DNA of 64,000 bases, from NCBI RefSeq assembly GCF_014204915.1, contig NZ_JACHMH010000001.1, forward strand, positions 8,395,501 through 8,459,500. The letters run 5' to 3'. Source of the stretch: Crossiella cryophila. GTDB taxonomy: Bacteria > Actinomycetota > Actinomycetes > Mycobacteriales > Pseudonocardiaceae. Under the pieces are notes generated by a model that saw nothing but the letters and a program-made list of their open reading frames with translations, had not been told where the DNA came from and did no database searches. Made by a program: the position numbers and the translations under genes. Of this stretch, positions 1 to 64,000 are shown one piece after another (positions within the stretch are counted from its first letter, which is position 1; each line of letters starts with the position of its first letter).

Positions 1-2
1 CC

Positions 3-713
3 GGGGTGTTCACCCCACCCTCACTCGAGGAGGACCTGCTGCTGTTCGCGGGCGGCAGCGGCATCACCCCGGTCATCTCGATCATCAAGGCCGCGCTGGC
101 CAACGGCTCCGGCCGCCTGACCTTGTTCTACGCCAACCGGGACGAGCACTCGGTGATATTCGCGGCGCAGCTGCGGGCGCTGTGCACGGCCCACCCTGAC
201 CGGCTGCGGGTGATCCACTGGCTGGAGTCCGTGCAGGGCCTGCCCACCGTCCCCGCGCTCCGCGCCTTCGCCGCGGCCCTGACCGGTCACCGGGTGTTCC
301 TGTGCGGACCGGGCCCGTTCATGACCGCGGTGCTCGCCGCGCTGTCCACAGTGGATATTCCTGAGGACCGGATCCACCGTGAGGTCTTCCTGTCCCTGTC
401 CGACAACCCCTTCGCCGCCGCACCCGAGGCGGACGCGGAGGCCGCCGTGGTCGAGGTCGACCTGGACGGCGCGCGACACACCCTGCCCTGGCCGCGGGAA
501 CGCAAACTCCTGGACGTGCTGCTCGACCACGGCCTGGCCGCCCCCTACTCCTGCCGCGCGGGCGCGTGCAGCGCGTGCGCCTGCCGCCTGCTCGACGGCA
601 AGGTCACCCTGGCCAACAACGAGGTCCTGGACGAGGAGGACCTCGCCGAGGGGATCATCCTGGCCTGCCAGGCCCTGCCCGCCGCCGATTCGGTCCGGAT
701 CAGCTACGAGTGA
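3..713 (+). CDS. kshB: 3-ketosteroid 9alpha-hydroxylase reductase subunit (KshB-like), 5'-truncated
   Basis: This is the C-terminal part of a ferredoxin-NAD(P)H reductase; the FAD-binding N-terminus lies left of the window and the frame is open to the edge. Visible are the nucleotide-binding segment GGSGITPV, the FLCGPGPFM segment near the end of the NAD domain, and a plant-type 2Fe-2S domain with cysteines in SCRAGACSACAC plus a fourth in ILACQA. In the family the protein passes electrons from NADH through FAD and the cluster to the Rieske oxygenase KshA during steroid ring opening. The next gene is a MaoC hydratase 10 bp downstream, and a KstR-type cholesterol operon lies close by, which supports KshB over other reductases of this fold (for example HmfE or PaaE types). 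Confidence 0.8.
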   Translation, partial: GVFTPPSLEEDLLLFAGGSGITPVISIIKAALANGSGRLTLFYANRDEHSVIFAAQLRALCTAHPDRLRVIHWLESVQGLPTVPALRAFAAALTGHRVFLCGPGPFMTAVLAALSTVDIPEDRIHREVFLSLSDNPFAAAPEADAEAAVVEVDLDGARHTLPWPRERKLLDVLLDHGLAAPYSCRAGACSACACRLLDGKVTLANNEVLDEEDLAEGIILACQALPAADSVRISYE

Positions 714-723
714 CGGGAGCGCC

Positions 724-1557
724 ATGCCCATCGACCCCGACCGCGCGATCGGCGCCGAGCTGCCGCCGGTGGAGTTCTCCTGGTCGCCCACTGACGTGCT
801 GCTGTACCACCTGGCCCTGGGCGCCAGCGAACTCCCCTACACCTACGAACCCGGCCTGCAGGTGTTACCCACCTTCGGCGTGGTCGCACCGACCCTGCAC
901 GTCACCGCCCCGCCCACGGTGTCCTACCCGGGGGTCGAACTGGACCTGACCAAGGTGCTGCACGGTGAGCAGTCGATCAGTCTGCGCCGCCCCATCCCGG
1001 TGGCCGGCACCGCGCGGCTGGTGACCAGGATCGTCGCGGTCTACGACAAGGGCGAGTCCGCGGTGATCGTGCAGGAGTCCACAGTGGACATCGACGACGA
1101 CCCGCTGTTCAGCACCCGCTCCAGCATCTTCGCCCGCGGCGCCGGCGGGTTCGGCGGCGACCGCGGCCCGTCGGTCCGCTTCGCCGCGCCGGAACGCGAA
1201 CCGGACGCGGTCCTGGACACCCCGACCCTGCCGCAGCAGGCCATGCTGTACCGGCTCTGCGGCGACCGGAACCCGCTGCACATCGACCCGGCCTTCGCCG
1301 CCAGGGCCGGTTTCCCGCAGCCGATCCTGCACGGGCTGTGCGTCTACGGCATGGTGGCCAAGTCCATTGTGGACTCCATGTTGTCCGGTCGGACAGATCG
1401 GCTGGCCGGTTTCGGCGCGAGGTTCACCGGTGTGCTCTACCCCGGCGAGCCGGTGCGGACCCGGGTCTGGCGGTCACCGGAGTCCTGGACCTTCGTCACC
1501 ACCGCGCCGGAACGGGCGGATGCACCGGTGCTGACCGGGTCGTTGACGGCACTCTAG
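724..1557 (+). CDS. MaoC-family enoyl-CoA hydratase (hydratase 2 type)
   Basis: 277 residues with a double hot-dog layout: a MaoC-like N-terminal half and a C-terminal MaoC domain carrying the hydratase-2 motif in DRNPLHIDPAFA followed by GFPQPILHG. The family adds water to trans-2-enoyl-CoA in beta-oxidation; bile-acid/cholesterol side-chain forms look like this one. The ATG at 724 follows GGGAG at 714-718 and starts 10 bp after the reductase stop, so the two are probably co-transcribed. The frame stays open further upstream inside the reductase, but that extension is a shadow in another frame. A steroid side-chain role is inferred from the neighbours. Confidence 0.85.
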   Translation: MPIDPDRAIGAELPPVEFSWSPTDVLLYHLALGASELPYTYEPGLQVLPTFGVVAPTLHVTAPPTVSYPGVELDLTKVLHGEQSISLRRPIPVAGTARLVTRIVAVYDKGESAVIVQESTVDIDDDPLFSTRSSIFARGAGGFGGDRGPSVRFAAPEREPDAVLDTPTLPQQAMLYRLCGDRNPLHIDPAFAARAGFPQPILHGLCVYGMVAKSIVDSMLSGRTDRLAGFGARFTGVLYPGEPVRTRVWRSPESWTFVTTAPERADAPVLTGSLTAL

Positions 1558-1661
1558 CCGCCCCCGGTCCAGCTCAAGGTCACGTTCTTGTTGCGAGGCC
1601 GCCATCCAGGCAAGAGCGGGCAGGCTACCCCGCCCGCTCGGGCAAGTGCGCAAAATTTCAC

Positions 1662-1690
1662 TTGACCTCCACCGCGCTGTAGCTTCTAGC
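1662..1690 (+). promoter_or_regulatory. Candidate promoter of the NmrA-like gene (leaderless)
   Basis: TTGACC at 1662-1667, a 17-bp spacer, then TCTAGC at 1685-1690, with the ATG only 9 bp further on. This places transcription start at or very near the start codon, suggesting a leaderless mRNA; no Shine-Dalgarno sequence is visible. Confidence 0.5.
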
Positions 1691-1699
1691 GTCAACGGC

Positions 1700-2500
1700 A
1701 TGAGCTTTCTGGTGGTGGGCGAGCCCGGTCCGATCAGTGATGAGGTCGAACGATTACTGACCGAAGCTGGTGTTCCGGTCAAGCGCCGCGGCCTGGGCTC
1801 GGCCGAGGAACTGCGGGCGGCCGCGATCGGCTGTTTCGCGGTGTTCCTGGACTGGCCCTACGACCGGGCGAGCGCGGAGTACGCGGCCGCTGACTCCGCG
1901 GTGGACGTGGTGGGCGCGCTGGCCGGGGAGGGCCGGCGGTTCGTGCTGCTGTCCACGCACGCCGTCCGCGACCACGAGCCGCCTGCTTCCTTCCACGGCA
2001 CCCTGGAGTTGCTGGTGCGGGCCGCCACCGCGGACTGGACCGCGTTGCGGATCAGCATGCCCGCCTCGATCACGCTGAGCTGGATCGAGCAGCTGCGTGC
2101 CACCGGCGTGGTGCGCGGCCCCTACGCCCAGGCCGCGCGCACCCTGGTCGACGAGCGCGATGTGGCCGAGGTGGCGGCCAGGGTCCTGCTCGACGGCGGG
2201 CACGAGGGCCGGGCCTACTACGTCACCGGACCGGCCGCGCTGACCCACGCCGACCGGGCCCGCATCCTCGGCGAGACCTTCGGCGAATCCTGGCGGTACC
2301 AGGAGGTTCCACGCGCGGAGTTCCGCGAGCAGCTGCTGTCCACCTGGTCGGCCGAGCACGCCGACGGCATCCTGGACCACATGGCCGAGCAGGTGGACAA
2401 CCCGGAACGTCCGACCGACGTGGTCGAGCGGATCACCGGTCACCCGGCGCGCTCGCTGGCCGAGTGGGCCCGCGCGCACGCCGCCGCGTTCACCCGGTGA
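1700..2500 (+). CDS. NmrA-like / NAD(P)-binding Rossmann protein
   Basis: 266 residues. The N-terminus (MSFLVVGEPGPI) looks like a degenerate Rossmann beta-alpha-beta. The body resembles NmrA/ergot-alkaloid-type atypical short-chain reductases: a VLLSTHAVRD segment, then substrate-domain helices ending in GHPARSLAEWA, typical of this group's C-terminus. No catalytic Tyr-x3-Lys is evident. Such proteins bind NAD(P) and act as reductases or redox sensors; the substrate is not deducible. An upstream start at 1646 is possible, but 1700 fits the promoter spacing. The stop overlaps the convergent ltp2 stop by 11 bp, so the two genes meet tail to tail without a terminator. Confidence 0.65.
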   Translation: MSFLVVGEPGPISDEVERLLTEAGVPVKRRGLGSAEELRAAAIGCFAVFLDWPYDRASAEYAAADSAVDVVGALAGEGRRFVLLSTHAVRDHEPPASFHGTLELLVRAATADWTALRISMPASITLSWIEQLRATGVVRGPYAQAARTLVDERDVAEVAARVLLDGGHEGRAYYVTGPAALTHADRARILGETFGESWRYQEVPRAEFREQLLSTWSAEHADGILDHMAEQVDNPERPTDVVERITGHPARSLAEWARAHAAAFTR

Positions 2501-3659
2501 GCACCAGCGCGCTGGTCGGCACCCCCGTTCCCGCGGTGACCAGTACGTTGTCCACTGTGGACACCTGATTGGCCGCGGTGCCACGCAGTTGGCGCACGCC
2601 TTCGGTGATCCCGTTCATGCCGTGCAGGTAGGCCTCGCCCAGCTGGCCGCCGTGCGGGTTGACCGGCAGCCTGCCGTCGATCTCGATGCCGCCGTCGGCC
2701 AGGAAGTGCCGGGCCTCACCGGGTCCGCAGAACCCCAGTTCTTCCAGCTGCACCAGCACGAACGGCGTGAAGTGGTCGTAGAGCACGGCGACCTGGATGT
2801 CCGAGGGCCCGATCCCGGCCTGCCGCCACAGCTGTTCGCCGACCACCCGCATCTCCGGCAGCCCGGCCAGTCCGGCCCGGTAGTAGCTGGTCATCACGAA
2901 CTGGTCCGGTCCACTGCCCTGTGCCGCCGCGCTGATCACCGCCGGTGGCTGCCGCAGATCGCGGGCCCGTTCCGCGCTCACCACCACCAGCGCCACCCCG
3001 CCGTCGCTTTCCTGGCAGCAGTCCAGCAGCCGCAACGGTTCCGCGATCCACCGCGAGGCCTGGTGGTCGGCCAGGCTGATCGGCCGGTGGTGGAACCAGG
3101 CGTTCGGATTGGTCGCGGCATGCCTGCGCATGGCGACCGCGACCCGCCCGAAGTCCTCGGTGCTCGCGCCGTAGTCGTGCAGGTACCGCCGGGCGAACAT
3201 GGCCACCATGGCGGCCGGGGTGGCCAGTCCCATCGGGTAGTGCCAGCTGTTGTCCACGCCGTTGGTGTTGGGTTGCTGTGCGGCCGCGGCGTGCGCGAGT
3301 CCGAACCGGGTGCCGGAGCGTTCGTTGAAAGCCCTGTACACCACCACGACCTCGGCGACCCCGGTGGCCACCGCCATCGCCGCCTGCTGCACGGTGGCGC
3401 AGGCCGCGCCGCCGCCGTAGTTGATCCGGCTGAAGAACTTCAGCTCCGGCAGCCCCAGTTCCCTGGCCACCGCGATCTCCGCGTTCCCGTCCATGGTGAA
3501 GGTCACCAGACCGTCCACATCGGACACATCAAGTCCGGCGTCTCCCAGCGCGGCCCGGATCGCCTCCACGGCCAGGCGCAACTCGCTGCGGCCGGAGTCC
3601 TTGGAGAACTCGGTGGCCCCGATCCCGGCGATGGCCGCCGCCCCCGACAACGGGCTCAT
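2490..3659 (-). CDS. ltp2: Ltp2-type thiolase-fold aldolase (lipid-transfer protein)
   Basis: 389 residues of the SCP-x/thiolase-like superfamily: IAGIGATEFSK at the N-terminus, GGGAACATV around residues 83-90 at the nucleophile position, DHFTPF, and the C-terminal NPHGGQLGEAYLHGM segment. In mycobacteria Ltp2 works with the DUF35 domain of ChsH2 to cleave the 17-hydroxy-pregnenone-20-carboxyl-CoA side chain by a retro-aldol reaction, releasing propionyl-CoA. It is the last gene of the side-chain operon, as in the mycobacterial igr operon. The ATG at 3659 overlaps the chsH1 stop as ATGA, which fixes the start; a longer frame to 3716 would run into chsH1. Confidence 0.88.
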   Translation of the reverse strand: MSPLSGAAAIAGIGATEFSKDSGRSELRLAVEAIRAALGDAGLDVSDVDGLVTFTMDGNAEIAVARELGLPELKFFSRINYGGGAACATVQQAAMAVATGVAEVVVVYRAFNERSGTRFGLAHAAAAQQPNTNGVDNSWHYPMGLATPAAMVAMFARRYLHDYGASTEDFGRVAVAMRRHAATNPNAWFHHRPISLADHQASRWIAEPLRLLDCCQESDGGVALVVVSAERARDLRQPPAVISAAAQGSGPDQFVMTSYYRAGLAGLPEMRVVGEQLWRQAGIGPSDIQVAVLYDHFTPFVLVQLEELGFCGPGEARHFLADGGIEIDGRLPVNPHGGQLGEAYLHGMNGITEGVRQLRGTAANQVSTVDNVLVTAGTGVPTSALVLTG

Positions 3660-4054
3660 GCGCTGCCTCCCAGCTCGAACCGAACCGTCCCGGTCACATG
3701 GTCGCCAAGCCGGCAACTCCCCACCACTGACACCACGAACCCGTTGTCCCCGAAGGTCTCCTCCCCGACCCGACCCCGGAAGGTCAAGGTGTCATAGGCG
3801 TAGCACGGCACCCCGAGCCGGATCGCGACCCCCCGCACCAGCACCCGGGGCCCACCCCAGTCGGTGACGAACCGCTGCACCAGCCCGGTCGTGGTCAGGA
3901 TGTTGAGGAAGATGTCCGGCGACCCCCGCCGGATCGCCGCGTCCCGGTCGTGGTGCACGTCCTGGTAGTCCCGGGTGGCGATGGCGGTGCTGATGACGAA
4001 CGTCGGCGTGATCTCGATGGCCAGCGGCGGTAACTCAACCCCGGTCGCGATCAC
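3656..4054 (-). CDS. chsH1: ChsH1-type MaoC hydratase subunit
   Basis: 132 residues, single hot-dog MaoC domain. With the GTG at 4054 as start, Asp29 and His34 fall in RDYQDVHH, the same numbers I recall for the catalytic pair of mycobacterial ChsH1, which supports both identity and start. The GTG overlaps the chsH2 stop as GTGA; an upstream GTG at 4072 is less likely. ChsH1 pairs with ChsH2 to hydrate 3-oxo-4,17-pregnadiene-20-carboxyl-CoA, the step before Ltp2. The segments FVTDWGGP and RLGVPCYAYD match the igr protein closely. Translation is probably coupled on both sides. Confidence 0.9.
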   Translation of the reverse strand: MIATGVELPPLAIEITPTFVISTAIATRDYQDVHHDRDAAIRRGSPDIFLNILTTTGLVQRFVTDWGGPRVLVRGVAIRLGVPCYAYDTLTFRGRVGEETFGDNGFVVSVVGSCRLGDHVTGTVRFELGGSA

Positions 4055-4944
4055 GACGACACCACCCGCCACACCGGAATCGAGAACTCCCCCTGCCGCT
4101 GGAACTCCACCACCACCGACTGTCCAATGTGTACCGAACCCGGCTCGATGCCCACCAGTTCACCCACCATCCGCGGCCCCTCCGCCAGTTCCACCAGCCC
4201 GATCACGAACGGCCCCGAGTGCCCAGGCACCGCAGGGTGGTGGTGCACCACGAAGCTGTACACCGTGCCCCGCCCACTCACCACCACGAACTCCGGCCGC
4301 AACTCGTGGCACCGAGGGCACATCGGCCCCGGCGGATGCCGCAACTCCCCACACGCCCCACACTTCTGCACCCGCAGTTCACCAACAGCGGTGCCGGCCC
4401 AGAAGAACTCGGTGTCCCGGCTCACCAACGGCGGAATCCCGGCCGGCGGCGGTGGCGGTTTCGGCCGGTACTTGAACACCCGGAACGACATCTCCGCCAC
4501 CGCCTCGGCGCCGGAGTACCAGACGTTGTGCACAGTCACGAACCAGCCTTCGCCCAGCGCGGTCCGCTTGGGCCCGGTGACCTGGTCCAGCCGGGTGCTG
4601 ACGGTCAGGTTCTCCCCCGGCCGCAGGTAACGGTGATAGGTCTGCTCACAGTTGGTGGCCACAATGGACGGATAACCCGCCTCGTCCAGGACTTCCAGGA
4701 TCCGCCCGAACGGATCATCCGGATCCCGTTCCCCACGCAGTCCCATCATGGTCCACACCTGGACCATCGCCGGCGGCGCCACCTCCGGGTACCGCGGATC
4801 AGTGTCCCCGATCGCCTCGACCCAGCTCCGGATCATCGGCTCGTTGACCGGATCCCGCCCGGACCGCACCCCACCGACCCCGGTGTCCATGATCCGCGCG
4901 GCGGCCGCCCGCACCAGCTCATCACTGTCCACAGTGGACGTCAT
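4051..4944 (-). CDS. chsH2: ChsH2-type protein: MaoC-like domain fused to DUF35 OB-fold
   Basis: 297 residues. Residues 1 to about 160 form a MaoC/FAS1-like hot-dog half without the hydratase His/Asp motif, as expected for the non-catalytic partner of ChsH1. Residues about 185-297 are a DUF35 domain: a zinc ribbon with KCGACGE and MCPRCHE cysteine pairs, then an OB-fold. In mycobacteria the hot-dog half forms the hydratase heterotetramer and the DUF35 half binds Ltp2, linking hydration to the retro-aldol step. A proline run separates the halves. The gene lies between chsE2 and chsH1, the conserved order. The exact 11-mer TCCACAGTGGA lies in codons 3-6. Confidence 0.9.
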   Translation of the reverse strand: MTSTVDSDELVRAAAARIMDTGVGGVRSGRDPVNEPMIRSWVEAIGDTDPRYPEVAPPAMVQVWTMMGLRGERDPDDPFGRILEVLDEAGYPSIVATNCEQTYHRYLRPGENLTVSTRLDQVTGPKRTALGEGWFVTVHNVWYSGAEAVAEMSFRVFKYRPKPPPPPAGIPPLVSRDTEFFWAGTAVGELRVQKCGACGELRHPPGPMCPRCHELRPEFVVVSGRGTVYSFVVHHHPAVPGHSGPFVIGLVELAEGPRMVGELVGIEPGSVHIGQSVVVEFQRQGEFSIPVWRVVSS

Positions 4945-4954
4945 CCCACTCCCT

Positions 4955-6103
4955 TCACCGAGGCGGCCTTGGCAGCCCGAGCCCAGCGGTCACGATCAGC
5001 TCGCGCTGAATCTCATTGACCCCACCACCAAAGGTCAGCACCAGATTCCGCTTGGCCTGCAGGTCCAACCACCGCATCAACTCAGCCGTGTCGCCGTCAG
5101 CCGGATCCCCATACCGCCCCACCAGATCCAGCACCACCCGCCCAACCCGCAACACCAGTTCAGACGAGAACACCTTGGTAATAGAGGCATCCGCGACATC
5201 CACCGCCCCCGAAGCCGCGGCCACCTGCCAGTTCAACAACTCATTGACCCGCAAACCCACCCGAGCGAAAACCAACTCCCGCTCAATGTCCACATCCCCA
5301 GCCAACCCATGCCCCGCGGCCCAGGAGTCGAACCGATCCAGCAACGCGGCCACCCGCCCCGCAGGCCCCAACATCACCCGCTCATGGTTGAGCTGCATGG
5401 TGATCAGCCGCCACCCCGCGTTCTCCGCCCCCACCAACCGATTCACCGGCACCCGCACGTCGCTGTAGTAGGTGGCGTTCACATGATGTGCCCCATCGCA
5501 GGTGATGATCGGCGTCCACCCGAACCCCGGATCCCGGGTGTCCACAATCAAAATCGAGATCCCCCGATGCCGAGCCGCTCCCGCGTCGGTCCGACAGGCC
5601 AGCCAGATGTAGTCCGCGTCATGGGCCCCGGTCGTGAACACCTTCTGCCCATTGACCACATACTCATCCCCCACCCGCACCGCACTGGTCCGCAACGCGG
5701 CCAGATCAGTCCCCGCCTCCGCCTCGGTGTAGCCAATGGCGAAATGCAGCTCCCCAGCCAGGATCCGCGGCAGGAAGAACGCCTTCTGCTCGTCAGTCCC
5801 CAACGCCTGCAACGTGGGCCCCACCGTCTGCAACGTCACCCCCGGCAACGGCACATCCGCCCGAGCGGCCTCATTCACAAAGATCTGTTGCTCAACCTCC
5901 CCAAACCCCCGCCCTCCGAACTCGACCGGCCACCCCACCCCCAACCACCCATCCCGCCCCAACCGCCGCACAATCGCCCGATAGGTAGGCCCATGCCGCT
6001 CAGTCCGCAAAACCTCCCGCTCAGCAACAGAAACCAACCCCGAGAAGTACCCCCGCAACTCCTCCCGCAACGCCACCTGCCCCGCACTCAACTCAATAAG
6101 CAC
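4955..6103 (-). CDS. chsE2: ChsE2-type acyl-CoA dehydrogenase (FadE29-like)
   Basis: 382 residues, full-length acyl-CoA dehydrogenase: N-terminal helical domain, a central FAD-binding segment (AIGYTEAEAGTDLA, then VNGQKVFTTGAHDADY) and a C-terminal domain with ITKVFSSE and GGVNEIQRELI. In mycobacteria ChsE1 and ChsE2 form an alpha2beta2 enzyme that oxidises the three-carbon side chain of 3-oxo-4-pregnene-20-carboxyl-CoA. The GTG start at 6103 overlaps the chsE1 stop by 11 bp, so translation is coupled. Unlike chsE1, this subunit has normal family length with no low-complexity insertion. Confidence 0.9.
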   Translation of the reverse strand: MLIELSAGQVALREELRGYFSGLVSVAEREVLRTERHGPTYRAIVRRLGRDGWLGVGWPVEFGGRGFGEVEQQIFVNEAARADVPLPGVTLQTVGPTLQALGTDEQKAFFLPRILAGELHFAIGYTEAEAGTDLAALRTSAVRVGDEYVVNGQKVFTTGAHDADYIWLACRTDAGAARHRGISILIVDTRDPGFGWTPIITCDGAHHVNATYYSDVRVPVNRLVGAENAGWRLITMQLNHERVMLGPAGRVAALLDRFDSWAAGHGLAGDVDIERELVFARVGLRVNELLNWQVAAASGAVDVADASITKVFSSELVLRVGRVVLDLVGRYGDPADGDTAELMRWLDLQAKRNLVLTFGGGVNEIQRELIVTAGLGLPRPPR

Positions 6104-7577
6104 GCAAGCCCCCCAAGAACCGGGTCAGGTCCCGCCCCAACGCCGAGTACCGATGCAACGGATACCCCACATCCAGCCCCAACCCCCCGTGCAGGTGATG
6201 ACAAACCTCCAACGCCCCCAACAACTTCTCCCCCATCCAGTACCCCGCGACATCCACATCCCCCCGATCCCCGACCCCAGCCCCCACTCCCCAGCAAGCT
6301 GCCCGATTGACCACCTCAACCGTCCGAGCCACCACCCGAACATCCGCAACCTGCATAGCCACCGCCTGGAACTCAGCCAATACCCGCCCAAACTGCCGCC
6401 GAGACCCCACATGCCCCACAGTCAGTTCCAACGCCCCACCCAGCAACCCCTCCCCAAAAACACAACCCCCCACCACCCCAAACCACCGCACCTCTTGCAG
6501 AACCCGCCCACTCCGATCCTCCCCAAGCAACCCCACCGGCACAGCCCCGGAAAACCGCAGCGTGCACTCCAACCCCCCAGCGGAAGTAGGCGTCCCCACC
6601 ACCTCAACCCCCGCTCCCCGAAGATCAACCAAAGCCACCCCCCGCCCCCCATCCCCAAGCCCCACCCCAACAAGCCCCCACCGAGCCCACCCCCCAAACA
6701 AAACCCCCACCTTCTTCCCCACCAACCCCTCGTCCCCCCATACCACCTCCCCACGCCCCACAGCCCCGGTAATTCCCTCACCCCCCAACAACATCTCCTG
6801 CTGCGCCGCTGTCCCCAACCGCGCCACCGGCAACACCCCCAACGCCAGATGCGCCACTCCCGGCGAAACCACCCCACCCCGCCCCAGCTCCGTCAACAGA
6901 ACCGCAACCTCAACCACCCCAAGCCCAGACCCACCCAACCGCTCAGGAACAGCCAGCGACAACAGATCCGCCGCCCCCAATCGCCCCCACAACCCATCCC
7001 ACGACGCCCCAGCCCCACCAACACCCGCCCCACCCAACCGCTCGACCGCCGAAGTCGCTGTCGCTGTCGCTGTCGCCCCCAGCCCACCAACGCCCGCCGA
7101 CCCCGCACCCCCTCCCGCCTGCCCCGCCCCAGCCACCGCGGCAGCCGCAGTCAACTGACCAACCCCAGCCAGGGCCGATCCCGCCTCCGACTTTTCCGCC
7201 CCAGCAGAGGCCGATCCCGCATCCAGCTGCCCCACTCCAGCCAACGCCGACCCCGCTAATCCCTGTTCTGCCCCAATCAATGCCGAGCCCGCCAAGCCCC
7301 GCTCTCCCCCTTCCAACGCCGAGCCCGCCGACCCCTGCTCCGCCCCAGCCAACGCCGAGCCAACCGACTCCCGTTCCCTCCTCCCCAACTCCGAGCCAAC
7401 CGCCACCCACCCACGCGCAGCCAGCCCAACACCCCGCGCGCCCTCCACCCCTTGCCCCACCGCGGCCAAGCCCACCCCCGGCACGACCTGCTCCCCTTCC
7501 CCCCAATCCCCTTGCCGCACCAGACTTCTCGTCAACTCCCGAACCGCGACCTGAGTCTCATCAAGCTCAAAATTCAC
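6093..7577 (-). CDS. chsE1: ChsE1-type acyl-CoA dehydrogenase (FadE28-like) with a long repeat insertion
   Basis: 494 residues, against roughly 340 for usual FadE28. The start is the GTG at 7577, overlapping the upstream stop as GTGA; the protein begins MNFELDETQ like its relatives. After about 22 normal residues comes an Ala/Gly-rich stretch to about residue 175, including six 12-residue repeats (73-144). The dehydrogenase fold resumes at LSLAVPERLGGSGLG and runs through SRRQFGRVLAEFQAVA and CHHLHGGLGLD. Operon position and C-terminal motifs identify it as the ChsE2 partner. The insertion replaces or loops out part of the N-terminal helical domain; whether the heterotetramer still forms is unknown. 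Codon use here is rich in GGG/GTT. Confidence 0.8.
   Translation of the reverse strand: MNFELDETQVAVRELTRSLVRQGDWGEGEQVVPGVGLAAVGQGVEGARGVGLAARGWVAVGSELGRRERESVGSALAGAEQGSAGSALEGGERGLAGSALIGAEQGLAGSALAGVGQLDAGSASAGAEKSEAGSALAGVGQLTAAAAVAGAGQAGGGAGSAGVGGLGATATATATSAVERLGGAGVGGAGASWDGLWGRLGAADLLSLAVPERLGGSGLGVVEVAVLLTELGRGGVVSPGVAHLALGVLPVARLGTAAQQEMLLGGEGITGAVGRGEVVWGDEGLVGKKVGVLFGGWARWGLVGVGLGDGGRGVALVDLRGAGVEVVGTPTSAGGLECTLRFSGAVPVGLLGEDRSGRVLQEVRWFGVVGGCVFGEGLLGGALELTVGHVGSRRQFGRVLAEFQAVAMQVADVRVVARTVEVVNRAACWGVGAGVGDRGDVDVAGYWMGEKLLGALEVCHHLHGGLGLDVGYPLHRYSALGRDLTRFLGGLRAY
7146..7361 (-). repeat. Six tandem 36-bp repeats encoding 12-residue units in chsE1
   Basis: The encoded unit is GSALAGAEQGSA with variants (GSALEGGERGLA, GSALIGAEQGLA, GSALAGVGQLDA, GSASAGAEKSEA, GSALAGVGQLTA). 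The first two residues are invariant and the sixth is always Gly. The period is exactly 36 bp, so the array is in frame. Confidence 0.9.
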
Positions 7578-10180
7578 CGCCCCTTCCCCTCTCCCGCAAC
7601 CCCATCCCGAGGCAACCCGAGAACCCGCTCCCCCACCATCGTCAACAACACCTGCGTAGTCCCCCCGGCAATGCTCAAACACCGGCTCAACAGAAACCGG
7701 TGCACCTCAGCCGAATCCCCCACCGCAGCCCCTTCCCCCAACAACTCCGCCGCCACCTCCGCCACGTCCTGCCGATGCCGCACCCCCACCAACTTCCGCA
7801 CCCCGGACTCCGCCCCAGCCTCGCCGCCGGCCACCGCCCGCTGAGTAGCCCGAAGATCCAGCAGTGACAACGCCAACCCGTCCACCACCAACCCGCCAAC
7901 CCGCTCCGCCACCACCGGATCCGCCAGCAATCCCGCCCGCGCCGCGAACGCCAGCACCTCCTCCACCGGCTCCCCCAACGCAGACCCCCGGCTCATCGCC
8001 ACCCGCTCATCGGCCAACGTCCCCCGTGCCAGCCGCCATCCATCCCCCGGCTGCCCCACCACATCCGCATCCGCGACGAACACCTCGTCGAGGAACACCT
8101 CGGCAAACCGGGTATCCCCGGTGATCTCACGTAACGGCCGCACGGATATACCGTCCGACTGCATATCCACCAGGAAGTACGTCAACCCCCGATGCCGCGG
8201 CACCTCGGAATCCGTCCGTGCCAGGCAGATCCCCCGATCCGCCCGATCCGCCAACGAGGTCCACACCTTCTGCCCACTGAGCAGCCATCCCCCGTCGGTC
8301 CGCACCGCCCGGGTCCGCAACGAGGCGAGATCCGACCCAGCCCCCGGCTCGCTGAACAACTGGCACCACCGCACCTCGCCAAGCAACGTCGCTGTGACAA
8401 ACCGCCGCCGCTGCTCCTCAGTGCCGTGCCGCAACAACGTCGGCGCCGCCCACCCCCCGATCACCAGATCAGCCCGGCCAACCCCCACCCGAGCCAATTC
8501 CTCCTCCACCACCAACTGCCCCAAAGCCCCCAACCCCAGCCCATACGGCCGAGGCCACTGCGGCGCGAACAACCCAGCCGCCACCAACGCCCCCCGCCGC
8601 TCCCCCTCGGCCAGCGCGGCAATCCGCTCCGCCGCGACCCGCACCTTCCCCCGAAGCCCCCCAATCCCCAGCACACCTTCATCCCCGCCAACCCCAAGTC
8701 CCACCCCACCGCCACCAACCCCAACCCCATCCGAGCCGGAACCAGCCACCCCACCGCCAACTGCCCCACCCTCGCTGGCTTTGGCCACATCACGATCAAC
8801 CACCCCAGGCCCGGCCCCATCCGCACTGCCCCTGGTCGCCCCGCCGCCAACCACCTCAGGCCAGGGTCCATCCACGGTCGCCCTAGCAGCACCGCCATCA
8901 ACCACCCCAAGCCCAGCCCCATCCGTGCTCGCCTCACCCCGGTTCCCCCGATCCCCCCTCCCCCCGCCAGCAAGGTCCGCACCGCCGTCACCACCCCAGC
9001 CCGAACCGCCGTGGCCCGCACTCCCACCCGTCCCCTGCACACGGCCCACCCCGCCCAGCAGCCCCCCGCCCCCGCCATCGGTCTCCCCCTGCTCCCCGCC
9101 ATCCCCCACCTCAACCCGCAACCGCCGCCGAACCCCCCGCCCCGCCAGCTCCGCGGCCCGCCCCCGCCACCGCACCCCACTCACCCACTGCCGCAACACA
9201 AACGCCCGCCGCAGATACAAATGCGCGTCGTGCTCCCAGCTGAACCCGATCCCGCCCAGCACCTGCACGCAGTCCTTCGCGTTGGCCACCGCCGCGTCCA
9301 GCGCGACCGCCCCCGCGGCCGCCGCCGACAGCGACACCGCGGGCGAGTCCTCCTCCACCGCCCTGGCCGCGTCCCACGCCACCGCGGCCGCCCGCTCAGC
9401 CCGGCACAACATCTCCGCGCACAGGTGCTTGACCGCCTGAAACGACCCGATCGGCCGCCCGAACTGCTCGCGTTCCCTGGCATATCGGCTCGCGATATAT
9501 ACGCATCGACGAGATATACCGACCGCCTCCGCCGCGGCCAGCACCACCGCCCGGTCCAGCACCGCCGCCATGGTCAGGTCCGGCAGTACCCGGTCGGTCG
9601 GGATCACCGCCACCACCTCGACCTCGGCCAGGTCCCGGGAGAAGTCCGTGGCGGGCAACGGCCGCACCCCGGCCTCGCCCGGCGTCAGCAGGATCCACCC
9701 GGTCTCCCCACCGACCGGCACCAGCAGCACGGCGTCCGCACTCGCCCCCAGCACCGGCCCGGTCACCCCGGTGACCAGCAGCCGGCCGGCGGAATCCCGT
9801 TGCGCGGTCAGGGTTCCCGGCGACAGCGCGACCGCGGCTGGCAACCCGCCGACCACGGCGGGCAGCAGATCACGAACGCCTGGCTGATCGGCGAGCACGA
9901 GTCCGGCCAGCGCGGTCGGCAGGATCGGCCCGGGGATCAGGGCCTCGGCGGCGGCCTCCAGCGCCACGGCCAGGTCCACCACGGTGCCGCCGGCCCCGCC
10001 CAGTTCCTCGGGTACGGCGATGCCGGTGACGCCCAGGTCGACCAGCCCCGGCCACAGGCGTCGCCAAGCCGGGTCGCCCCGTTCCTGCGCACGCACCGCG
10101 GCGATGGCGCCCGCGCCCTGTCCATAGGCGAGCACGGACTCGTGCAACGCCTGCTGCTCCGCGGTGACCGCGATCGGCAC
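7574..10180 (-). CDS. fadE34: FadE34-type fused two-domain acyl-CoA dehydrogenase
   Basis: 868 residues: two acyl-CoA dehydrogenase modules in one chain. Module 1 is residues 1 to about 345 (FGRPIGSFQAVKHL, VLGGIGFSWEHD); module 2 is about 505-868 (LFSEPGAGSDLA, SGQKVWTS, CLSIAGGTTQV). In mycobacteria FadE34 is about 710 residues and oxidises the cholesterol side-chain CoA ester; it lies divergent from kstR exactly as here. The extra length is a Gly-rich linker of roughly 140 residues (DNA about 8690-9110). The GTG start at 10180 has TGGAGG upstream. The gene carries two 17-bp-period TA clusters (8131-8168, 9481-9520), which bring rare ATA, CGT, CGA and one TTA codon. It heads the six-gene side-chain operon and probably answers to KstR. 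Confidence 0.85.
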   Translation of the reverse strand: MPIAVTAEQQALHESVLAYGQGAGAIAAVRAQERGDPAWRRLWPGLVDLGVTGIAVPEELGGAGGTVVDLAVALEAAAEALIPGPILPTALAGLVLADQPGVRDLLPAVVGGLPAAVALSPGTLTAQRDSAGRLLVTGVTGPVLGASADAVLLVPVGGETGWILLTPGEAGVRPLPATDFSRDLAEVEVVAVIPTDRVLPDLTMAAVLDRAVVLAAAEAVGISRRCVYIASRYAREREQFGRPIGSFQAVKHLCAEMLCRAERAAAVAWDAARAVEEDSPAVSLSAAAAGAVALDAAVANAKDCVQVLGGIGFSWEHDAHLYLRRAFVLRQWVSGVRWRGRAAELAGRGVRRRLRVEVGDGGEQGETDGGGGGLLGGVGRVQGTGGSAGHGGSGWGGDGGADLAGGGRGDRGNRGEASTDGAGLGVVDGGAARATVDGPWPEVVGGGATRGSADGAGPGVVDRDVAKASEGGAVGGGVAGSGSDGVGVGGGGVGLGVGGDEGVLGIGGLRGKVRVAAERIAALAEGERRGALVAAGLFAPQWPRPYGLGLGALGQLVVEEELARVGVGRADLVIGGWAAPTLLRHGTEEQRRRFVTATLLGEVRWCQLFSEPGAGSDLASLRTRAVRTDGGWLLSGQKVWTSLADRADRGICLARTDSEVPRHRGLTYFLVDMQSDGISVRPLREITGDTRFAEVFLDEVFVADADVVGQPGDGWRLARGTLADERVAMSRGSALGEPVEEVLAFAARAGLLADPVVAERVGGLVVDGLALSLLDLRATQRAVAGGEAGAESGVRKLVGVRHRQDVAEVAAELLGEGAAVGDSAEVHRFLLSRCLSIAGGTTQVLLTMVGERVLGLPRDGVAGEGKGR
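8131..8168. repeat. 17-bp-period TA cluster 1
   Basis: TA steps at 8132, 8147, 8149 and 8164: 8132 to 8149 and 8147 to 8164 are both 17 bp. The half-sites read GTAACG, GGATATACC and GCATATCC. It lies inside the second dehydrogenase module of fadE34, where it gives ATA and TTA codons. Confidence 0.7.
9481..9520. repeat. 17-bp-period TA cluster 2
   Basis: CATATCGG, GCGATATATACG and GAGATATACC. TA steps at 9483, 9500 and 9517 are exactly 17 bp apart, as are 9498 and 9515. It lies inside the first module of fadE34 and is encoded with rare codons (GGT ATA TCT CGT CGA on the coding strand). Confidence 0.75.
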
Positions 10181-10205
10181 AACACCTCCAGGCGAACCGA
10201 AGATG

Positions 10206-10219
10206 TAGAACGTGTTTCA
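10206..10219. promoter_or_regulatory. KstR box upstream of fadE34
   Basis: TAGAACGTGTTTCA fits the KstR consensus TNNAACNNGTTNNA at every fixed position. It lies 26 bp upstream of the fadE34 start, where a repressor would block the side-chain operon. Confidence 0.8.
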
Positions 10220-10339
10220 CTTTGCCGGACCGAGGAGCAGGATGCCACCCTCCACTCGGACGCACCAACAACCAGACCCGAACGGGCCAGCGCAGGGCGG
10301 GATCTCACCGAGATAGCGGGTAGGTTCGACAGGCAGAAC

Positions 10340-10353
10340 TGGAACAAGTTTCG
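10340..10353. promoter_or_regulatory. Second KstR-like box, upstream of kstR
   Basis: TGGAACAAGTTTCG matches TNNAACNNGTTNNA except for the last base. It ends 27 bp before the kstR ATG, over the likely -35 region; TAGCCT at 10369-10374 is a plausible -10 giving a leaderless transcript. Autoregulation of kstR is inferred. Confidence 0.6.
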
Positions 10354-10380
10354 CCTTTGTCGTGGTGTTAGCCTAACCTC

Positions 10381-11007
10381 ATGACGACTACGCCCAAGGC
10401 GCGCGCGGGCGGGGCCGAGGCGCTGACCGGTCTCGCCGAGGAGGAGCTGGGCTCAGCGGCCCAGCGCGACCGGCGCAGGCGGATCATCGACGCGACCATC
10501 GCGCTGGCCTCCAAAGGCGGCTACGACGCGGTGCAGATGCGGGCGGTGGCCGACCGCGCCGAGGTCGCGCTGGGCACCCTGTACCGATACTTCCCGTCCA
10601 AGGTGCACCTGCTGGTCACCGCGCTGGCCAGGGAACTGGAACGGGCCAACCAGAAGATCGAGCGCGCGGCCATCCCCGGCGACACCGCCTACGACCGGGT
10701 GCTGTTCGTGTTGCGCCGCACCACCCGCAGCCTGCAACGGGACCCGCTGTTCACCGAGGCGATGACCCGCGCGTTCATGTTCGCCGACGCCAGCGCCGCC
10801 GCCGAGGTCGACTCGGTGGGCCTGTTGATGGAGCGCATGTTCGTCACCGCCATGGGCGGCGAGCCGGACACCGAACGCAAGGCGATCGCCCGCGTCATCG
10901 GCGATGTCTGGCTGTCCAACCTGGTGGCCTGGGTGACCCGCCGAGCATCAGCCACCGACGTGGCCACCCGCCTGGAACTCACGGTTCGCCTGCTGCTCAA
11001 GGACTGA
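10381..11007 (+). CDS. kstR: TetR-family repressor of cholesterol catabolism (KstR)
   Basis: 208 residues. The helix-turn-helix (ASKGGYDAVQMRAVADRAEVA, in part) and GTLYRYFPSKVHLLV are nearly identical to mycobacterial KstR, as are FADASAAAEVD and SNLVAWVTRRASATDV in the ligand domain. KstR represses the cholesterol regulon and is released by 3-oxocholest-4-en-26-oyl-CoA. It is divergent from fadE34, the same arrangement as in mycobacteria. No Shine-Dalgarno sequence precedes the ATG and a -10-like TAGCCT ends 6 bp upstream, so the mRNA is probably leaderless. The two KstR boxes in the 200-bp gap fit repression of both directions. Confidence 0.93.
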   Translation: MTTTPKARAGGAEALTGLAEEELGSAAQRDRRRRIIDATIALASKGGYDAVQMRAVADRAEVALGTLYRYFPSKVHLLVTALARELERANQKIERAAIPGDTAYDRVLFVLRRTTRSLQRDPLFTEAMTRAFMFADASAAAEVDSVGLLMERMFVTAMGGEPDTERKAIARVIGDVWLSNLVAWVTRRASATDVATRLELTVRLLLKD

Positions 11008-11014
11008 CCCGCGC

Positions 11015-11049
11015 GGTGGCGCACCGGGGACACTCGCCGATGCGCCACC
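11015..11049 (+). terminator. Hairpin after kstR
   Basis: GGTGGCGCA (11015-11023) pairs perfectly with TGCGCCACC (11041-11049), starting 8 bp after the kstR stop. There is no T-run, as is usual for actinomycete terminators. Confidence 0.5.
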
Positions 11050-11181
11050 GGCGGCAGCCGTTGCGGGCGGGGTTCCGGCGCGCCAATCGCGACCCCAGAG
11101 CCCGCCCATCCTCTCCCCAGCCCCGGTCAAACTCGGGCGAACAGCGCATTGACAACGGTTACATTCAGGTCCAGCCTGGTA

Positions 11182-11197
11182 ATGAGAGCGCTCTCAT
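11182..11197. promoter_or_regulatory. LacI-type operator upstream of the GH16 gene
   Basis: ATGAGAGCGCTCTCAT is a perfect 16-bp palindrome with the central CG of LacI-family operators and resembles the CebR box (TGGGAGCGCTCCCA). TTGACA at 11149-11154 is a likely -35 upstream. A sugar-responsive LacI repressor encoded elsewhere probably controls the glycosidase. Confidence 0.65.
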
Positions 11198-11250
11198 GTA
11201 GCAGTCGGAACCCTGCTGACTTCTGTCGTCCTCTTCCCTGGAAGGCAGCC

Positions 11251-12900
11251 ATGACGACACCTGACCTCATTCCCCGTCACCGAACGCTCTCCCGCCCCGC
11301 GCGCACCCGGATCGCCGCGGCGCTGGCGGCCGCGGTGTCCCTGTTCTGCGCCTATCTGATCGTCTTCACCGACCGGGCCGACGCGGTCGTCCCACCGCCG
11401 CCACCCGGCTGGACCCAGGTCTGGGCGGATGACTTCACCGGTCCAGCCGGATCGCTGCCCTCAGGCAACAACTGGATCTTCGACATCGGCCACAGCTATC
11501 CCGGCGGTCCCGCGAACTGGGGCACCGGCGAGATCGCCGCGCACACCAGCAACCCGGCCAACGTCAGCGTCGACGGTGGCGGCAACCTGCGCATCACCCC
11601 GCTGCGCGACGGCGGCGGCAACTGGACCTCGGCCCGGATCGAGACCCGGCGCGGCGACTTCAAGGCCCCGGCGGGCGGCATGCTGCGCATCGAGGGCCGC
11701 ATTCAGATGCCCAACGTCACCGGCGCCGCCGCGCTCGGCTACTGGCCCGCGTTCTGGGCCCTCGGCTCGCCCTATCGCGGGAACTACTGGAACTGGCCGG
11801 GTATCGGCGAGTTCGACATCATGGAGAACGTCAACGGGATCAACTCGGTCTGGGGCGTGCTGCACTGCGGCACGAGTCCCGGCGGGCCCTGCAACGAGAA
11901 GAACGGTATCGCCGCGAACCGGGCCTGCCCCGGGGCGAGCTGCCAGGCGGGTTTCCACACCTACCGCTTCGAGTGGGACCGCTCGGTCACGCCGAACCAG
12001 CTGCGCTGGTACGTCGACGGCCAGCAGTTCCACAGCGTGCGGCAGGACCGGGTGGACGCCGGCACGTGGGCGAACATGACCAACCACGCCGGCTACTTCA
12101 TCATCCTGAACGTCGCCATCGGCGGCGAGTTCCCGAACAACGTCTCGGGCATCACCACGCCGGTCGGCTCCACTGTGCCGGGCAGGCCGATGCTGGTGGA
12201 CTACGTCGCGGTGTGGACGCGCACCACCGGCGGCAGCGACCCGACCAGCACCACGACCACTACCGGCACCACCCCGCCGCCGACCTGCGGAAGGCTTGTG
12301 TCACAAGGACGTCCGGTGTCGGCGTCGTCGGTGGAGAGCCCGAACCAGGCCGCGGCCTTCGCGGTGGACGGCAACCCCGGCACCCGCTGGTCCAGCGGTC
12401 ACCACGAGCCGAACTGGCTACAGGTCGACCTGGGCTCGACGCAGCCGATCACCAGGGTGCGCCTGAACTGGGAGGCCGCCTACGCCACGGAGTACCAGAT
12501 CCAGTTGTCCGGCAACGGTTCCACCTGGACCACCGCGTTCGAGACATACTCCGGCGCCGGAGGTATAGAGGACATCCCCATATCCGGCAACGCGAGATAT
12601 ATCAGGATGCAGGGTATTCGCCGCGCAACGCCATACGGCTTCTCCCTGTGGGAACTGGAGGCCTTCGGCGCCTGCCCCGGCACCACCACCCCGACAAGCC
12701 GCCCCACCAGCACCACCACCGGTTCGACCACGACCACCACCGACCCCCCACCCGGCGGAACATGGGCGCCGAACATGGCCTACGCGGTCGGCCAGGAGGT
12801 GACCTACGGCGGCCGGCGGTACCGGTGCCGCCAGGCACACACCTCGATCGTGAGCTGGGAGCCGCCGAACGCGGCCTCCCTGTGGGAACCGGTTGGGTGA
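11251..12900 (+). CDS. Secreted GH16 endo-beta-glucanase with discoidin and chitin-binding modules
   Basis: 549 residues. A signal anchor or signal peptide covers about residues 20-48. A GH16 domain (about 50-325) has the catalytic motif GEFDIMEN with Glu187 and Glu192. A Thr-rich linker leads to an F5/8-type (CBM32) module at about 350-470, then a second Thr/Pro linker and a C-terminal CBM5/12-like module (NMAYAVGQEVTYGGRRYRCRQ, in part). The family cleaves beta-1,3 or mixed-link glucans (laminarinase/lichenase); the add-on modules suggest fungal cell-wall targets. The ATG at 11251 follows GGAAGG. The discoidin coding region contains the best 17-bp-period TA cluster and an unusual run of ATA, AGA and AGG codons. 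Control by the LacI-type operator upstream is inferred. Confidence 0.88.
   Translation: MTTPDLIPRHRTLSRPARTRIAAALAAAVSLFCAYLIVFTDRADAVVPPPPPGWTQVWADDFTGPAGSLPSGNNWIFDIGHSYPGGPANWGTGEIAAHTSNPANVSVDGGGNLRITPLRDGGGNWTSARIETRRGDFKAPAGGMLRIEGRIQMPNVTGAAALGYWPAFWALGSPYRGNYWNWPGIGEFDIMENVNGINSVWGVLHCGTSPGGPCNEKNGIAANRACPGASCQAGFHTYRFEWDRSVTPNQLRWYVDGQQFHSVRQDRVDAGTWANMTNHAGYFIILNVAIGGEFPNNVSGITTPVGSTVPGRPMLVDYVAVWTRTTGGSDPTSTTTTTGTTPPPTCGRLVSQGRPVSASSVESPNQAAAFAVDGNPGTRWSSGHHEPNWLQVDLGSTQPITRVRLNWEAAYATEYQIQLSGNGSTWTTAFETYSGAGGIEDIPISGNARYIRMQGIRRATPYGFSLWELEAFGACPGTTTPTSRPTSTTTGSTTTTTDPPPGGTWAPNMAYAVGQEVTYGGRRYRCRQAHTSIVSWEPPNAASLWEPVG
12545..12620. repeat. 17-bp-period TA cluster 3 (five exact steps)
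   Basis: TA steps at 12547, 12564, 12581, 12598 and 12615, each exactly 17 bp from the next, in the contexts ACATACT, GGTATAG, CATATCC, GATATATC and GGTATTC. It lies inside the discoidin module of the GH16 gene. Confidence 0.85.
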
Positions 12901-12908
12901 CCGGGAAC

Positions 12909-12940
12909 CGGGGGTGGGGAGTGGCGGCTCCCCACCCCCG
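12909..12940. terminator. Bidirectional terminator between convergent genes
   Basis: CGGGGGTGGGGAG and CTCCCCACCCCCG form a perfect 13-bp stem around TGGCGG. It sits between the GH16 stop (12900) and the stop of the minus-strand reductase (12946). Confidence 0.8.
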
Positions 12941-12945
12941 GGTGG

Positions 12946-13527
12946 TCACCCACGACGCTGGTACTTGAGGAAAAGCACCCCGCTGTCGAACCGGGTCAGA
13001 TCGGCCAGCTCGAACCGATCCGGGCTGAACCCACCGTTGAACATCGGGATCCCCTTGCCCATCACGGTCGGATGCTGCTTCACGAACACCTCGTCGATCT
13101 CCGGCAGCAACGTGGCGGCCAGCCCACCCCCACCAACCAGGAAGATCCCCAGCCCCTCCTGCTGCTTGATCTCCTTGACCTTGGCCAGCGCGTCCCCGGC
13201 GACCAGCTCCACGGTCGGCGCCGCCTCGGTCAACGTCGAGGAGAACACGTAGTGCTTGAGATGCGTGTAGGCATCCGGAATCCCCTGCACCACACCACTT
13301 TCGTAGGACTTACGCCCCTCCAGCACGGTGTCGAACCGGGTGAGTTCCCCCGCGATCCCCAACGCCTCCCGCGCCACGAACGGCAACGTGTCCCCGTAGT
13401 GCTGGAACAGATGCCCCATGTGGTCACCCTCCATGAGGAAATGACCGGACTGCGTCGGATCGCCCCCACCAACCTCCGCGATGAACCCATCCAGAGTCGT
13501 CGCCACGAAGTAAGTCAACTTACGCAT
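12946..13527 (-). CDS. RibD C-terminal / dihydrofolate-reductase-like protein
   Basis: 193 residues of the RibD_C/DHFR-like family: MRKLTYFVATTLDGFIA at the start (typical for the family), EGRKSYESGV, and the NADPH-binding IFLVGGGGLAATLL segment. Members are NADPH-dependent reductases of unknown substrate and are not the essential folate enzyme. The ATG at 13527 has GGGAGG 8 bp upstream. The frame is open well beyond this into a Pro/Ala repeat tract, but the Shine-Dalgarno and family N-terminus settle the start. CGCATATATCGCC overlaps the start region and recurs at 43804-43816. Confidence 0.8.
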   Translation of the reverse strand: MRKLTYFVATTLDGFIAEVGGGDPTQSGHFLMEGDHMGHLFQHYGDTLPFVAREALGIAGELTRFDTVLEGRKSYESGVVQGIPDAYTHLKHYVFSSTLTEAAPTVELVAGDALAKVKEIKQQEGLGIFLVGGGGLAATLLPEIDEVFVKQHPTVMGKGIPMFNGGFSPDRFELADLTRFDSGVLFLKYQRRG

Positions 13528-14867
13528 ATATCGCCTCCCAGAACATCCGCGGGAGCACCCCACACCCCCAACCACTGCAAACATAGTACTCCACCCATAG
13601 TGGTTGCAACGCAGTTCCCCAGTCAGGCACACCCAGCCCAGCTCACGAGCCCTCCACAGCTCGCACCTCTCGGGCAACGGGCAGCGAAATCGCGAGGCGC
13701 GGGCCACGGGCCGCAGCACGCTCCGCGTGCGAGCCGGGCGCAGGCAGCGAGCCGCAGGGCACGGGGCACGGGGCACGGGGCACGGGGCTGGGGCTGGGAC
13801 TGGGACTGGGACTGGGACTGGGACTGGGACTGGGACTGGGGCTGGGGCTGGGGCTGGGGCTGGGGCTGGGGCTGGGGCTGGGGCGCGGGTAACCGGCCAG
13901 CGAACCGCGAGCCGCAGAGCGCCCAGGTGCAACCGCAACGCCGGCGGAACCCTGAGCGATGCCTACTCAGCTGAGAAAAGCCGATGAACGCTCACCCACC
14001 CTCGCGGGCCCCGCCTACGACCTGATCGGGCGACACTTCCACGGCGACTGAGCGCTCATCGGCTGCCACCTCCACGCCGCGAGCCAGACGCCGCCCTGCC
14101 CGGCCAGCCAGGCAGGCACCTCCGGCGTCCAGCCCAGCAGGCATCTCCGGCCGAATCCCCTGCGCCAAGCGCCAAAGCGACAACCAGGACATTTCCCGCC
14201 CCGCCCCAGCTCCCGCCCTGGCCGAATCTCACCCTGGCCAGACTCGACCGCGGACCGACTGGCCCGGCTTCCACCCAGACCGACCATCCCCACCCAGACC
14301 GACCATCCCCGGCCTGGCGACCAGCGCCCCGGCCGGCGACCAGCGCCCACCCCGCGCCCAGCCCCGCGGCTGCTTGCCTGCGCCTCCAACTCGCCTGCGC
14401 CCACGCCGTGTCAGCACGCGCGCCGCGTCAGCTCGCACACCTTGTCGACACGCGCGCCTCGCCTGGGCCCGCGCTCCGTGCGCGGATCGCGCGACCTACC
14501 CGCGAGCGGCCTGCCCGTGGCCTGGCCACATCCCCAGCCCGGCCTGCCCGTGACCCGCCCCATCCCCAGCCACGGCCTGCCGGAGCCTCGGCCTGCCGGA
14601 AACAGCGCCTGGCCTATCCATCTCACCGACCCGGGCCGGCCTCGGCGCTCGCCTCTCCCCCGCCCCGCGCACCGCTTCTTTCTGCGGAACGAAACGATCA
14701 GCCACCAAAGTTCCCCGAGCGATCCACCTCTCGGCGAACAGCCCCGGAATCCACCACCGCAGCGTACCTACCAGCACAAACCAACGCGAACCGAGCCAGC
14801 GACACCAGCTGACGAAGAAAACCGGCGCTAGGACTTGACACGCCGGTGGGCCACCCAGGACTCCGGG
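13528..14867. other. Non-coding low-complexity tract
   Basis: About 1.3 kb with no frame that shows protein-like composition, codon bias or a convincing start. It holds the G-rich minisatellite at 13758-13884 and, from about 14060 on, imperfect short direct repeats (CCAGACCGACCATCCCC twice near 14274-14311; GGCGACCAGCGCCC twice near 14317-14348; runs of GGCCTGCC). It looks like decayed or repeat-expanded intergenic DNA. Confidence 0.6.
13758..13884. repeat. G-rich minisatellite
   Basis: Four GGGCACG units, then about seventeen hexamers, first ACTGGG-type and then GCTGGG-type. Every unit carries a GGG or GGGG run on the plus strand, separated by 2-3 bases, so the tract could form G-quadruplexes. 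It ends about 230 bp upstream of the start of the DHFR-like gene. Confidence 0.9.
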
Positions 14868-16187
14868 CTAGTGGCGGCGGGAAGTGGTTCGGCGGTCGCG
14901 TTTCAGCTCGTGCATGTACGGGTGGAAGTCGACCTGGATGGTGTGGCGTTTCGAGGCGACGTAGCGCTTGCGCTGGGCGTTGTTGTAGTCGGTGATGCTG
15001 CGGCGCATGGCGTCCGGGGCGGGCAGGGTGGTGGTGCCGTCCAGGAGGTCGGCTACCCACGCTGACTGGGCTTCGGCCAGGGGCATGATGGCGCCCAGGG
15101 GTTGGAGCAGGCCGATGAAGTAGAGGCCGGGGTGGTCTACCGAGGCGATTCGGCGGTACAGGTCGATCTGGTTGTCGACGGGTTTGACCATGTCCTCGCC
15201 CAGGAAGGGGAAGGTGATCCGGTAGCCGGTGCAGTAGACGACCACGTCGACGGGTTCGCTGGCGCCGTCGGTGAAGTGGACGGTGTCGCCGTCGAACCTG
15301 GCGATGTTGGGGCGGATCTGGATGTCGCCGTGGCCCAGGCGGCTGAGCAGGTCCTCGGAGACCGTGGGGTGGGCGGCGAAGAGTTTGTGGTCGGGCTCGG
15401 GCAGGCCGTAGTCGGACATCTTGCCCAGCTTCAGCCGCAGGAAGGCGCCCAGTAACCACCTGCGGGCGAACATCGGCAGGACTCTGGTGACGAACGGGCT
15501 GCTCAACGTGTCGGTGGGGCGGCCGAAGAAGTACTTGGGCAGCACGTACTCGCCGCGGCGGAAGGCCAGCAGGGTGCGGTCGGCGATGCGGGAGCTTTCC
15601 ACCGCGATGTCGCAGGCCGAGTTGCCGAATCCCAGTACCAGCACGCGTTTGCCGGTCAGGATGTCCGGGGTGCGGTAGTGGTGGGCGTGCAGCTGGGTGC
15701 CGGTGAAGTTGTCCGCGCCGGGGAAGGCGGGCTCGGGCCAGCGCGGGTCCCAGTGGTGGCCGTTGGCGACCAGGACGGCGCGGAAGGTCTCGCTCCGCTC
15801 TGTTCCGTCCACTGTGGACCTGGTGTCGACCTGGTAGCCGCCGTCGGGCAGTGGGCGGACGCTGGTCACCTCGGTCTGGAACCGGATGTGCTCGCGCAGG
15901 CCGAAGTGCTCCACGAAGGAGTCGAAGTAGGCCGCGATCTGGGCGTGGTTGGGGTAGTCGGGCAGGTCGGCGGGCATCGGGAAGCTGGCGAACTCCATCT
16001 GCTGCCGGGAGGTGTTGATGTGCAGCGAGCGGTAGGCCGAGGACATGCCGTTGTCGTTGTCGTAGCGCCAGTTCCCACCCACCGCCGAACCGGTCTCGAA
16101 GCAGGTGAACTCGACGCCGCGTGCCTGGAGCACCTGGGCGGCGGCGATGCCGGAGGATCCCGCGCCGATGACACAGACCCGCTGCAT
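14868..16187 (-). CDS. Flavin-containing monooxygenase (FMO/Baeyer-Villiger type)
   Basis: 439 residues. FAD-binding GAGSSGIAAAQVL is at the N-terminus with FETGSAVGGNW after it, the FMO signature appears in FTGTQLHAHHY, and a second dinucleotide motif LGFGNSACD binds NADPH. YCTGYRITFPFL is the conserved ATG-like segment near the end. Such enzymes oxygenate ketones or soft nucleophiles using NADPH and O2. The ATG at 16187 has AGGGG 6 bp upstream; another ATG at 16193 sits too close to the Shine-Dalgarno. It is divergent from a TetR regulator 88 bp away, which probably controls it. The exact motif TCCACTGTGGA lies at 15808-15818. Confidence 0.88.
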   Translation of the reverse strand: MQRVCVIGAGSSGIAAAQVLQARGVEFTCFETGSAVGGNWRYDNDNGMSSAYRSLHINTSRQQMEFASFPMPADLPDYPNHAQIAAYFDSFVEHFGLREHIRFQTEVTSVRPLPDGGYQVDTRSTVDGTERSETFRAVLVANGHHWDPRWPEPAFPGADNFTGTQLHAHHYRTPDILTGKRVLVLGFGNSACDIAVESSRIADRTLLAFRRGEYVLPKYFFGRPTDTLSSPFVTRVLPMFARRWLLGAFLRLKLGKMSDYGLPEPDHKLFAAHPTVSEDLLSRLGHGDIQIRPNIARFDGDTVHFTDGASEPVDVVVYCTGYRITFPFLGEDMVKPVDNQIDLYRRIASVDHPGLYFIGLLQPLGAIMPLAEAQSAWVADLLDGTTTLPAPDAMRRSITDYNNAQRKRYVASKRHTIQVDFHPYMHELKRDRRTTSRRH

Positions 16188-16275
16188 GATCATCCCCTGT
16201 GATTGTGACCGGGTGGTCATGGCAGCATGCTCTGTGTCGGGGGGCCAGGGCAAGACCGCGCCAACGGAGGTCGCC

Positions 16276-16932
16276 ATGCCCACACAGACCTGGACCAACC
16301 TGCCGGCGCCACGGCGGGAGCGGGTGCTGGCGGCCGCGATCGCGGAGTTCGGGCGGCACGGCTACTCCGGCGGCAGCCTCAACGTGATCGCGCAGGCGGC
16401 CGGGGTCGCCAAGGGCTCGCTGTTCCAGTACTTCCCGGACAAGTTCGACTTCTTCCGGCACGTCACCGAGCACACCGCGCTGCGGGTGCGGGCGGCGCTG
16501 GACCCGTGGCTGGATCGCCTCGACCCGGGCGGCGGGTTCGCCGAGACGGTGCTGGACGCGGCGCAGGCGTGGATGGCCTACTTCGCCGCGCACCCGGCCG
16601 ACCGCGGGATGATCGCCGCGATCAACCTGGAGCTGGACCCGGCGATCCGCGCGGTGGTGCTCGGGCCGGTGCACCAGCGGTACCGGGAGGCGTTGCTGCC
16701 GCACTTCGTCCTGGCCAGGGAACGGGGGACGTTGCACCGGGGGGCGGATCTGGAGGCGTTGCTGGCGTTGTTCCTGTTGTTGTTGCCGCACTTGGCGTTG
16801 GCGCCGTTCGAGGCGGGGATCGACGGGGCACTGGGGTTGCACGGGCGGCCGGTGGCGGAGTTGCGGGCGGAGGCGGCGCGGTTGATCCGGCCGGTGCTCG
16901 CGGGGTTCGGGGTGGCGGGGCTGTCCGGCTGA
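16276..16932 (+). CDS. TetR-family regulator
   Basis: 218 residues. The HTH is in GSLNVIAQAAGVAKGSLFQYF with DKFDFF after it. The C-terminal ligand domain is Leu-rich and not recognisable by eye. The ATG at 16276 has GGAGG at 16266-16270. It is divergent from the flavin monooxygenase, the usual arrangement for a local repressor of an oxygenase. The 3' third of the gene is very rich in GTTGCGG-type codons. Confidence 0.85.
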   Translation: MPTQTWTNLPAPRRERVLAAAIAEFGRHGYSGGSLNVIAQAAGVAKGSLFQYFPDKFDFFRHVTEHTALRVRAALDPWLDRLDPGGGFAETVLDAAQAWMAYFAAHPADRGMIAAINLELDPAIRAVVLGPVHQRYREALLPHFVLARERGTLHRGADLEALLALFLLLLPHLALAPFEAGIDGALGLHGRPVAELRAEAARLIRPVLAGFGVAGLSG

Positions 16933-17148
16933 CTTCGGACGCCGAGTGGCGGACGGACGGCGGACGGCGGCGGGCGGGTGCGCGGGCAGGCCGCGGACGG
17001 CGGGCGGCGGCAGGCAGGCGGGTGCGCCGCAGGCGAGGCTGGGTGGCGACTATCGGCGGATTGACCGGGCGGGACGGGGTCCCGAAGATGGATGAAAACG
17101 TATTCACCATGCCGGGGTCGCCGCCAGCCCGGAGAGGGAGAGTTGGCG

Positions 17149-18609
17149 ATGGGGCCGTCTCGGCGGGACTTCCTGAAGGTGACCGGGCTGGCCGCCGGCG
17201 GCCTGTTGCTCCCCGGCGCGGGGTTCGCGCTCGCGGCGGGGTCGGGCGCCGCGGGCGGAGCGTTGGACGCGAGTGGGTCGCTGAGTGTGGCGGGATCACT
17301 GGACGCGGCTGATCCGTGGGACGCGGTGCCGGGGATCCTGGCCCGGATCGTGCCGCCGACCTTCCCCGCCCGCGACTTCCCCATCACCGCCTACGGCGGC
17401 AAGGGCGACGGCAAGGCCGACAACACCGCCGCCTTCCGGGCCGCCATCGCGGCCTGTGTGCAGGCGGGCGGCGGGCGGGTGGTCGTGCCCGCTGGGACGT
17501 TCCTGACCGGGGCCATCCACCTGGCAAGTAACGTGAACCTGCATATACAGTCCGGCGGTATAATCAGGTTCAGCACTGATCCCGCCAAGTTCCTGCCGGT
17601 GGTGCGTACCCGGTGGCAGGGGATCGAGTGCATGAACTACTCGCCCTTCATCTACGCCTACGAGGCCACCAACGTGGCGCTCACCGGCTCCGGGCGCATC
17701 GACGGGCAGGCGGCCAACGGGCCCTGGTTCGACTTCGACCCCAAACGCCAGCCGGACTGGGAGAAGCTGCAGAAGCAGGCCGTGGACAACGTGGCGCCGG
17801 ACAAGCGGGTGTTCGGCGGGGGGCACTTCCTCAAGCCGAACATGATCCAGTTCTACCGGTGCCGGAACGTGCTGGTGGAGGGCCTCGATATCCGGAATCC
17901 GGCGATGTGGACGATCCACCCGGTGTTGTGCCGCAACGTCACCGTGCGTGGGGTCACCATCTACAGCCGGGGCGGGATGGTGGACGGGGTGGATCCGGAG
18001 GCCAGTGCGGACGTGCATGTCACGGGGTGCACCTTCGACACCGGCGACGATGGCGTGGTGATCAAGTCCGGGCGGGACATCGACGGGCGCCGGGTCGGGG
18101 TGGCCAGCGAGAACATCGTGGTGGAGAAGTGCACGTTCCTGGGCCGGTGGGGGGCGATCGCGGTGGGCAGTGAGATGTCCGGCGGGGTGCGCAACGTCTT
18201 CGCGCAGGACATCACCATCCGGCCTGGCCCCAACTACAAGACCTTCCACGCGGTCTACATCAAGACCAACAAGCGCCGGGGCGGCACCGTGGACGGGGTG
18301 CACGTGCGCCGGCTGACCGCGGACAAGATCGACCGGGGTGCGGTGTTCATCACCATGAACTACAGCCTCACCGGGCCCGGGTTCGGGCCGATCGCCAACC
18401 CTTCCGTGCGCAACGTCACGTTGGACCAGCTCACCGTGCGCGGCACGCCGTGGGCGGTGCGCCTGGACGGCCTCGCGGAGAGCCATATCCAGGACGTGCG
18501 GATCTCCAACAGCACGTTCACCGAGGTCAAGGACACCAACATCTCGATCAAGAACGCGGACCGGACCGTGTTCAGCAATGTGAAGGTGAATGGCAAACCG
18601 GTGTCCTGA
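17149..18609 (+). CDS. Secreted GH28 polygalacturonase-family glycosidase (Tat substrate)
   Basis: 486 residues. A twin-arginine signal SRRDFLKVTGLAAG opens the protein. A pectate-lyase-like right-handed beta-helix follows: DFPITAYGGKGDGKADNT at its start, then GH28 catalytic aspartates in DGVDPEAS and DTGDDGVVIKSG near residue 300, GAIAVGSEMSGG in place of the SHG motif, and VYIKT in place of RIK. The family hydrolyses galacturonan or rhamnogalacturonan; the altered SHG and RIK motifs leave the substrate open. The ATG at 17149 has GGAGAGGGAG upstream; an earlier in-frame ATG at 17092 would bury the Tat signal. A TA cluster (17527-17565) sits in the first helix coils. Confidence 0.87.
   Translation: MGPSRRDFLKVTGLAAGGLLLPGAGFALAAGSGAAGGALDASGSLSVAGSLDAADPWDAVPGILARIVPPTFPARDFPITAYGGKGDGKADNTAAFRAAIAACVQAGGGRVVVPAGTFLTGAIHLASNVNLHIQSGGIIRFSTDPAKFLPVVRTRWQGIECMNYSPFIYAYEATNVALTGSGRIDGQAANGPWFDFDPKRQPDWEKLQKQAVDNVAPDKRVFGGGHFLKPNMIQFYRCRNVLVEGLDIRNPAMWTIHPVLCRNVTVRGVTIYSRGGMVDGVDPEASADVHVTGCTFDTGDDGVVIKSGRDIDGRRVGVASENIVVEKCTFLGRWGAIAVGSEMSGGVRNVFAQDITIRPGPNYKTFHAVYIKTNKRRGGTVDGVHVRRLTADKIDRGAVFITMNYSLTGPGFGPIANPSVRNVTLDQLTVRGTPWAVRLDGLAESHIQDVRISNSTFTEVKDTNISIKNADRTVFSNVKVNGKPVS
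17527..17565. repeat. 17-bp-period TA cluster 4
   Basis: AGTAACG, GCATATACAG and GGTATAATC. TA at 17529 to 17546 and 17544 to 17561 are both 17 bp. It lies inside the GH28 gene and gives two ATA codons and an AGG. Confidence 0.7.
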
Positions 18610-18729
18610 CGTGGCATTCTGCCCGAACGTTCGCACGAATGGGTGTGATGCGCGCCGAACCGCGTAAAGCTGGGAAGCCTCAGACGTCCCCCCACCGCAC
18701 GCGACGGGCGAGACGGAAGGGCAGCAGCC

Positions 18730-19143
18730 ATGCGCGAGGACCACGCGGAGATCGAGACCACCACGATGTTCAACCTGCTGGTGGCGCCGCCGGTGCCGGT
18801 CGAGGTCGAGTTGGGCTACTCGACCTCCGACCCGTACGCGGTGCGCGCCGTGTTCAACCCCGGCGGCAGCGCGAGTGTGGAGTGGATCCTCGCTCGCGAT
18901 CTGCTGGCCGACGGGCTGATCAGTGACAGCGGCGAGGGCGACGTGCGGATGTGGCCGATCCTGGACCAGGTGGACCAGGTCGTCATCGAGTTCACCACCC
19001 CGGCCGGGCACGCGCGGTTCACCGCCGACGCCGAGGAGCTGGCCGACTTCCTCAACCGCAGCTACGAACTCGTCGCCCCGGGCAGCGAGCACGAGTGGTT
19101 CGACTTCGAGCACGAACTCACCCACCTGGGCAACGTCAACTGA
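18730..19143 (+). CDS. SsgA-family sporulation and cell-division protein
   Basis: 137 residues. It matches the SsgA-like family from end to end: PVPVEVELGYSTSDPYAVRA, VEWILARDLLADGL, GDVRMWP, and a C-terminal HEWFDFEHELTHL. SsgA-like proteins occur in morphologically complex actinomycetes; SsgB recruits FtsZ to sporulation septa and SsgA marks sites of septation. Which paralogue this is cannot be told from the window. The ATG at 18730 follows AAGGGCAGC. The gene stands alone, with 120 bp upstream that holds no clear promoter. Confidence 0.88.
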   Translation: MREDHAEIETTTMFNLLVAPPVPVEVELGYSTSDPYAVRAVFNPGGSASVEWILARDLLADGLISDSGEGDVRMWPILDQVDQVVIEFTTPAGHARFTADAEELADFLNRSYELVAPGSEHEWFDFEHELTHLGNVN

Positions 19144-19266
19144 GGGCGGCGGCCACCTCCGGGTGAAGCAGGTCCGCCTGTCGAGGGAATGACGACGCGC
19201 GGACACCCGGCCCGGCATCCGGCCGCCTAGGTTCGGCAGGCGAGAGCCGAACCTGGGAGGGCGCCG

Positions 19267-20028
19267 GTGTTGTGGGACACCCTGTTCGTGGTGGGCGGCG
19301 CCATCGCGGTCAGCGTGCTGGCGGCCTACCTGGTGGATCGGGCGATCCCGCGGGAGACGCGGGCCCGCTACCACGACGTCTCCGGGCATTTCTTCGCCGC
19401 GGTCGGCGCCTTCTACGCGATCCTGGTGGCCTTCGTGGTGGTCGCGGTGTGGGAGGACATGGAATCCGCCCGCCGCAACACCTACATCGAGGCGAACGCG
19501 TTGCCCGGCCTGTATTTCGCGGCCACCGACTTCCCGGACAAGGACAAGCGGGTCTTCCAGGAGATCAGCGTGGCCTACGCGCGTGCGGTGATCACCGAGG
19601 AGTGGCCGTTGCTGGCCAGTGGCCAGGCCGGTCCGCAGGTGGAGGACGCGGCCAAGCGGATGCGCCGGGCGATCGTGTCCATCGAGGTGGAGACCCCGCG
19701 CCAGGAAGCCCTGTACTCGGCGATGATCGAGCGGGTCAACACGATCAACACCACCCGTCGTGAGCGGTTGAACGAGGCCAGACCCTCGGTGCCGCGGTTC
19801 TTCTGGGTCGGCCTGGTCGTCGGCGGGGTCCTGGTGATCGGGTTCGCCTTGTTCTTCGGCACGCCGACCTTCCTGCCGCACGCGTTGATGATCGCGGTGC
19901 TGGCCTCCCTGGTGTCGGCCTCGTTGTACTTCACCTACCTGATGGATCACCCCTTCCGCGGGCAGATCGCGGTGACCCCGGACGCCTTCCGCACCGCGCT
20001 GGTCCAGATGGGACAGACGCCGCCGTGA
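19267..20028 (+). CDS. DUF4239-type (bestrophin-like) membrane protein
   Basis: 253 residues. Hydrophobic segments are at about 5-25, 45-63, 178-197 and 202-220, with a cytosolic-looking helical middle (PGLYFAATDFPDKDKRVFQEIS, in part). The motif HDVSGHFFAAVGAFYAILVAF is typical of the DUF4239 family. Function is not established. The GTG at 19267 has GGGAGGG 6 bp upstream. The following small secreted protein starts 20 bp after its stop, suggesting co-transcription. Confidence 0.75.
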   Translation: MLWDTLFVVGGAIAVSVLAAYLVDRAIPRETRARYHDVSGHFFAAVGAFYAILVAFVVVAVWEDMESARRNTYIEANALPGLYFAATDFPDKDKRVFQEISVAYARAVITEEWPLLASGQAGPQVEDAAKRMRRAIVSIEVETPRQEALYSAMIERVNTINTTRRERLNEARPSVPRFFWVGLVVGGVLVIGFALFFGTPTFLPHALMIAVLASLVSASLYFTYLMDHPFRGQIAVTPDAFRTALVQMGQTPP

Positions 20029-20048
20029 CGAGTACCCGAGGAGAAGCC

Positions 20049-20555
20049 ATGCCCGCCAACCCTTCCCGCCGCTGGTTGCGCCTGGCCGTGATCGCCATGG
20101 TGGCCGCGCTGCTGCCGCTGGCCGCCGCCAGTGCCGCGCCCGCGCGGCAGGACGAGACCATCGAGGTGGTGGCCACCCGCGGTGTGCTGAGCCTGCCCGC
20201 GGTGCCCGCGGTGGGGGTGGCGTTCCTGGGTGGCGGCGACCTGTTCGACGTGGCCGGTACCAAGGTGGGCGAGGGCTATTCGAGCTGCCTGATCGCCAAG
20301 GTCGCGCTGCCCGAGCTGACCGCGCACTGCACCTCGGCGTTCCGGCTGGCCAAGGGCGAGATCCACCTGTCCAGCCTGCGCAGCTACTCGCTGCTGGCGG
20401 TGACCAGTTTCAAGGACGGGCCGATGGCGGTGATCGGCGGCACCGGCGACTACCGCACCGCCCGCGGTGAGGCGAGCACCGTGAAGCAGGACGGGGATCC
20501 GTTGAACCCGACCAAACCGGTGTCCTACAAGTTCACCATCAAGCTCAGCGCCTGA
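20049..20555 (+). CDS. Secreted allene-oxide-cyclase-barrel-like protein
   Basis: 168 residues. The signal peptide is about 1-30 (LAVIAMVAALLPLAAASAAPA). The mature part has GVAFLGGGDLFDVAG and MAVIGGTGDYRTARGEA, the pattern of the AOC-barrel/dirigent-like secreted proteins common in actinomycetes. The barrel suggests small-molecule binding; no enzymatic role is known. The ATG at 20049 has GGAG upstream. The last 11 bp overlap the end of the convergent binding-protein gene. Confidence 0.7.
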   Translation: MPANPSRRWLRLAVIAMVAALLPLAAASAAPARQDETIEVVATRGVLSLPAVPAVGVAFLGGGDLFDVAGTKVGEGYSSCLIAKVALPELTAHCTSAFRLAKGEIHLSSLRSYSLLAVTSFKDGPMAVIGGTGDYRTARGEASTVKQDGDPLNPTKPVSYKFTIKLSA

Positions 20556-21675
20556 GCGCTTCGAGCAGGTCGCCGTCGGCAGTGACGGCGGCGACCTGTT
20601 CGGTGGCCACGATCCGCAATTCCGGCCGCCCGTGTCCGTGCCGCCACTGACCGCCGGCCAGGGGCAGCGCGGCGATGTTGGGCACGGGGCCACCGGTCCA
20701 GTCGAGTCTGCCCGCGATGGTGCCGATATCGGTGCGGGATAGGGCTTCGGCCAGGGAGATGGCATCCGCCGGGTCGGCCGCGGTGGTCAGCGCGTGCGTG
20801 GCGACCTCCAGCAGGGCGTGCGCCAAACCCAAGGGCGGCAACCAGGATCGGCCGGTGTCACGCTGGTAGGCCGCGGCGAGTTCGGCTGCGGTGCGTCCGT
20901 CCACACTGGACACACAGCGGTGCCGGGGTGACCAGGCGACCACGGTGGCGACCCGGTCCAGCACGGGGTCGTCCACGCCGAATGGGTAGGCCAGCCAACG
21001 GGAACAGGTGATCAGCCGCAGCCGCAGCGACCTGGCGGCGGCGCTGAACCGGGCCAGGTCGGCGGTGGTGGCGGCGCTGCTGACGATGCGCACCCCGGCC
21101 ACCCGGAAGGCGGAGATCGCGGCGCGGTGGTCGGTGGCGGGTTCTGGGTAGCCGCCGGGGTCGACCAGGGCCCGCTCGCGCAGGGCGGCCGGCAGGAAGC
21201 CAAGGGCGGGGTCGCGTAACGCGGCGCCCTGCGGGCCGTTGTTCCACAGCAGGCCGACCGGGTCGGCGCCGGGGATCCTGGACCACAGGTCGGCGAAGGT
21301 GCGCGCGATGTCGTCCAGGCCCCAGCAGAAGTGGAAGGCGGCCGGACCGCAGCTGATCCGGTGCACCTGCCAGGGCAGCGCGGTGGACAGGAAGGTCAGC
21401 CGCCGGGCCGCGGTGGCGGCGGCCAGCGCGGGCAGCACGGTGGTGCCGCCGAGGGCGAGGACGAGCCGCACGCCGTCGCCGGCCAGTTCGGCCACCGCCT
21501 GCCGTGCTCCGTCCACTGTGGACTGGTGGTCGGCGGTGCGGAACTCGATCGGGCGGCCGTGCGCGGTCAGCCGGAGGTCGCGGAAGTGTTGGGCCACATA
21601 GTGCAGCGGGTCGCCCAGTGGACTCAGGCGGCCGGTTCGGGGCAGTGCCACCCCGATCCGCAGTGGCTCAGTCAC
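20545..21675 (-). CDS. Periplasmic-binding-protein-like (type 1) protein without signal peptide
   Basis: 376 residues. RIGVALPRTGRLSPLGDPLHY opens like a Leu/Ile/Val-binding receptor domain, and two lobes can be followed (VRLVLALGGTTVLPAL; GADPVGLLWNNGPQGAALRD). It has no signal peptide or lipobox, so it is probably cytosolic, unlike ordinary ABC binding proteins; no ABC permease or ATPase is near. The GTG start at 21675 overlaps the upstream channel gene by 8 bp, so translation is coupled to a voltage-gated channel. A ligand-sensing partner of the channel is a possibility; that is inference only. Confidence 0.65.
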   Translation of the reverse strand: MTEPLRIGVALPRTGRLSPLGDPLHYVAQHFRDLRLTAHGRPIEFRTADHQSTVDGARQAVAELAGDGVRLVLALGGTTVLPALAAATAARRLTFLSTALPWQVHRISCGPAAFHFCWGLDDIARTFADLWSRIPGADPVGLLWNNGPQGAALRDPALGFLPAALRERALVDPGGYPEPATDHRAAISAFRVAGVRIVSSAATTADLARFSAAARSLRLRLITCSRWLAYPFGVDDPVLDRVATVVAWSPRHRCVSSVDGRTAAELAAAYQRDTGRSWLPPLGLAHALLEVATHALTTAADPADAISLAEALSRTDIGTIAGRLDWTGGPVPNIAALPLAGGQWRHGHGRPELRIVATEQVAAVTADGDLLEALRR

Positions 21676-22462
21676 GGGCGCTGCGCAGCTCGCGGATCTC
21701 CGCCCGCAACGCCCGGAGTTCCAGCAGCACCGCCTGATCCGCCGGTTCGGCCGCCCTCGGCTCGGGGATGACCGCTTCCTTCTCCGAGGCGATCTGGGAC
21801 TCCATCGCGCTGACCATGGTGGCGATGAACAGGTTCAGCACGGTGAAGGTGCCGACCAGCACGAAGCCGACGAAGAAGATCCAGGCCAGCGGGTCCACCG
21901 TCATCACCTCGCGCATGACGTCGGACCAGGCGTCGCCGGTGATGATCTGGAACAGGGTCAGCATGGAGGCGCCCAGATCGGTGAAGTAGCCGCCGGGCGC
22001 GGTGCTGTACAGGTTGGTGGCCATCACCCCGGCCACGTAGAGCAGCAGGCTCAGCACGGCCACGATGGACAGCACCGCGGGGATCGCGCTGAGCAGCGCG
22101 GCCACCACCCGGCGCAGGTTGGGCAGCACCGAGAGCAGCCGCAGCACCCGGACGATGCGCAGCGCGCGCAGCGCCGAGGAGCCGTGTGCGAACGGGGCCA
22201 GCGAGACCGAGACGACGAGCAGGTCGAAGCAGTTCCACGGATCGCGGAAGAACTCGCGGCCGTGCGCGTAGAGCCGCAGCACCAGCTCGACCACGAACAC
22301 CACCAGCGCCCACCGGTCGACAGTGTCCATTATGGACCCGTACTCGCGGGCCACCGCGGGCGCGGTCTCCAGGCCGAGCACGATCGCGTTGAGCACGATG
22401 ACGGCCACGATGAGCTGCTGGAAGCGGGCTGAGTCGACGAGGCTCCGAACCTGGCTGCGCAA
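21668..22462 (-). CDS. Single-domain voltage-gated cation channel (BacNav-like)
   Basis: 264 residues: six transmembrane segments. S4 carries gating arginines at 99, 102, 105 and 108 (ALRALRIVRVLRLL). The pore loop is FQIITGDAW, then S6 (FTVLNLFIATMVSAM) and a charged C-terminal coiled coil ending LRALRAEIRELRSARD. Four subunits would form the channel. The filter TGDAW (175-179) differs from the NaChBac TLESW pattern and fits the T-x-D-x-W pattern of Ca-selective CatSper pores, so ion selectivity is open. The gene is followed, with overlap, by a cytosolic binding-protein-like gene. Confidence 0.85.
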   Translation of the reverse strand: MRSQVRSLVDSARFQQLIVAVIVLNAIVLGLETAPAVAREYGSIMDTVDRWALVVFVVELVLRLYAHGREFFRDPWNCFDLLVVSVSLAPFAHGSSALRALRIVRVLRLLSVLPNLRRVVAALLSAIPAVLSIVAVLSLLLYVAGVMATNLYSTAPGGYFTDLGASMLTLFQIITGDAWSDVMREVMTVDPLAWIFFVGFVLVGTFTVLNLFIATMVSAMESQIASEKEAVIPEPRAAEPADQAVLLELRALRAEIRELRSARD

Positions 22463-22582
22463 GCCGTTCCCTTCCCGGACGGGTGTGCTCTGCGGCGGGA
22501 GCGTAACCCCTCACCCGGTCCAGGCGTGCCTTTCCCTGACGCTGCCGCACTTTCCGGTGAATCCGGCGGCCGGGGGCTCAAG

Positions 22583-23923
22583 TCAGGCGATGCGGTCCAG
22601 TTCGCGCGATCGGGTCTCCGGGGCGGCGAAGGCCAGCCACAGCACGGCGAGTCCGACCAGCACGCCGACGGCGAGGAAGGTGGTGGTGAGGCCGAGCAGC
22701 GGCCACAGCACCGACCCGAAGATCACCGGCACGAAACCGGCGCCGATCCGGCTGACCGTGGAGGCCCAGCCGAAACCGCTGGCGCGCAACGTGGTCGGGT
22801 ACACCTCGGAGACGTAGGCGTACAGCGCCGGGATGGTCACCTGGATCACCAGGCCGTAGGCGGCGATCCAGGCATACGCGCTCGACGGCAGGTCCAGGTG
22901 GTGGGCGAAGAGCACCAGGGCGAGCGCGGCCAGTGGGGCGCTGAGGCCGATGACCCACTTGCGCCCCACCGCTTCCACCAGCCAGGCCGAGATCAGCACG
23001 CCGAGGGTGCCGACCGCGGTCATCAGCGTGGTGACCATGAAGGCCGCGTAGTCGCCGTGGCCCTGGGCGCGCAGGATGCTGGGCAGCCAGGTCAGCGCGC
23101 CGTAGTAGAGCACGAACACGGTGAGGAAGACCGCCCACATGGCCGAGGTGATCCGGGCGCTGAAGGTCCACAGGGCCAGGAACTGGCTCAGCATGGCGCG
23201 CACCGACAGCGTCGGCACGTCCTGTTTGTCCGGCAGCACCCAGGGTTCCGGGGTGGCCCCGGTGCGCTGGACCAACCGGTCGATCACCTCGCGGGCTTCC
23301 GCTTCCCGGCCGCGGCGCACCAGGTACATCGGCGATTCCGGCACCGAGCGCCGCACCCAGAACACCAGCAGCGCGGGCAGCACCATGACCAGCAGCAGCA
23401 ACCGCCAGTTCTGCAACGGCAGCAGCGCGGTGGACACCAGTCCGCACAGGGTGGCGCCCAGCGGCCACCAGATGTCCAGCGCGGTCAGCACCCTGCCACG
23501 CACCTTCGCCGGGGTGAACTCGCCGACCAGGGCGTAGTCCACCGGGATGCAGCCGCCAAGGCCGATCCCGGCCAGGAACCGGAACACGCAGAAGGTCACG
23601 TAGTCCGGCGAGGCCGCGCCCGCCACGGTGAAGATCGAGAACATCAGCAGGGTGAGGCTGAACGCCTTCTTGCGGCCCACGATGTCGGCGATGCCGCCCC
23701 AGGCGAAGGCGCCCACGGCCATGCCGATCAGGTTGGACGTGCCGACCCAGCCGCGTTCGGCGGTGCTCAGGTTCCACTCGGCGCCGACCAGGGGGATCAG
23801 GTAGCCGTTGAGGGCCACGTCCCAGGCGTCGAACATGAACCCGAGGCCGCCGATGAGGAAGATCGTGCCCTGGGTGCCCCATCGCCACGGCAGGTCCTGC
23901 ACCACCTGATCGCCTGTTCGCAC
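22583..23923 (-). CDS. MFS transporter (metabolite:H+ symporter type)
   Basis: 446 residues, 12 predicted transmembrane segments. Sugar/aromatic-acid transporter signatures are GGIADIVGRKKAF between TM2 and TM3, PESPMYLVRRGR after TM6, and EVYPTTLRASGFG near TM10-11. The substrate is not deducible. The GTG at 23923 lies 14 bp after the upstream VOC gene stop; a longer frame to 24061 overlaps that gene and is rejected. It is the third gene of an AraC-VOC-MFS operon, suggesting export or uptake linked to that regulator. Confidence 0.8.
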   Translation of the reverse strand: MRTGDQVVQDLPWRWGTQGTIFLIGGLGFMFDAWDVALNGYLIPLVGAEWNLSTAERGWVGTSNLIGMAVGAFAWGGIADIVGRKKAFSLTLLMFSIFTVAGAASPDYVTFCVFRFLAGIGLGGCIPVDYALVGEFTPAKVRGRVLTALDIWWPLGATLCGLVSTALLPLQNWRLLLLVMVLPALLVFWVRRSVPESPMYLVRRGREAEAREVIDRLVQRTGATPEPWVLPDKQDVPTLSVRAMLSQFLALWTFSARITSAMWAVFLTVFVLYYGALTWLPSILRAQGHGDYAAFMVTTLMTAVGTLGVLISAWLVEAVGRKWVIGLSAPLAALALVLFAHHLDLPSSAYAWIAAYGLVIQVTIPALYAYVSEVYPTTLRASGFGWASTVSRIGAGFVPVIFGSVLWPLLGLTTTFLAVGVLVGLAVLWLAFAAPETRSRELDRIA

Positions 23924-23936
23924 GGCGAGCAGTCTG

Positions 23937-24329
23937 TCAGGCCCCCGGATAGGTCCCGAAGCTCCACACGTGACCCTCGGGGTCGCGCACGGTGAACCCG
24001 CGCGAGCCGTAGTCGGTGTCGGCGATGTCGCGCACCAGTTCGGCGCCGGCCGCGGTGGCACGGGCGAGCAGTTCGTCCGGTTTCGCGGTGACCACGTAGA
24101 CCGAGCCGTGCCCGGGGCCGGTCCAGCAGACCTCGCCGACGCGGTGCGTGTTGAGCATGACGCCGCCGCCCTCCGGCCAGCCGAGTTCGGCGTGCACCAC
24201 CTCGCCGTCGGCCTCGCCGGGCACCAGCAGGGTCTCGGTGAAGCCGAAGGCGGTGGTGAGGAAGCGGATCGCGGCCGGGGCGTCGGTGTAGGCGAGGCCG
24301 GGCCACACGGTGGGAGCTGGTGTCGTCAT
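23937..24329 (-). CDS. Glyoxalase/bleomycin-resistance (VOC) family protein
   Basis: 130 residues, two beta-alpha-beta-beta-beta units of the vicinal oxygen chelate fold: WPGLAYTDAPAAIRFLTTAFGF, then VYVVTAKPDELLARATAAGAEL and RDPEGHVWSFGTY. VOC proteins bind metals for isomerase or dioxygenase chemistry, or sequester drugs. It starts 4 bp after the AraC gene stop, so it is co-transcribed with it. Substrate unknown. Confidence 0.8.
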   Translation of the reverse strand: MTTPAPTVWPGLAYTDAPAAIRFLTTAFGFTETLLVPGEADGEVVHAELGWPEGGGVMLNTHRVGEVCWTGPGHGSVYVVTAKPDELLARATAAGAELVRDIADTDYGSRGFTVRDPEGHVWSFGTYPGA

Positions 24330-24333
24330 GCGC

Positions 24334-25158
24334 TCAGGCTGGCGGCCGGGTGGCTTCCGGGTCTTGAGCGAATGGAAGCTCCTCGGTCAGCCAGGCCGTG
24401 GGCGAGAGGCCGCTGAAGGCGCGCCAGTCGCGGGTGAAGTGGGCCTGGTCGGCGTACCCGGCGCTGGCGGCGATCTCGGCCAGTGCCGGGCGGTCCGGGC
24501 GGACGAGCAGGTCGCGGGCGTGCCGGAAGCGCACCACCCTGGCCAGCACCTTGGGGCTGAGGCCGAACTCGCGCTGGAACCGGGTGCGCAGGTGCTGGCG
24601 GCTCCAGCCGACCTCGGCGGCCAGCTCGGCCACCGCGACCGCGGCCGGGGCGGCGGTGAGCCGCTGCCAGGCCCAGCCCAGTTCGGGCGCGGGGATCGCG
24701 GCCGGGCGGGCGACCCGGTCCAGGATGTCGGTGAAGCAGGCGAACCGGTCGGTCCAGGTGCGCGCCGTGCGCAGTCGGTCGAGCAGCTCCTCGGCTGGAC
24801 GGCCCAGCAGGTCGCCCAGGTGCACGTCCAGCCCGGCCAGTTCGCCCGCGGGCAGGCCGAACAGGGCCCTTGCGCCCAGCGGGGTCAGATCGGCCTCGAT
24901 GCCGTGCTGGCGGCCGTCGTGCTCGATGGTCACCGGGGTCTCGTGCAGGCCGCCGACGAGTGCGGCGTAGCGGCGCGGTGGGCCGTGCGGAGCGCGCAGG
25001 TCGACCGTGCCGGTGAGGGTGGCGATGAAGGTGAGCTTGCTGGAGGGCAGGCCGCGGTGCACGCCGGGCGCGGACCGGACGTGGTAGCCGATGTAGCGGT
25101 TGACCAGCGGTCGCAGCCGGGGCGGCGGCAATCCGGTCACCTGGGTGGCCTGCTCCAC
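24334..25158 (-). CDS. AraC-family regulator
   Basis: 274 residues. The N-terminal part is a DUF6597-like sensor segment (RLRPLVNRYIGYHV). The C-terminal third has two HTH motifs: VAVAELAAEVGWSRQHLRTRF and IAASAGYADQAHFTRDW with FSGLSP. It leads the operon with a VOC protein and an MFS transporter and probably controls it. It is divergent from the LLM oxidoreductase gene 36 bp away. Confidence 0.85.
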   Translation of the reverse strand: MEQATQVTGLPPPRLRPLVNRYIGYHVRSAPGVHRGLPSSKLTFIATLTGTVDLRAPHGPPRRYAALVGGLHETPVTIEHDGRQHGIEADLTPLGARALFGLPAGELAGLDVHLGDLLGRPAEELLDRLRTARTWTDRFACFTDILDRVARPAAIPAPELGWAWQRLTAAPAAVAVAELAAEVGWSRQHLRTRFQREFGLSPKVLARVVRFRHARDLLVRPDRPALAEIAASAGYADQAHFTRDWRAFSGLSPTAWLTEELPFAQDPEATRPPA

Positions 25159-25194
25159 CCGGTCAGCCTAGGCACAAACCCCTAACGTGGCCGC

Positions 25195-26229
25195 ATGAAG
25201 GTTGCAGCCACAGTGGGTTACTGGAGCGCCGGCCCGCCCGCCGACGCCGCGAAGATCATCCAGATCGCCGACGAGCTGGGCTTCGAGTCGGTGTGGACCG
25301 CCGAGGCCTACGGCAGCGATGTGCTGACCCCGCTGGCCTGGTGGGGCGCGAGCACCAGCCGGGTCAAGCTGGGCACCGGGATCGCGCAGATGGCCGCCCG
25401 GCCGCCGACCACCCTCGCGATGGCGGCGATGACCCTGGACCACCTGTCCAACGGGCGGGCGATCATCGGCATCGGCGCGAGCAACCCGCAGGTCGTGGAG
25501 GGCTGGTACGGGGTGCCGTATCCGCGGCCCCTGGAGCGGACCAGGGAGTACATCGACGTCATGCGGAAGGTCATCGCCCGGGAGGGGCCGGTGACCTATG
25601 AGGGCAAGCACTTCCAGCTGCCGATGCCAGGGGGCAGTGGGCTGGGGAAGGCGTTGAAGTCCACTTTGCACCCGTTGCGCACGGATATCCCGATTTTCCT
25701 GGCGGCCGAGGGGCCGAAGAACGTGGCCCTGGCGGCGGAGATCGCGGACGGGTGGCTGCCGTTGTGGTTGTCGCCGAAGACGAGTGATGAGTTCAAGGCG
25801 TCGCTGGAGGAGGGGTGGGCTCGGGAGGGGGCTCGGCATACGGCGGAGACGTTTGAGGTGGTGGGCGGGCCTTACTCGATCATCGTTCACGATGATGTGG
25901 AGGCCGCGGCGGACTGGTTGCGGCCGGTGCTGGCGCTTTACGCGGGTGGGATGGGGGCCAAGGGGCTCAACTACCACCACAACGTGATCGCCAAGGCGGG
26001 GTGGCACGAGGAGTGCGAGCGCATCCAAGATCTCTATCTGGCCGGGGACAAACAGGCCGCCATCGCCGCGGTGCCCACCGCCATGGTCGAGGACTTCGCC
26101 ATCATCGGACCGATGGCGAAGGTGCGCGAGGAGATCCAGCGCTGGAAAGAGACGGTGATCACTACCTTCTCGATCAACACCCTGCAGACCCAGCACATCC
26201 CGCAGCTCGCCGAGTTCGTCCTCGGGTGA
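25195..26229 (+). CDS. LLM-class F420-dependent oxidoreductase
   Basis: 344 residues, luciferase-like TIM barrel: FESVWTAEAYGSD, GTGIAQMAARPPTTLAMAA, HLSNGRAIIGIGASNPQVVEGWYG, and a C-terminal PMAKVREEIQRW. The GSD and GIGASNPQVVEGW patterns are those of F420-using members (F420-dependent methylene-H4MPT reductase/glucose-6-phosphate dehydrogenase relatives). The substrate is unknown. No Shine-Dalgarno is present; TAACGT (25183-25188) ends 6 bp before the ATG, so a leaderless mRNA is likely. Codons in the middle (25,660-25,900) shift toward GGGG-rich choices. Confidence 0.85.
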   Translation: MKVAATVGYWSAGPPADAAKIIQIADELGFESVWTAEAYGSDVLTPLAWWGASTSRVKLGTGIAQMAARPPTTLAMAAMTLDHLSNGRAIIGIGASNPQVVEGWYGVPYPRPLERTREYIDVMRKVIAREGPVTYEGKHFQLPMPGGSGLGKALKSTLHPLRTDIPIFLAAEGPKNVALAAEIADGWLPLWLSPKTSDEFKASLEEGWAREGARHTAETFEVVGGPYSIIVHDDVEAAADWLRPVLALYAGGMGAKGLNYHHNVIAKAGWHEECERIQDLYLAGDKQAAIAAVPTAMVEDFAIIGPMAKVREEIQRWKETVITTFSINTLQTQHIPQLAEFVLG

Positions 26230-26901
26230 TGGGACTTTTTCCAACGCTGTAAGGCCACTCGGGCGGGTCCAACATGCCGACACCACTAGCTCTGATGGGT
26301 GCCCTCAGTTGTGCTTCGCCCCGACTTTTGCCATCCTGCCCCTGACTGCGCGATCGTCCGTTCCATCCCCCCGGGCGGACGGAATGCGTCAAGTCGATGC
26401 GGGGAAGGCGTTCTATCCGTCTTCCTGCGCCCAGGTCGCCGGCCGCGACTTCCTCCCCCCTAGGTCCCGGCCGGCGACCTCGCGCATGAGCGCACCCTGC
26501 TCGCGCTTTGCGCTTCGCCGGGTGCGCTCGATGATCTTCTGGGGGCTCAGCCCCCAGGCCCCGACCGGCGGGCTCCCGCCCCCGGACCCCCGCTTGCGCC
26601 GCTGGGGACCTCGATCCGTTGTTCTGCCCTCTTGTTGCTCGGCTTCGCCGTCGGCTTGCTGGCCGTTCCTGCGGCGTAGCCCTTGTGGGGCAATGGTTTG
26701 CTTGCTCTTGTTCATGCAAACGGGGCGACTCCGGGTACGCAAGCGACCCCCAGTCGCTTGGTGCGGGGAGTCGCCCCGTCTGGTGAGGCCCGGTGCTGCG
26801 GGACCCACGTGTCGCAGCTTAGGGTCAAAACGAGCACGTTTGCAACACAGTGGAACGAGATGGTGCTAGTTTCCACTTCAGTGTTCTAAGGGAGGTGGGT
26901 C
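26230..26901. other. Non-coding tract with four strong hairpins
   Basis: No frame here looks protein-like. Perfect inverted repeats: 12 bp at 26433-26444/26469-26480 (AGGTCGCCGGCC); 10 bp at 26488-26497/26520-26529 (GAGCGCACCC); 8 bp in CTGGGGGCTCAGCCCCCAG at 26539-26557; 13 bp at 26720-26732/26767-26779 (ACGGGGCGACTCC) enclosing an inner 8-bp stem at 26740-26747/26753-26760. The last could end transcription from the LLM gene or be a structured RNA. Confidence 0.65.
26849..26877. promoter_or_regulatory. Inverted repeat in the XRE promoter region
   Basis: AGTGGAA (26849-26855) and TTCCACT (26871-26877) are inverted around 15 bp that include CTAG. AACAC/GTGTT extend the symmetry on the outside with a 3-bp shift. 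It lies 25 bp upstream of the XRE gene start and fits a self-regulating repressor site. TTGCAA at 26840-26845 is a weak -35. Confidence 0.45.
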
Positions 26902-27369
26902 GTGGAAGAGCGGGAAGTGCCGGGGCAGCGGGCGTCCGATGGGGTCACGGCTGCGCGGTCCGCCTTCGTGGAGCGGTTGCGGTACCTGCTGGAGCATCAT
27001 CCCGGGGGGCCGCACACGCCTGCCGAGGTGGCGGCGGGGACTGGGTTGTCGCAGTCGGGGATCTATGCGTTGTTGTCGCCTCGGGCCAATCCGACTGTGG
27101 AGACGATGGCTACTTTGGCCTCGTTTTTCGGGGTGCCTTTGGGGTACTTCGTGGATGAGCAGATCGCGGAGCGGACCCGGGCTGAGCTGGGGTTGTTGAG
27201 TCGGTTGAAGGATGCTGGGGCGCAGAAGGTGGCGTTGCGGTCTACCGCGCCGATGGAGTCCGCCTCGTTGCCCGAGTTGCTTGATCTGATTGGGGCGGCG
27301 GTTGAGCAGGCTCGGCGGCTGAAGGAGACGGACGGCCCTCGACGGCCGGATGAGTCACCGACAGAATGA
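26902..27369 (+). CDS. XRE-family regulator
   Basis: 155 residues. The HTH is at about 40-90 (TPAEVAAGTGLSQSGIYALLSPRANPTVETMATLASFFGVP, in part), followed by YFVDEQIAERTRAELG and a helical tail. The GTG at 26902 has GGGAGGTGG upstream. Its stop overlaps the start of the ImmA-type peptidase as ATGA. XRE plus ImmA pairs often form a repressor with its cognate protease (ImmR/ImmA of ICEBs1), but here the cassette continues with a membrane protein and a P450 and shows no integrase. Confidence 0.85.
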   Translation: MEEREVPGQRASDGVTAARSAFVERLRYLLEHHPGGPHTPAEVAAGTGLSQSGIYALLSPRANPTVETMATLASFFGVPLGYFVDEQIAERTRAELGLLSRLKDAGAQKVALRSTAPMESASLPELLDLIGAAVEQARRLKETDGPRRPDESPTE

Positions 27370-27935
27370 AGGTCGCCAGGTGGCGTCGCGGGGACGTCAG
27401 GCGGGAAAGCGACTCGGGGTTGCGGCGCACATACCGGGAATGCACAGCGATCGTGAACGGGCTGGATCTGCCCCAGCCCTTTGACGTGCAGGTGTTGTGC
27501 GACCGGATCGGCGGCGACCGGGGGCGGCCGATCTTCCTGGCGCCGATCAGCCTGCCGACCGGTGGGCCGTGTGGGTTGTGGATCAATACCGAGCCTGCCG
27601 ACTACATCTTCTTCGAGGCTGACACCTCGCCGCTGCATCAGCGGCACATCGTGCTGCACGAGCTGGGTCATCTGCTGTGCGACCACCACGCGGCGCCGGT
27701 GCTGACCCCGGATGCCTCCCGGCTGCTGATGCCCTCGCTGGATCCGGCCATGGTGCGGCGGGTGCTCGGGCGGGGGTGTTACTCGGCGGTGGAGGAGCAG
27801 CAGGCCGAGATCATCGCGTCGATGATCATCCAGCGGACGAGTTCGTGGGTGGCCGAACCGGTGCGGCCGGTACCGCCGGAAGCGGCGGAGCTGGTGCGCC
27901 GGATCGAACGCGCGCTCGAGCGAACGGTGCACTGA
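27366..27935 (+). CDS. ImmA/IrrE-type metallopeptidase
   Basis: 189 residues. The zinc motif HELGH is at 98-102 (IVLHELGHLLCDHH), with EEQQAEIIASMII as the downstream glutamate helix. ImmA/IrrE peptidases cleave XRE-type repressors (ImmA on ImmR, IrrE on DdrO). The ATG overlaps the XRE stop by 4 bp, so the adjacent regulator is the likely substrate, as inferred from context. The downstream membrane gene begins within a few bases of its stop. Confidence 0.85.
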   Translation: MKVARWRRGDVRRESDSGLRRTYRECTAIVNGLDLPQPFDVQVLCDRIGGDRGRPIFLAPISLPTGGPCGLWINTEPADYIFFEADTSPLHQRHIVLHELGHLLCDHHAAPVLTPDASRLLMPSLDPAMVRRVLGRGCYSAVEEQQAEIIASMIIQRTSSWVAEPVRPVPPEAAELVRRIERALERTVH

Positions 27936-27936
27936 C

Positions 27937-29139
27937 CTGGACGCCGTCAGCCTGGTCCTGCCGCCACTGTGCGCGCTGGTCTCCCTCATCGCGCTGCTGT
28001 ACAAGCTGCGCGATCTGCGGCGGGATCGGCGGGAGCCGGGGCTGCTGGCGCTGTGCGCGACCTTCGCCGTACTGACCATCACCTACACGTTGTTCATTCC
28101 GGTGGTGTGGGCGTGGGTCGACCGGGTGTTGGGGGTGCCCAACATCGGCGGGATCATCAATCAGGGCATGGTGATCCTGCTGACCATGGCGCAGTTGAGT
28201 GTGGTGCTGCGCTGGTCCGCGCCTGCTGAGGTCGCCTGGCCGCGGATCCGGTATCGGTTGTGGTTGTACAGCTTGGTGCTGGGTGCGATGGCGGTGTTGT
28301 ACGCGCTGGCGCTGGCGACCGAGGTACAGGATCACGAGTACGTGCTGGCGTTGGTGCGTTCGCCGTACTACCAGGTCTATCTGGTGCTGTACCTGGGTGC
28401 TTACACCTTGGGGCAGGCCGATGTGATGCGGTTGTGCTGGCGGTACGCGAAGGTGGCGGGGCGGCCCTGGTTGCGGCGGGGGTTGCGGCTGGCGGCGGCC
28501 TCGTCGGCGTTGGGGCTGGTGTATTCGGCGGGGCGGATCGGGGATCTGGTCGCGGCTTTGTTCGACTACACCGGGGAGTGGTGGGAGCCGGTGGTGCAGG
28601 TGTGCATCGGGCTGGCCGCGCTGCTCAAGGTGGTGGGGTGGACCATTCCGGGGTGGGGGCCTCGGCTGTCGGTGGCGCTGGGTGCGGTGGACCGGCGGCG
28701 GGCGCTGCGGGAGCTGACCCCGTTGTGGCAGGCGCTGTACCGGTCCGCGCCGGATATCGCGTTGATCGACCCGCTGGGTGGCGGGCAGCGGCAGAAGCTG
28801 GACTTCCGGTTGTACCGCAAGGTGATCGAGATCCGGGACGGGCAGCTCGCGTTGCGGCCGTACCTGGATCCGGAGGTGGCCGGGACCGCGCGGCGGCTCG
28901 GGGTCGCGGCCGGGCTGAGCGGGTCCGAGCTGGATGTCGTGGTGGAGGCGGCTCGGTTGCGGGTCGCGTTGCGGGATCAGGCCGAGGGGTACCGGCCGGA
29001 GCATTCGGGGTCGGTGGGCTCGGACGGGGTCGGGGATCTGGCCGAGGAGCTTTCCTGGCTGCGGCGGGTGTCCAGGGCGTTCTCCGGGTCGCCGGTGGTG
29101 GCCGCGGTGCTCGCCGAGACCAGCAGGGAGCACGCGTGA
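27937..29139 (+). CDS. Polytopic membrane protein of the XRE-ImmA-P450 cassette (MAB_1171c-like)
   Basis: About 400 residues. Seven hydrophobic segments lie in the first 240 residues, followed by a soluble C-terminal part (ALRELTPLWQALYRSAPDIAL, in part, then LYRKVIEIRDGQLALRPYL). It resembles the actinobacterial family annotated as MAB_1171c putative transporters; transport has not been shown. The frame has no ATG or GTG before a TTG at 28090, which would remove the first transmembrane helix (SLVLPPLCALVSLIALLYKL). I place the start at CTG 27937, directly after the peptidase stop, with moderate confidence. The stop overlaps the P450 start as GTGA. Confidence 0.65.
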   Translation: MDAVSLVLPPLCALVSLIALLYKLRDLRRDRREPGLLALCATFAVLTITYTLFIPVVWAWVDRVLGVPNIGGIINQGMVILLTMAQLSVVLRWSAPAEVAWPRIRYRLWLYSLVLGAMAVLYALALATEVQDHEYVLALVRSPYYQVYLVLYLGAYTLGQADVMRLCWRYAKVAGRPWLRRGLRLAAASSALGLVYSAGRIGDLVAALFDYTGEWWEPVVQVCIGLAALLKVVGWTIPGWGPRLSVALGAVDRRRALRELTPLWQALYRSAPDIALIDPLGGGQRQKLDFRLYRKVIEIRDGQLALRPYLDPEVAGTARRLGVAAGLSGSELDVVVEAARLRVALRDQAEGYRPEHSGSVGSDGVGDLAEELSWLRRVSRAFSGSPVVAAVLAETSREHA

Positions 29140-30323
29140 CCGTCCCGGCCTGCCCGTTCGACCAGGAGTTCTTCGCCGACCCGTATCCGGCCTACGCGGC
29201 CTGGCGGGCCGAGGCCGCCGCGGTGCCCGCGCGCACCCCGGACGGCGCGCCGGTGTGGCTGGTCAGCCGGGAGTACGACGTGCGCGCGGCACTGGCCGAT
29301 CCGCGGTTGTCGGTGAGCAAGCGCAATTCCAACGGCGCCGGCTACCGCGGTTTCGCGCTGCCGCCCGCGCTGGATGCCAACCTGCTCAACCTGGACGCCC
29401 CCGATCACACCCGGCTGCGCAGGCTGGTCACCGCCGCGTTCACCCCGCGCCGGATGGCCGCGATGCGCCCGATGATCCAGGCCGAGACCGCGCGGCTGCT
29501 GGACCGGATCGCCGTGCAGGGCGGCGGCGACGTGCTGGCCGACCTGGCGTTCCCGTTGCCGCTGAAGGTGATCGGCGAGCTGCTCGGCGTGCCCGAGGCT
29601 GGGCGGCACGACTTCGACGGCTGGACCACCACGCTGATCGCACCCGATCCGGACGACCCCGGCGCGGCCGTGAAGGCGATCGGGAACATGCAGGCGTTCC
29701 TGGTGCACCTGGTGGCGGAGAAGCGGAAACAGCCCGCCGAGGACCTGCTGTCCGCACTGGTGTCCACAAGGGACAGTGGGGAGCGGGTCAGCGAGGACGA
29801 GCTGGTGTCGCTGGCCTTCCTGTTGCTGTGGACCGGATACGAGAACCCGGTGCACCTGATCGGCAACGGGGTGCTGGCACTGCTGCGGCATCCCGAACAG
29901 CTGGCGTTGCTGCGTGAGGGCGAGGTGGACCCGGCGCAGGCGGTGGAGGAACTGCTGCGCTACGACCAGCCCTACCAGTTCGCCATCCGCCGCTTCCCGA
30001 TCGAGGACATCGAGATCGGCGAGGTGACCATCCCGGCGGGCGACACCGTGCTGCTGGCGATCAACTCGGCCAACCGCGACCAGACCTGCTTCACCCAGGC
30101 CGAACGCCTGGACCTGCGCCGCGGCCACAACCCGCACCTGGCCTTCGGCCACGGCCCGCACCACTGCCCGGCCGCACCGCTGGCCCGGATCGAGGCCGAG
30201 GAGACGATCACCGCGCTGGTGCGGCGTTTCCCCAAGCTACGGCTGGCGGTCGGCGAGGACGAGTTGCGCTGGCGGCCGTCCTGGCGCAGCCACTCGCTGC
30301 GCGCGCTGCCGGTGGAGATCTAG
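29136..30323 (+). CDS. Cytochrome P450 with atypical active-site motifs
   Basis: 395 residues. The heme ligand is Cys344 in FGHGPHHCPAAPLA; the usual Gly two residues after the Cys is Ala. ExxR is in EELLRYD. The I-helix reads LLWTGYENPVH: the acid is kept, but the O2-activating Thr of A/G-G-x-D/E-T is Asn. Such changes are seen in P450s that do not run ordinary hydroxylation. The GTG overlaps the membrane protein stop by 4 bp, so this is the fourth gene of a tightly coupled operon. No ferredoxin gene is near. Substrate unknown. Confidence 0.85.
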   Translation: MTVPACPFDQEFFADPYPAYAAWRAEAAAVPARTPDGAPVWLVSREYDVRAALADPRLSVSKRNSNGAGYRGFALPPALDANLLNLDAPDHTRLRRLVTAAFTPRRMAAMRPMIQAETARLLDRIAVQGGGDVLADLAFPLPLKVIGELLGVPEAGRHDFDGWTTTLIAPDPDDPGAAVKAIGNMQAFLVHLVAEKRKQPAEDLLSALVSTRDSGERVSEDELVSLAFLLLWTGYENPVHLIGNGVLALLRHPEQLALLREGEVDPAQAVEELLRYDQPYQFAIRRFPIEDIEIGEVTIPAGDTVLLAINSANRDQTCFTQAERLDLRRGHNPHLAFGHGPHHCPAAPLARIEAEETITALVRRFPKLRLAVGEDELRWRPSWRSHSLRALPVEI

Positions 30324-30358
30324 GCCGGCGCGGCGGCTCGGTCACGATCACCCATCAC

Positions 30359-30374
30359 TGTGAGCACGGTCACG
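30359..30374. promoter_or_regulatory. Crp/Fnr-type site 1
   Basis: TGTGAGCACGGTCACG: TGTGA, 6 bp, TCACG, close to the CRP consensus TGTGA-N6-TCACA. It is 94 bp upstream of the first cyclase-like gene, which is co-translated with a Crp/Fnr regulator. Sites 31743-31758 and 35691-35706 have the same form. Confidence 0.6.
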
Positions 30375-30467
30375 CTCCGGATGTGCGGTGGCGGACAGAC
30401 TGACGTGATCATCAGGAGCAGTCTGTTGCCCGCCCGACTCCGCCGCCGAAGTTCCCGGAGCACCAGG

Positions 30468-31070
30468 ATGAGCCAGCACCAGCCGCCACCACTGCCGCCC
30501 TACCGGGCCGTGCTGGTCGCGGACAGCCGGGACCACGCCGGCCAGGGGGTGCGGCGGCCGCCCGACGAGGCGGTGCCCGAGGTGCTGTGCGCGACCTTCG
30601 CCCGCATCGGCCACCCCGAACTGTGGCAGGAACTGACCTTCCAGGACAGCACCGCCGACGGCCACACCCTGGCCATGGACACCCGGCACCTGCCGCTGCT
30701 GATCGACCCCTATCTCCAGGCCCTGCACCAGGAACTCGCCCTCCGGCACCGCCGCGCGCACGGCCCCGCCCTGCGCCACCCGCTGCGCCTGCGGATCAGC
30801 CTCAGCGTCGGTCCCCTCGCCGACACCCCGCACACCACCGCCAGGGGCGAGGCGCACAACCTGGTCAACGCCCAGTCCGTGCGCAACCTGCTGTGCCGCA
30901 CCGAACCCGGCGTCGGTTTCGTCGCCGCGATCCTGTCCGACCGGGTGTTCACCGATGTGGTGCGGGCCGGCTACACCCGGCTGACGCCCGCGGAGTTCAC
31001 CAGGACCGAGGTGCGGGTGAAGCAGTACCACGGCACGGCATACCTCCATCTGCCGCAGCACCGCCCATGA
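30468..31070 (+). CDS. Class III nucleotidyl-cyclase-like protein, probably degenerate
   Basis: 200 residues, one domain with the class III cyclase layout: first metal Asp19 in RAVLVADSRD, second Asp64 in DSTADGHTL (TADG instead of TGDG), then RISLSVGPLADT and a C-terminal EVRVKQYHGTAYLHL. The helix that in active enzymes carries the transition-state Asn/Arg reads GEAHNLVNA, so the Arg is missing. It is clearly homologous to the protein at 31862. It may be an inactive partner or nucleotide sensor. The ATG at 30468 is chosen from homology (both begin MSQHQP); its stop overlaps the Crp-type gene start as ATGA. Confidence 0.6.
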   Translation: MSQHQPPPLPPYRAVLVADSRDHAGQGVRRPPDEAVPEVLCATFARIGHPELWQELTFQDSTADGHTLAMDTRHLPLLIDPYLQALHQELALRHRRAHGPALRHPLRLRISLSVGPLADTPHTTARGEAHNLVNAQSVRNLLCRTEPGVGFVAAILSDRVFTDVVRAGYTRLTPAEFTRTEVRVKQYHGTAYLHLPQHRP

Positions 31071-31747
31071 ACCCGGAGCGGGCCTTCCGGAAGGAAGTCG
31101 GCGAGACCAACTGGGCCGAACTGCTCACGCTGGGCAGACCGCTCCGGTTCCGTCCGCGGGCGGAACTGATTCGTCAGGGCGGTTACGACGATTTCCTGTT
31201 CGTGGTGACCGAGGGCCGGATCAAGGTGCTGCACCGGGACGAGGACGGCGAGCAGTTGCTGATGGCCGTCCGCGGGCCGGGCGACCTGGTCGGCGAACTC
31301 GCCAAGACCGGGTCGGCGCCGCGCAGCGCCACCGTGTTCGCGGTGGATCCCTGCTGTGCGCTCAGGGTCGGCTCGGCAGAGTTCGACCACTTCATCAGCA
31401 GGCACGGGCTGACCGACAAGGTGCTGGAGTACTCCTACGGCAAGCTGAGGGAAAGCGTGGCCAACCGCACCCGGCTGGCGCATGCCCGGCCGGGCGCGCG
31501 GATCGCGCGGCTGCTGGCCGACACCCTGGACCTGGCCGGTCCCCGGCTGGCCGACTCGCGGCGACTGCCGTTCACCCAGCAGGAGCTGGCCACCGATCTT
31601 GGCCTGTCCCGCAGCAAGGTCGCCGCGGTGATCGCCGAGCTGCGTTCGGCCGGCGTGCTCGACGGGGGTCCGCAGCTGAGGGTCGCCGACCCGGCCCGGC
31701 TACGCGAACGCGCGAACCGGTCCGGTCACGATCCCGATGATCTGTGA
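31067..31747 (+). CDS. Crp/Fnr-family cyclic-nucleotide-binding regulator
   Basis: 226 residues. The cNMP-binding beta-barrel is at about 15-115, with the phosphate-binding cassette GDLVGELAKTGSAPRSATV containing Glu77 and Arg86, the residues that contact ribose and phosphate in CRP. A dimer helix follows, then a winged HTH at 170-200 (TQQELATDLGLSRSKVAAVI). Keeping both residues suggests it really binds a cyclic nucleotide. The ATG overlaps the cyclase-like gene stop. Matching TGTGA-N6-TCACG sites stand before this operon and the next two transcription units, so it probably controls the locus and itself. Confidence 0.85.
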   Translation: MNPERAFRKEVGETNWAELLTLGRPLRFRPRAELIRQGGYDDFLFVVTEGRIKVLHRDEDGEQLLMAVRGPGDLVGELAKTGSAPRSATVFAVDPCCALRVGSAEFDHFISRHGLTDKVLEYSYGKLRESVANRTRLAHARPGARIARLLADTLDLAGPRLADSRRLPFTQQELATDLGLSRSKVAAVIAELRSAGVLDGGPQLRVADPARLRERANRSGHDPDDL

Positions 31748-31758
31748 CCCCAGTCACG
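31743..31758. promoter_or_regulatory. Crp/Fnr-type site 2
   Basis: TGTGACCCCAGTCACG, the same TGTGA-N6-TCACG form as sites 1 and 3. It overlaps the end of the Crp-type gene and lies 104 bp upstream of the second cyclase-like gene. Confidence 0.6.
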
Positions 31759-31861
31759 CCAATTGTGTCCAGCAGTGGACAAAATCCGTCGCTGGGTCCG
31801 GCGACGCTGGTCCTGTACCGGCCTCGGCCATCACCTTCGGCGACACCACGGAGCCATCAGC

Positions 31862-32773
31862 ATGTCCCAGCACCAGCCCAGTGATCTGCCGCCGTACCGC
31901 GCGGTGCTCGTGGTCGACATCAAGGACTACAGCGGTTACCAGGGCGTCGAGCACCAGTCGCTGAGCGAACAGGTGCCGGAGATCCTGGCCGCCACCTTCG
32001 CCCGCATCGGCCGCCCAGAGGTGTGGGACGAGAAGAGCTTCCACGACAGCACCGGCGACGGCTACGCCGTGGGCCTGGACCCGCGGCGGCTGCCCCTGCT
32101 GATCGATCCGTTCCTGACCGGGCTGCAGCAGGAGCTGGCCCACCGGCACGAGCTGGCCACCGGCACGGCCGCCCACAACCCGGTGCGCATGCGGGTCAGC
32201 CTCAGCGTCGGCCCGCTCACCGACACCGGCCACAACCTGCTGGGCGACGGCAAGGGCACACACCGGGTCGAGGCGCACCGCCTGGTGGACGCGCCCGCGG
32301 TGAAGGAGCTGCTGGAACGGACCAACCCGACGCTCACCTTCGTGGCCGCGATCCTGTCCGAGCGGGTGTTCCAGGACGCGGTCGCGACCGGCTACACCGG
32401 AGTGGACGCCAGCGAGTTCACCCCGGCCGAGGTGCGGATCAAGCAGTACCAGGGCACCGCCTACCTGTATCTGTCTCGGGCCTCGGGCGATGCCCTGGCC
32501 AACGGCCTGGTCCCCGGGACAGCACCGGTGGCCCCGCCAGCGGCGGCCCCGGTCGACCCGCCCGCTCCCGCCGCGGAGGGGAACCGGAGCCGCGGCGGCA
32601 TGGGCGATCTGCACGAGGTCAGCGGCACGATCATCGCGGGCAACGACGGCTCGGTGCAGACCGGCGACGGCCAGCAGATCATCGGGGATCCCGGCCTGGC
32701 GGTGCACAACTCCGAGTTCACCGGGGGCATCCACCAGTCCGCGCCGCGCCGGAAGCGGGGGCGGCGACCGTGA
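31862..32773 (+). CDS. Class III nucleotidyl-cyclase-like protein with C-terminal Gly-rich tag
   Basis: 303 residues. The cyclase-like domain is about 1-205: Asp19 in VLVVDIKDYSGY and Asp66 in DSTGDGYAVGLD are at the two metal positions, RVSLSVGPLTDT follows, and HRVEAHRLVDA keeps an Arg at the transition-state helix. It therefore looks more likely to be active than its neighbour, though the purine-selecting residues cannot be assigned by eye. A Pro/Ala linker (208-242) leads to RGGMGDLHEVSG at 244-255 and AGNDGSVQTGDG, a tag repeated at the start of the next protein. The ATG has CGGAG upstream; the stop overlaps the NTPase start as GTGA. Confidence 0.65.
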   Translation: MSQHQPSDLPPYRAVLVVDIKDYSGYQGVEHQSLSEQVPEILAATFARIGRPEVWDEKSFHDSTGDGYAVGLDPRRLPLLIDPFLTGLQQELAHRHELATGTAAHNPVRMRVSLSVGPLTDTGHNLLGDGKGTHRVEAHRLVDAPAVKELLERTNPTLTFVAAILSERVFQDAVATGYTGVDASEFTPAEVRIKQYQGTAYLYLSRASGDALANGLVPGTAPVAPPAAAPVDPPAPAAEGNRSRGGMGDLHEVSGTIIAGNDGSVQTGDGQQIIGDPGLAVHNSEFTGGIHQSAPRRKRGRRP

Positions 32774-32891
32774 CCGAGCCGTCCTTCGCGGACCGCGGCC
32801 GGGGCGGCATGGGCGACCTGCACGAGGTCAGCGGCCAGGTGCTGGCGGGCAACGACGGTCCCGTGCAGACCGGTAGCGGCATCCAGATCAT
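32591..32891 (+). repeat. Duplicated tag-coding segment, two copies 210 bp apart
   Basis: Copy 1 at about 32591-32680 (3' end of the cyclase-like gene) and copy 2 at about 32801-32891 (5' end of the NTPase gene) are close to identical at DNA level. Both encode RGGMGDLHEVSG-x4-AGNDG-x-VQTG-x-G-xQII. The copies straddle the gene junction. Confidence 0.8.
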
Positions 32892-34821
32892 CACCTACAA
32901 CCAGTTCCGCGAGGAACTGGACGACCGGCAGTCTCAGCGGATCCGCTGGGTATCGGCGGAGCAGGTGACCTGGTTGCGGGACCGTTTCGTCGAACCGAGG
33001 GGTTTCGGCGAGGCGGCCGGTCGGCTGGACCGCGGGCGGACCGTGTTCGTGCACGGCTCCCCCGGGTCCGGCCGCCGGACCGCGGCGATCATGCTGCTCG
33101 CCGATGTGGCTGTGGCCGGTGAGATCCGGGAGATCTCCGTGGTGCCCGGCGACGCGGCCGTGTTCGACCCCATGGATGTCGGCGAGACCGAACGACTCCT
33201 GCTCGATCTGTCTACTTTGGACGGACCCGATTTCGCCGGGGCGGGCGAGCTGCTCGGCGTGCTCACCGGCCAGGTCCGGCAGCGGCACGGCGCGCTGGCC
33301 GTGGTGCTCCCGGAACGTGGCACGGCCAGGGTGGACGACTGGTTCCGGGAGTCGCTGGCCGCGGTGGCCCTCGACTCCCACCACCGGAGGCTGGTGCTGG
33401 AGCGCCACCTGCGTGAGAACGGGATCGCCGTCACCCCCGCCGATCTCGACGATCCCCGGCTCGACGTGGTGCTCCGGGCGGACCCCGCCGCCGAACTGGC
33501 CCGGCTGGCCGACCTGCTGACCACCGAGCGGCCCCGGCACCAGGACTTCGCGGACACGGTGGAGACCGCACTGGCGGCCTATCGGAACTGGGCGGAGGAA
33601 CTGACCCAGCGATTCAAGGACAACACCGATCCGCGCTGGCGGGCCTTGATCGTGGCCGCGGCGTTGCTGGAGGGGACCCGTCTGGAAGCAGTGCACCACG
33701 CGTGCGCGAGGCTGCTCGAGCACGCGGGTGATCCGGTCTCGGTGGAACACCCGCTGGCCGCCGAGCCCCTGACGCACCGGCTGACCCTGGTCGGCGCGCA
33801 GGTGGTGGCCGGCCGGGTGCGGTTCACCAAACTGGCCTACGGCGAAGCGGTACTGAACCACGTGTGGCGGGAGCTGCCGGGTCTACGGGAGCTGCTCACC
33901 CGCTGGGTCGAACAGTTGCCCACGGCGCCGCGCACCATGATGTCCGCCGCCGACCGGCGCGGCATGGCCGACCGGTTCACCGAGCTGACCCTCAACTCCG
34001 GCGAGCGCACCGATCTGCGGTGGCTCACCCGGCACTGGGCGGACTCCACCAATCCCAGGGTGGTGCCGCTGGCGCTGAGCACACTCCGGCTGTCGGTGTT
34101 CGATCGCGCTTCCGGCGGCTACTTCCGGCAGATGCTCGCCGACTGGTCCCGGACGACCGGCGGTTCGGCCAACCGGGCCAGAATGATCATCACCGCCTGT
34201 ACCGAGTTGCTGAACGAGTCCCACCAGCCACTCGCCCTGTCCATGCTGCAGAACCTGTTGGCGCACCACGATCCCGCGGTGGTCGCCGACGCGCGCGCGG
34301 CGCTACTGGAGCTGGCTTTCACGACCAGTGCCCGGTTCTCGGTCCTCCGACGGGTCACCGAGGCGATGGCCCGTGGCGACGCGGTACCGGCCAACTCCTC
34401 GGTGTTCCACGCGCTGACCGCCCCACGGGAACTGTTCGCCCCGGACGGCGTCTCGGTGCCGTTGTGGTCGACACCAGGCATTCGGGACCTGCTGCACACC
34501 GGCTGGCGGGCCACGTTCGGACAAGGCATCACCGTCGAGGCCGTGACAGCCGTGCGGGCATGGCTTCGACTGGTGGATGGCTCCATTGTGGATGGTGACA
34601 AGGTGCCGGTCCTGGTGCGGCTGCTGGTGGATGCCTGCGAGGGCGACTACCGGCTGCTGGCCGTGTTGCGCCTTATCGCCGCCGACTGGGTGGGCGACGA
34701 GACGGAGCAGATCCCGGCCAACCAACGGGATTGGGTGCTGGCCTGGGTGGACGACAAGATCGAGGACGCGCAGGACGAAGCCTGGACGCGGATCCGTGAA
34801 GAGGGGAATGTCAGTGGTTGA
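32770..34821 (+). CDS. P-loop NTPase (STAND-like) with N-terminal Gly-rich tag
   Basis: 683 residues. The tag RGGMGDLHEVSG lies at 11-22, shared with the preceding protein. The P-loop at 96-104 is GSPGSGRRT, with Arg at the position of the Walker A Lys. A possible Walker B is LAVVLPE. A helical region with a winged-helix-like part (RWRALIVAAALLEGTRLEAV, in part) follows, then a long helical repeat region to the C-terminus. The layout resembles signal-transduction NTPases of multicellular bacteria used in conflict systems, but no nuclease, protease or pore domain is recognisable. The GTG overlaps the upstream stop by 4 bp. Confidence 0.6.
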   Translation: MTEPSFADRGRGGMGDLHEVSGQVLAGNDGPVQTGSGIQIITYNQFREELDDRQSQRIRWVSAEQVTWLRDRFVEPRGFGEAAGRLDRGRTVFVHGSPGSGRRTAAIMLLADVAVAGEIREISVVPGDAAVFDPMDVGETERLLLDLSTLDGPDFAGAGELLGVLTGQVRQRHGALAVVLPERGTARVDDWFRESLAAVALDSHHRRLVLERHLRENGIAVTPADLDDPRLDVVLRADPAAELARLADLLTTERPRHQDFADTVETALAAYRNWAEELTQRFKDNTDPRWRALIVAAALLEGTRLEAVHHACARLLEHAGDPVSVEHPLAAEPLTHRLTLVGAQVVAGRVRFTKLAYGEAVLNHVWRELPGLRELLTRWVEQLPTAPRTMMSAADRRGMADRFTELTLNSGERTDLRWLTRHWADSTNPRVVPLALSTLRLSVFDRASGGYFRQMLADWSRTTGGSANRARMIITACTELLNESHQPLALSMLQNLLAHHDPAVVADARAALLELAFTTSARFSVLRRVTEAMARGDAVPANSSVFHALTAPRELFAPDGVSVPLWSTPGIRDLLHTGWRATFGQGITVEAVTAVRAWLRLVDGSIVDGDKVPVLVRLLVDACEGDYRLLAVLRLIAADWVGDETEQIPANQRDWVLAWVDDKIEDAQDEAWTRIREEGNVSG

Positions 34822-35650
34822 GCCAGTCCGTCCCGGTGAGCCGCAGGGGTGTCTCGGTCAGCTCACGGCCTGGATGCGCAAGGCGGGTCAGCAGTTGCCA
34901 CCGCCGGAGCCGCCGAACCCGGTGCGGCTGATCGAGGTCAGGGACTGGCAGGTGCGCAGTTCCGTGCAGGGCGTCGACTTCCTGCTGACCTGCGAGATCT
35001 TCTGGCAGGTGTTGCCGGGCAAGAGCTTCCACCCGGATCTGGAGGGGATCGCGCGACACGCGATCCTGCAACGGGTGAGCGCGGTGACCGCCAACGGGTA
35101 CCCGGGCCATCACGTATCACTGCAGATCCGGCTGAACGCCGAACTCGGCGAATCCATGGTGGACCCGACCGGACGGATCGCGGCTCGCGCCGAATCGCTG
35201 ACCCTGGCCATCGCCGACGGCACCCTGGAACGGATGCAGCGGTACAAGGATCTGTTGCTGGCCAAGGCGGTCTGGGATCTGGAGTCCCAGTTGGAGCGCG
35301 ACCGCAGCCGCTACTTCCAGCAGGAGGTGCTGCGCGACACCAGTGCGGCCGCCGCCTGGTGGCTGGCCAGGAACCCGGATCGCACCGAAGCTGCCCCGGA
35401 CATGGTCGAGCACCTCGGCCAGTGGGTGCGCGCGGCCAACGGCGCCGCCCACCCCGGGCCGTCACCGGCCGGGCCGCCGCTCACGACCGCGGTCGTCGAG
35501 ATGGCCGCGGACATGGACGAGGCGAGCCGCGAGCTGTTCGTCAACCACCTGGTCCGCTTCCTCGACCAATACGGGCGGAGCACCGCGAGCGCCGAACTGC
35601 GGCAGTCGCTGTTACGGCCCGCGAACGGCCGCCACGCTCCGCCACAGTGA
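34814..35650 (+). CDS. Unknown protein, paralogue of the gene at 35768
   Basis: 278 residues, not recognised with confidence. About 40-130 is a beta-rich segment (RLIEVRDWQVRSSVQGVDFLL, in part). A charged helix follows (QRYKDLLLAKAVWDLESQLERDRSRYFQQEVLRD, in part) and then AAAAWWLARNPD, also found in the paralogue as TAVAWWLARHPD. The beta-plus-long-helix order recalls SPFH/band-7-like folds, but this is a weak impression. The GTG at 34814 has GAGGGGA 7 bp upstream and overlaps the NTPase stop by 8 bp; an ATG at 34808 is an alternative. Coupled translation suggests it acts with the NTPase. Confidence 0.5.
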   Translation: MVEPVRPGEPQGCLGQLTAWMRKAGQQLPPPEPPNPVRLIEVRDWQVRSSVQGVDFLLTCEIFWQVLPGKSFHPDLEGIARHAILQRVSAVTANGYPGHHVSLQIRLNAELGESMVDPTGRIAARAESLTLAIADGTLERMQRYKDLLLAKAVWDLESQLERDRSRYFQQEVLRDTSAAAAWWLARNPDRTEAAPDMVEHLGQWVRAANGAAHPGPSPAGPPLTTAVVEMAADMDEASRELFVNHLVRFLDQYGRSTASAELRQSLLRPANGRHAPPQ

Positions 35651-35690
35651 GGCCGTTCTCACGCTGGCATCCGGGTTAGGCGACCCCCTG

Positions 35691-35706
35691 CGTGACAAAA
35701 GTCACG
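35691..35706. promoter_or_regulatory. Crp/Fnr-type site 3
   Basis: CGTGACAAAAGTCACG, a perfect 16-bp palindrome of the form NGTGA-N6-TCACG. It lies 62 bp upstream of the last gene of the locus. Confidence 0.65.
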
Positions 35707-35767
35707 TTCACCAGGCGTGCGGCCCTCCACACTGCTCCGGCGGGTCCATTGCCAAGGAGGGTCGTAC

Positions 35768-36550
35768 ATGACCGGATCCACACCGGTGCGGCGGACGGTC
35801 GGACCGTTCGCCGGGGTGGGCACCTGGTGGCGTTCCCGCCAGCTGCAGAAGGAGATCGGCGCTGCCGCCGTGACCCCGGCGGCCAGTCCGGCCGCGGTGT
35901 CGCGGTATGAGGTCGCCGCCTGCCGGGTGCCCAGTTCGACCGCGGAGTTCGCGTTCAGCTTCTCCTGCGTGGTGCGCTGGCGTCTGGTCACCGCGGACGG
36001 GCCCCGGCATCCGAATCCGGCCGGGGTGGCGGTGAACGCGGTGCTGCACCGGGCGATGGCCATCACCGGGGTCGCGGAGCTGACCGACGGGGAGCGGGTC
36101 AACGCCGAACTCGCCGCCGAACTCGGCACGCCCAAGGCCGATCCGGGTGGCTGGGTGCAGGGCTGGGCCGAGGACATCGGACTGTCCGCCGACGCCGAGG
36201 ACCTGACCCTGGTCGGGCAGTTACAACGGCTGCGCCGCAAGCGGTTGGCCTGGGCGGCGGAGCGGGAATGGGAATGTGATCAGCGGCAGTATCTGACCGA
36301 CAGTGTGCTTCGCGACCCCGGTACGGCGGTCGCGTGGTGGCTGGCCCGCCACCCGGACGAGATCGAGGAAGCCGTCCGGTTGGTGGGCCCGCTGGCCAGA
36401 CTGGTGTCCGCCGTGCACCAGAGCGAGATCCACCCGCTCTACCGCGAGTTCGAGCCCCGCCACCAGCTCCCGGGCCCGCGGCCTCAGGACGGTTCCGGTC
36501 CCTCGCCGATCACCGGCGGCGGGACCGTGGGCAGGTCGTCCAGCCCGTAG
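35768..36550 (+). CDS. Unknown protein, paralogue of the gene at 34814
   Basis: 260 residues. It shares with the preceding protein the beta-rich first half (EFAFSFSCVVRWRLVTADG), the charged helix (RRKRLAWAAEREWECDQRQYLTDSVLRD, in part) and AVAWWLARHPDEIEEA. The N-terminus has a basic patch (WWRSRQLQKEIG). The ATG at 35768 has AAGGAGG 7 bp upstream. It has its own Crp-type site, so it can be expressed apart from the NTPase operon. Its last 67 bp overlap the convergent PPE-like gene. No function assigned. Confidence 0.5.
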   Translation: MTGSTPVRRTVGPFAGVGTWWRSRQLQKEIGAAAVTPAASPAAVSRYEVAACRVPSSTAEFAFSFSCVVRWRLVTADGPRHPNPAGVAVNAVLHRAMAITGVAELTDGERVNAELAAELGTPKADPGGWVQGWAEDIGLSADAEDLTLVGQLQRLRRKRLAWAAEREWECDQRQYLTDSVLRDPGTAVAWWLARHPDEIEEAVRLVGPLARLVSAVHQSEIHPLYREFEPRHQLPGPRPQDGSGPSPITGGGTVGRSSSP

Positions 36551-37665
36551 ATCTCGTCGCTGAGCCTGCGGTACCTGGGGGTGTGTTCGACGTCGTCCTC
36601 CCGCCGGGTGCCGGGGGTCGGTGGCACTGGGAGCGGCGAAGCCCCTGGGGCGCCTGGTTTTCCGGGCGCACTGGGGGTCGCGCGCTGGGTTGGGGTGGTG
36701 GTCGGGGCCGGGGTTCGAGGTGTCGCCGACCGGTGGCCTGGGCCGCCCTGAACGCCGGGAATCCCTGGTGTGGCAAAGAATCCGGTGCTGGAGCCGCCGA
36801 AACCGTTGCTGACACCGGCTGTCGTGCCGCCGGGGATCGGTGGTTCCGGGCGGAATGCGGGCGGGGCACTGGTCTGTGGGCGGGTGGCGTCGGCTGGCCT
36901 GGTTGGGTCGGCCGGGTCCGCAGGGTTGACTGGGTCCGCGGGATTGGCTGGGAGAGCGGGGTTTCCGGGATCGGCGGGGTTCGCGCCGGTGGGTGGCTGG
37001 GTGCGGGCGGGGTCCTCGGTGACGCGGGTGGGTGGGTCGATGGTGGGTGGTTCCCGGCGACCGCGGTCGCGGTCGCGACCGCCGGGTGGTGTCGGGGGCG
37101 GAGCGGTGTGCACCGCCTCGACCGCGATCCGCGGTGGGTCGGGTAACGCGGGCACCGATTCGGCCTGGGCCCTGGCCGCGGTCTCGAAGGCGTACAGCGC
37201 GCGGTTGGCCGCGTCGTCGCGGGCCCGGTTGGCCTCGAGCTGCTCGTGCATGTCCTGCTGGATCTGCAGCAGCGCCAAGGGGTTGAACGCCTCGGTCAGG
37301 CCGGGCCCGCACACCGGCTGGGCCGATTCGATCTTCGGTTTGGTCTCGGCGAAGTCGACGCCGTGCGCGGACACGCCCGCCAGGTTGGACTGGGCCGCGG
37401 TCATCGCGCCCATCGCCCAGTCCAGGGACGGGCGGGCCGCGTCGAACAGGGCGGTGGCCGCCGCGCCGTGCCAGTCCAGGCCCAGCCCGGTCAGTGCCCT
37501 GGCCACCCGGTCCCGGCAGCGTTCCGCGGCCTCGTGCACCGCCCGCAACGCCTCCGCGGGCGGGTGCACCGCGCCGCTGCCAGCGCCCTGCTGCATCCAG
37601 TCGTACTTCACCTCCAGCGGATAGCCCTCGAACCGGTTGTGCCGTATCCGTGGCCCCTCACTCAT
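36484..37665 (-). CDS. PPE/WXG-superfamily-like protein with long Pro-rich tail
   Basis: 393 residues. The N-terminal about 165 residues are helical with LGLDWHGAAATALFDA (a WxG-like turn) and match PPE/WXG-type type VII secretion substrates. The rest is a low-complexity tail with NPADPGNPALPANPADP-type repeats and a charged end. The ATG is at 37665. It is followed upstream by a DUF3558 lipoprotein and a WXG-like gene on the same strand, a cassette seen in Pseudonocardiales. No ESX ATPase or membrane component is nearby. Confidence 0.7.
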   Translation of the reverse strand: MSEGPRIRHNRFEGYPLEVKYDWMQQGAGSGAVHPPAEALRAVHEAAERCRDRVARALTGLGLDWHGAAATALFDAARPSLDWAMGAMTAAQSNLAGVSAHGVDFAETKPKIESAQPVCGPGLTEAFNPLALLQIQQDMHEQLEANRARDDAANRALYAFETAARAQAESVPALPDPPRIAVEAVHTAPPPTPPGGRDRDRGRREPPTIDPPTRVTEDPARTQPPTGANPADPGNPALPANPADPVNPADPADPTRPADATRPQTSAPPAFRPEPPIPGGTTAGVSNGFGGSSTGFFATPGIPGVQGGPGHRSATPRTPAPTTTPTQRATPSAPGKPGAPGASPLPVPPTPGTRREDDVEHTPRYRRLSDEIYGLDDLPTVPPPVIGEGPEPS

Positions 37666-37681
37666 CCCCCGCCCCCTTCGT

Positions 37682-38278
37682 TCATCGTCTGCCGCGCAGC
37701 TCCACCAGGTTCCGGATGGCCAGCTCGGCCATGGCCATCGCGCGCCCGCACAGTTCGGCCGCGGTCAGCGGCACCGGGTGGGTGTCGTAGGAGTACTGGA
37801 TCCCCAGCCGTTGCCCGTCGGCCACGCTGACGTCGACGAAGCAGCCGCGGTCGTCGGTTCGCCGCCGGTTCTGCACCGCGGGGAACCCGGCCACCCGCAC
37901 CACCTGGACCTCCAGGTTGGTCTCCCCCGGCCGCAGCCAGACGTCCGCGCCCTCCTGGGTCACCGGCGTCACCCGGTAGGCATAGCGCGGCTTCTCCAGC
38001 GACCGGGAGAACCGGCAGCCCCGGTTGTCGAACCGGTCCCCCGCCTCCGCGGGCATCACGTAGTCGACCCCGAGGTCCTTCTGCTGCGCCGCGGTGAGCA
38101 GGGAGCAGACCTGCTCCCCGGCGAAGCCGTCGAGGCGGATCTCACTGGGCCGCGCGGACACCTGCGCCCTGGCCGCCGCGTTCGCCGCCGCCTCGTCCAT
38201 GGCCACCGGCGAACCGGGCACCGCGCACCCGGCGAGGAAGAGCAGCATCGCCATTCCCAGTGCGGGTTTCCGGTTCAT
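37682..38278 (-). CDS. DUF3558-type lipoprotein
   Basis: 198 residues. A lipoprotein signal with lipobox LAGC (lipidated Cys18) is followed by a mature part with paired cysteines (VCSLLTAAQ, NRGCRF, DRGCFVDV, ELCGRAM), the DUF3558 pattern: VCSLLTAAQQKDLG near the start and a QLGIQYSYDT-like segment near the end. Anchored outside the membrane; function unknown. The ATG overlaps the WXG-like gene stop by 4 bp. Confidence 0.78.
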   Translation of the reverse strand: MNRKPALGMAMLLFLAGCAVPGSPVAMDEAAANAAARAQVSARPSEIRLDGFAGEQVCSLLTAAQQKDLGVDYVMPAEAGDRFDNRGCRFSRSLEKPRYAYRVTPVTQEGADVWLRPGETNLEVQVVRVAGFPAVQNRRRTDDRGCFVDVSVADGQRLGIQYSYDTHPVPLTAAELCGRAMAMAELAIRNLVELRGRR

Positions 38279-38604
38279 GGCCGATACCGCGCCAGCGATT
38301 CGGCGATATCGGATTCGGTGAATCCGTAGGTCTCGGCGGCGACCCGGAGTTCCACCGCCGCGTCCAGCAGGGTCTGGCTGTACTTCAGGTACTGCCGATA
38401 GATCGAATCCGGCGCCTGGACGAACTTCCAGCTGAACACCTCGGCGGTGTCCCGGCTGACCGGATCACCACCGCAGGGCCGCAGCCGGAGATCGTCCTGC
38501 AACTCCTCCAGCCGGTCCCGCAGCCACTCGCCCTCCCTGCGCAGCACCGCGTAGGCGGCGAGCACCTGTTCCCTGGTGACCCGTACCCGATCATCCAGCC
38601 CCAC
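38275..38604 (-). CDS. Small WXG100/ESX-like helical protein
   Basis: 109 residues, all-helical in appearance: a first helix (EQVLAAYAVLRREGEWLRDRL, in part), a break at CGGDPVSRDTAEVFSWKFV, then a second helix (SIYRQYLKYSQTLLDAAVELR, in part). Length and helical hairpin suit a WXG100-like secreted partner, though the W-x-G turn itself is not clear. The GTG at 38604 starts the three-gene PPE-like/DUF3558 operon. Confidence 0.6.
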   Translation of the reverse strand: MGLDDRVRVTREQVLAAYAVLRREGEWLRDRLEELQDDLRLRPCGGDPVSRDTAEVFSWKFVQAPDSIYRQYLKYSQTLLDAAVELRVAAETYGFTESDIAESLARYRP

Positions 38605-38712
38605 GACTACCCCCCGATTCCCACACTTAACGATCAGTAACCGTGAATGAGGAAAGCGGGTGCCACCGTGACTATTCGCACACAGCTCCGGACCTTCACC
38701 CGGATGTTTGAA

Positions 38713-39534
38713 TCAGGCGGAAAAATTGCTTGTGTCCGCCTGCAATTTGCCACCGTTGGCCGGAATTCTGTGCGCCCACCAGCCTAGTGCCACCACCGCC
38801 ATTACCTCGGTGAAAGCGAGGAGGCGTTCCCACAGGCCGAGCGGGAAGATCTCCCACCAGGCCACGCCCAGCGGTCCGTAGTAGGCGATCACCGCGATCA
38901 GCGGCGGGAACCACAGCAGCGACACCAGGCCCAGCCACCACACCGTCCTGGCGAAGCCGCGCGCGGCCGCCTCCCGCAGCCAGGGCCTGGCCAGCAGCAG
39001 GGCCGCGATCGGCAGGCCGAGGAAGGCCAGCGCGCTGCCGATCCGGTGGATGTCACCGCTCATGCTCGGCCCGACCGACCAGTCGTGTTTGGGGAAGAGC
39101 ACCACGATCACCAGGCCCACCACCCACAGCCCGAGGAACACCGTGGCGGGCGCGGCCGGGCGGGTAACCCCCTTGCGCACCAGGCCGACCAGGATCACCG
39201 CCGAGCCCGCGGCCAGGATCAGCAGGGCCAGGTCGAAGACCCAGCGGGCGTCGGTGAGCGCGTAGTGGCTGATGGTGCGGCGCAGCGGGGCGGAGCTGGG
39301 CAGCAGATCGAGCAGGCCGACCAGGGCGATCCCGGCCAGCACCAGCACGGTGCCGAGCGGGGCGGCGGCGCCCAGTACCCGTTCGGGGAAGGGTCTGGGC
39401 GCCGCCGCGACGGCGGTGCGGGCCGGTTCCGCCTGGGTTGGGGGAACCTCGGGAACCAGCACGGGCACCTCCGCGGCAGGGCGCCGGGGTCTGCACTCCG
39501 CCGGCGCCAGGTCGTTGTGATCTTCTGCCCACAC
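38713..39534 (-). CDS. DUF998-family membrane protein
   Basis: About 273 residues with six hydrophobic segments: LGTVLVLAGIALVGLLDLLP, WVFDLALLILAAGSAVILVG, TVFLGLWVVGLVIVVLFP, ALAFLGLPIAALLLA, WLGLVSLLWFPPLIAVIAYY, LLAFTEVMAVVALGWWA. The DUF998 hallmark DISHYA-like motif appears as RTISHYALTDARW. Function unknown. The start is uncertain: GTG 39534 is used; starts nearer the first helix are possible, and the frame is open to 39630. Confidence 0.65.
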   Translation of the reverse strand: MWAEDHNDLAPAECRPRRPAAEVPVLVPEVPPTQAEPARTAVAAAPRPFPERVLGAAAPLGTVLVLAGIALVGLLDLLPSSAPLRRTISHYALTDARWVFDLALLILAAGSAVILVGLVRKGVTRPAAPATVFLGLWVVGLVIVVLFPKHDWSVGPSMSGDIHRIGSALAFLGLPIAALLLARPWLREAAARGFARTVWWLGLVSLLWFPPLIAVIAYYGPLGVAWWEIFPLGLWERLLAFTEVMAVVALGWWAHRIPANGGKLQADTSNFSA

Positions 39535-39739
39535 AACGCGGGGGCGGGTGGCGCACGTTCCCACTCGCGGCTGTCGACATCCTGAAGACAGCTCCGGGTT
39601 CTGCCGACTTGAGGGTGCCCAAAGCCACAACCCGGATGGAGCAGCGCCGCGACCAGGGCGTTCAGCCCAGCAACCGATTACCTATACACAAGGGTTTCGA
39701 AATGCGGGTTAATCGATCTCACGACGCAACGTCGACGGG

Positions 39740-39769
39740 TTGGCCACACACAGTCAGATGTCCTAGCGT
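39740..39769 (+). promoter_or_regulatory. Promoter of the GcvH-like gene (leaderless)
   Basis: TTGGCC (39740-39745), 18 bp, TAGCGT (39764-39769); the ATG begins 8 bp later, so the transcript is probably leaderless. Confidence 0.5.
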
Positions 39770-39777
39770 CACTCGGC

Positions 39778-40209
39778 ATGGCGGTAAAAGACCTGTACCA
39801 GGAGCTAGCGGACGTACCGGACAAATTCGACTACACCGCGGACCACGCGTGGATCGAGTTCGGCGAGGACACGGTCAAGCTCGGCCTGACCGCGCCGGCC
39901 TCCCGATGCCTCGGCACGGTGCGCTACCTCAGCCTGCCCCCGCGCGGCGCGCGACTGGAGGCGGGTGAGCGCTGTGGCCTGATCGCCTCGATCCGGCTGT
40001 GCAGCGACTTGTTCGCACCGGTCAGCGGAGAGGTCGTCGAGGTCAACACCGAGGTGCTCGACGACCCCTCCTTGCTGTTGTGCAGCAACGATTCCGATGT
40101 CTCGTGGCTGGTGAAGGTGCGGCTGACGGCGTGGCCGGAGCACGTGCTGACCCCGGAGGAGTACCGGGAGTGCGTCGGCTCGGCCTTCCCCAGTCACGCC
40201 AAGGACTGA
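39778..40209 (+). CDS. GcvH-like protein lacking the lipoyl-lysine
   Basis: 143 residues, the whole length a glycine-cleavage H-protein fold: YTADHAWIEFGEDTVKLGLTAPA at the start, DLFAPVSGEVVEVN in the core, and WLVKVRL near the end. The lipoylation motif that normally reads ESVKAASD is ASIRLCSD, so Arg73 replaces the lipoyl Lys and the preceding Glu is gone. It therefore cannot carry lipoate in the usual way. No gcvT or gcvP is near. A regulatory or scaffold role is possible but unproven. The gene is monocistronic with an apparently leaderless promoter. Confidence 0.85.
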   Translation: MAVKDLYQELADVPDKFDYTADHAWIEFGEDTVKLGLTAPASRCLGTVRYLSLPPRGARLEAGERCGLIASIRLCSDLFAPVSGEVVEVNTEVLDDPSLLLCSNDSDVSWLVKVRLTAWPEHVLTPEEYRECVGSAFPSHAKD

Positions 40210-40210
40210 C

Positions 40211-41869
<1,659 letters not shown>

Positions 41870-41994
41870 TGACGACCCTTCTCCCGGAGCAGGTGACGCG
41901 GATGCGCCGATCATGCCGCTTCGGCGGGGGCTGGTCCTAGTGACGCGCGCGGATTTCTACTCGCGGGTAGCGGATTGCGCGGATTGCCGGCGGG

Positions 41995-42441
41995 TCACGG
42001 GGTCCAGGCGTGCTCCAGGACGGCGACCAGGGGGGCCAGTTCGGGCAGTGCCTGGGCTTCGGCGAGGGCCTCGGCCAGCGCGTCGTCGTGGATCGGGCGG
42101 GCCTGGTCGACCAGGCGCTGGCCTGCCGCGGTGACCTCGGTGTAGATGCCGCGCCGGTCGTCGGCGCACAGGTAGCGCTCCAGCAGGCCGCGCTCCTCCA
42201 GCCTGGTGACCAGGCGGGTGGTCGCGGACTGGCTCAGCACCACCGCGTTGGCCAGCTGGTTCATCCGCATGTGCCAGCCGTCCTGGCGGGACAGGATGGA
42301 GAGCACGCTGAACTCGCGCACGGACAACTCGTGCTCCTTCTGCAGCGCCCGCTCGAGTTTGTCCTCGATCCGGCCGTGCAGCGCCGCCAGGGTGCGCCAC
42401 CCCTGAGCCCGCGCTTCGACCGCGTCGTCGGCCAGTCCCAT
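41995..42441 (-). CDS. MarR-family regulator
   Basis: 148 residues. Winged HTH: SVREFSVLSILSRQDGWHMRMNQLANAVVLSQSATTRLVTRLEERGLLERY (in part), with the wing CADDRRGIYTEVT. It is divergent from an MFS-SDR-AKR operon, with an inverted repeat CAATAACC/GGTTATTG between, so it probably represses that operon until an inducer such as a quinone or aldehyde binds. The ATG at 42441 is chosen; GTG 42450 is an alternative. Confidence 0.85.
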   Translation of the reverse strand: MGLADDAVEARAQGWRTLAALHGRIEDKLERALQKEHELSVREFSVLSILSRQDGWHMRMNQLANAVVLSQSATTRLVTRLEERGLLERYLCADDRRGIYTEVTAAGQRLVDQARPIHDDALAEALAEAQALPELAPLVAVLEHAWTP

Positions 42442-42506
42442 CGCCTTCACCCCGTCTGAGCTGCTCGGCTTGCGCCGTCCGGTCTACCGGTGCATCATAC
42501 AGCTCG

Positions 42507-42551
42507 TGCAATAACCAGCGTGTGCAACTATCGCAGACGCGGGTTATTGTG
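42507..42551. promoter_or_regulatory. Candidate MarR operator region
   Basis: CAATAACC (42509-42516) and GGTTATTG (42542-42549) are inverted around 25 bp that also contain GTGTGCAAC. It lies between the divergent marR-type and MFS genes. Confidence 0.5.
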
Positions 42552-42592
42552 AACGCCGCTAGTTGAGTACGCTACCTACCTGGGAGCTGGAC

Positions 42593-43789
42593 ATGCCCGT
42601 TGCACTGCTCGCCCTGGCGATCAGCGCGTTCGCCATCGGCACCACCGAGTTCGTCATCATGGGGCTGTTGCCCGAGGTGGCGGCCGATTTCGGGGTGTCC
42701 ATCCCGGCCGCGGGGCTGCTCATCACCGGGTACGCGCTCGGTGTCGTGGTCGGCGGCCCGGTGCTCACCGCGGTCGGCTCGAAGCTGCCGCGCAAGACGA
42801 TCCTGGTCAGCCTGATGGTGCTGTTCATCGCCGGGAACCTGTTCTCCGCGCTGGCCGAGACCTACGGGCTGCTGATGACCGGCCGGGTGGTCGCCGCGCT
42901 CGCGCACGGCGCGTTCTTCGGCGTCGGCTCGGTGGTGGCCGCGGACCTGGTCGCGCCGGAGCGGCGGGCCAGCGCGATCGCGCTGATGTTCACCGGGCTG
43001 ACCATGGCCAACGTGCTCGGCGTGCCGCTGGGCACCGCGCTGGGTCAGCAGCTCGGCTGGCGGTCCACCTTCTGGGCGGTGACCGTGCTCGGGGTGCTCG
43101 GCCTGATCGGCATCCTCGCCCTGGTCCCGCGCACCCAGGCCGCCCCCGGCGGTGGGCTGCGCGGCGAACTCGCGGTGTTCCGGATCCCGCAGGTGTGGCT
43201 GGCGCTGGCGATGACCACGCTCGGCTTCGGCGGGGTGTTCGCCTCCTTCACCTACATCGCGCCGATGATGACCCAGGTCGCCGGGTTCGCCGGCGGCACC
43301 GTGACCTGGCTGCTGGTGCTCTTCGGCGCCGGACTGTTCGTGGGCAACCTGCTCGGCGGCAGGGCCGCGGACCGCGCGCTGATGCCCAGCCTGTACGTGA
43401 TCCTGGCCGTGCTGGCCGCGGTGCTGTTCACCTTCACCTTCACCGCGCACTCCCAGCTCGGCTCGGTGCTGACCATCGCGGTGTTCGGCATCGCCGGGTT
43501 CGCCACGGTTGCGCCACTGCAGATGCGGGTACTGACCAAGGCGGCGGGTGCGCCCGCACTGGCCTCGGCGGCCAACGTGGCCGCGTTCAACCTGGGCAAC
43601 GCCGGTGGCGCCTGGCTGGGCGGACTGGCCATCGAGAACGGGCTGGGCTACACCGCGCCGAACTGGATCGGCGGCACGCTCACTGTGGCCGGACTGGCGG
43701 TCGCGTTGTTCTCCGGCTGGCTGGACCGGCGCGGGCGCGCGACGATCGACACCGCGTCGATCGAACCGGCCACCGCCCTGGCCCGCTGA
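42593..43789 (+). CDS. MFS drug/sugar efflux transporter (DHA1/AraJ type)
   Basis: 398 residues, 12 transmembrane segments. The first helix reads LALAISAFAIGTTEFVIMGLLP, the signature of AraJ/YdhP-like exporters, and motif C-like GYALGVVVGGP appears in TM2. The ATG at 42593 has GGGAG upstream. It heads an operon with an SDR and an aldo-keto reductase and is opposite MarR, so it is likely to export a toxic compound or its reduced product. Confidence 0.85.
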   Translation: MPVALLALAISAFAIGTTEFVIMGLLPEVAADFGVSIPAAGLLITGYALGVVVGGPVLTAVGSKLPRKTILVSLMVLFIAGNLFSALAETYGLLMTGRVVAALAHGAFFGVGSVVAADLVAPERRASAIALMFTGLTMANVLGVPLGTALGQQLGWRSTFWAVTVLGVLGLIGILALVPRTQAAPGGGLRGELAVFRIPQVWLALAMTTLGFGGVFASFTYIAPMMTQVAGFAGGTVTWLLVLFGAGLFVGNLLGGRAADRALMPSLYVILAVLAAVLFTFTFTAHSQLGSVLTIAVFGIAGFATVAPLQMRVLTKAAGAPALASAANVAAFNLGNAGGAWLGGLAIENGLGYTAPNWIGGTLTVAGLAVALFSGWLDRRGRATIDTASIEPATALAR

Positions 43790-43829
43790 ATACCAGTCTC
43801 CACCGCATATATCGCCGTACTGAATATCC
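43789..43829. repeat. 17-bp-period TA cluster 5 (intergenic)
   Basis: GAATACC, GCATATATCG and GAATATCC, with TA at 43791, 43808 and 43825, exactly 17 bp apart. It starts in the MFS stop codon region and lies 27-65 bp upstream of the SDR start. CGCATATATCGCC at 43804-43816 is identical to 13523-13535. Confidence 0.8.
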
Positions 43830-43855
43830 TCGCCCACGAAAGGCAGCAAGCAGCG

Positions 43856-44641
43856 ATGAAGATCGACCTGACCGGACGCACCGCCCTCGTCACCGGCTCG
43901 ACCAGCGGGATCGGCTACGCCGTGGCCGCCGGGTTCGCCCAGGCGGGCGCCGCGGTCGTGGTCAACGGCCGCAGTGCGGACCGGGTGGAGCAGGCCGTGG
44001 CCAAGCTCAAGGCGGAGACCGGCTCGGCCACCATCACCGGCGTCGCGGCCGACATCGCCACCGCCGAGGGCGCCGACGGGCTGTTCGAGCAGCTCCCGGA
44101 CGTGGACATCCTGATCAACAACACCGGGATCTTCGAGCCGAAGCCGGTCTTCGAGATCACCGACGCGGACTGGCTGCGCTTCTTCGAGGTCAACGTGCTC
44201 TCCGGGGTACGGCTGTCCCGGCACTACGCGCCGCGGATGGCAGCGCGCGGCTGGGGCCGGGTGATCTTCGTCAGCAGCGAGTCCGCGGTGATGATCCCGC
44301 GCGAGATGGTGCACTACGGGATGACCAAGACCGCCCAGCTCTCGGTGGCCCGCGGCCTGGCCCTGGAGGTGGCCGGCACCGGGGTCACGGTGAACAGCGT
44401 GCTGCCCGGCTCCACCCTGACCGAGGGCGTGCGCACCTTCATCGGCGAGCTGTACCCGGACCTGCCCTTCGAGGCGGCCGAGCGCGAGTTCATGGCAACC
44501 GACCGGCCGACCTCGCTGCTCAAGCGGCTGATCCGGCCGGAGGAGATCGCCAACCTGATCGTCTACACCGCCAGCGAGGGCGCCTCGGCCACCACCGGCG
44601 CCGCGCTGCGCGTCGACGGCGGCCTGATCCCCACCATCTGA
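43856..44641 (+). CDS. Short-chain dehydrogenase/reductase
   Basis: 261 residues, classical SDR: cofactor motif TGSTSGIGYAVA, NNTG in place of NNAG, catalytic Ser in VSSESAVM and Tyr-x3-Lys in HYGMTK, and C-terminal GAALRVDGGLI. GRS after beta-2 (VVVNGRSADR) suggests NADP. Substrate unknown. The ATG at 43856 has GAAAGG 13 bp upstream. It is 66 bp after the MFS gene, with TA cluster 5 in the gap, and is followed by an aldo-keto reductase. Confidence 0.88.
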   Translation: MKIDLTGRTALVTGSTSGIGYAVAAGFAQAGAAVVVNGRSADRVEQAVAKLKAETGSATITGVAADIATAEGADGLFEQLPDVDILINNTGIFEPKPVFEITDADWLRFFEVNVLSGVRLSRHYAPRMAARGWGRVIFVSSESAVMIPREMVHYGMTKTAQLSVARGLALEVAGTGVTVNSVLPGSTLTEGVRTFIGELYPDLPFEAAEREFMATDRPTSLLKRLIRPEEIANLIVYTASEGASATTGAALRVDGGLIPTI

Positions 44642-44682
44642 CCCACCCCCCTGATTTCCCGCACGCCACGAAAGGAAGATCG

Positions 44683-45510
44683 ATGAGCACCGTTCCGTCC
44701 CTCACCCTCAACAACGGGGTGGCCATGCCGCAGCTGGGCTTCGGCGTGTTCCAGGTGCCGGACGCCGAGACCGAGGCCGCCGTCACGCACGCCCTGGCGG
44801 CCGGGTACCGCAGCATCGACACCGCGGCCATCTACGGCAACGAGGCGGGCGTCGGCGCCGCCCTGGCCGCCGCGGACGTCCCGCGCGAGGAGCTGTTCAT
44901 CACCACGAAGCTGTGGAACAGCGACCAGGGCTACGACAGCGCCCTGCGTGCCTTCGACACCAGCCTGGACAAACTGAAGCTGGACTACCTGGACCTGTAC
45001 CTGATCCACTGGCCCGCCCCGGCCAACGGCCGCTACGTGGACTCCTGGAAAGCGCTGACCAAGCTCCAGGCCGACGGCCGCGTCCGCGCCATCGGCGTGT
45101 CCAACTTCCAGCCCGGCCACCTCAAGGACGTCATCGACGCCACCGGCGTGGTCCCCGCCGTGAACCAGGTCGAACTGCACCCCCGCCTGATCCAGTCCGA
45201 GGTCCGCGCCGCCCACCAGGACCTGGGCATCGCCACCGAGGCCTGGAGCCCCCTGGCCAAGGGCGGCCTGCTCGACCACGACCTGCTGACCACCCTGGCC
45301 ACCAAGTACGACCGCACCCCCGCCCAGGTCGTCCTCCGCTGGCACCTCCAGCTCGGCAACATCGTCATCCCGAAGTCGGTAACCCCGTCCCGCATCAAGG
45401 AAAACCTCAACGTCTTCGACTTCGACCTGACCCAGGACGACCTCGCCACCATCTCCACCCTCGACGACAACCACCGCACCGGCCCCAACCCCGACACCTT
45501 CAACGCCTAA
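44683..45510 (+). CDS. Aldo/keto reductase (2,5-diketogluconate-reductase type)
   Basis: 275 residues. The AKR tetrad is Asp46, Tyr51, Lys76 and His109 (SIDTAAIYGNE, TTKLWN, LIHWP), with IGVSNFQPGHL and IPKSVTPSRIKENL for NADPH binding. This is the AKR5-like group that reduces aldehydes, methylglyoxal and keto sugars. The ATG has AAGGAAG 6 bp upstream. It is the third gene of the MarR-controlled group, which as a whole suggests detoxification of a reactive carbonyl. The structured repeat tract follows directly. Confidence 0.9.
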   Translation: MSTVPSLTLNNGVAMPQLGFGVFQVPDAETEAAVTHALAAGYRSIDTAAIYGNEAGVGAALAAADVPREELFITTKLWNSDQGYDSALRAFDTSLDKLKLDYLDLYLIHWPAPANGRYVDSWKALTKLQADGRVRAIGVSNFQPGHLKDVIDATGVVPAVNQVELHPRLIQSEVRAAHQDLGIATEAWSPLAKGGLLDHDLLTTLATKYDRTPAQVVLRWHLQLGNIVIPKSVTPSRIKENLNVFDFDLTQDDLATISTLDDNHRTGPNPDTFNA

Positions 45511-45524
45511 CCCCACCCGCCCCA

Positions 45525-45672
45525 CAACAGCCAACACCCCGTACCACAACGGCCAACACACCGTCCCAGAACGGCCAACACGCGCGGCAGGGCTTCAACC
45601 CTCCGCGCGTGTTGGCCGTTGTCGTACCGAGTGTTGGCCGTTGTCGTACGGCACGTTGGCCGTTGTGGGACG
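45525..45672. repeat. 22-bp boxes with AACGGCCAACAC core, three direct then three inverted
   Basis: Direct copies lie near 45525, 45546 and 45568; inverted copies (GTGTTGGCCGTTGT or close) near 45609, 45631 and 45654. Spacing is about 22 bp. The inner pair extends into a 17-bp perfect stem (ACGGCCAACACGCGCGG and its complement) with a 4-bp inner stem around CTTCAA, so it may also terminate the AKR operon. Two further direct copies occur near 46424-46465. Confidence 0.8.
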
Positions 45673-45820
45673 GCGGGCGGGCTGGCGGAGCCCGGAGCGG
45701 GGAGCGTTGGGGGCAGGCGGGCGAAGCCCGGGAACACTGCGGCTAGGCGGTTCTGACGCGCTGCGGCCGGGCGAAGCCCGAACACCAGCAGCCGGGGTGG
45801 CTTTTCAACACTCCCCGAGC

Positions 45821-45969
45821 GGTTCCCCCATCCCCGTCAGCCTGGAGAGGACACACCACATCCCGGGCGCGCAGACCGCAACCTGCCGCCGCCCTAGCCA
45901 CCCAACCGCAACGGTCTGCGTGCCCGGGATGTGGTTTGGTATCGGAAGGCTGACGGGGATGGGGGAACC
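45821..45969. repeat. 149-bp imperfect palindrome
   Basis: Perfect outer arms of 23 bp (45821-45843 and 45947-45969), a second perfect 14-bp stem ACCACATCCCGGGC (45855-45868/45922-45935) and an 8-bp stem GCAGACCG (45871-45878/45912-45919). The loop is 45879-45911. Confidence 0.85.
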
Positions 45970-46016
45970 GTACGAGCACTGCTCTTCTTCTCTGCCCTTG
46001 TTCTTGATTTTCCCCC

Positions 46017-46118
46017 CCATCCTTTGATTTCTGCCCGTCCGGCGAGGACGATCTTGATCTTGACTTTGGTTTTAGATCAAGATCAAAAGCGAAAGGATGG
46101 CCTCGCCGGCCGGGCAGA
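46017..46118. repeat. Palindrome with AT-rich core and alternative pairing
   Basis: Outer arms 46030-46047 and 46101-46118 match in 17 of 18 positions; the inner stem GATCTTGATCT (46050-46060) pairs perfectly with AGATCAAGATC (46074-46084). CCATCCTTT at 46017-46025 can instead pair with AAAGGATGG at 46092-46100, which competes with or knots the first fold. Confidence 0.75.
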
Positions 46119-46206
46119 CCACCGGAGGGGGAGGGCAGATCAAACCCCGGGATGAGCAGGTTGCGGGGCGGGGTTTGTGCTGCCGGGGCCTGAACCAGCG
46201 TGGCTC

Positions 46207-46370
46207 CGAGGGCTCGTGTGTTCTCCGCACGGCCTTCCGCAAGCCAACCACACCTCACCGAGCGGCCCCCGTTGCGGATTCGTGGGCACGCGGCGGCAGG
46301 TTGCAGGGGCCACTCGGCGAGGCGCGGTCAGCAAGCTCCAGGCCGTACGGAGAACACACGAGAACCCTCG
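46207..46370. repeat. 164-bp imperfect palindrome
   Basis: The outer arms 46213-46235 and 46340-46362 match in 22 of 23 positions, and CGAGGG adds 6 bp across a 2-base bulge. Inner arms 46253-46269 and 46306-46322 match in 15 of 17. Confidence 0.8.
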
Positions 46371-46494
46371 TCGTGGGGTTTTCACCCCCAAACCCCCAAC
46401 CCCAAACCCCGGCCTGCGGCCGTACAACAACGGCCAACACACCGTACGAGAACGGCCAACACTCGGGATGATCTTCCTCCCGGTCAGCCTCGGG

Positions 46495-49400
46495 TCAGGT
46501 GCACTGCGAGCGTTGTGGGACGCCCGGGAAATACTGATCCCACTCCTGCTCGGTCAGCTCCGCCTCCGGCAACCCGCACACCGCCGCAGCGGCCTGCTCC
46601 GGATCCGCGTCCCACAGCAACACCACCCCGTCATGCCCCCCACTGACCACCGTCTTCCCATCCGGGCTGAACTGCCCGCTGTACACCCGGTCCTTGTGCA
46701 ACGCCAGCACCGCCGACTCGGTCAGCCTGCCCTCGGCCGAGACCTCCCACAGCCGCAACGTCTGATCGGCGCCGGTCGAGGCCAGCGTCCGGCCATCGGG
46801 GCTGAACGCCACCGAGTACGTCGTGTTGCCGTGCTCCGTCTTGGCCTCCACCAGCTTCGGATCGGCCGGATTCCGGATGTCCCACATGCGCACCGAGTGG
46901 TCCGCGCCGGTGGAGGCGACCAGCGTGCCCTCCGGGTTGATCGCGACCGAGTACGGCAGGTCCTGGTGGCCGCCCGCGGTGGCCAGGGCGGTGGCGCGCT
47001 GGTAGTCCTCGATCCGCCACAGCCGGACGGAGCGGTCGGCGGCCGCGGCGGCCAGGATGCGGGTCTTCTCGTTGTAGGACACGGCCATGATGGCGTCGGT
47101 GGGGCTGGTCAGCTGGGCGCCGCGGCGGGGGTTGGCCGGGTCGCGGATGTCCCACATCAGCACCGTGCTGTCGATGCTGCCGGTGATCAGGGTGGCGCCG
47201 CCCTCGGCGAAGGCCACCGACAGCACCCCGTCCTCATGCCCTTCCAGGGTGCCGCGCAGGGTGACCTCGGCCAGGTCGGTGACCGACCAGAGGCGGACCT
47301 TGCCGTCCAGGGTGGCGGTGGCCAGCAGGCTGCCGTCGGGGCTGAACCGGACGTCGTAGACCACGTCGTCGTGGCCCGGCAACACCTTCACCAGCTTCGG
47401 GTGCCGCTGGTCGCGCACGTCCCACAGTCGCACGGTGCGGTCGGCGCTGCCGGTGGCGAGCAGTTTCTGGTTGGGGTGCAGCACCGCGGTGCGCACCGGG
47501 CCGCTGTGCGCGCTCAGCTCGGGCAGCTCCACCGGGCGTTCCGGGTTGGCGAAGTCCCACAGCCGCACGCTCTGGTCCAGGCTGCCGGAAGCCAGCGTGG
47601 TGCCGTCGGGGTGGAAGACCACCGAGCGCACGATGTCGGTGTGCTTGCTCAGCACCGCGCCCGCCCTCGGCCGGGCCCGGTCGCGCAGGTGCCAGACCCG
47701 GATGTCGTTGTCCAGCGCGGCGGAGACCAGGGTGTCCCCGCTCGGGCTGAAGGTGAGGTCGAAGACGGTGTCCCGGTGCCCCTCCAGGTGCGGCAGCGCG
47801 ACCGGGTTGGCCGGGTCGCGCAGGTCCCACACCCGCACGCTGCGGTCGACCGCGCCGGTGGCGAACAGGGTGCCGTCGTGGTTGAAGGCCGCGCCGAAGG
47901 CGGTCTGCCGGTCCACCGGCAGGTTGCCGGAGCGGGCCACCTGCAGGCTGCCCAGCTGGCGTGGGGCCGCCGGGTCGCGGATGTCCCAGAACCGCACCGG
48001 CTGGTCGCCGGAGCCCGCGATGGCGAAGGTGCGGCCATCCGGGCTGAAGGCCATGCCGTGCACGGTCCTGGCGTCCTTGAACTTGGCCCGTGGCTTGGCC
48101 GCGGCCGGATCGCGCACGTCCCAGAGTTCGACCACGCCGTCCACCCCGGCCACCGCCAGCAGTCCGCCGCTGCGGTCGAAGGCCAGTGCGCTGACCGGGG
48201 CGCCCTGCCACGGCAACCGGCCGATCTCCTTGCTCTGCCGCGGATCGCTGACATCCCAGAACAGCACGCCCGCACCGCCGGAGGCGACCACGCCGCCGCC
48301 GGGCCGGTAGGCCAGCGCGACCACCGGGCCGCGGTGCCCGTGCAGGGTGCGCAGCCGGTACGGATGCCTGCGGTCGCTGACGTCCCACAGGCTCAGCGTG
48401 CTGTTCTGGTTGGCCACCACCAGGTGCCTGCCGTCCGGGCTGTACATGGCCGCGCCGACGGTGTTGCCCTGTTCGGTGAGCGGGCTGGCGTAGTGGGTGG
48501 CGTTGGTGCTCAACAGGTTGCCGCGGGTCTCCGGGATCGGCGCGAGCCGGTAGGCGGCCAGGCTGAGCCGGGCGGCCAGCGCGGGATTGGTGCCACGCAG
48601 GGAGATCGCCCGGTCGGAGACCTGCTGGGCGAGGGTGGTGGTGCGTTCCTCGTCGGCCATCCGCTGGGAGTCCACGGCGAAGCCGGTGGCCACCACGCTG
48701 AGCACGAGCATCACGGTGAGCAGCGCGACGGCCTGCCACAGCCGCCGGGTGCGCCGCCGGTCGGTCTGGTCCTGCCGGGCCTGTTCGGCCAGGCTGTCGG
48801 TGAGGAAACGCCGCTCCCCCGCGGAGAGCGTGGCGTCGTTGCGGGTGGCCCAGTCCTTGGCCACGGCCAGCCGGGAGCCGCGGTAGAGCGCGCCGGGATC
48901 ACGGTGGTCGGTCTCCCAGCCCGCGGCGGCCTCGGTGAGCTGGCGGTGCACCCGCAGGCCCTCCCGGTCCTCGGTGAGCCAGCCGCGCAGCCGGGGCCAG
49001 GACCGGATCAGCGCCTCGTGGGTGATCTCCACGGTGTCGCCGTCGCGGGTGAGCAGGCGGGCCGCGGTGAGCCGGTCGAGCACCAGCGCGGTGTCCGGGT
49101 CGGCGGTGTCGAGTTCGCCGCGGTGGATGCGGCGTTTGGTGTCCTCGGTGCCCTCGCCGAGCGCGGTCAGGCGCAGCAGGATCCGCCGCAGCAGGGCCCG
49201 CTGGTCCTCGGTGAGTCCACTGTGGACTTCCTCGGCGGTGCGGGCGACGGCGTGTTCGATGCCGCCGACGGCGTCGTAACCGGCCAGGGTGAGCGTGGTG
49301 CCGCGGCGCCGCCGCCAGGTCTCCAGCAGCGCGTGCGAGACCAGCGGCAGCACGCCCGGTCGGCCGGCGGCATCGGCGACCAGGCGGGTGACCAGTGCGG

Positions 49401-50334
49401 TCTCCACCGTGCAGCCGGCCCGGACGGCGGGTTCGACGATGACCGCGCGCAGTTCGTCGGTGCCGAGCCTGCCGACGACGATCTGCGCGTCTTGCAGGAT
49501 CCCGGCGAGTTCGGGGCGTTGCAGGCAGTGCGTGTAGAAGTCCGAGCGGACCCCGATGACCACCCGGGCCCGGCCGCTGTCGTCGTCGGTGGCCGCGCGC
49601 AGGGCGGCCAGGAAGGCGGAGCGTTCGGCCGGGTCGGCGCAGAGCGTGAACAGTTCCTCGAACTGGTCCACGACCAGCAGGAACTCCGCCTCGGCCGGTT
49701 CGCCCTCGAGCAGTTGGCGCAGCGCGAGCCCGAGGTTGCGCGGTTGCTCCCGCAGGTCGGCGACCAGTCCGCCGGCGGGGGTGCGCAGCCGGGCGGCCAG
49801 GGCCACCGCGCATTCCTCAAGGGGGCGGGCGCCGGGGGTGATCACCAGCGCGGGCCCGGCCTTGGGCAGCACGCCGGCGCGCAGCACCGAGGACTTGCCG
49901 GAGCCGGAGGCGCCGACCACCGCGACGAAGCGCCGGGTGGTGAGCAGGTCGAGGAGTTTGCGCACCAGGTCGGCGCGGCCGAAGAACCGGTCGGCGTCCT
50001 CGGCCTGGAAGGCGGCCAGTCCCGGGTAGGGCGGCTGGTCGGCGTCGGCCTCGCGCGGACCGGCCGGTTCGAGTTCGGCGACCGTGTCCCGCCACCGCTG
50101 TTCCCAGTCCGCTTCCGCGCCGCCGCAGGCCCGGACGTAGGCGAGGGTGACGGCCAGGCTGGGCAGCCGGTCGCCGCGCGCGGCCTGGGCCAGGGTGGCC
50201 ATGGAGAAGTGCGCCCGGCGGGCGAGTTCGCGATAGCTCGGGTTCCCGGCCTGCTGACGCAGCACGCGCAGCTCACCGGCGAAGCGCTGGACCGGTCCGG
50301 CAGCCGGATCCAGCGGACGTTCTGGACGTGGCAT
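46495..50334 (-). CDS. nSTAND1-type ATPase with N-terminal HTH and C-terminal WD40 propellers
   Basis: 1279 residues. N-terminal HTH at about 15-65 (YRELARRAHFSMATLAQAARGDRLPSL, in part). The nSTAND module has Walker A GASGSGKSS at 141-149 and Walker B LLVVDQFEELF. A winged-helix/helical part follows, then one transmembrane helix (AVALLTVMLVLSVVATGFAV) and about 14 WD40 repeats with motifs such as VRLWDVRD and FSPDG, probably two propellers. The HTH side would be cytosolic and the propellers outside, or the helix may be a buried core. The family is a common sensor/ATPase of multicellular actinomycetes; targets unknown. The ATG at 50334 is chosen; the frame is open to 50394. Confidence 0.88.
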   Translation of the reverse strand: MPRPERPLDPAAGPVQRFAGELRVLRQQAGNPSYRELARRAHFSMATLAQAARGDRLPSLAVTLAYVRACGGAEADWEQRWRDTVAELEPAGPREADADQPPYPGLAAFQAEDADRFFGRADLVRKLLDLLTTRRFVAVVGASGSGKSSVLRAGVLPKAGPALVITPGARPLEECAVALAARLRTPAGGLVADLREQPRNLGLALRQLLEGEPAEAEFLLVVDQFEELFTLCADPAERSAFLAALRAATDDDSGRARVVIGVRSDFYTHCLQRPELAGILQDAQIVVGRLGTDELRAVIVEPAVRAGCTVETALVTRLVADAAGRPGVLPLVSHALLETWRRRRGTTLTLAGYDAVGGIEHAVARTAEEVHSGLTEDQRALLRRILLRLTALGEGTEDTKRRIHRGELDTADPDTALVLDRLTAARLLTRDGDTVEITHEALIRSWPRLRGWLTEDREGLRVHRQLTEAAAGWETDHRDPGALYRGSRLAVAKDWATRNDATLSAGERRFLTDSLAEQARQDQTDRRRTRRLWQAVALLTVMLVLSVVATGFAVDSQRMADEERTTTLAQQVSDRAISLRGTNPALAARLSLAAYRLAPIPETRGNLLSTNATHYASPLTEQGNTVGAAMYSPDGRHLVVANQNSTLSLWDVSDRRHPYRLRTLHGHRGPVVALAYRPGGGVVASGGAGVLFWDVSDPRQSKEIGRLPWQGAPVSALAFDRSGGLLAVAGVDGVVELWDVRDPAAAKPRAKFKDARTVHGMAFSPDGRTFAIAGSGDQPVRFWDIRDPAAPRQLGSLQVARSGNLPVDRQTAFGAAFNHDGTLFATGAVDRSVRVWDLRDPANPVALPHLEGHRDTVFDLTFSPSGDTLVSAALDNDIRVWHLRDRARPRAGAVLSKHTDIVRSVVFHPDGTTLASGSLDQSVRLWDFANPERPVELPELSAHSGPVRTAVLHPNQKLLATGSADRTVRLWDVRDQRHPKLVKVLPGHDDVVYDVRFSPDGSLLATATLDGKVRLWSVTDLAEVTLRGTLEGHEDGVLSVAFAEGGATLITGSIDSTVLMWDIRDPANPRRGAQLTSPTDAIMAVSYNEKTRILAAAAADRSVRLWRIEDYQRATALATAGGHQDLPYSVAINPEGTLVASTGADHSVRMWDIRNPADPKLVEAKTEHGNTTYSVAFSPDGRTLASTGADQTLRLWEVSAEGRLTESAVLALHKDRVYSGQFSPDGKTVVSGGHDGVVLLWDADPEQAAAAVCGLPEAELTEQEWDQYFPGVPQRSQCT

Positions 50335-50489
50335 AACCCCCACCCCGGATTGTGTGCGGGTTGATTGTGTAGTCGGCGGTGCGAAGCCACACAACTGCGG
50401 AACAGCTAAAACTGTTCGTGAGGGGCTGGCGCGAGTACTGGGGAGTACTGGGGCCGTGCAGGGCGCGAGAACTGGGGATCGCGCACAGG

Positions 50490-50526
50490 GAAGGCCCGCA
50501 CAACAGGAGGAGTTGTGCGGGCCTTC
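50490..50526. terminator. Strong hairpin downstream of the GH2 gene
   Basis: GAAGGCCCGCACAAC (50490-50504) and its perfect complement (50512-50526) form a 15-bp stem with a 7-base loop. It lies 13 bp beyond the end of the minus-strand beta-galactosidase gene. Confidence 0.85.
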
Positions 50527-50538
50527 TCTCCTTCCGGC

Positions 50539-52626
50539 TCAGCCGGCCAGGTTCCAGGTCACGGTGTCGGTGTGGGTGTGGCCGTTCTTGAGGCCGGTCA
50601 CGGTGACCGTGTTGGCGCCGGGCCGCAGGGTCACCGGCCAGGTGTGGATACGGTCGGCCGAGGTCCTGGCGCCGTGCGAGACGCCGTTGACGGTGAGGGT
50701 GACCGAGTCCAGGTTGGCGTAGACCTTGACCGTGGTGGCCGCGGCGGTGCGCTGGGTCCAGCGGCGGCTGGCCAGGTAGACGGTGGGCGTCTCGGTCCAG
50801 TTGGCCTTGTAGTAGTAGAAGGCGTCCTTGCGGATCTGCCGGTCGTAGGTGACCAGGCCCTTGTCGTTGCGGCCGTCGGTGTCGCCCTCGGAGCGGCTGT
50901 CCACGGCGAAGTCGAACATGTTCCAGACGAAGCTGCCCCACAGGTAGCGCCGGGCGTCGAGCTGTTTCCAGTGGTTCTCGTGCAGCAGGTTCTGGTATTC
51001 CTCCGGGTGCCATTTCCCGGTGGTGACCGGCGGTTTCGGGTTCTCCTCGTGCTGGTGCACGCTGGCGCCCGCGCCGTATTCGCTGATGCTGATCCGGCGG
51101 CCGGGATCCTTGGCGTGCAACTGGTCGGCCCATTTGCCGGGGCCGGTGTCGCTGAGGCCGTACCAGCCGTAGTACTTGTTGTAGCCGATCACCTGGGTGT
51201 GACCGGCGAGCCCGTCGGTGTCGCCCTTGTGCGTGGCGTAGGTGGACAGCCGGCCGGAGTCCTCGGCGTCGACCTGGGCGGCGAGGGTGTCCAGTATCCC
51301 GTTGGTGACGGCGTTGTCGCTGGCCTGCTCGTTGCCGATGCCCCAGAAGAAGACCGAGGGGTGGTTGAAGTTCTGCCGGATCAGCTCATACAGCTGCTGC
51401 TGCAGGTTGGCCCGGAAGCCCGCTGAGTCGGTGACCTGGTTGACCAGCGGGATCTCGGTCCACACCACGTAGCCGCGCCGGTCGGCCAGGTCCATGACGT
51501 GCTGGGACTGCTGGTAGTGCGCGGTCCGGTAGGCGTTGACCCCCATCTCGTCCATGAGGTCGAAGTCCTGGGTCTGCTGCGCCGGACTGACCGCCCAGCC
51601 GTGGTCGAGCCGGTCCTGGTGCGCGTTGACCCCGCGCAACTGGAGCCGCTGCCCGTTGAGCGAGAACCCGGTGTTCGGGTCGACGGTGGCCGCACGCAGC
51701 CCGAGCGGCTGGGTGAGCACGTCGGTGACCCGCCCGGTGGCCGCGTCGATGATCTCCACATGCGCCTGGTGCAGGTAGGGGTCGGTCCTGCCCTGCCAGC
51801 GCCGCGGGTTGCGCACGGTCAGGCTCTGCACGGTGGCGAACTCGCTGGCCGCGGCCACACTCCTGGTGGCGGAGGTGGTCTCCGCGACGATCCCACCGGC
51901 CGCGTCGGTGACCACGGTCCGCACCCGCACCTGCCGGGCGGCGGGGTGGTTGTTCCAGGCCTTGCTGGTCACCTCGACGGTGGCGGAGGCGGCGGTGACG
52001 GAGCGTTGCCGCAGGTAGACACCGGGCCCGCCGTAGTCACCGAGCCGGATGGCCAGGGGGTCGACGGCGGTGAGCCGGACCGAGCGGTAGATGCCGCCGA
52101 AGAAGGTGTAGTCGGCGGAGATGGGCGCGATATCCGGGTTGGCCGCGTTGTTGACCCGCACCGCGAGGATGTTGTCCTGCCCGATGCGCAGGGCGGCGGT
52201 GGCGTCGAACCGGAATGCCGCGTACCCGCCGCGGTGTTCACCGAGCCGGGTCCCGTTGAGCCACACCTCGGCCACCGAATTGACCCCGTCGAACTGCAAC
52301 CACACGCGTTTGCCAGTCCACCCAGCCGACGGCGTCACCGTCCGCCGATACCAGCCAACCCCACGGTGATAATTGCTCCCCCCGTCCTGCCCGTCCCGCG
52401 AATTCCAGGTGTGCGGAACGGAAACAGCCGACCAGGAGGAATCATTGAACCCGGGCGCCTGCGCACCCGGCACATCGGCGCGAGTGAATCGCCAGCCGGA
52501 ATCCAGTCCGGAATGCTGACGTAGCAGGGGCGCCTCGTAGGCGGCGGCGACCGGCGCGGTGATTACCAGACCGGTCGTGACCATGACGAGCGAGAGAACC
52601 AGGGCGAACAGGCGGAACCGGGACAC
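50539..52626 (-). CDS. Secreted GH2 beta-galactosidase
   Basis: 695 residues. Signal peptide about 1-29 (LFALVLSLVMVTTGLVITAPVAAA in part). GH2 sugar-binding domain (DSSWSAVSVPHTWN, GWYRRTV), immunoglobulin-like domain, and TIM barrel with acid/base Glu in GIGNEQAS and nucleophile Glu in ISISEYGAGAS; a C-terminal domain follows. The family hydrolyses beta-galactosides, and secreted actinomycete forms act on plant polysaccharide side chains. The GTG at 52626 has GAGGTGG 7 bp upstream. Two GTTC...GAAC palindromes in the leader suggest control by a local repressor. Confidence 0.88.
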   Translation of the reverse strand: MSRFRLFALVLSLVMVTTGLVITAPVAAAYEAPLLRQHSGLDSGWRFTRADVPGAQAPGFNDSSWSAVSVPHTWNSRDGQDGGSNYHRGVGWYRRTVTPSAGWTGKRVWLQFDGVNSVAEVWLNGTRLGEHRGGYAAFRFDATAALRIGQDNILAVRVNNAANPDIAPISADYTFFGGIYRSVRLTAVDPLAIRLGDYGGPGVYLRQRSVTAASATVEVTSKAWNNHPAARQVRVRTVVTDAAGGIVAETTSATRSVAAASEFATVQSLTVRNPRRWQGRTDPYLHQAHVEIIDAATGRVTDVLTQPLGLRAATVDPNTGFSLNGQRLQLRGVNAHQDRLDHGWAVSPAQQTQDFDLMDEMGVNAYRTAHYQQSQHVMDLADRRGYVVWTEIPLVNQVTDSAGFRANLQQQLYELIRQNFNHPSVFFWGIGNEQASDNAVTNGILDTLAAQVDAEDSGRLSTYATHKGDTDGLAGHTQVIGYNKYYGWYGLSDTGPGKWADQLHAKDPGRRISISEYGAGASVHQHEENPKPPVTTGKWHPEEYQNLLHENHWKQLDARRYLWGSFVWNMFDFAVDSRSEGDTDGRNDKGLVTYDRQIRKDAFYYYKANWTETPTVYLASRRWTQRTAAATTVKVYANLDSVTLTVNGVSHGARTSADRIHTWPVTLRPGANTVTVTGLKNGHTHTDTVTWNLAG

Positions 52627-53023
52627 AACACCACCTCATTGTTCATGTGTGTGAACGGTGTTCTGCTGGTTGAACGATCCAGCAAGGTAGCCAGCGTCCG
52701 GTCCGGACAGCAAGAGCCATTAGTCGCCGGAGCTGTCCGCGCAGGTCAGTCTGCCTGCGTTGTGCGGCGGTTGGTTGTACGTCGTCGCCATCGAAGCCAG
52801 ACAACGCGGTACCGGTTACAACTGATCACCGAAGGCACCGTCGTGACTGGGGGTCGCGACGGTGTCGCCGGCGGTCTCCCTCGACCGCACGTGGCGGGGC
52901 CGCCACTCCCACTGCGACCCCGTCACGCCCCGCCCGGACACCCTGGGCTTGGCGATTCGGGTCGGGTTGGGGTTGCGGTATTCCTCGATCGCCGATCAGT
53001 CCAGGGTTTCCGGGCGGGTCCGG
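52627..53023. other. Intergenic region upstream of the GH2 gene
   Basis: 397 bp with no convincing gene. Next to the GH2 start it holds the two GTTC/GAAC palindromes (52641-52675). Nothing else is recognised in the rest, which has mixed composition and no strong hairpin. Confidence 0.6.
52641..52675. promoter_or_regulatory. Two operator-like palindromes in the GH2 leader
   Basis: GTTCATGTGTGTGAAC at 52641-52656 and GTTCTGCTGGTTGAAC at 52660-52675: both have GTTC and GAAC ends in 16 bp, 3 bp apart. They lie 15-49 bp upstream of the GH2 start. Confidence 0.5.
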
Positions 53024-53494
53024 TCAACTGCTCCATTCCAGGGCCGCGGCGGCGATTTCCTCGTCAGGGACGTCGCGGTCATGCCGGGCGATGCACCAGC
53101 GGATTCCCGCCGGACAGCGGAAAACCCCCATCCGGTCCCCCGAGAAGACATCGTCGACCGGACTCACCGGAGTCGCGCCCAATTCGATCGCGCGGGCGTA
53201 AACCGCGTCCACCTCAGCGGTCCAGAAAGTCATGGTGAAGGCGTTTCCCTCGGCCGGGCTGGGCAGGATGCCGTAGTCGGGCATGGGTTCGCTGAGTTGG
53301 AACATCGAGCCGCCGAGGCGGAGTTCGGCGTGCAGGACCTGGCCGTCGGGGGCGTCCATGCGTTTGACCACCTCGGCGCCCAGTGCCTCCTGGTAGAAGG
53401 TGATGGCCTTGGCGCAGTCGGGGGTGGCGAAGAAGGTGTTCAGGCGGTGGTAGCCGGTGGGGGCGGGGCCGGTCGCGGCGGTGTTGTCGGTCAT
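53024..53494 (-). CDS. VOC-family (PhnB-like) protein
   Basis: 156 residues. VOC/PhnB-type: YHRLNTFFATPDCAKAITFYQEALGAEV (in part), LGGSMFQLSEPMPDYG, then VDAVYARAIELGATPVSPVDDVFSGDRMGVFRCP (in part). PhnB-like members have unknown substrates. The ATG at 53494 is chosen; another in-frame ATG at 53503 is possible. Only about 18 bp separate it from the divergent AraC-type gene, so the two promoters must overlap the other gene's start. Confidence 0.8.
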   Translation of the reverse strand: MTDNTAATGPAPTGYHRLNTFFATPDCAKAITFYQEALGAEVVKRMDAPDGQVLHAELRLGGSMFQLSEPMPDYGILPSPAEGNAFTMTFWTAEVDAVYARAIELGATPVSPVDDVFSGDRMGVFRCPAGIRWCIARHDRDVPDEEIAAAALEWSS

Positions 53495-53512
53495 GTGAGG
53501 CATCCTGACCGG

Positions 53513-54358
53513 GTGCCGACCGACCGGCTTGGACAAACGCGACAGCTCGCCACGACGAGCGAGTACGGGGTGCTCGGGGTGCGGGATGTCGACTTCACCC
53601 TGGAGCGGGTGCCGGTGTCGGCGGATCTGGCGCCGTTGGTGGAGCGGTATTGGCTGGTGTCCTGGGACCTGCCGCCGGGCAGGCGGGCTTCGGTGACGTT
53701 GTTGCCGCATCCGTGTGTGAACCTGGTGTTCGACCGGGGGCGGCTGGCCGTCAGCGGGGTGGGCAGCTCGCGGTTCAGCTACGCCTATGAGGGCGCGGGG
53801 CGGGTGTTCGGGGTCAAGTTCCGGCCGGGTGGGTTCCTGCCGTTCCTGGGTGCGCCGGTGGCGGAGCTGACCGATCAGGTGCGGCCGTTGTCGGCGTTGT
53901 GGGGCGCTGACGCGGAGGTGATGGCCGCCGAGCTGGCTGCGGCGCGGGGGCTGGATGAGCTGGTCGCGGTGGCGGAGCGGTGGCTGCGGGCGCGCTGGCC
54001 GGGGGTGGCGGCGGAGACCGCCGAGGTGGGGCGGATCGTGCGGACGTTGCTGCATGACCGGGAGATCAGCCGGGTGGGCGATGTGTGCGCACGCTTCGGG
54101 ATCTCGCCGCGGTCGTTGCAGCGGTTGTTCCACCGGCATGTCGGGGTGAGTCCGAAGTGGGTGCTGCGCCGGTACCGGTTGCACGAGGCCGCGGCGCGGC
54201 TGGCCGAGGGCACCTCCGGCACCTGGACCGAGGTCGCCCTGGAGCTGGGGTACTTCGACCAGTCGCACTTCATCCGCGACTTCACCAGGGCGATCGGGCT
54301 GACGCCGGTCGCCTACGCCGAGGCCTGCCGGTCGCGGCAGGCCCCGGTCAGCGCCTGA
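53513..54358 (+). CDS. AraC-family regulator with DUF6597-like N-terminus
   Basis: 281 residues. The N-terminal sensor (VERYWLVSWDLPPGRRASVTLLPHPCVNLVFD, in part) is of the DUF6597 kind. The C-terminal HTH pair is VGDVCARFGISPRSLQRLFHRHVGVSP and VALELGYFDQSHFIRDFTRAIGLTP (both in part). The GTG at 53513 is used; the start is uncertain. It is divergent from the VOC gene and probably controls it; the intergenic space is minimal. Confidence 0.82.
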   Translation: MPTDRLGQTRQLATTSEYGVLGVRDVDFTLERVPVSADLAPLVERYWLVSWDLPPGRRASVTLLPHPCVNLVFDRGRLAVSGVGSSRFSYAYEGAGRVFGVKFRPGGFLPFLGAPVAELTDQVRPLSALWGADAEVMAAELAAARGLDELVAVAERWLRARWPGVAAETAEVGRIVRTLLHDREISRVGDVCARFGISPRSLQRLFHRHVGVSPKWVLRRYRLHEAAARLAEGTSGTWTEVALELGYFDQSHFIRDFTRAIGLTPVAYAEACRSRQAPVSA

Positions 54359-54360
54359 CC

Positions 54361-57162
54361 TCAGCCGCGATTGCGCCAGGGCCAGCGGGATCGGGGTGGC
54401 TCGGGTTCCTCGGCCACCGGGCCGATCTCGGTGAGCAGTGCTTCGATCTGCTCGCGTTGCGGCGCGTCCTGGGGCAGCCGGGCCAGGGCCGCGGTGAGCA
54501 GCGGGTGTGCCTGCTCGCCCCGGCCGAGCTGGACCAGCAACCGGCCGCGCAGCACGTCGGCGGTCAGCGTGGGCTCCTCCGCGCCGTTGAGGCTCCTGAA
54601 CTGCTCGGCGGCGGCGTTCGCCCTGGCCAGCGCCGGGTTGAGGTCCTCGGCGGCGGAGAGGATGCGGGCCGCGTCGTAGTCCAGGATGGCGCGGTTGAAG
54701 ACCTCTTCGGGCTCCTGGCCCAGTGTGGTGGCGAGCTGGTCGGCGGTGGCCAGGGCGGCGCGGGCCTGTCCGGGTTCGCGGGCCCAGTGCCAGGACAGGG
54801 CGGCGCGGCGGCGGTGGGCGAGTTCGCGCAGGGTCTCCTCGACCCGGCTCAGCGCCTCGGCGGCGGCGAGGTGGCGCTGGGCGGACTGGGCGTCGCGGTC
54901 GAGTTCGTCCAGGATGTCCGCGGCGATGCCGTGCATCTGGGCCAGGCCGTAGACGTTGTCCCCGGCGGCGCAGTGCGCGGCGACGTCATCCAGCAGGGCC
55001 AGCGCCGAGTCGTGCTGGCCGAGCACGCGGTAGGGGTCGGCCAGGATGAACTTGGCGCGGGCCAGCAGGTCCGGGTCCTCGATCGCGGCGATGGCCTCCT
55101 CGGCGGCGTCGGCGGCCTCCTCCGGCAGGTCCATGGCCATGGCCGCGATGGCCAGGTCGATCCTGATCCGGGGCAGGGATTCGACCTGGTGGCGCAGGGC
55201 CTCGGCGACCGCGTCGGTGAGGTGCCGGTAGCCGTCGGCCTTGCGCTCCATGGCCATGGCCACCCGGCCGGCCTCGTGCAGGGCGTAGCTGCGCACGACC
55301 GGGTCGACGGCCTGGAACGCCTCGGTGAGCAGGGTGTAACCGGCTTCCAGCTCACCGGTCGCGGCGGTCAGGTTGCCGGTGGTGCACAGGTGCTGCCACA
55401 GCGCGCCGGCCGGCGCCAGTTCGCGGAGCACGGCCAGGCCGCGCCGGGCGAGATCGAGTGCGGCGGGGACGCCTTCCTCGCCGAGGCCCAGTTCCATGTG
55501 GGTGGCCAGTACCAGCATGTCGGCGGCGAGTTGCCGGTCCGGGTGCCCGTCGGTGCGCTGGACCAGCTCCCGGGCCAGCCGGGCCGCGGTCTCGTCCTCG
55601 TCCAGGCGGAAGTGGCCGTCGACGAGCCTGGACTCGGCGCGGATCAACGCCTCCTCGTCCCCCGCCGTGCGCAGTGCCTCGACGGCCGCGCGCAGCAGGG
55701 CGAGTCCGGTGTCGCCGTCGCCGTCGTAACAGTGCACCAGGCCGAGGCGACTGCGGGAGGTCTCGGCGCGCACCGGTTCGCCGTGCTCGGCGAAGAGCGC
55801 GATGGACTCGCGCAGGCAGTGCTTGGCGCCGTCCGGGTCGGTGTCGAAGCCGGCCTGCGCGGTGGCGGCCAGTCGCCGGGCGCGCAGCAGCGGCGGCGGT
55901 TCCGGGCACACCTGGTCGAAGCGGGCCCACAGCGCCGCGGCGACCTCGTCGTCCTCGCGGTGGGTGGCGGCCTCGGCCGCGTCGGCGAGGTCGCCGGGGG
56001 TGTCCGGGTAGCTGACCGGCGGCGGCGTGGCCACGCTCAGGCGGGTGGCGGCGCGGGCCGGGCCGGACAGCGGCAGGTGCTCGACCAGGGTTTCCGCGGC
56101 CAGGGTGGCGCGGATCCGGTCGCCCTGTTCGGTGCTGCCGTTGCGGGCGTCGAAACGGGCGGCCAGGGCCAGGGCCTGGTCGGCGAGTTCGTCGCGCAGC
56201 GCGGTGGCCGGCCAGTCCACGGCGGCCCGGTCGCGGTGCGCGGGGCGGCGGACCGGGGTGTCCGGGTGACCGGCCTCGATCACCCTGGTCAGCAGCAGCG
56301 CGCCCGCGGCGGCGAAGCGCATGGCGGCGTTGGGGTTGCTGGGTTCGTCGAGCCAGCCGAGGTGGCGGGTCAGGATGTCCAGGCCGCGCGGCTGGTTGCC
56401 GGTGCGGGCGCAGAAGACGAGGTGTTTGGCGATCAGGCCGAGTTCGGCGCGGTCGTGCTGGACGGCCCGGTAGGCGCTGCGGTGGGCCTCGGCCGCCTCG
56501 GTGAGCCTGCCGGTGCGCAGGTAGGGCAGCAGCAGGTCGGTGCGGATGCTGTGCGGTTGTTCCCGGCAGTTGAGCTGCCCGGTGAGCACCGGCAGCGCGG
56601 CGGCCACCGCGTCCTCGTCCCGGCCCAGCCAGACCAGGTGGTTGATCTTGCCGTTGGGTTCGCAGCCGACGCAGTCGGAGAGTTCGCCGCGCGGGCTGGC
56701 GTCCCAGAGCCGGAACTGTTCGGCGGCGGTGTCCCGGTCGCCGATGTGCCTGGCGAGCATTTCCCGGTACTGGTGCACGGGATTCATGCCGTGGCCGGCC
56801 AGCCGGTAGCGGCGTTCCATGTCGTCGAGCACGGCCTGGGTCTGGGCCAGGGGGACCTCGGGGAAGTCGGCCAGTGCGCTGACGATGCCCTTGAAGTTCC
56901 AGAACAGGTGGTGGTCGAAGCGCCGGTCGCCCTCGCCGCGGTCGTAGGCGGCCAGGCACCAGGCGAAGGGCACGAAGGTCTTGGCCGGTTCGGCGCCGTA
57001 GCGGTAGGCCTGCAGGCTGAAGATCCGGGCGGCGTACTGGAGTTCGGCCAGGCCGAGCGCGTCGGCGTGCCGGATGACCTCCTCGACCGCGGCGGTGCGA
57101 GCCGGGCCGTAGGGCAGGTCGTGGCTGACCCGGAGCTTGTCCTCGAGTTCCTCGGGGCTCAC
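54361..57162 (-). CDS. Large TPR-type helical repeat protein coupled to HSP90-like gene
   Basis: 933 residues, helical throughout with many TPR-like pairs (for example GLALLRAAVEALRTAGDEEALIRAES and ARAALATADQLATTLGQEPEEV, in part). No enzymatic motif is seen. The first 220 residues contain DCVGCEPNGKINHLVWLG, a CxxC that might bind metal. The GTG at 57162 overlaps the HSP90-like stop as GTGA, so the two are translated together, an arrangement conserved among actinobacteria. A co-chaperone or client-adaptor role is inferred. Confidence 0.8.
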   Translation of the reverse strand: MSPEELEDKLRVSHDLPYGPARTAAVEEVIRHADALGLAELQYAARIFSLQAYRYGAEPAKTFVPFAWCLAAYDRGEGDRRFDHHLFWNFKGIVSALADFPEVPLAQTQAVLDDMERRYRLAGHGMNPVHQYREMLARHIGDRDTAAEQFRLWDASPRGELSDCVGCEPNGKINHLVWLGRDEDAVAAALPVLTGQLNCREQPHSIRTDLLLPYLRTGRLTEAAEAHRSAYRAVQHDRAELGLIAKHLVFCARTGNQPRGLDILTRHLGWLDEPSNPNAAMRFAAAGALLLTRVIEAGHPDTPVRRPAHRDRAAVDWPATALRDELADQALALAARFDARNGSTEQGDRIRATLAAETLVEHLPLSGPARAATRLSVATPPPVSYPDTPGDLADAAEAATHREDDEVAAALWARFDQVCPEPPPLLRARRLAATAQAGFDTDPDGAKHCLRESIALFAEHGEPVRAETSRSRLGLVHCYDGDGDTGLALLRAAVEALRTAGDEEALIRAESRLVDGHFRLDEDETAARLARELVQRTDGHPDRQLAADMLVLATHMELGLGEEGVPAALDLARRGLAVLRELAPAGALWQHLCTTGNLTAATGELEAGYTLLTEAFQAVDPVVRSYALHEAGRVAMAMERKADGYRHLTDAVAEALRHQVESLPRIRIDLAIAAMAMDLPEEAADAAEEAIAAIEDPDLLARAKFILADPYRVLGQHDSALALLDDVAAHCAAGDNVYGLAQMHGIAADILDELDRDAQSAQRHLAAAEALSRVEETLRELAHRRRAALSWHWAREPGQARAALATADQLATTLGQEPEEVFNRAILDYDAARILSAAEDLNPALARANAAAEQFRSLNGAEEPTLTADVLRGRLLVQLGRGEQAHPLLTAALARLPQDAPQREQIEALLTEIGPVAEEPEPPRSRWPWRNRG

Positions 57163-58931
57163 TGGTTGTCCTCCTGGGGCACGGCCGCCTCGAGCAGGCC
57201 GAGGAACGAGCGGTTGAGCAGGGCGGCATCCGCCGGCCGGATGGGGTGGTAGCCGAGCAGCAGGGCCTGGCCGTAGAGGGCTTCCACGGCGAGGCCGACC
57301 ATGGCCGGGTCGGTGAGCGCGCAGATCCGGCGGACCAGGGCGTTGCGGTGGTTGAGCACGAGTCGCGGCCGGTCCTCGGCGGGTTTCTCGAACGCGGCCA
57401 GGACCCCGGCCCAGAGCTGGTCGGCCTTGGCCCTGGTGGCTTTCAGCTCGCTCTGGAAGGCCGCGTCGCGGTCGATGAGGTAGAGCACGGACAGCGCGGC
57501 CGGGTCGAAGGCACGCAGCACGACCTCGCAGCCGAGCCGGTCCATGGCGCGCTGGGCGTTGGCCAGGAAGGGGCGCAGGCCGAGTTCGACGCCAGGGTCC
57601 AGTGGGGCCAGCCGGGTCATGACCTCGCCGGGTTCCAGGCGCTGCACGACCAGGTCGGGGTCCAGGGCGGGCAGTCTGGCGATGATCTCGCTGTCGTAGG
57701 TGTAGCCGCCGTTGACCACGGCAAGGCCCTGGGCGGAGGCGACCGCGGCGAGCTGACGGAAGTCCTCGGCGGTGCTGGTGTAGCGGATCCGGCCGTGCCG
57801 GGCGCGGAACTCGCCGAGGGTCATCCGCCCCATGTTGGTCTCCAGGGGCAGCCACTCGTCGACCAGCGCGAGCATGTCGTCGTCGTGCAGGGCGAGGGCT
57901 TTGACGCCGAGGTGGTGCACGCCCAGGAACCGGGCCAGCCTGCCGGGGTCGGTGGCGGCCAGACCGACCAGCCAGCCGCGCAGCTGCGCGCCGAGGGCCT
58001 CGCGCACCTCTTCCAGGAGGCCGTCGTCGTAGAGGGCCTCGCGGCTGGCGGTGGGGCGCAGTTCGGCGGCGTCGATGACGCAGCGGGCGAAGAAGGCCCA
58101 GCCGGGCAGCAGCCCGTCGGCGCTCTCGGTGAGCAGCATGCGTTTGAGGTAGACGCGGTGTCCGGCGCGTTCGGCCGGGTTGGCCTGGAACGGCAGCACG
58201 TAGGCCACGCCGGTGAGCCCGGCCTGGGGCACGTCGAGTTCGACCACGTCGAAGGGGGTGAAGTCGAAGGTGTCCTGGGCGTAGCCGACCAGGTCGGCCA
58301 GCCGCTGTCCCGCCGGGCGCTCGTCCGCGCGCCAGGGCGGTCCGTCGCCTGCGACCCGCCGGCCGCCGACGGTGACTGGGAAGGGCAGCATCGAGCCGTA
58401 GAGGGTGGCGAGTTCGAGCACGGTGGGCCCGGCGAACCAGGATTCCGCGCCAGCCCTGGCGGTGAGGACGACGGTGGTGCCGGTCTCGGCGCGGTCGGCG
58501 GCGGCGATCCGGTAGGTGCCGTCGGCCCGGCCGACCCATTTCACCGCGGGCGCGCCGGTGTGCGCGCGGGTGAGCACGGTGACCTCGTCGGCGACCAGGA
58601 ACGCGGAGAGCAGGCCGATGCCGAACTGGCCGAGGAACTCGTGCCGGGCGAAGCCCAGCTCATCGCGTTTGGAGCTGCGGCCGATGGTGGCCAGCAGTTC
58701 GTGCACCTGCTCCTCGGACAGGCCGATGCCGGTGTCGGTGATGGTCAGTGTCGTGCCGGTGGTGTCGATCGCGATGGCGGCGGGCGCCCCTGGTTCGACG
58801 GCCCGGCGGGCGGTCACCGCGTCGACGGCGTTCTGCAGCAGCTCGCGCAGGTAGACCCGCGGGCTGGAGTAGAGGTGGTGGCTGAGCAGGTCGACCACGC
58901 CACGCAGGTCCACCTGGAATGTGCGATCCAA
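57159..58931 (-). CDS. HSP90-family (HtpG-like) ATPase
   Basis: 590 residues. GHKL ATPase motifs: LRELLQNAVDAVTAR, DTGIGLSEE, GQFGIGLLSAF. The middle domain has TASREALYDDGLLEEV. It belongs to the divergent actinobacterial HSP90 group (FQVDLRGVVDLLSHHLYSSPRVY, in part), shorter than E. coli HtpG. I take the TTG at 58931 as start (protein MDRTFQVDLRG), with GGGGGGA 9 bp upstream; an ATG at 58964 would add 11 residues. It is followed with overlap by the TPR gene and is divergent from a GNAT gene. Confidence 0.85.
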   Translation of the reverse strand: MDRTFQVDLRGVVDLLSHHLYSSPRVYLRELLQNAVDAVTARRAVEPGAPAAIAIDTTGTTLTITDTGIGLSEEQVHELLATIGRSSKRDELGFARHEFLGQFGIGLLSAFLVADEVTVLTRAHTGAPAVKWVGRADGTYRIAAADRAETGTTVVLTARAGAESWFAGPTVLELATLYGSMLPFPVTVGGRRVAGDGPPWRADERPAGQRLADLVGYAQDTFDFTPFDVVELDVPQAGLTGVAYVLPFQANPAERAGHRVYLKRMLLTESADGLLPGWAFFARCVIDAAELRPTASREALYDDGLLEEVREALGAQLRGWLVGLAATDPGRLARFLGVHHLGVKALALHDDDMLALVDEWLPLETNMGRMTLGEFRARHGRIRYTSTAEDFRQLAAVASAQGLAVVNGGYTYDSEIIARLPALDPDLVVQRLEPGEVMTRLAPLDPGVELGLRPFLANAQRAMDRLGCEVVLRAFDPAALSVLYLIDRDAAFQSELKATRAKADQLWAGVLAAFEKPAEDRPRLVLNHRNALVRRICALTDPAMVGLAVEALYGQALLLGYHPIRPADAALLNRSFLGLLEAAVPQEDNQ

Positions 58932-58973
58932 AATGATTCGTCCCCCCTGATGTGCTCGGGCCATCCTAGGCCG

Positions 58974-59807
58974 GTGGACGAGCGCGGCATGCAGGAATTG
59001 TCGGACGCGGTGTGGACGCCGGGCTCCCGCTGGCATCCGGGTGAGCTGACCTGGTCCCGGTTGCAGCATCTCGGTCGCGGGCCGGACTGGCCGACCCGGT
59101 TGTGGCGGCGGGGATCGACGGTGCTGGCCTGGGGCTGGGTGGACCTGCCCGGCTCGCTGTACCTGCAGACCCGGCCGGAGTCGGCGGACCTGGTGGGCGA
59201 GGTGCTGGACTGGGCCGGGTCGGTGGCCGCGGAGCCGCTGTCGGTGCACGTGCTGGACCGGGAGTGGCACCTGGTGGACTCCCTGCGCGCCAACGGGTAC
59301 GCCGAGTCCACTGTGGATGGTCCGTTTTTCCGGCGGATGGTCGGCGGTCTCGACCAGCTGCCGGAAGTCGTGCTGCCGGAAGGGTTCACGATCGCCGAGG
59401 CCACCGATCTTGTTGCCAGGGTGGACATCCACCGGATCGCGTTCCACCCGTCGCGGGTGACCGTGGAGAGCTACACCAAGGTCACCAGGGCCTGGTTGTA
59501 CCGGCGGGAGCTGGACCTGGTGGTGCACGCCCCGGACGGCCGCGCGGCCGCGTTCTGCCTGGGCTGGCTGGATTCGCGGGCCAGGGTCGGCACGTTCGAG
59601 CCGGTGGGCACCGATCCGGAGTTCCGCGGGCTGGGCCTGGCCAGGGCGGTGTGCCTGGCCGCACTGCACCGGATGCGGGCGCTGGGCGCGAGCACGGCCA
59701 CCGTGCTACCCAGGGGCGATGCCGCCTACCCGGTGCCCGCGCGGCTCTACGCCGGGCTGGGTCTGGCGCCGATCGGCCGATCGGTGGTGTTCACCCGAAC
59801 CCGCTGA
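58974..59807 (+). CDS. GNAT-family acetyltransferase
   Basis: 277 residues. C-terminal GNAT core: RVGTFEPVGTDPEFRGLGLARAVC carries the acetyl-CoA loop, followed by ALGASTATVLPRGDAAYPVPARLYAGLGL (in part). The N-terminal half is a second, degenerate GNAT-like fold. Substrate unknown. The GTG at 58974 is used (an in-frame ATG is at 58989); there is no Shine-Dalgarno, so the mRNA may be leaderless. It is divergent from the HSP90-like gene with under 45 bp between them. Confidence 0.78.
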   Translation: MDERGMQELSDAVWTPGSRWHPGELTWSRLQHLGRGPDWPTRLWRRGSTVLAWGWVDLPGSLYLQTRPESADLVGEVLDWAGSVAAEPLSVHVLDREWHLVDSLRANGYAESTVDGPFFRRMVGGLDQLPEVVLPEGFTIAEATDLVARVDIHRIAFHPSRVTVESYTKVTRAWLYRRELDLVVHAPDGRAAAFCLGWLDSRARVGTFEPVGTDPEFRGLGLARAVCLAALHRMRALGASTATVLPRGDAAYPVPARLYAGLGLAPIGRSVVFTRTR

Positions 59808-59840
59808 ACCATTGCCGTACCACCGGACGTTGGCCGGAGC

Positions 59841-60164
59841 ATGAGCACCGCATCGATCGCCGGAATCCTGGTCATGCTGCCCGCGCTGGTGGGGATCGCC
59901 ATCCTGTGGCGGTGGAGCGGACCGGGCCTGGCCGAGCCCAAACCCCTGCCCCAGCCAAGGGAACTGCTCGCCAAGGCCAGGCAGGTCATGGACCGGCTGG
60001 CCCCGCCCCGACGTCCGCGACCCGCACCGGCGGTGCGGATCGGCGCGCACCGCAGCCGGCTGCCGCGGTACGCGCCGTTGCCCACCATGCATTCGGTGGC
60101 CGAGATCCGCGCCCGCGAGGACGCCGATCACCTCGCCTACTACCCGAGGTTGCGCCGGAGTTAG
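59841..60164 (+). CDS. Small single-span membrane protein, unknown
   Basis: 107 residues. One N-terminal transmembrane helix (ASIAGILVMLPALVGIAILW), then a basic, Pro-rich cytosolic tail (APPRRPRPAPAVRIGAHRS in part). Not recognised. The ATG at 59841 has CGGAG upstream. Its stop overlaps the stop of the convergent secreted-protein gene by 4 bp. Confidence 0.55.
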   Translation: MSTASIAGILVMLPALVGIAILWRWSGPGLAEPKPLPQPRELLAKARQVMDRLAPPRRPRPAPAVRIGAHRSRLPRYAPLPTMHSVAEIRAREDADHLAYYPRLRRS

Positions 60165-60994
60165 CGGCGGAACCGCCAGGTCTTGCTGTCGAAGGCCACG
60201 CAGATGCTCGGCGAGAGCACGACCACCCGCAACGTGCCGTCCCGGAAGTCGTAGTCGATGCCCTCGACCTCGAAACTGCCGGAACACCCGCTCTGCAACG
60301 GCAACTGGCCCAGCTCCCGGACCACCCCCCGGACGTCCGTGCCGCCCAGCGCGGCGTCCAGATCGACCTGGAGCAGCTGTTTGCCCGGCCCGTCGGAGGG
60401 GCAGAGCAGCTGCGTGGCCGAGGTGAACTCGCAGCCCTGGAGGTTGCTGACGGTGCGGTCCAGCCGGATCGCGAAGGCGTACGGCAGGTTCTTGCCCGGA
60501 TCGGTGACGGTCACCCCCGGGTTGGGGAAGACCAGCAGCCGGTTCATCTCACCCCACTCCCCTGACACCAGCCACCTGGCGTCGGGGGAGACGGCGGCGA
60601 AGGAGTTGTTGATGGCCTCCCAGGATTCCAGCTGGTGCACGTATTCCGCCCACCGGCCGTCCGGGGTCTGCACCCGGAACATCTTGGCGCGCAACGTGCT
60701 GCTCTGGTACGGCTCGACGTAGACGCCCGCGCGGGAGCCGGGGTCGCCGACGTGGTCCCAGCCCCTGGTGCGCACGTCGAGGGGGATGGTGCCGATGCCG
60801 GTGTAGCGGATGGATCCGTTGCCGTTGCGGATGATCGTGGTCAGGCCCTGGCTCTCATCCAGTGGGCGGGCGTAGTCGGAGCCGAGGGTCCGCCAGGGAC
60901 CGACATCGGCCGAGGCAGGCAGGGCGCCCAGGATCAGGGCGGTCGAGACGAGGATGGCGGTGGCGGCGCTGCGCAGGGCGTTCCTGCGGGTCAT
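60161..60994 (-). CDS. Secreted protein of unknown function
   Basis: 277 residues. Signal peptide 1 to about 30 (ALRSAATAILVSTALILGALPASA in part). The mature part is beta-rich with propeller-like blades (FAAVSPDARWLVSGEWGEMNRLLVF, in part), paired cysteines (LQGCEF, LLCPSDG, SGCSGSF, SICVAF) and no catalytic motif. The ATG at 60994 overlaps the stop of the upstream LuxR-type regulator as ATGA, so both come from one mRNA. Confidence 0.7.
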   Translation of the reverse strand: MTRRNALRSAATAILVSTALILGALPASADVGPWRTLGSDYARPLDESQGLTTIIRNGNGSIRYTGIGTIPLDVRTRGWDHVGDPGSRAGVYVEPYQSSTLRAKMFRVQTPDGRWAEYVHQLESWEAINNSFAAVSPDARWLVSGEWGEMNRLLVFPNPGVTVTDPGKNLPYAFAIRLDRTVSNLQGCEFTSATQLLCPSDGPGKQLLQVDLDAALGGTDVRGVVRELGQLPLQSGCSGSFEVEGIDYDFRDGTLRVVVLSPSICVAFDSKTWRFRR

Positions 60995-62010
60995 GCTCGC
61001 TCCTGGGGGACGGACGGATGGCGCGGCGGAGCCGGTTCGGACCCTACCCGGCCACGCTGGCCGCGGTCGAGCATTCCGCGGTCGAGTAGTCCCAATGCGG
61101 CCGCGCGCAACCCGGCCTGGAACCGGCTGGTGGCGCCGAGGGTGTCCATCAGCGCGCGGACGTGGCGTTGCGCGGTGCGCAGGCTGACGCCCATGCGCAG
61201 CGCGATGGTCTTGTCGGTGAGCCCGGCGGCGAGCAGTTCCAGTACCCGCCAGTCCACGCCGGGGGTGGCGTGCTGGCCGGGCAGTGGGGCGGCGCGCTGC
61301 CAGGAGTGCTCGAACAGCGAGCGCAACCCGGTCAGCAGGGCGGAGGCGGAGACCAGCAGCGCGCTGTCGGTCTCGTGGCCGATGGCCACCGGCAGGATCG
61401 CCCAGCGCCGGTCGACCAGGCCGAGTTTGGTCGGCAGTCCGGGCAGCACCCGGATGCGTTCGCCACGGGATCGCCTGCGGTGCAAGGCGTCCAGCACGTG
61501 CGCGCAGTCCACATAGGACGCGTCGTAGACGGTCCGGTAGACCACACCGGCGGCCAGCGCGCCCCTGGCCTCCTCGTTGGCCGCGCCCGCGACGTAGGGC
61601 GGCCGCTCGAACTGGCACACCTCGAACCGGGCGGCGCGCTGCAACCCGGCCCAGCGCCGCCCGATCGCGGCGTGCCCGCGCAGCAGCTCGACCGGGCCGT
61701 GGTTCTCCGAGTCGCCGGTGGCCCGGTCGTAGATGGTCATCAGCGCCGGGATGAGCGCGCGCACCCGGTGCAGCCGCTGGTGGTGGGAGACGATGTAGGA
61801 CTCGATCGCCGAGTCCGGCGGCACCCTGGTCCAGCGCCCGTCGGCGCCGACCACCAGGCCGGCCTGGTCGAGGAAGGTGAGCAGGTCGGCGGTGTGCGCG
61901 GGGTCGAGGCGGGCGGTCAGGGCCAGTTCGTCGGTGGTCCAGGACGGGCGGGTCAGCACGATCTCGTAGACGCGCTGTTGATCAGCGGTGAGGCCGAGCA
62001 CCTCCAACAT
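60991..62010 (-). CDS. LuxR-type regulator with TrmB-like N-terminal HTH
   Basis: 339 residues. The N-terminal winged HTH is TrmB-like (LTADQQRVYEIVLTRPSWTTDELALTA, in part). The middle is a sensor region with YVDCAHVLDALHRRRSRGERIRVLPGLPTKLGLVDRRWAILP (in part). The C-terminal LuxR HTH is LELLAAGLTDKTIALRMGVSLRTAQRHV. This family is common in actinomycetes, often beside secreted proteins. The ATG at 62010 has GGAG 9 bp upstream. It is co-transcribed with the secreted protein that follows. Confidence 0.82.
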   Translation of the reverse strand: MLEVLGLTADQQRVYEIVLTRPSWTTDELALTARLDPAHTADLLTFLDQAGLVVGADGRWTRVPPDSAIESYIVSHHQRLHRVRALIPALMTIYDRATGDSENHGPVELLRGHAAIGRRWAGLQRAARFEVCQFERPPYVAGAANEEARGALAAGVVYRTVYDASYVDCAHVLDALHRRRSRGERIRVLPGLPTKLGLVDRRWAILPVAIGHETDSALLVSASALLTGLRSLFEHSWQRAAPLPGQHATPGVDWRVLELLAAGLTDKTIALRMGVSLRTAQRHVRALMDTLGATSRFQAGLRAAALGLLDRGMLDRGQRGRVGSEPAPPRHPSVPQERA

Positions 62011-62094
62011 GCCACACACTCCGAGCAGCAGGGGTACTCGACATCTACCGCCCCGGGCGGCGGGAGGCTACCCGCCGCCCGGAGGGTCACCCAC

Positions 62095-63051
62095 CTACGC
62101 GGCGGCGGGTTGCCTCGCCGCGACCGTCGCACCGGCCAGGGTCCACGCGCTGTGCGCGGCGGCGTTGGTGGCCACGCCCATGACGTTGGCGGCCACGTTG
62201 GTGATGGTGTCGCAGCGCTGGTGGTAGCAGGGATCGTTGCCACTGCCGATGCCGCCGACCGGGACGCCGACCCTGGCGAAGCTGGCGTGGTCGGAGCGGC
62301 CGCCGATGCTCATCGTGCGGGTCGGGATGCCCTTGCCGCGGAAGTAGGCCTGGAACATCTGCTGGATGCTCGCGTTGTCGTTGTAGACACCCCAGGTGGT
62401 GGTGCCGCGGGCGCCGACCATGTCGAAGTTGAGGTAGCTCTTGATCTTCGCGCGTTCGGCGGCCGGCAGTGCGTTGACGTAGTAGCGGGAGCCGATCAGG
62501 CCGAGTTCCTCAGCGCCCCACCAGCCGAAGCGCAGTTTCTTCTGCGTCACCAGTTTCTCCCTGGACACCGCGAGGGCGGTCTCCAGGGCGGCGGCCGAGC
62601 CGGAGGCGTTGTCGTTCATGCCCGGTCCGGCGGTCACCGAGTCCAGGTGGGCGCCCAGGAACACCACCTGGTTGGCGTCGCCGCTGGTCCAGTCCGCGGT
62701 GAGGTTCCAGCCGGTGGCGCCGTTGTGGGTGAAGGACTGCAGGGTGGTGCGGAACCCGGCGGCGTCCAGCTTGCCCTTGACGTAGTCGATCGAGGCCCGG
62801 TAGCCGGGACGGCCGTGCGCCCGGTTGCCGCCGTTGCGATCGGCGATGGCCTGGAACTGCTGCATGTGCGCCATCACGTTCGCGTCCGGGATATTCGGCG
62901 GCGCGGCATATATCGGTGCGCTGAGTATCGCGGCCGCGCGGGCCTGGCCGGTGCTGGAGGCCGCGATCGCCGGGGCGGCGAGGGAGAAGCCAAGCAGGGC
63001 AACGGTTGTCAGCGCGGTGAGGGCCCGCGAGACTGTCCTTGTCACAGGCAT
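62095..63051 (-). CDS. Secreted M28-family aminopeptidase
   Basis: 318 residues. Signal peptide 1 to about 31. Zinc ligands of M28: His-x-Asp in GAHLDSV, Asp in NDNASGS, Glu pair in WWGAEELG, Asp in NFDMVG, His in RSDHASF. The motif [21 protein letters not shown] is typical of Streptomyces griseus-type aminopeptidases, which remove hydrophobic N-terminal residues. The ATG at 63051 has GGAG upstream. TA cluster 6 lies at the end of the propeptide region. It is divergent from a close paralogue at 63199. Confidence 0.9.
   Translation of the reverse strand: MPVTRTVSRALTALTTVALLGFSLAAPAIAASSTGQARAAAILSAPIYAAPPNIPDANVMAHMQQFQAIADRNGGNRAHGRPGYRASIDYVKGKLDAAGFRTTLQSFTHNGATGWNLTADWTSGDANQVVFLGAHLDSVTAGPGMNDNASGSAAALETALAVSREKLVTQKKLRFGWWGAEELGLIGSRYYVNALPAAERAKIKSYLNFDMVGARGTTTWGVYNDNASIQQMFQAYFRGKGIPTRTMSIGGRSDHASFARVGVPVGGIGSGNDPCYHQRCDTITNVAANVMGVATNAAAHSAWTLAGATVAARQPAAA
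62889..62930. repeat. 17-bp-period TA cluster 6
   Basis: GGATATTC, GCATATATCGG and GAGTATCG, with TA at 62892, 62909 and 62926, exactly 17 bp apart. It is inside the M28 peptidase gene, giving ATA TAT and AAT ATC codons. It resembles cluster 5 closely: GCATATATCG-N8-(A/G)TATC in both. Confidence 0.8.
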
Positions 63052-63093
63052 GAGCACGCTCCTAGGGTCCGGGAACCTACGGCCGCACGCTAG

Positions 63094-64000
<907 letters not shown>

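Follow-up and report, generated by a model that had tools for sequence, protein, structure and literature searches.

Arrays of ATAT boxes spaced 17 bp apart around a padR gene of Crossiella cryophila as probable extra operators of an autoregulating PadR-family protein

Many genes of Crossiella cryophila surrounding the gene for a PadR-family regulator contain arrays of short AT-rich boxes at a spacing of 17 bp. Judged from sequence comparison, these arrays are probably extra operators of that autoregulating protein, at which it would bind and act. The window analysed here is a stretch of 64,000 nucleotides, positions 8395501-8459500 of the single 10,058,141-bp contig of the genome (G000:C1); positions up to 64,000 are counted from its first letter, and longer numbers are genome positions.

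Inside the window, TA steps at 12547, 12564, 12581, 12598 and 12615 are separated by exactly 17 bp. Further in-phase triples of TA steps at this spacing are found at 9483, 43791 and 62892, and at 8132-8164 and 17529-17561 ATAT boxes give 17-bp pairs in two registers, without a single in-phase triple. A sequence-only reading of this DNA had described the steps at 12545-12620 and five similar clusters, and these are present in the sequence as it described them; its assignment of the clusters to four genes and one gap also holds, while its figure of about 72% G+C has to be corrected to the 70.5% measured for the window. Counting TA triples in the window gives six at step 17 against 0-3 at each other step from 5 to 39. 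In 464 kb comprising the window and its surroundings there are 13 triples at 17 bp. All are situated at or to the right of 8.405 Mb, and the triple at 8596500 falls outside the array region and has no motif. None occurs in a 400-kb sample of the same genome with 3703 TA steps, composed of twenty 20-kb pieces spread evenly over the chromosome, one of which falls inside the left flank of the region. A 12-bp box matrix built from 25 boxes and summed over three boxes at period 17 likewise matches 64 positions in the 464 kb and none in the 400-kb sample.

The proposal that the pattern exceeds chance, which the same reading had wished to see checked against codon-shuffled controls, is borne out: synonymous-codon shuffling of 125.6 kb of regional coding sequence produced a mean of 0.25 triples and a maximum of three in 1000 shuffles, against nine observed. 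Pairs of TA steps at 17 bp numbered 32 in this coding sequence, against 12.9 expected from the shuffles. An excess is seen at 15 bp too (50 pairs against 35.7 expected, reached in 0/1000 shuffles), and barely at 19 bp (18 pairs against 12.9, reached in 80/1000), as expected from ATATAT boxes spaced about 17 bp. Another codon-shuffle control, in which some array stretches were left unshuffled, gave a mean of 5.18 and a maximum of eight, against 12 observed (0/400).

The padR gene is located 91 kb beyond the right end of the window, at 8549906-8550238 on the minus strand (PF03551, E 2.1e-19), and overlaps a gene for a putative membrane protein (judged by eye, with no family match). Its promoter contains paired boxes with TA centres 15 and 17 bp apart. 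We compared 30 padR loci, of which five of this genus and 14 of other genera have the box pair, the remaining 11 having been excluded by eye as distant paralogues or variant boxes. In 14/14 of the other-genus promoters the TA spacings are 15 and 17, just before the starts, and this spacing accounts for the 17-bp rule of the arrays. In 13/13 named loci, the start of padR has at most 45 bp upstream of it the beginning of an operator that scores 19.5 bits or more. One of these loci is Crossiella itself and two overlap the training set of the matrix; they include Longimycelium, Microtetraspora, Sphaerimonospora, Saccharothrix, Lentzea and Amycolatopsis. The padR of Crossiella sp. S99.2 is 99% identical. 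A distant class of PadR paralogues (L126, L128, L120, L121, L118) has different operator-like boxes, of the TATATCCAC and GTGGATA types, which also stand before the gene, in several genera.

The matrix used for these scores, 30 bp long, was derived from the 14 padR promoters of other genera and includes no sequence of Crossiella. At 16 bits or more, it matches 26 positions in the 464-kb region of G000, and these fall into 14 of its 15 clusters (13 known and one new); the fifteenth, the array at 8388450, scores 15.8 bits, equal to the best chance hit. The 400-kb sample has no match at 16 bits or more and six at 11 bits or more, with a maximum of 15.8, and in 260 kb of a same-genus genome, G003, the padR promoter is the only match. 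With the threshold lowered to 15 bits, the 464 kb of G000 yield 16 clusters, of which 15 belong to the region and one, scoring 15.1 bits, is 286 kb away from padR; G001 yields 15, G002 and G004 11 each, all of the same genus, and G003 one. A model built from the sequences alone of these 14 promoters (R2), run over the five whole genomes, returned seven hits at E<=1 (E 0.2-0.9), all of them in the array regions of G000, G001 and G004; at this threshold it found none in G002 and G003, missing even their own padR promoters, and is thus an insensitive model. On these matches, the array unit can be assigned to the half-operator of an autoregulated PadR-family gene. The sequence-only reading knew of no matching described site, which may stand for the exact sequence, as the open-licence literature yielded no match for a ATATATCG-type PadR operator or for operator arrays, but not for the unit, which has its counterpart in the padR half-operator.

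Two of the arrays of the window lie inside a gene for an acyl-CoA dehydrogenase fusion (7574..10180, minus strand). The first, at 8130..8171 (20.1 bits on the padR promoter matrix, as for all scores that follow), has boxes at 8132, 8147/8149 and 8164, and is conserved in G001, G002 and G004 and absent from G003; the second, at 9481..9520 (23.9 bits), has three boxes 17 bp apart. The five-box array at 12545..12620, common to G000 and G001 only and among the weaker matches (16.3 bits), is in the F5/8-type-C part of a GH16 gene (GH16 / F5-8 type C / CBM5_12, 11149..12900, plus strand). Next to it, a single two-box operator at 13523..13554 on the minus strand (genome position 8409025; 20.8 bits, and 25.0 bits in G001) is a new cluster that had gone unnoticed in the sequence-only reading, and overlaps the probable ATG (GGAGGCGATATATGCG) of a RibD_C (dihydrofolate-reductase-like) gene, whose start codon was placed from the family match, beginning at residue 140 of a long ORF. 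The array at 17527..17565 (22.8 bits), in a GH28 gene (17092..18609, plus strand), has a core that is identical in G001 and G002 and recoded in G003. A three-box array at 43785..43831 (22.3 bits) overlaps the end of an MFS gene and precedes an SDR gene by 25-70 bp, and another at 62886..62932 (25.4 bits) is near the 5' end of a peptidase M28 gene (62095..63150, minus strand). All gene calls are those of a simple caller and of ORF lists.

Some neighbouring genes of the region deserve a mention of their own. An SsgA-like sporulation/cell-division protein (18730-19143, plus strand) adjoins the GH28 gene, and a 1299-aa protein with an nSTAND1 NTPase and WD40 repeats, a type often tied to signalling or defence, is encoded at 46495-50394 on the minus strand. 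To the right of the window, L033:7133-11257 (genome 8466633-8470757) codes for a Roadblock/LC7 protein within a four-gene block that presumably resembles a conservon, two of its genes being 99-100% identical in G001, G002 and G004, and L033:5848-6945 (minus strand) for an aromatic prenyltransferase-like protein (Trp_DMAT).

Five of the 15 clusters of G000 are at gene starts (padR, RibD_C, SDR, GH64 and a sigma-70-region-2 protein) and ten inside gene bodies, namely those of an HMGL-type aldolase, the acyl-CoA dehydrogenase fusion (two), GH16, GH28, peptidase M28, a molybdopterin-binding oxidase, a DUF6228 protein, a sugar-binding protein and GH18. The sigma-70-region-2 gene is preceded by the palindrome CCCGTCATATATCG-N5-CGATATATGACGGG, and a perfect palindrome at 8565303 is present in G000 and G001 only. 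At the DUF6228 gene (L036:12750-13196; G001:C38:364018) the protein has apparently diverged between G000 and G001, from a translation made by eye, and a TA array is kept in both at the corresponding place. Host functions are mixed; polysaccharide or peptide hydrolases account for 5/15 loci against 2/37 sampled neighbours (p=0.016, post hoc; 40 genes were picked evenly from 107 neighbours, 37 of them were counted, and the other three are no hydrolases). The arrays do not share a consistent orientation, seven of 14 fitting one way and seven the other.

The arrays are confined to the surroundings of padR, reaching at most 162 kb from it on one side and at most 18 kb on the other. This confinement, and the additional arrays beyond the window (genome 8388430-8568146), had escaped the sequence-only reading. 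The genome-wide scan suggested by the sequence-only reading was run with a model of 12 arrays, again built from sequence only (R1), which scored 150 of 378 first-look candidates over the whole chromosome. All of its 21 hits (E<=10) are inside 8,388,428-8,568,148, about 180 kb or 1.8% of the chromosome; they are mostly the arrays on which the model was trained, and nothing comparable appeared elsewhere on the chromosome. A chromosome-wide pattern, such as the spread of sites of a global nucleoid-associated protein, was rejected on this distribution and on the lack of triples in the 400-kb sample.

Searching 60 genomes (G000 itself included, and some of them drafts) with R1 gave 16 hits in G001, 13 in G002 and 14 in G004, which make up one syntenic stretch of 136-166 kb in each except for G004:C11:50617 and G001:C38:38698. 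The arrays of these relatives are mostly in the same genes as those of G000, with some turnover; one near padR (381001) was found only in G001. In G003 the hits are at one place only, the padR promoter, and its single remaining site is directly before padR. Outside the genus, R1 gave weak hits in seven genomes (E 0.06-0.48), and the sole hit in one of them, G014 (C25:32364), is the padR promoter. A scan of the padR surroundings in five other genera, 51-95 kb per genus, with a matrix made from the G000 boxes revealed no arrays around the gene. Four had only the promoter site at full strength; G010 has two padR promoters and an equally scoring site 0.75 kb downstream of a padR start, which means that a lone additional site can also occur outside the array-bearing clade, and both G010 and G011 have one 17-bp TA triple. 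Multiplication into a region-wide set is seen only in this genus.

The sequence-only reading also proposed testing whether the clusters are conserved at synonymous sites in relatives, and they are. Of the TA steps removable by a synonymous change, those within arrays are kept in 20/21 cases in G001, 15/20 in G002 and 16/16 in G004, against 93/167, 51/148 and 45/117, respectively, for steps of the same class outside arrays in the same region (p 2e-4, 1e-3 and 1e-6). Counting all TA steps without the synonymous filter gives a weak signal (p=0.33, 0.39 and 0.037), perhaps as tyrosine codons fix many of them. In G003, which has most of the same genes in synteny at roughly 65-95% protein identity, 0/14 removable array TA steps are kept against 19/109 elsewhere, which is not significant alone (p=0.12). 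The simplest reading is that the arrays were gained after the split from G003, and they look as if kept by selection on synonymous sites. Together with the codon shuffles, this conservation supports the earlier view that the clusters, which override codon choice, look like sites of a DNA-binding protein and not like a protein repeat.

The PadR interpretation would run as follows. The TA steps would be the centres of ATAT boxes, each box being a half-site for the PadR-family repressor, and in four genomes of the genus these sites form 11-15 clusters, many of them lengthened to 3-5 boxes at 17 bp. PadR dimers would bind the boxes and repress padR itself and, through the operators at gene starts, the RibD_C, SDR, GH64 and sigma-70-like genes. 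At the ten gene-body arrays, dimers placed side by side may build a nucleoprotein obstacle at which transcription halts or slows down, or else fold the DNA locally; such placement on multi-box arrays is plausible given the two LmrR dimers on one operator in passages of PMC5428041. The outcome would be a regulon whose members all lie near the gene of their regulator, and a ligand releasing PadR, as in LmrR, would switch the regulon off. The predicted monomer of the protein (pLDDT 94.4) has Rv3488 and LmrR as its nearest solved folds.

Several observations sit less easily with PadR operators. The spacing of the boxes is wider than that of the canonical ATGT-N8-10-ACAT, the five-box array is weak as an operator at its 16.3 bits, and the location of 10/15 clusters in gene bodies argues against simple promoter control. 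PadR alone leaves the limits of the sites, at 162 kb and 18 kb, unexplained. Further, the DNA-binding part of PadR is similar in G003, so that the presence of PadR is no predictor of arrays; a basic C-terminal tail common to the four array-bearing species differs there.

A different role for the same protein is possible, if a good deal less probable than operators of a regulon: PadR-bound arrays could serve as a regional DNA-organising or silencing device, in which dimers on arrays far apart form bridges and so fold the 180-kb region into one domain. The repressor might, on this tentative account, have turned into a regional chromatin protein in one Crossiella clade, acting in cis, with some 15 phased operator arrays conceivably written by point changes into unrelated genes around padR. 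The mixed function of the host genes, the preponderance of gene bodies, the strict confinement to one region and the maintenance of arrays against synonymous drift speak for such a device. On the other side, the predicted fold is that of an ordinary PadR monomer (from a monomer-only model), five of the 15 clusters are at gene starts, and the post hoc over-representation of hydrolases hints at a regulon.

It is rather unlikely that the arrays are decoys which titrate PadR and so tune its autoregulation. Many copies inside gene bodies and an autoregulated repressor would suit this role, and passages of PMC5428041 report that the level of LmrR is set by autorepression against adsorption to DNA. 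Decoys, however, need not cluster at the gene, yet the whole-genome scan found none elsewhere, and the five clusters at gene starts also count against them.

We regard it as improbable that another protein binds the arrays and that the padR promoter is merely one of its targets. The best candidate, judged by its distribution, is P0001, a 342-aa regulator with a LuxR/GerE-type C-terminal HTH encoded inside the region (60991..62019, minus strand), which shows 93-97% identity across the three relatives with arrays, while its best match in the array-less G003 reaches only 41%. Against it, the boxes precede padR both in G003 and in genera whose best relative of P0001 is at most 51% identical, and its own start has no array, the nearest being about 870 bp upstream.

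A chromosome-scale element of the parS, matS or Ter type, serving segregation or the termination of replication, is very improbable. Its attraction is that many sites are scattered in the coding sequence of one region, and that PadR proteins have been modelled on the replication terminator protein RTP, as mentioned in part of PMC3506622. In G000, dnaA at 1.15 Mb and a dif-like site at 6.13 Mb put the array region mid-arm. With circular chromosomes assumed, the distance of the region from dnaA amounts in G000, G002 and G003 to 54-57% of that between dnaA and the pole opposite it; the dif-like sites are elsewhere, at 6.13, 4.76 and 0.23 Mb, respectively, and both dnaA and the dif-like site are far from the region in G002 and G003. 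The site of G000 (G000:C1:6126649-6126670), which has one mismatch to the dif consensus, has the same 22 bases in G002 and G003; GC skew of the chromosome was uninformative. The arrays thus show no concentration around dif or oriC of the kind known for matS, Ter and parS, and from the positions of dnaA and the dif-like sites a role in origin, terminus or partition was rejected. The evenly divided orientation of the arrays and the existence of G003, which lives without them, also oppose such an element. The suggestion of the sequence-only reading, a protein for chromosome organisation or partition, accordingly finds no support in arrays that occupy one mid-arm region, at 8.388-8.568 Mb on a chromosome of 10.06 Mb.

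Certain tyrosine and isoleucine codons do supply TA steps, but an origin by chance, or as a side effect of codon usage or of protein repeats, is refuted by the controls above: the observed number of triples was reached in 0/1000 codon shuffles, no 17-bp triple occurs across 400 kb of samples, and the steps are conserved at synonymous sites.

If the arrays are indeed operators of PadR, a regulator would have had its operators multiplied within coding sequences nearby and maintained there through selection at synonymous positions, and the sister species that lacks the copies would serve as a natural control. The clustering of transcription-factor sites near the factor's own gene would then become testable, as would intragenic operators as roadblocks versus architecture and the birth of a regional regulon.

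Among known systems, RTP/Ter, MatP/matS and ParB/parS also have many sites in one chromosome region, partly in coding sequence, and archaeal AspA is a PadR-like spreading protein. The Crossiella arrays differ from the first three in lying neither at ori nor at ter, in involving a regulator-type protein and in being absent from a sister species. Intragenic binding has been described for CRP of M. tuberculosis (PMC4117774) and for E. coli sigma-54 (PMC4591121), in maps which, in the passages available, are genome-wide, whereas the arrays of Crossiella are phased, occupy the regulator's neighbourhood only and are synonymously conserved. Two dimers of LmrR bind one lmrCD operator according to passages of PMC5428041, a known case of neighbouring half-sites occupied by more than one PadR-type dimer; these passages describe one promoter site and no intragenic arrays, unlike Crossiella. 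PadR-s2/LmrR, bcPadR1 and Listeria LltR and LstR belong to the same protein family and fold as Crossiella PadR. With autoregulated PadR repressors, a habit of the family reported in parts of PMC3506622 and PMC6624303, Crossiella padR shares an operator at the start of its own gene and the overlap with a putative membrane protein gene. The canonical PadR operator, as given in part of PMC3506622, is an ATGT/ACAT inverted repeat with an 8-10-nt spacer; the Crossiella boxes, ATAT(AT)CG with TA centres 15/17 bp apart, depart from this ATGT-N8-10-ACAT form, and known PadR operators also differ from the arrays of up to five boxes, mostly in gene bodies, that are spread over 180 kb. The protein has the family match, padR has a conserved site upstream and the arrays share the pattern of its promoter, so that, as far as sequence can tell, they are most likely a variant operator of an autoregulated PadR, apart from the canonical form.
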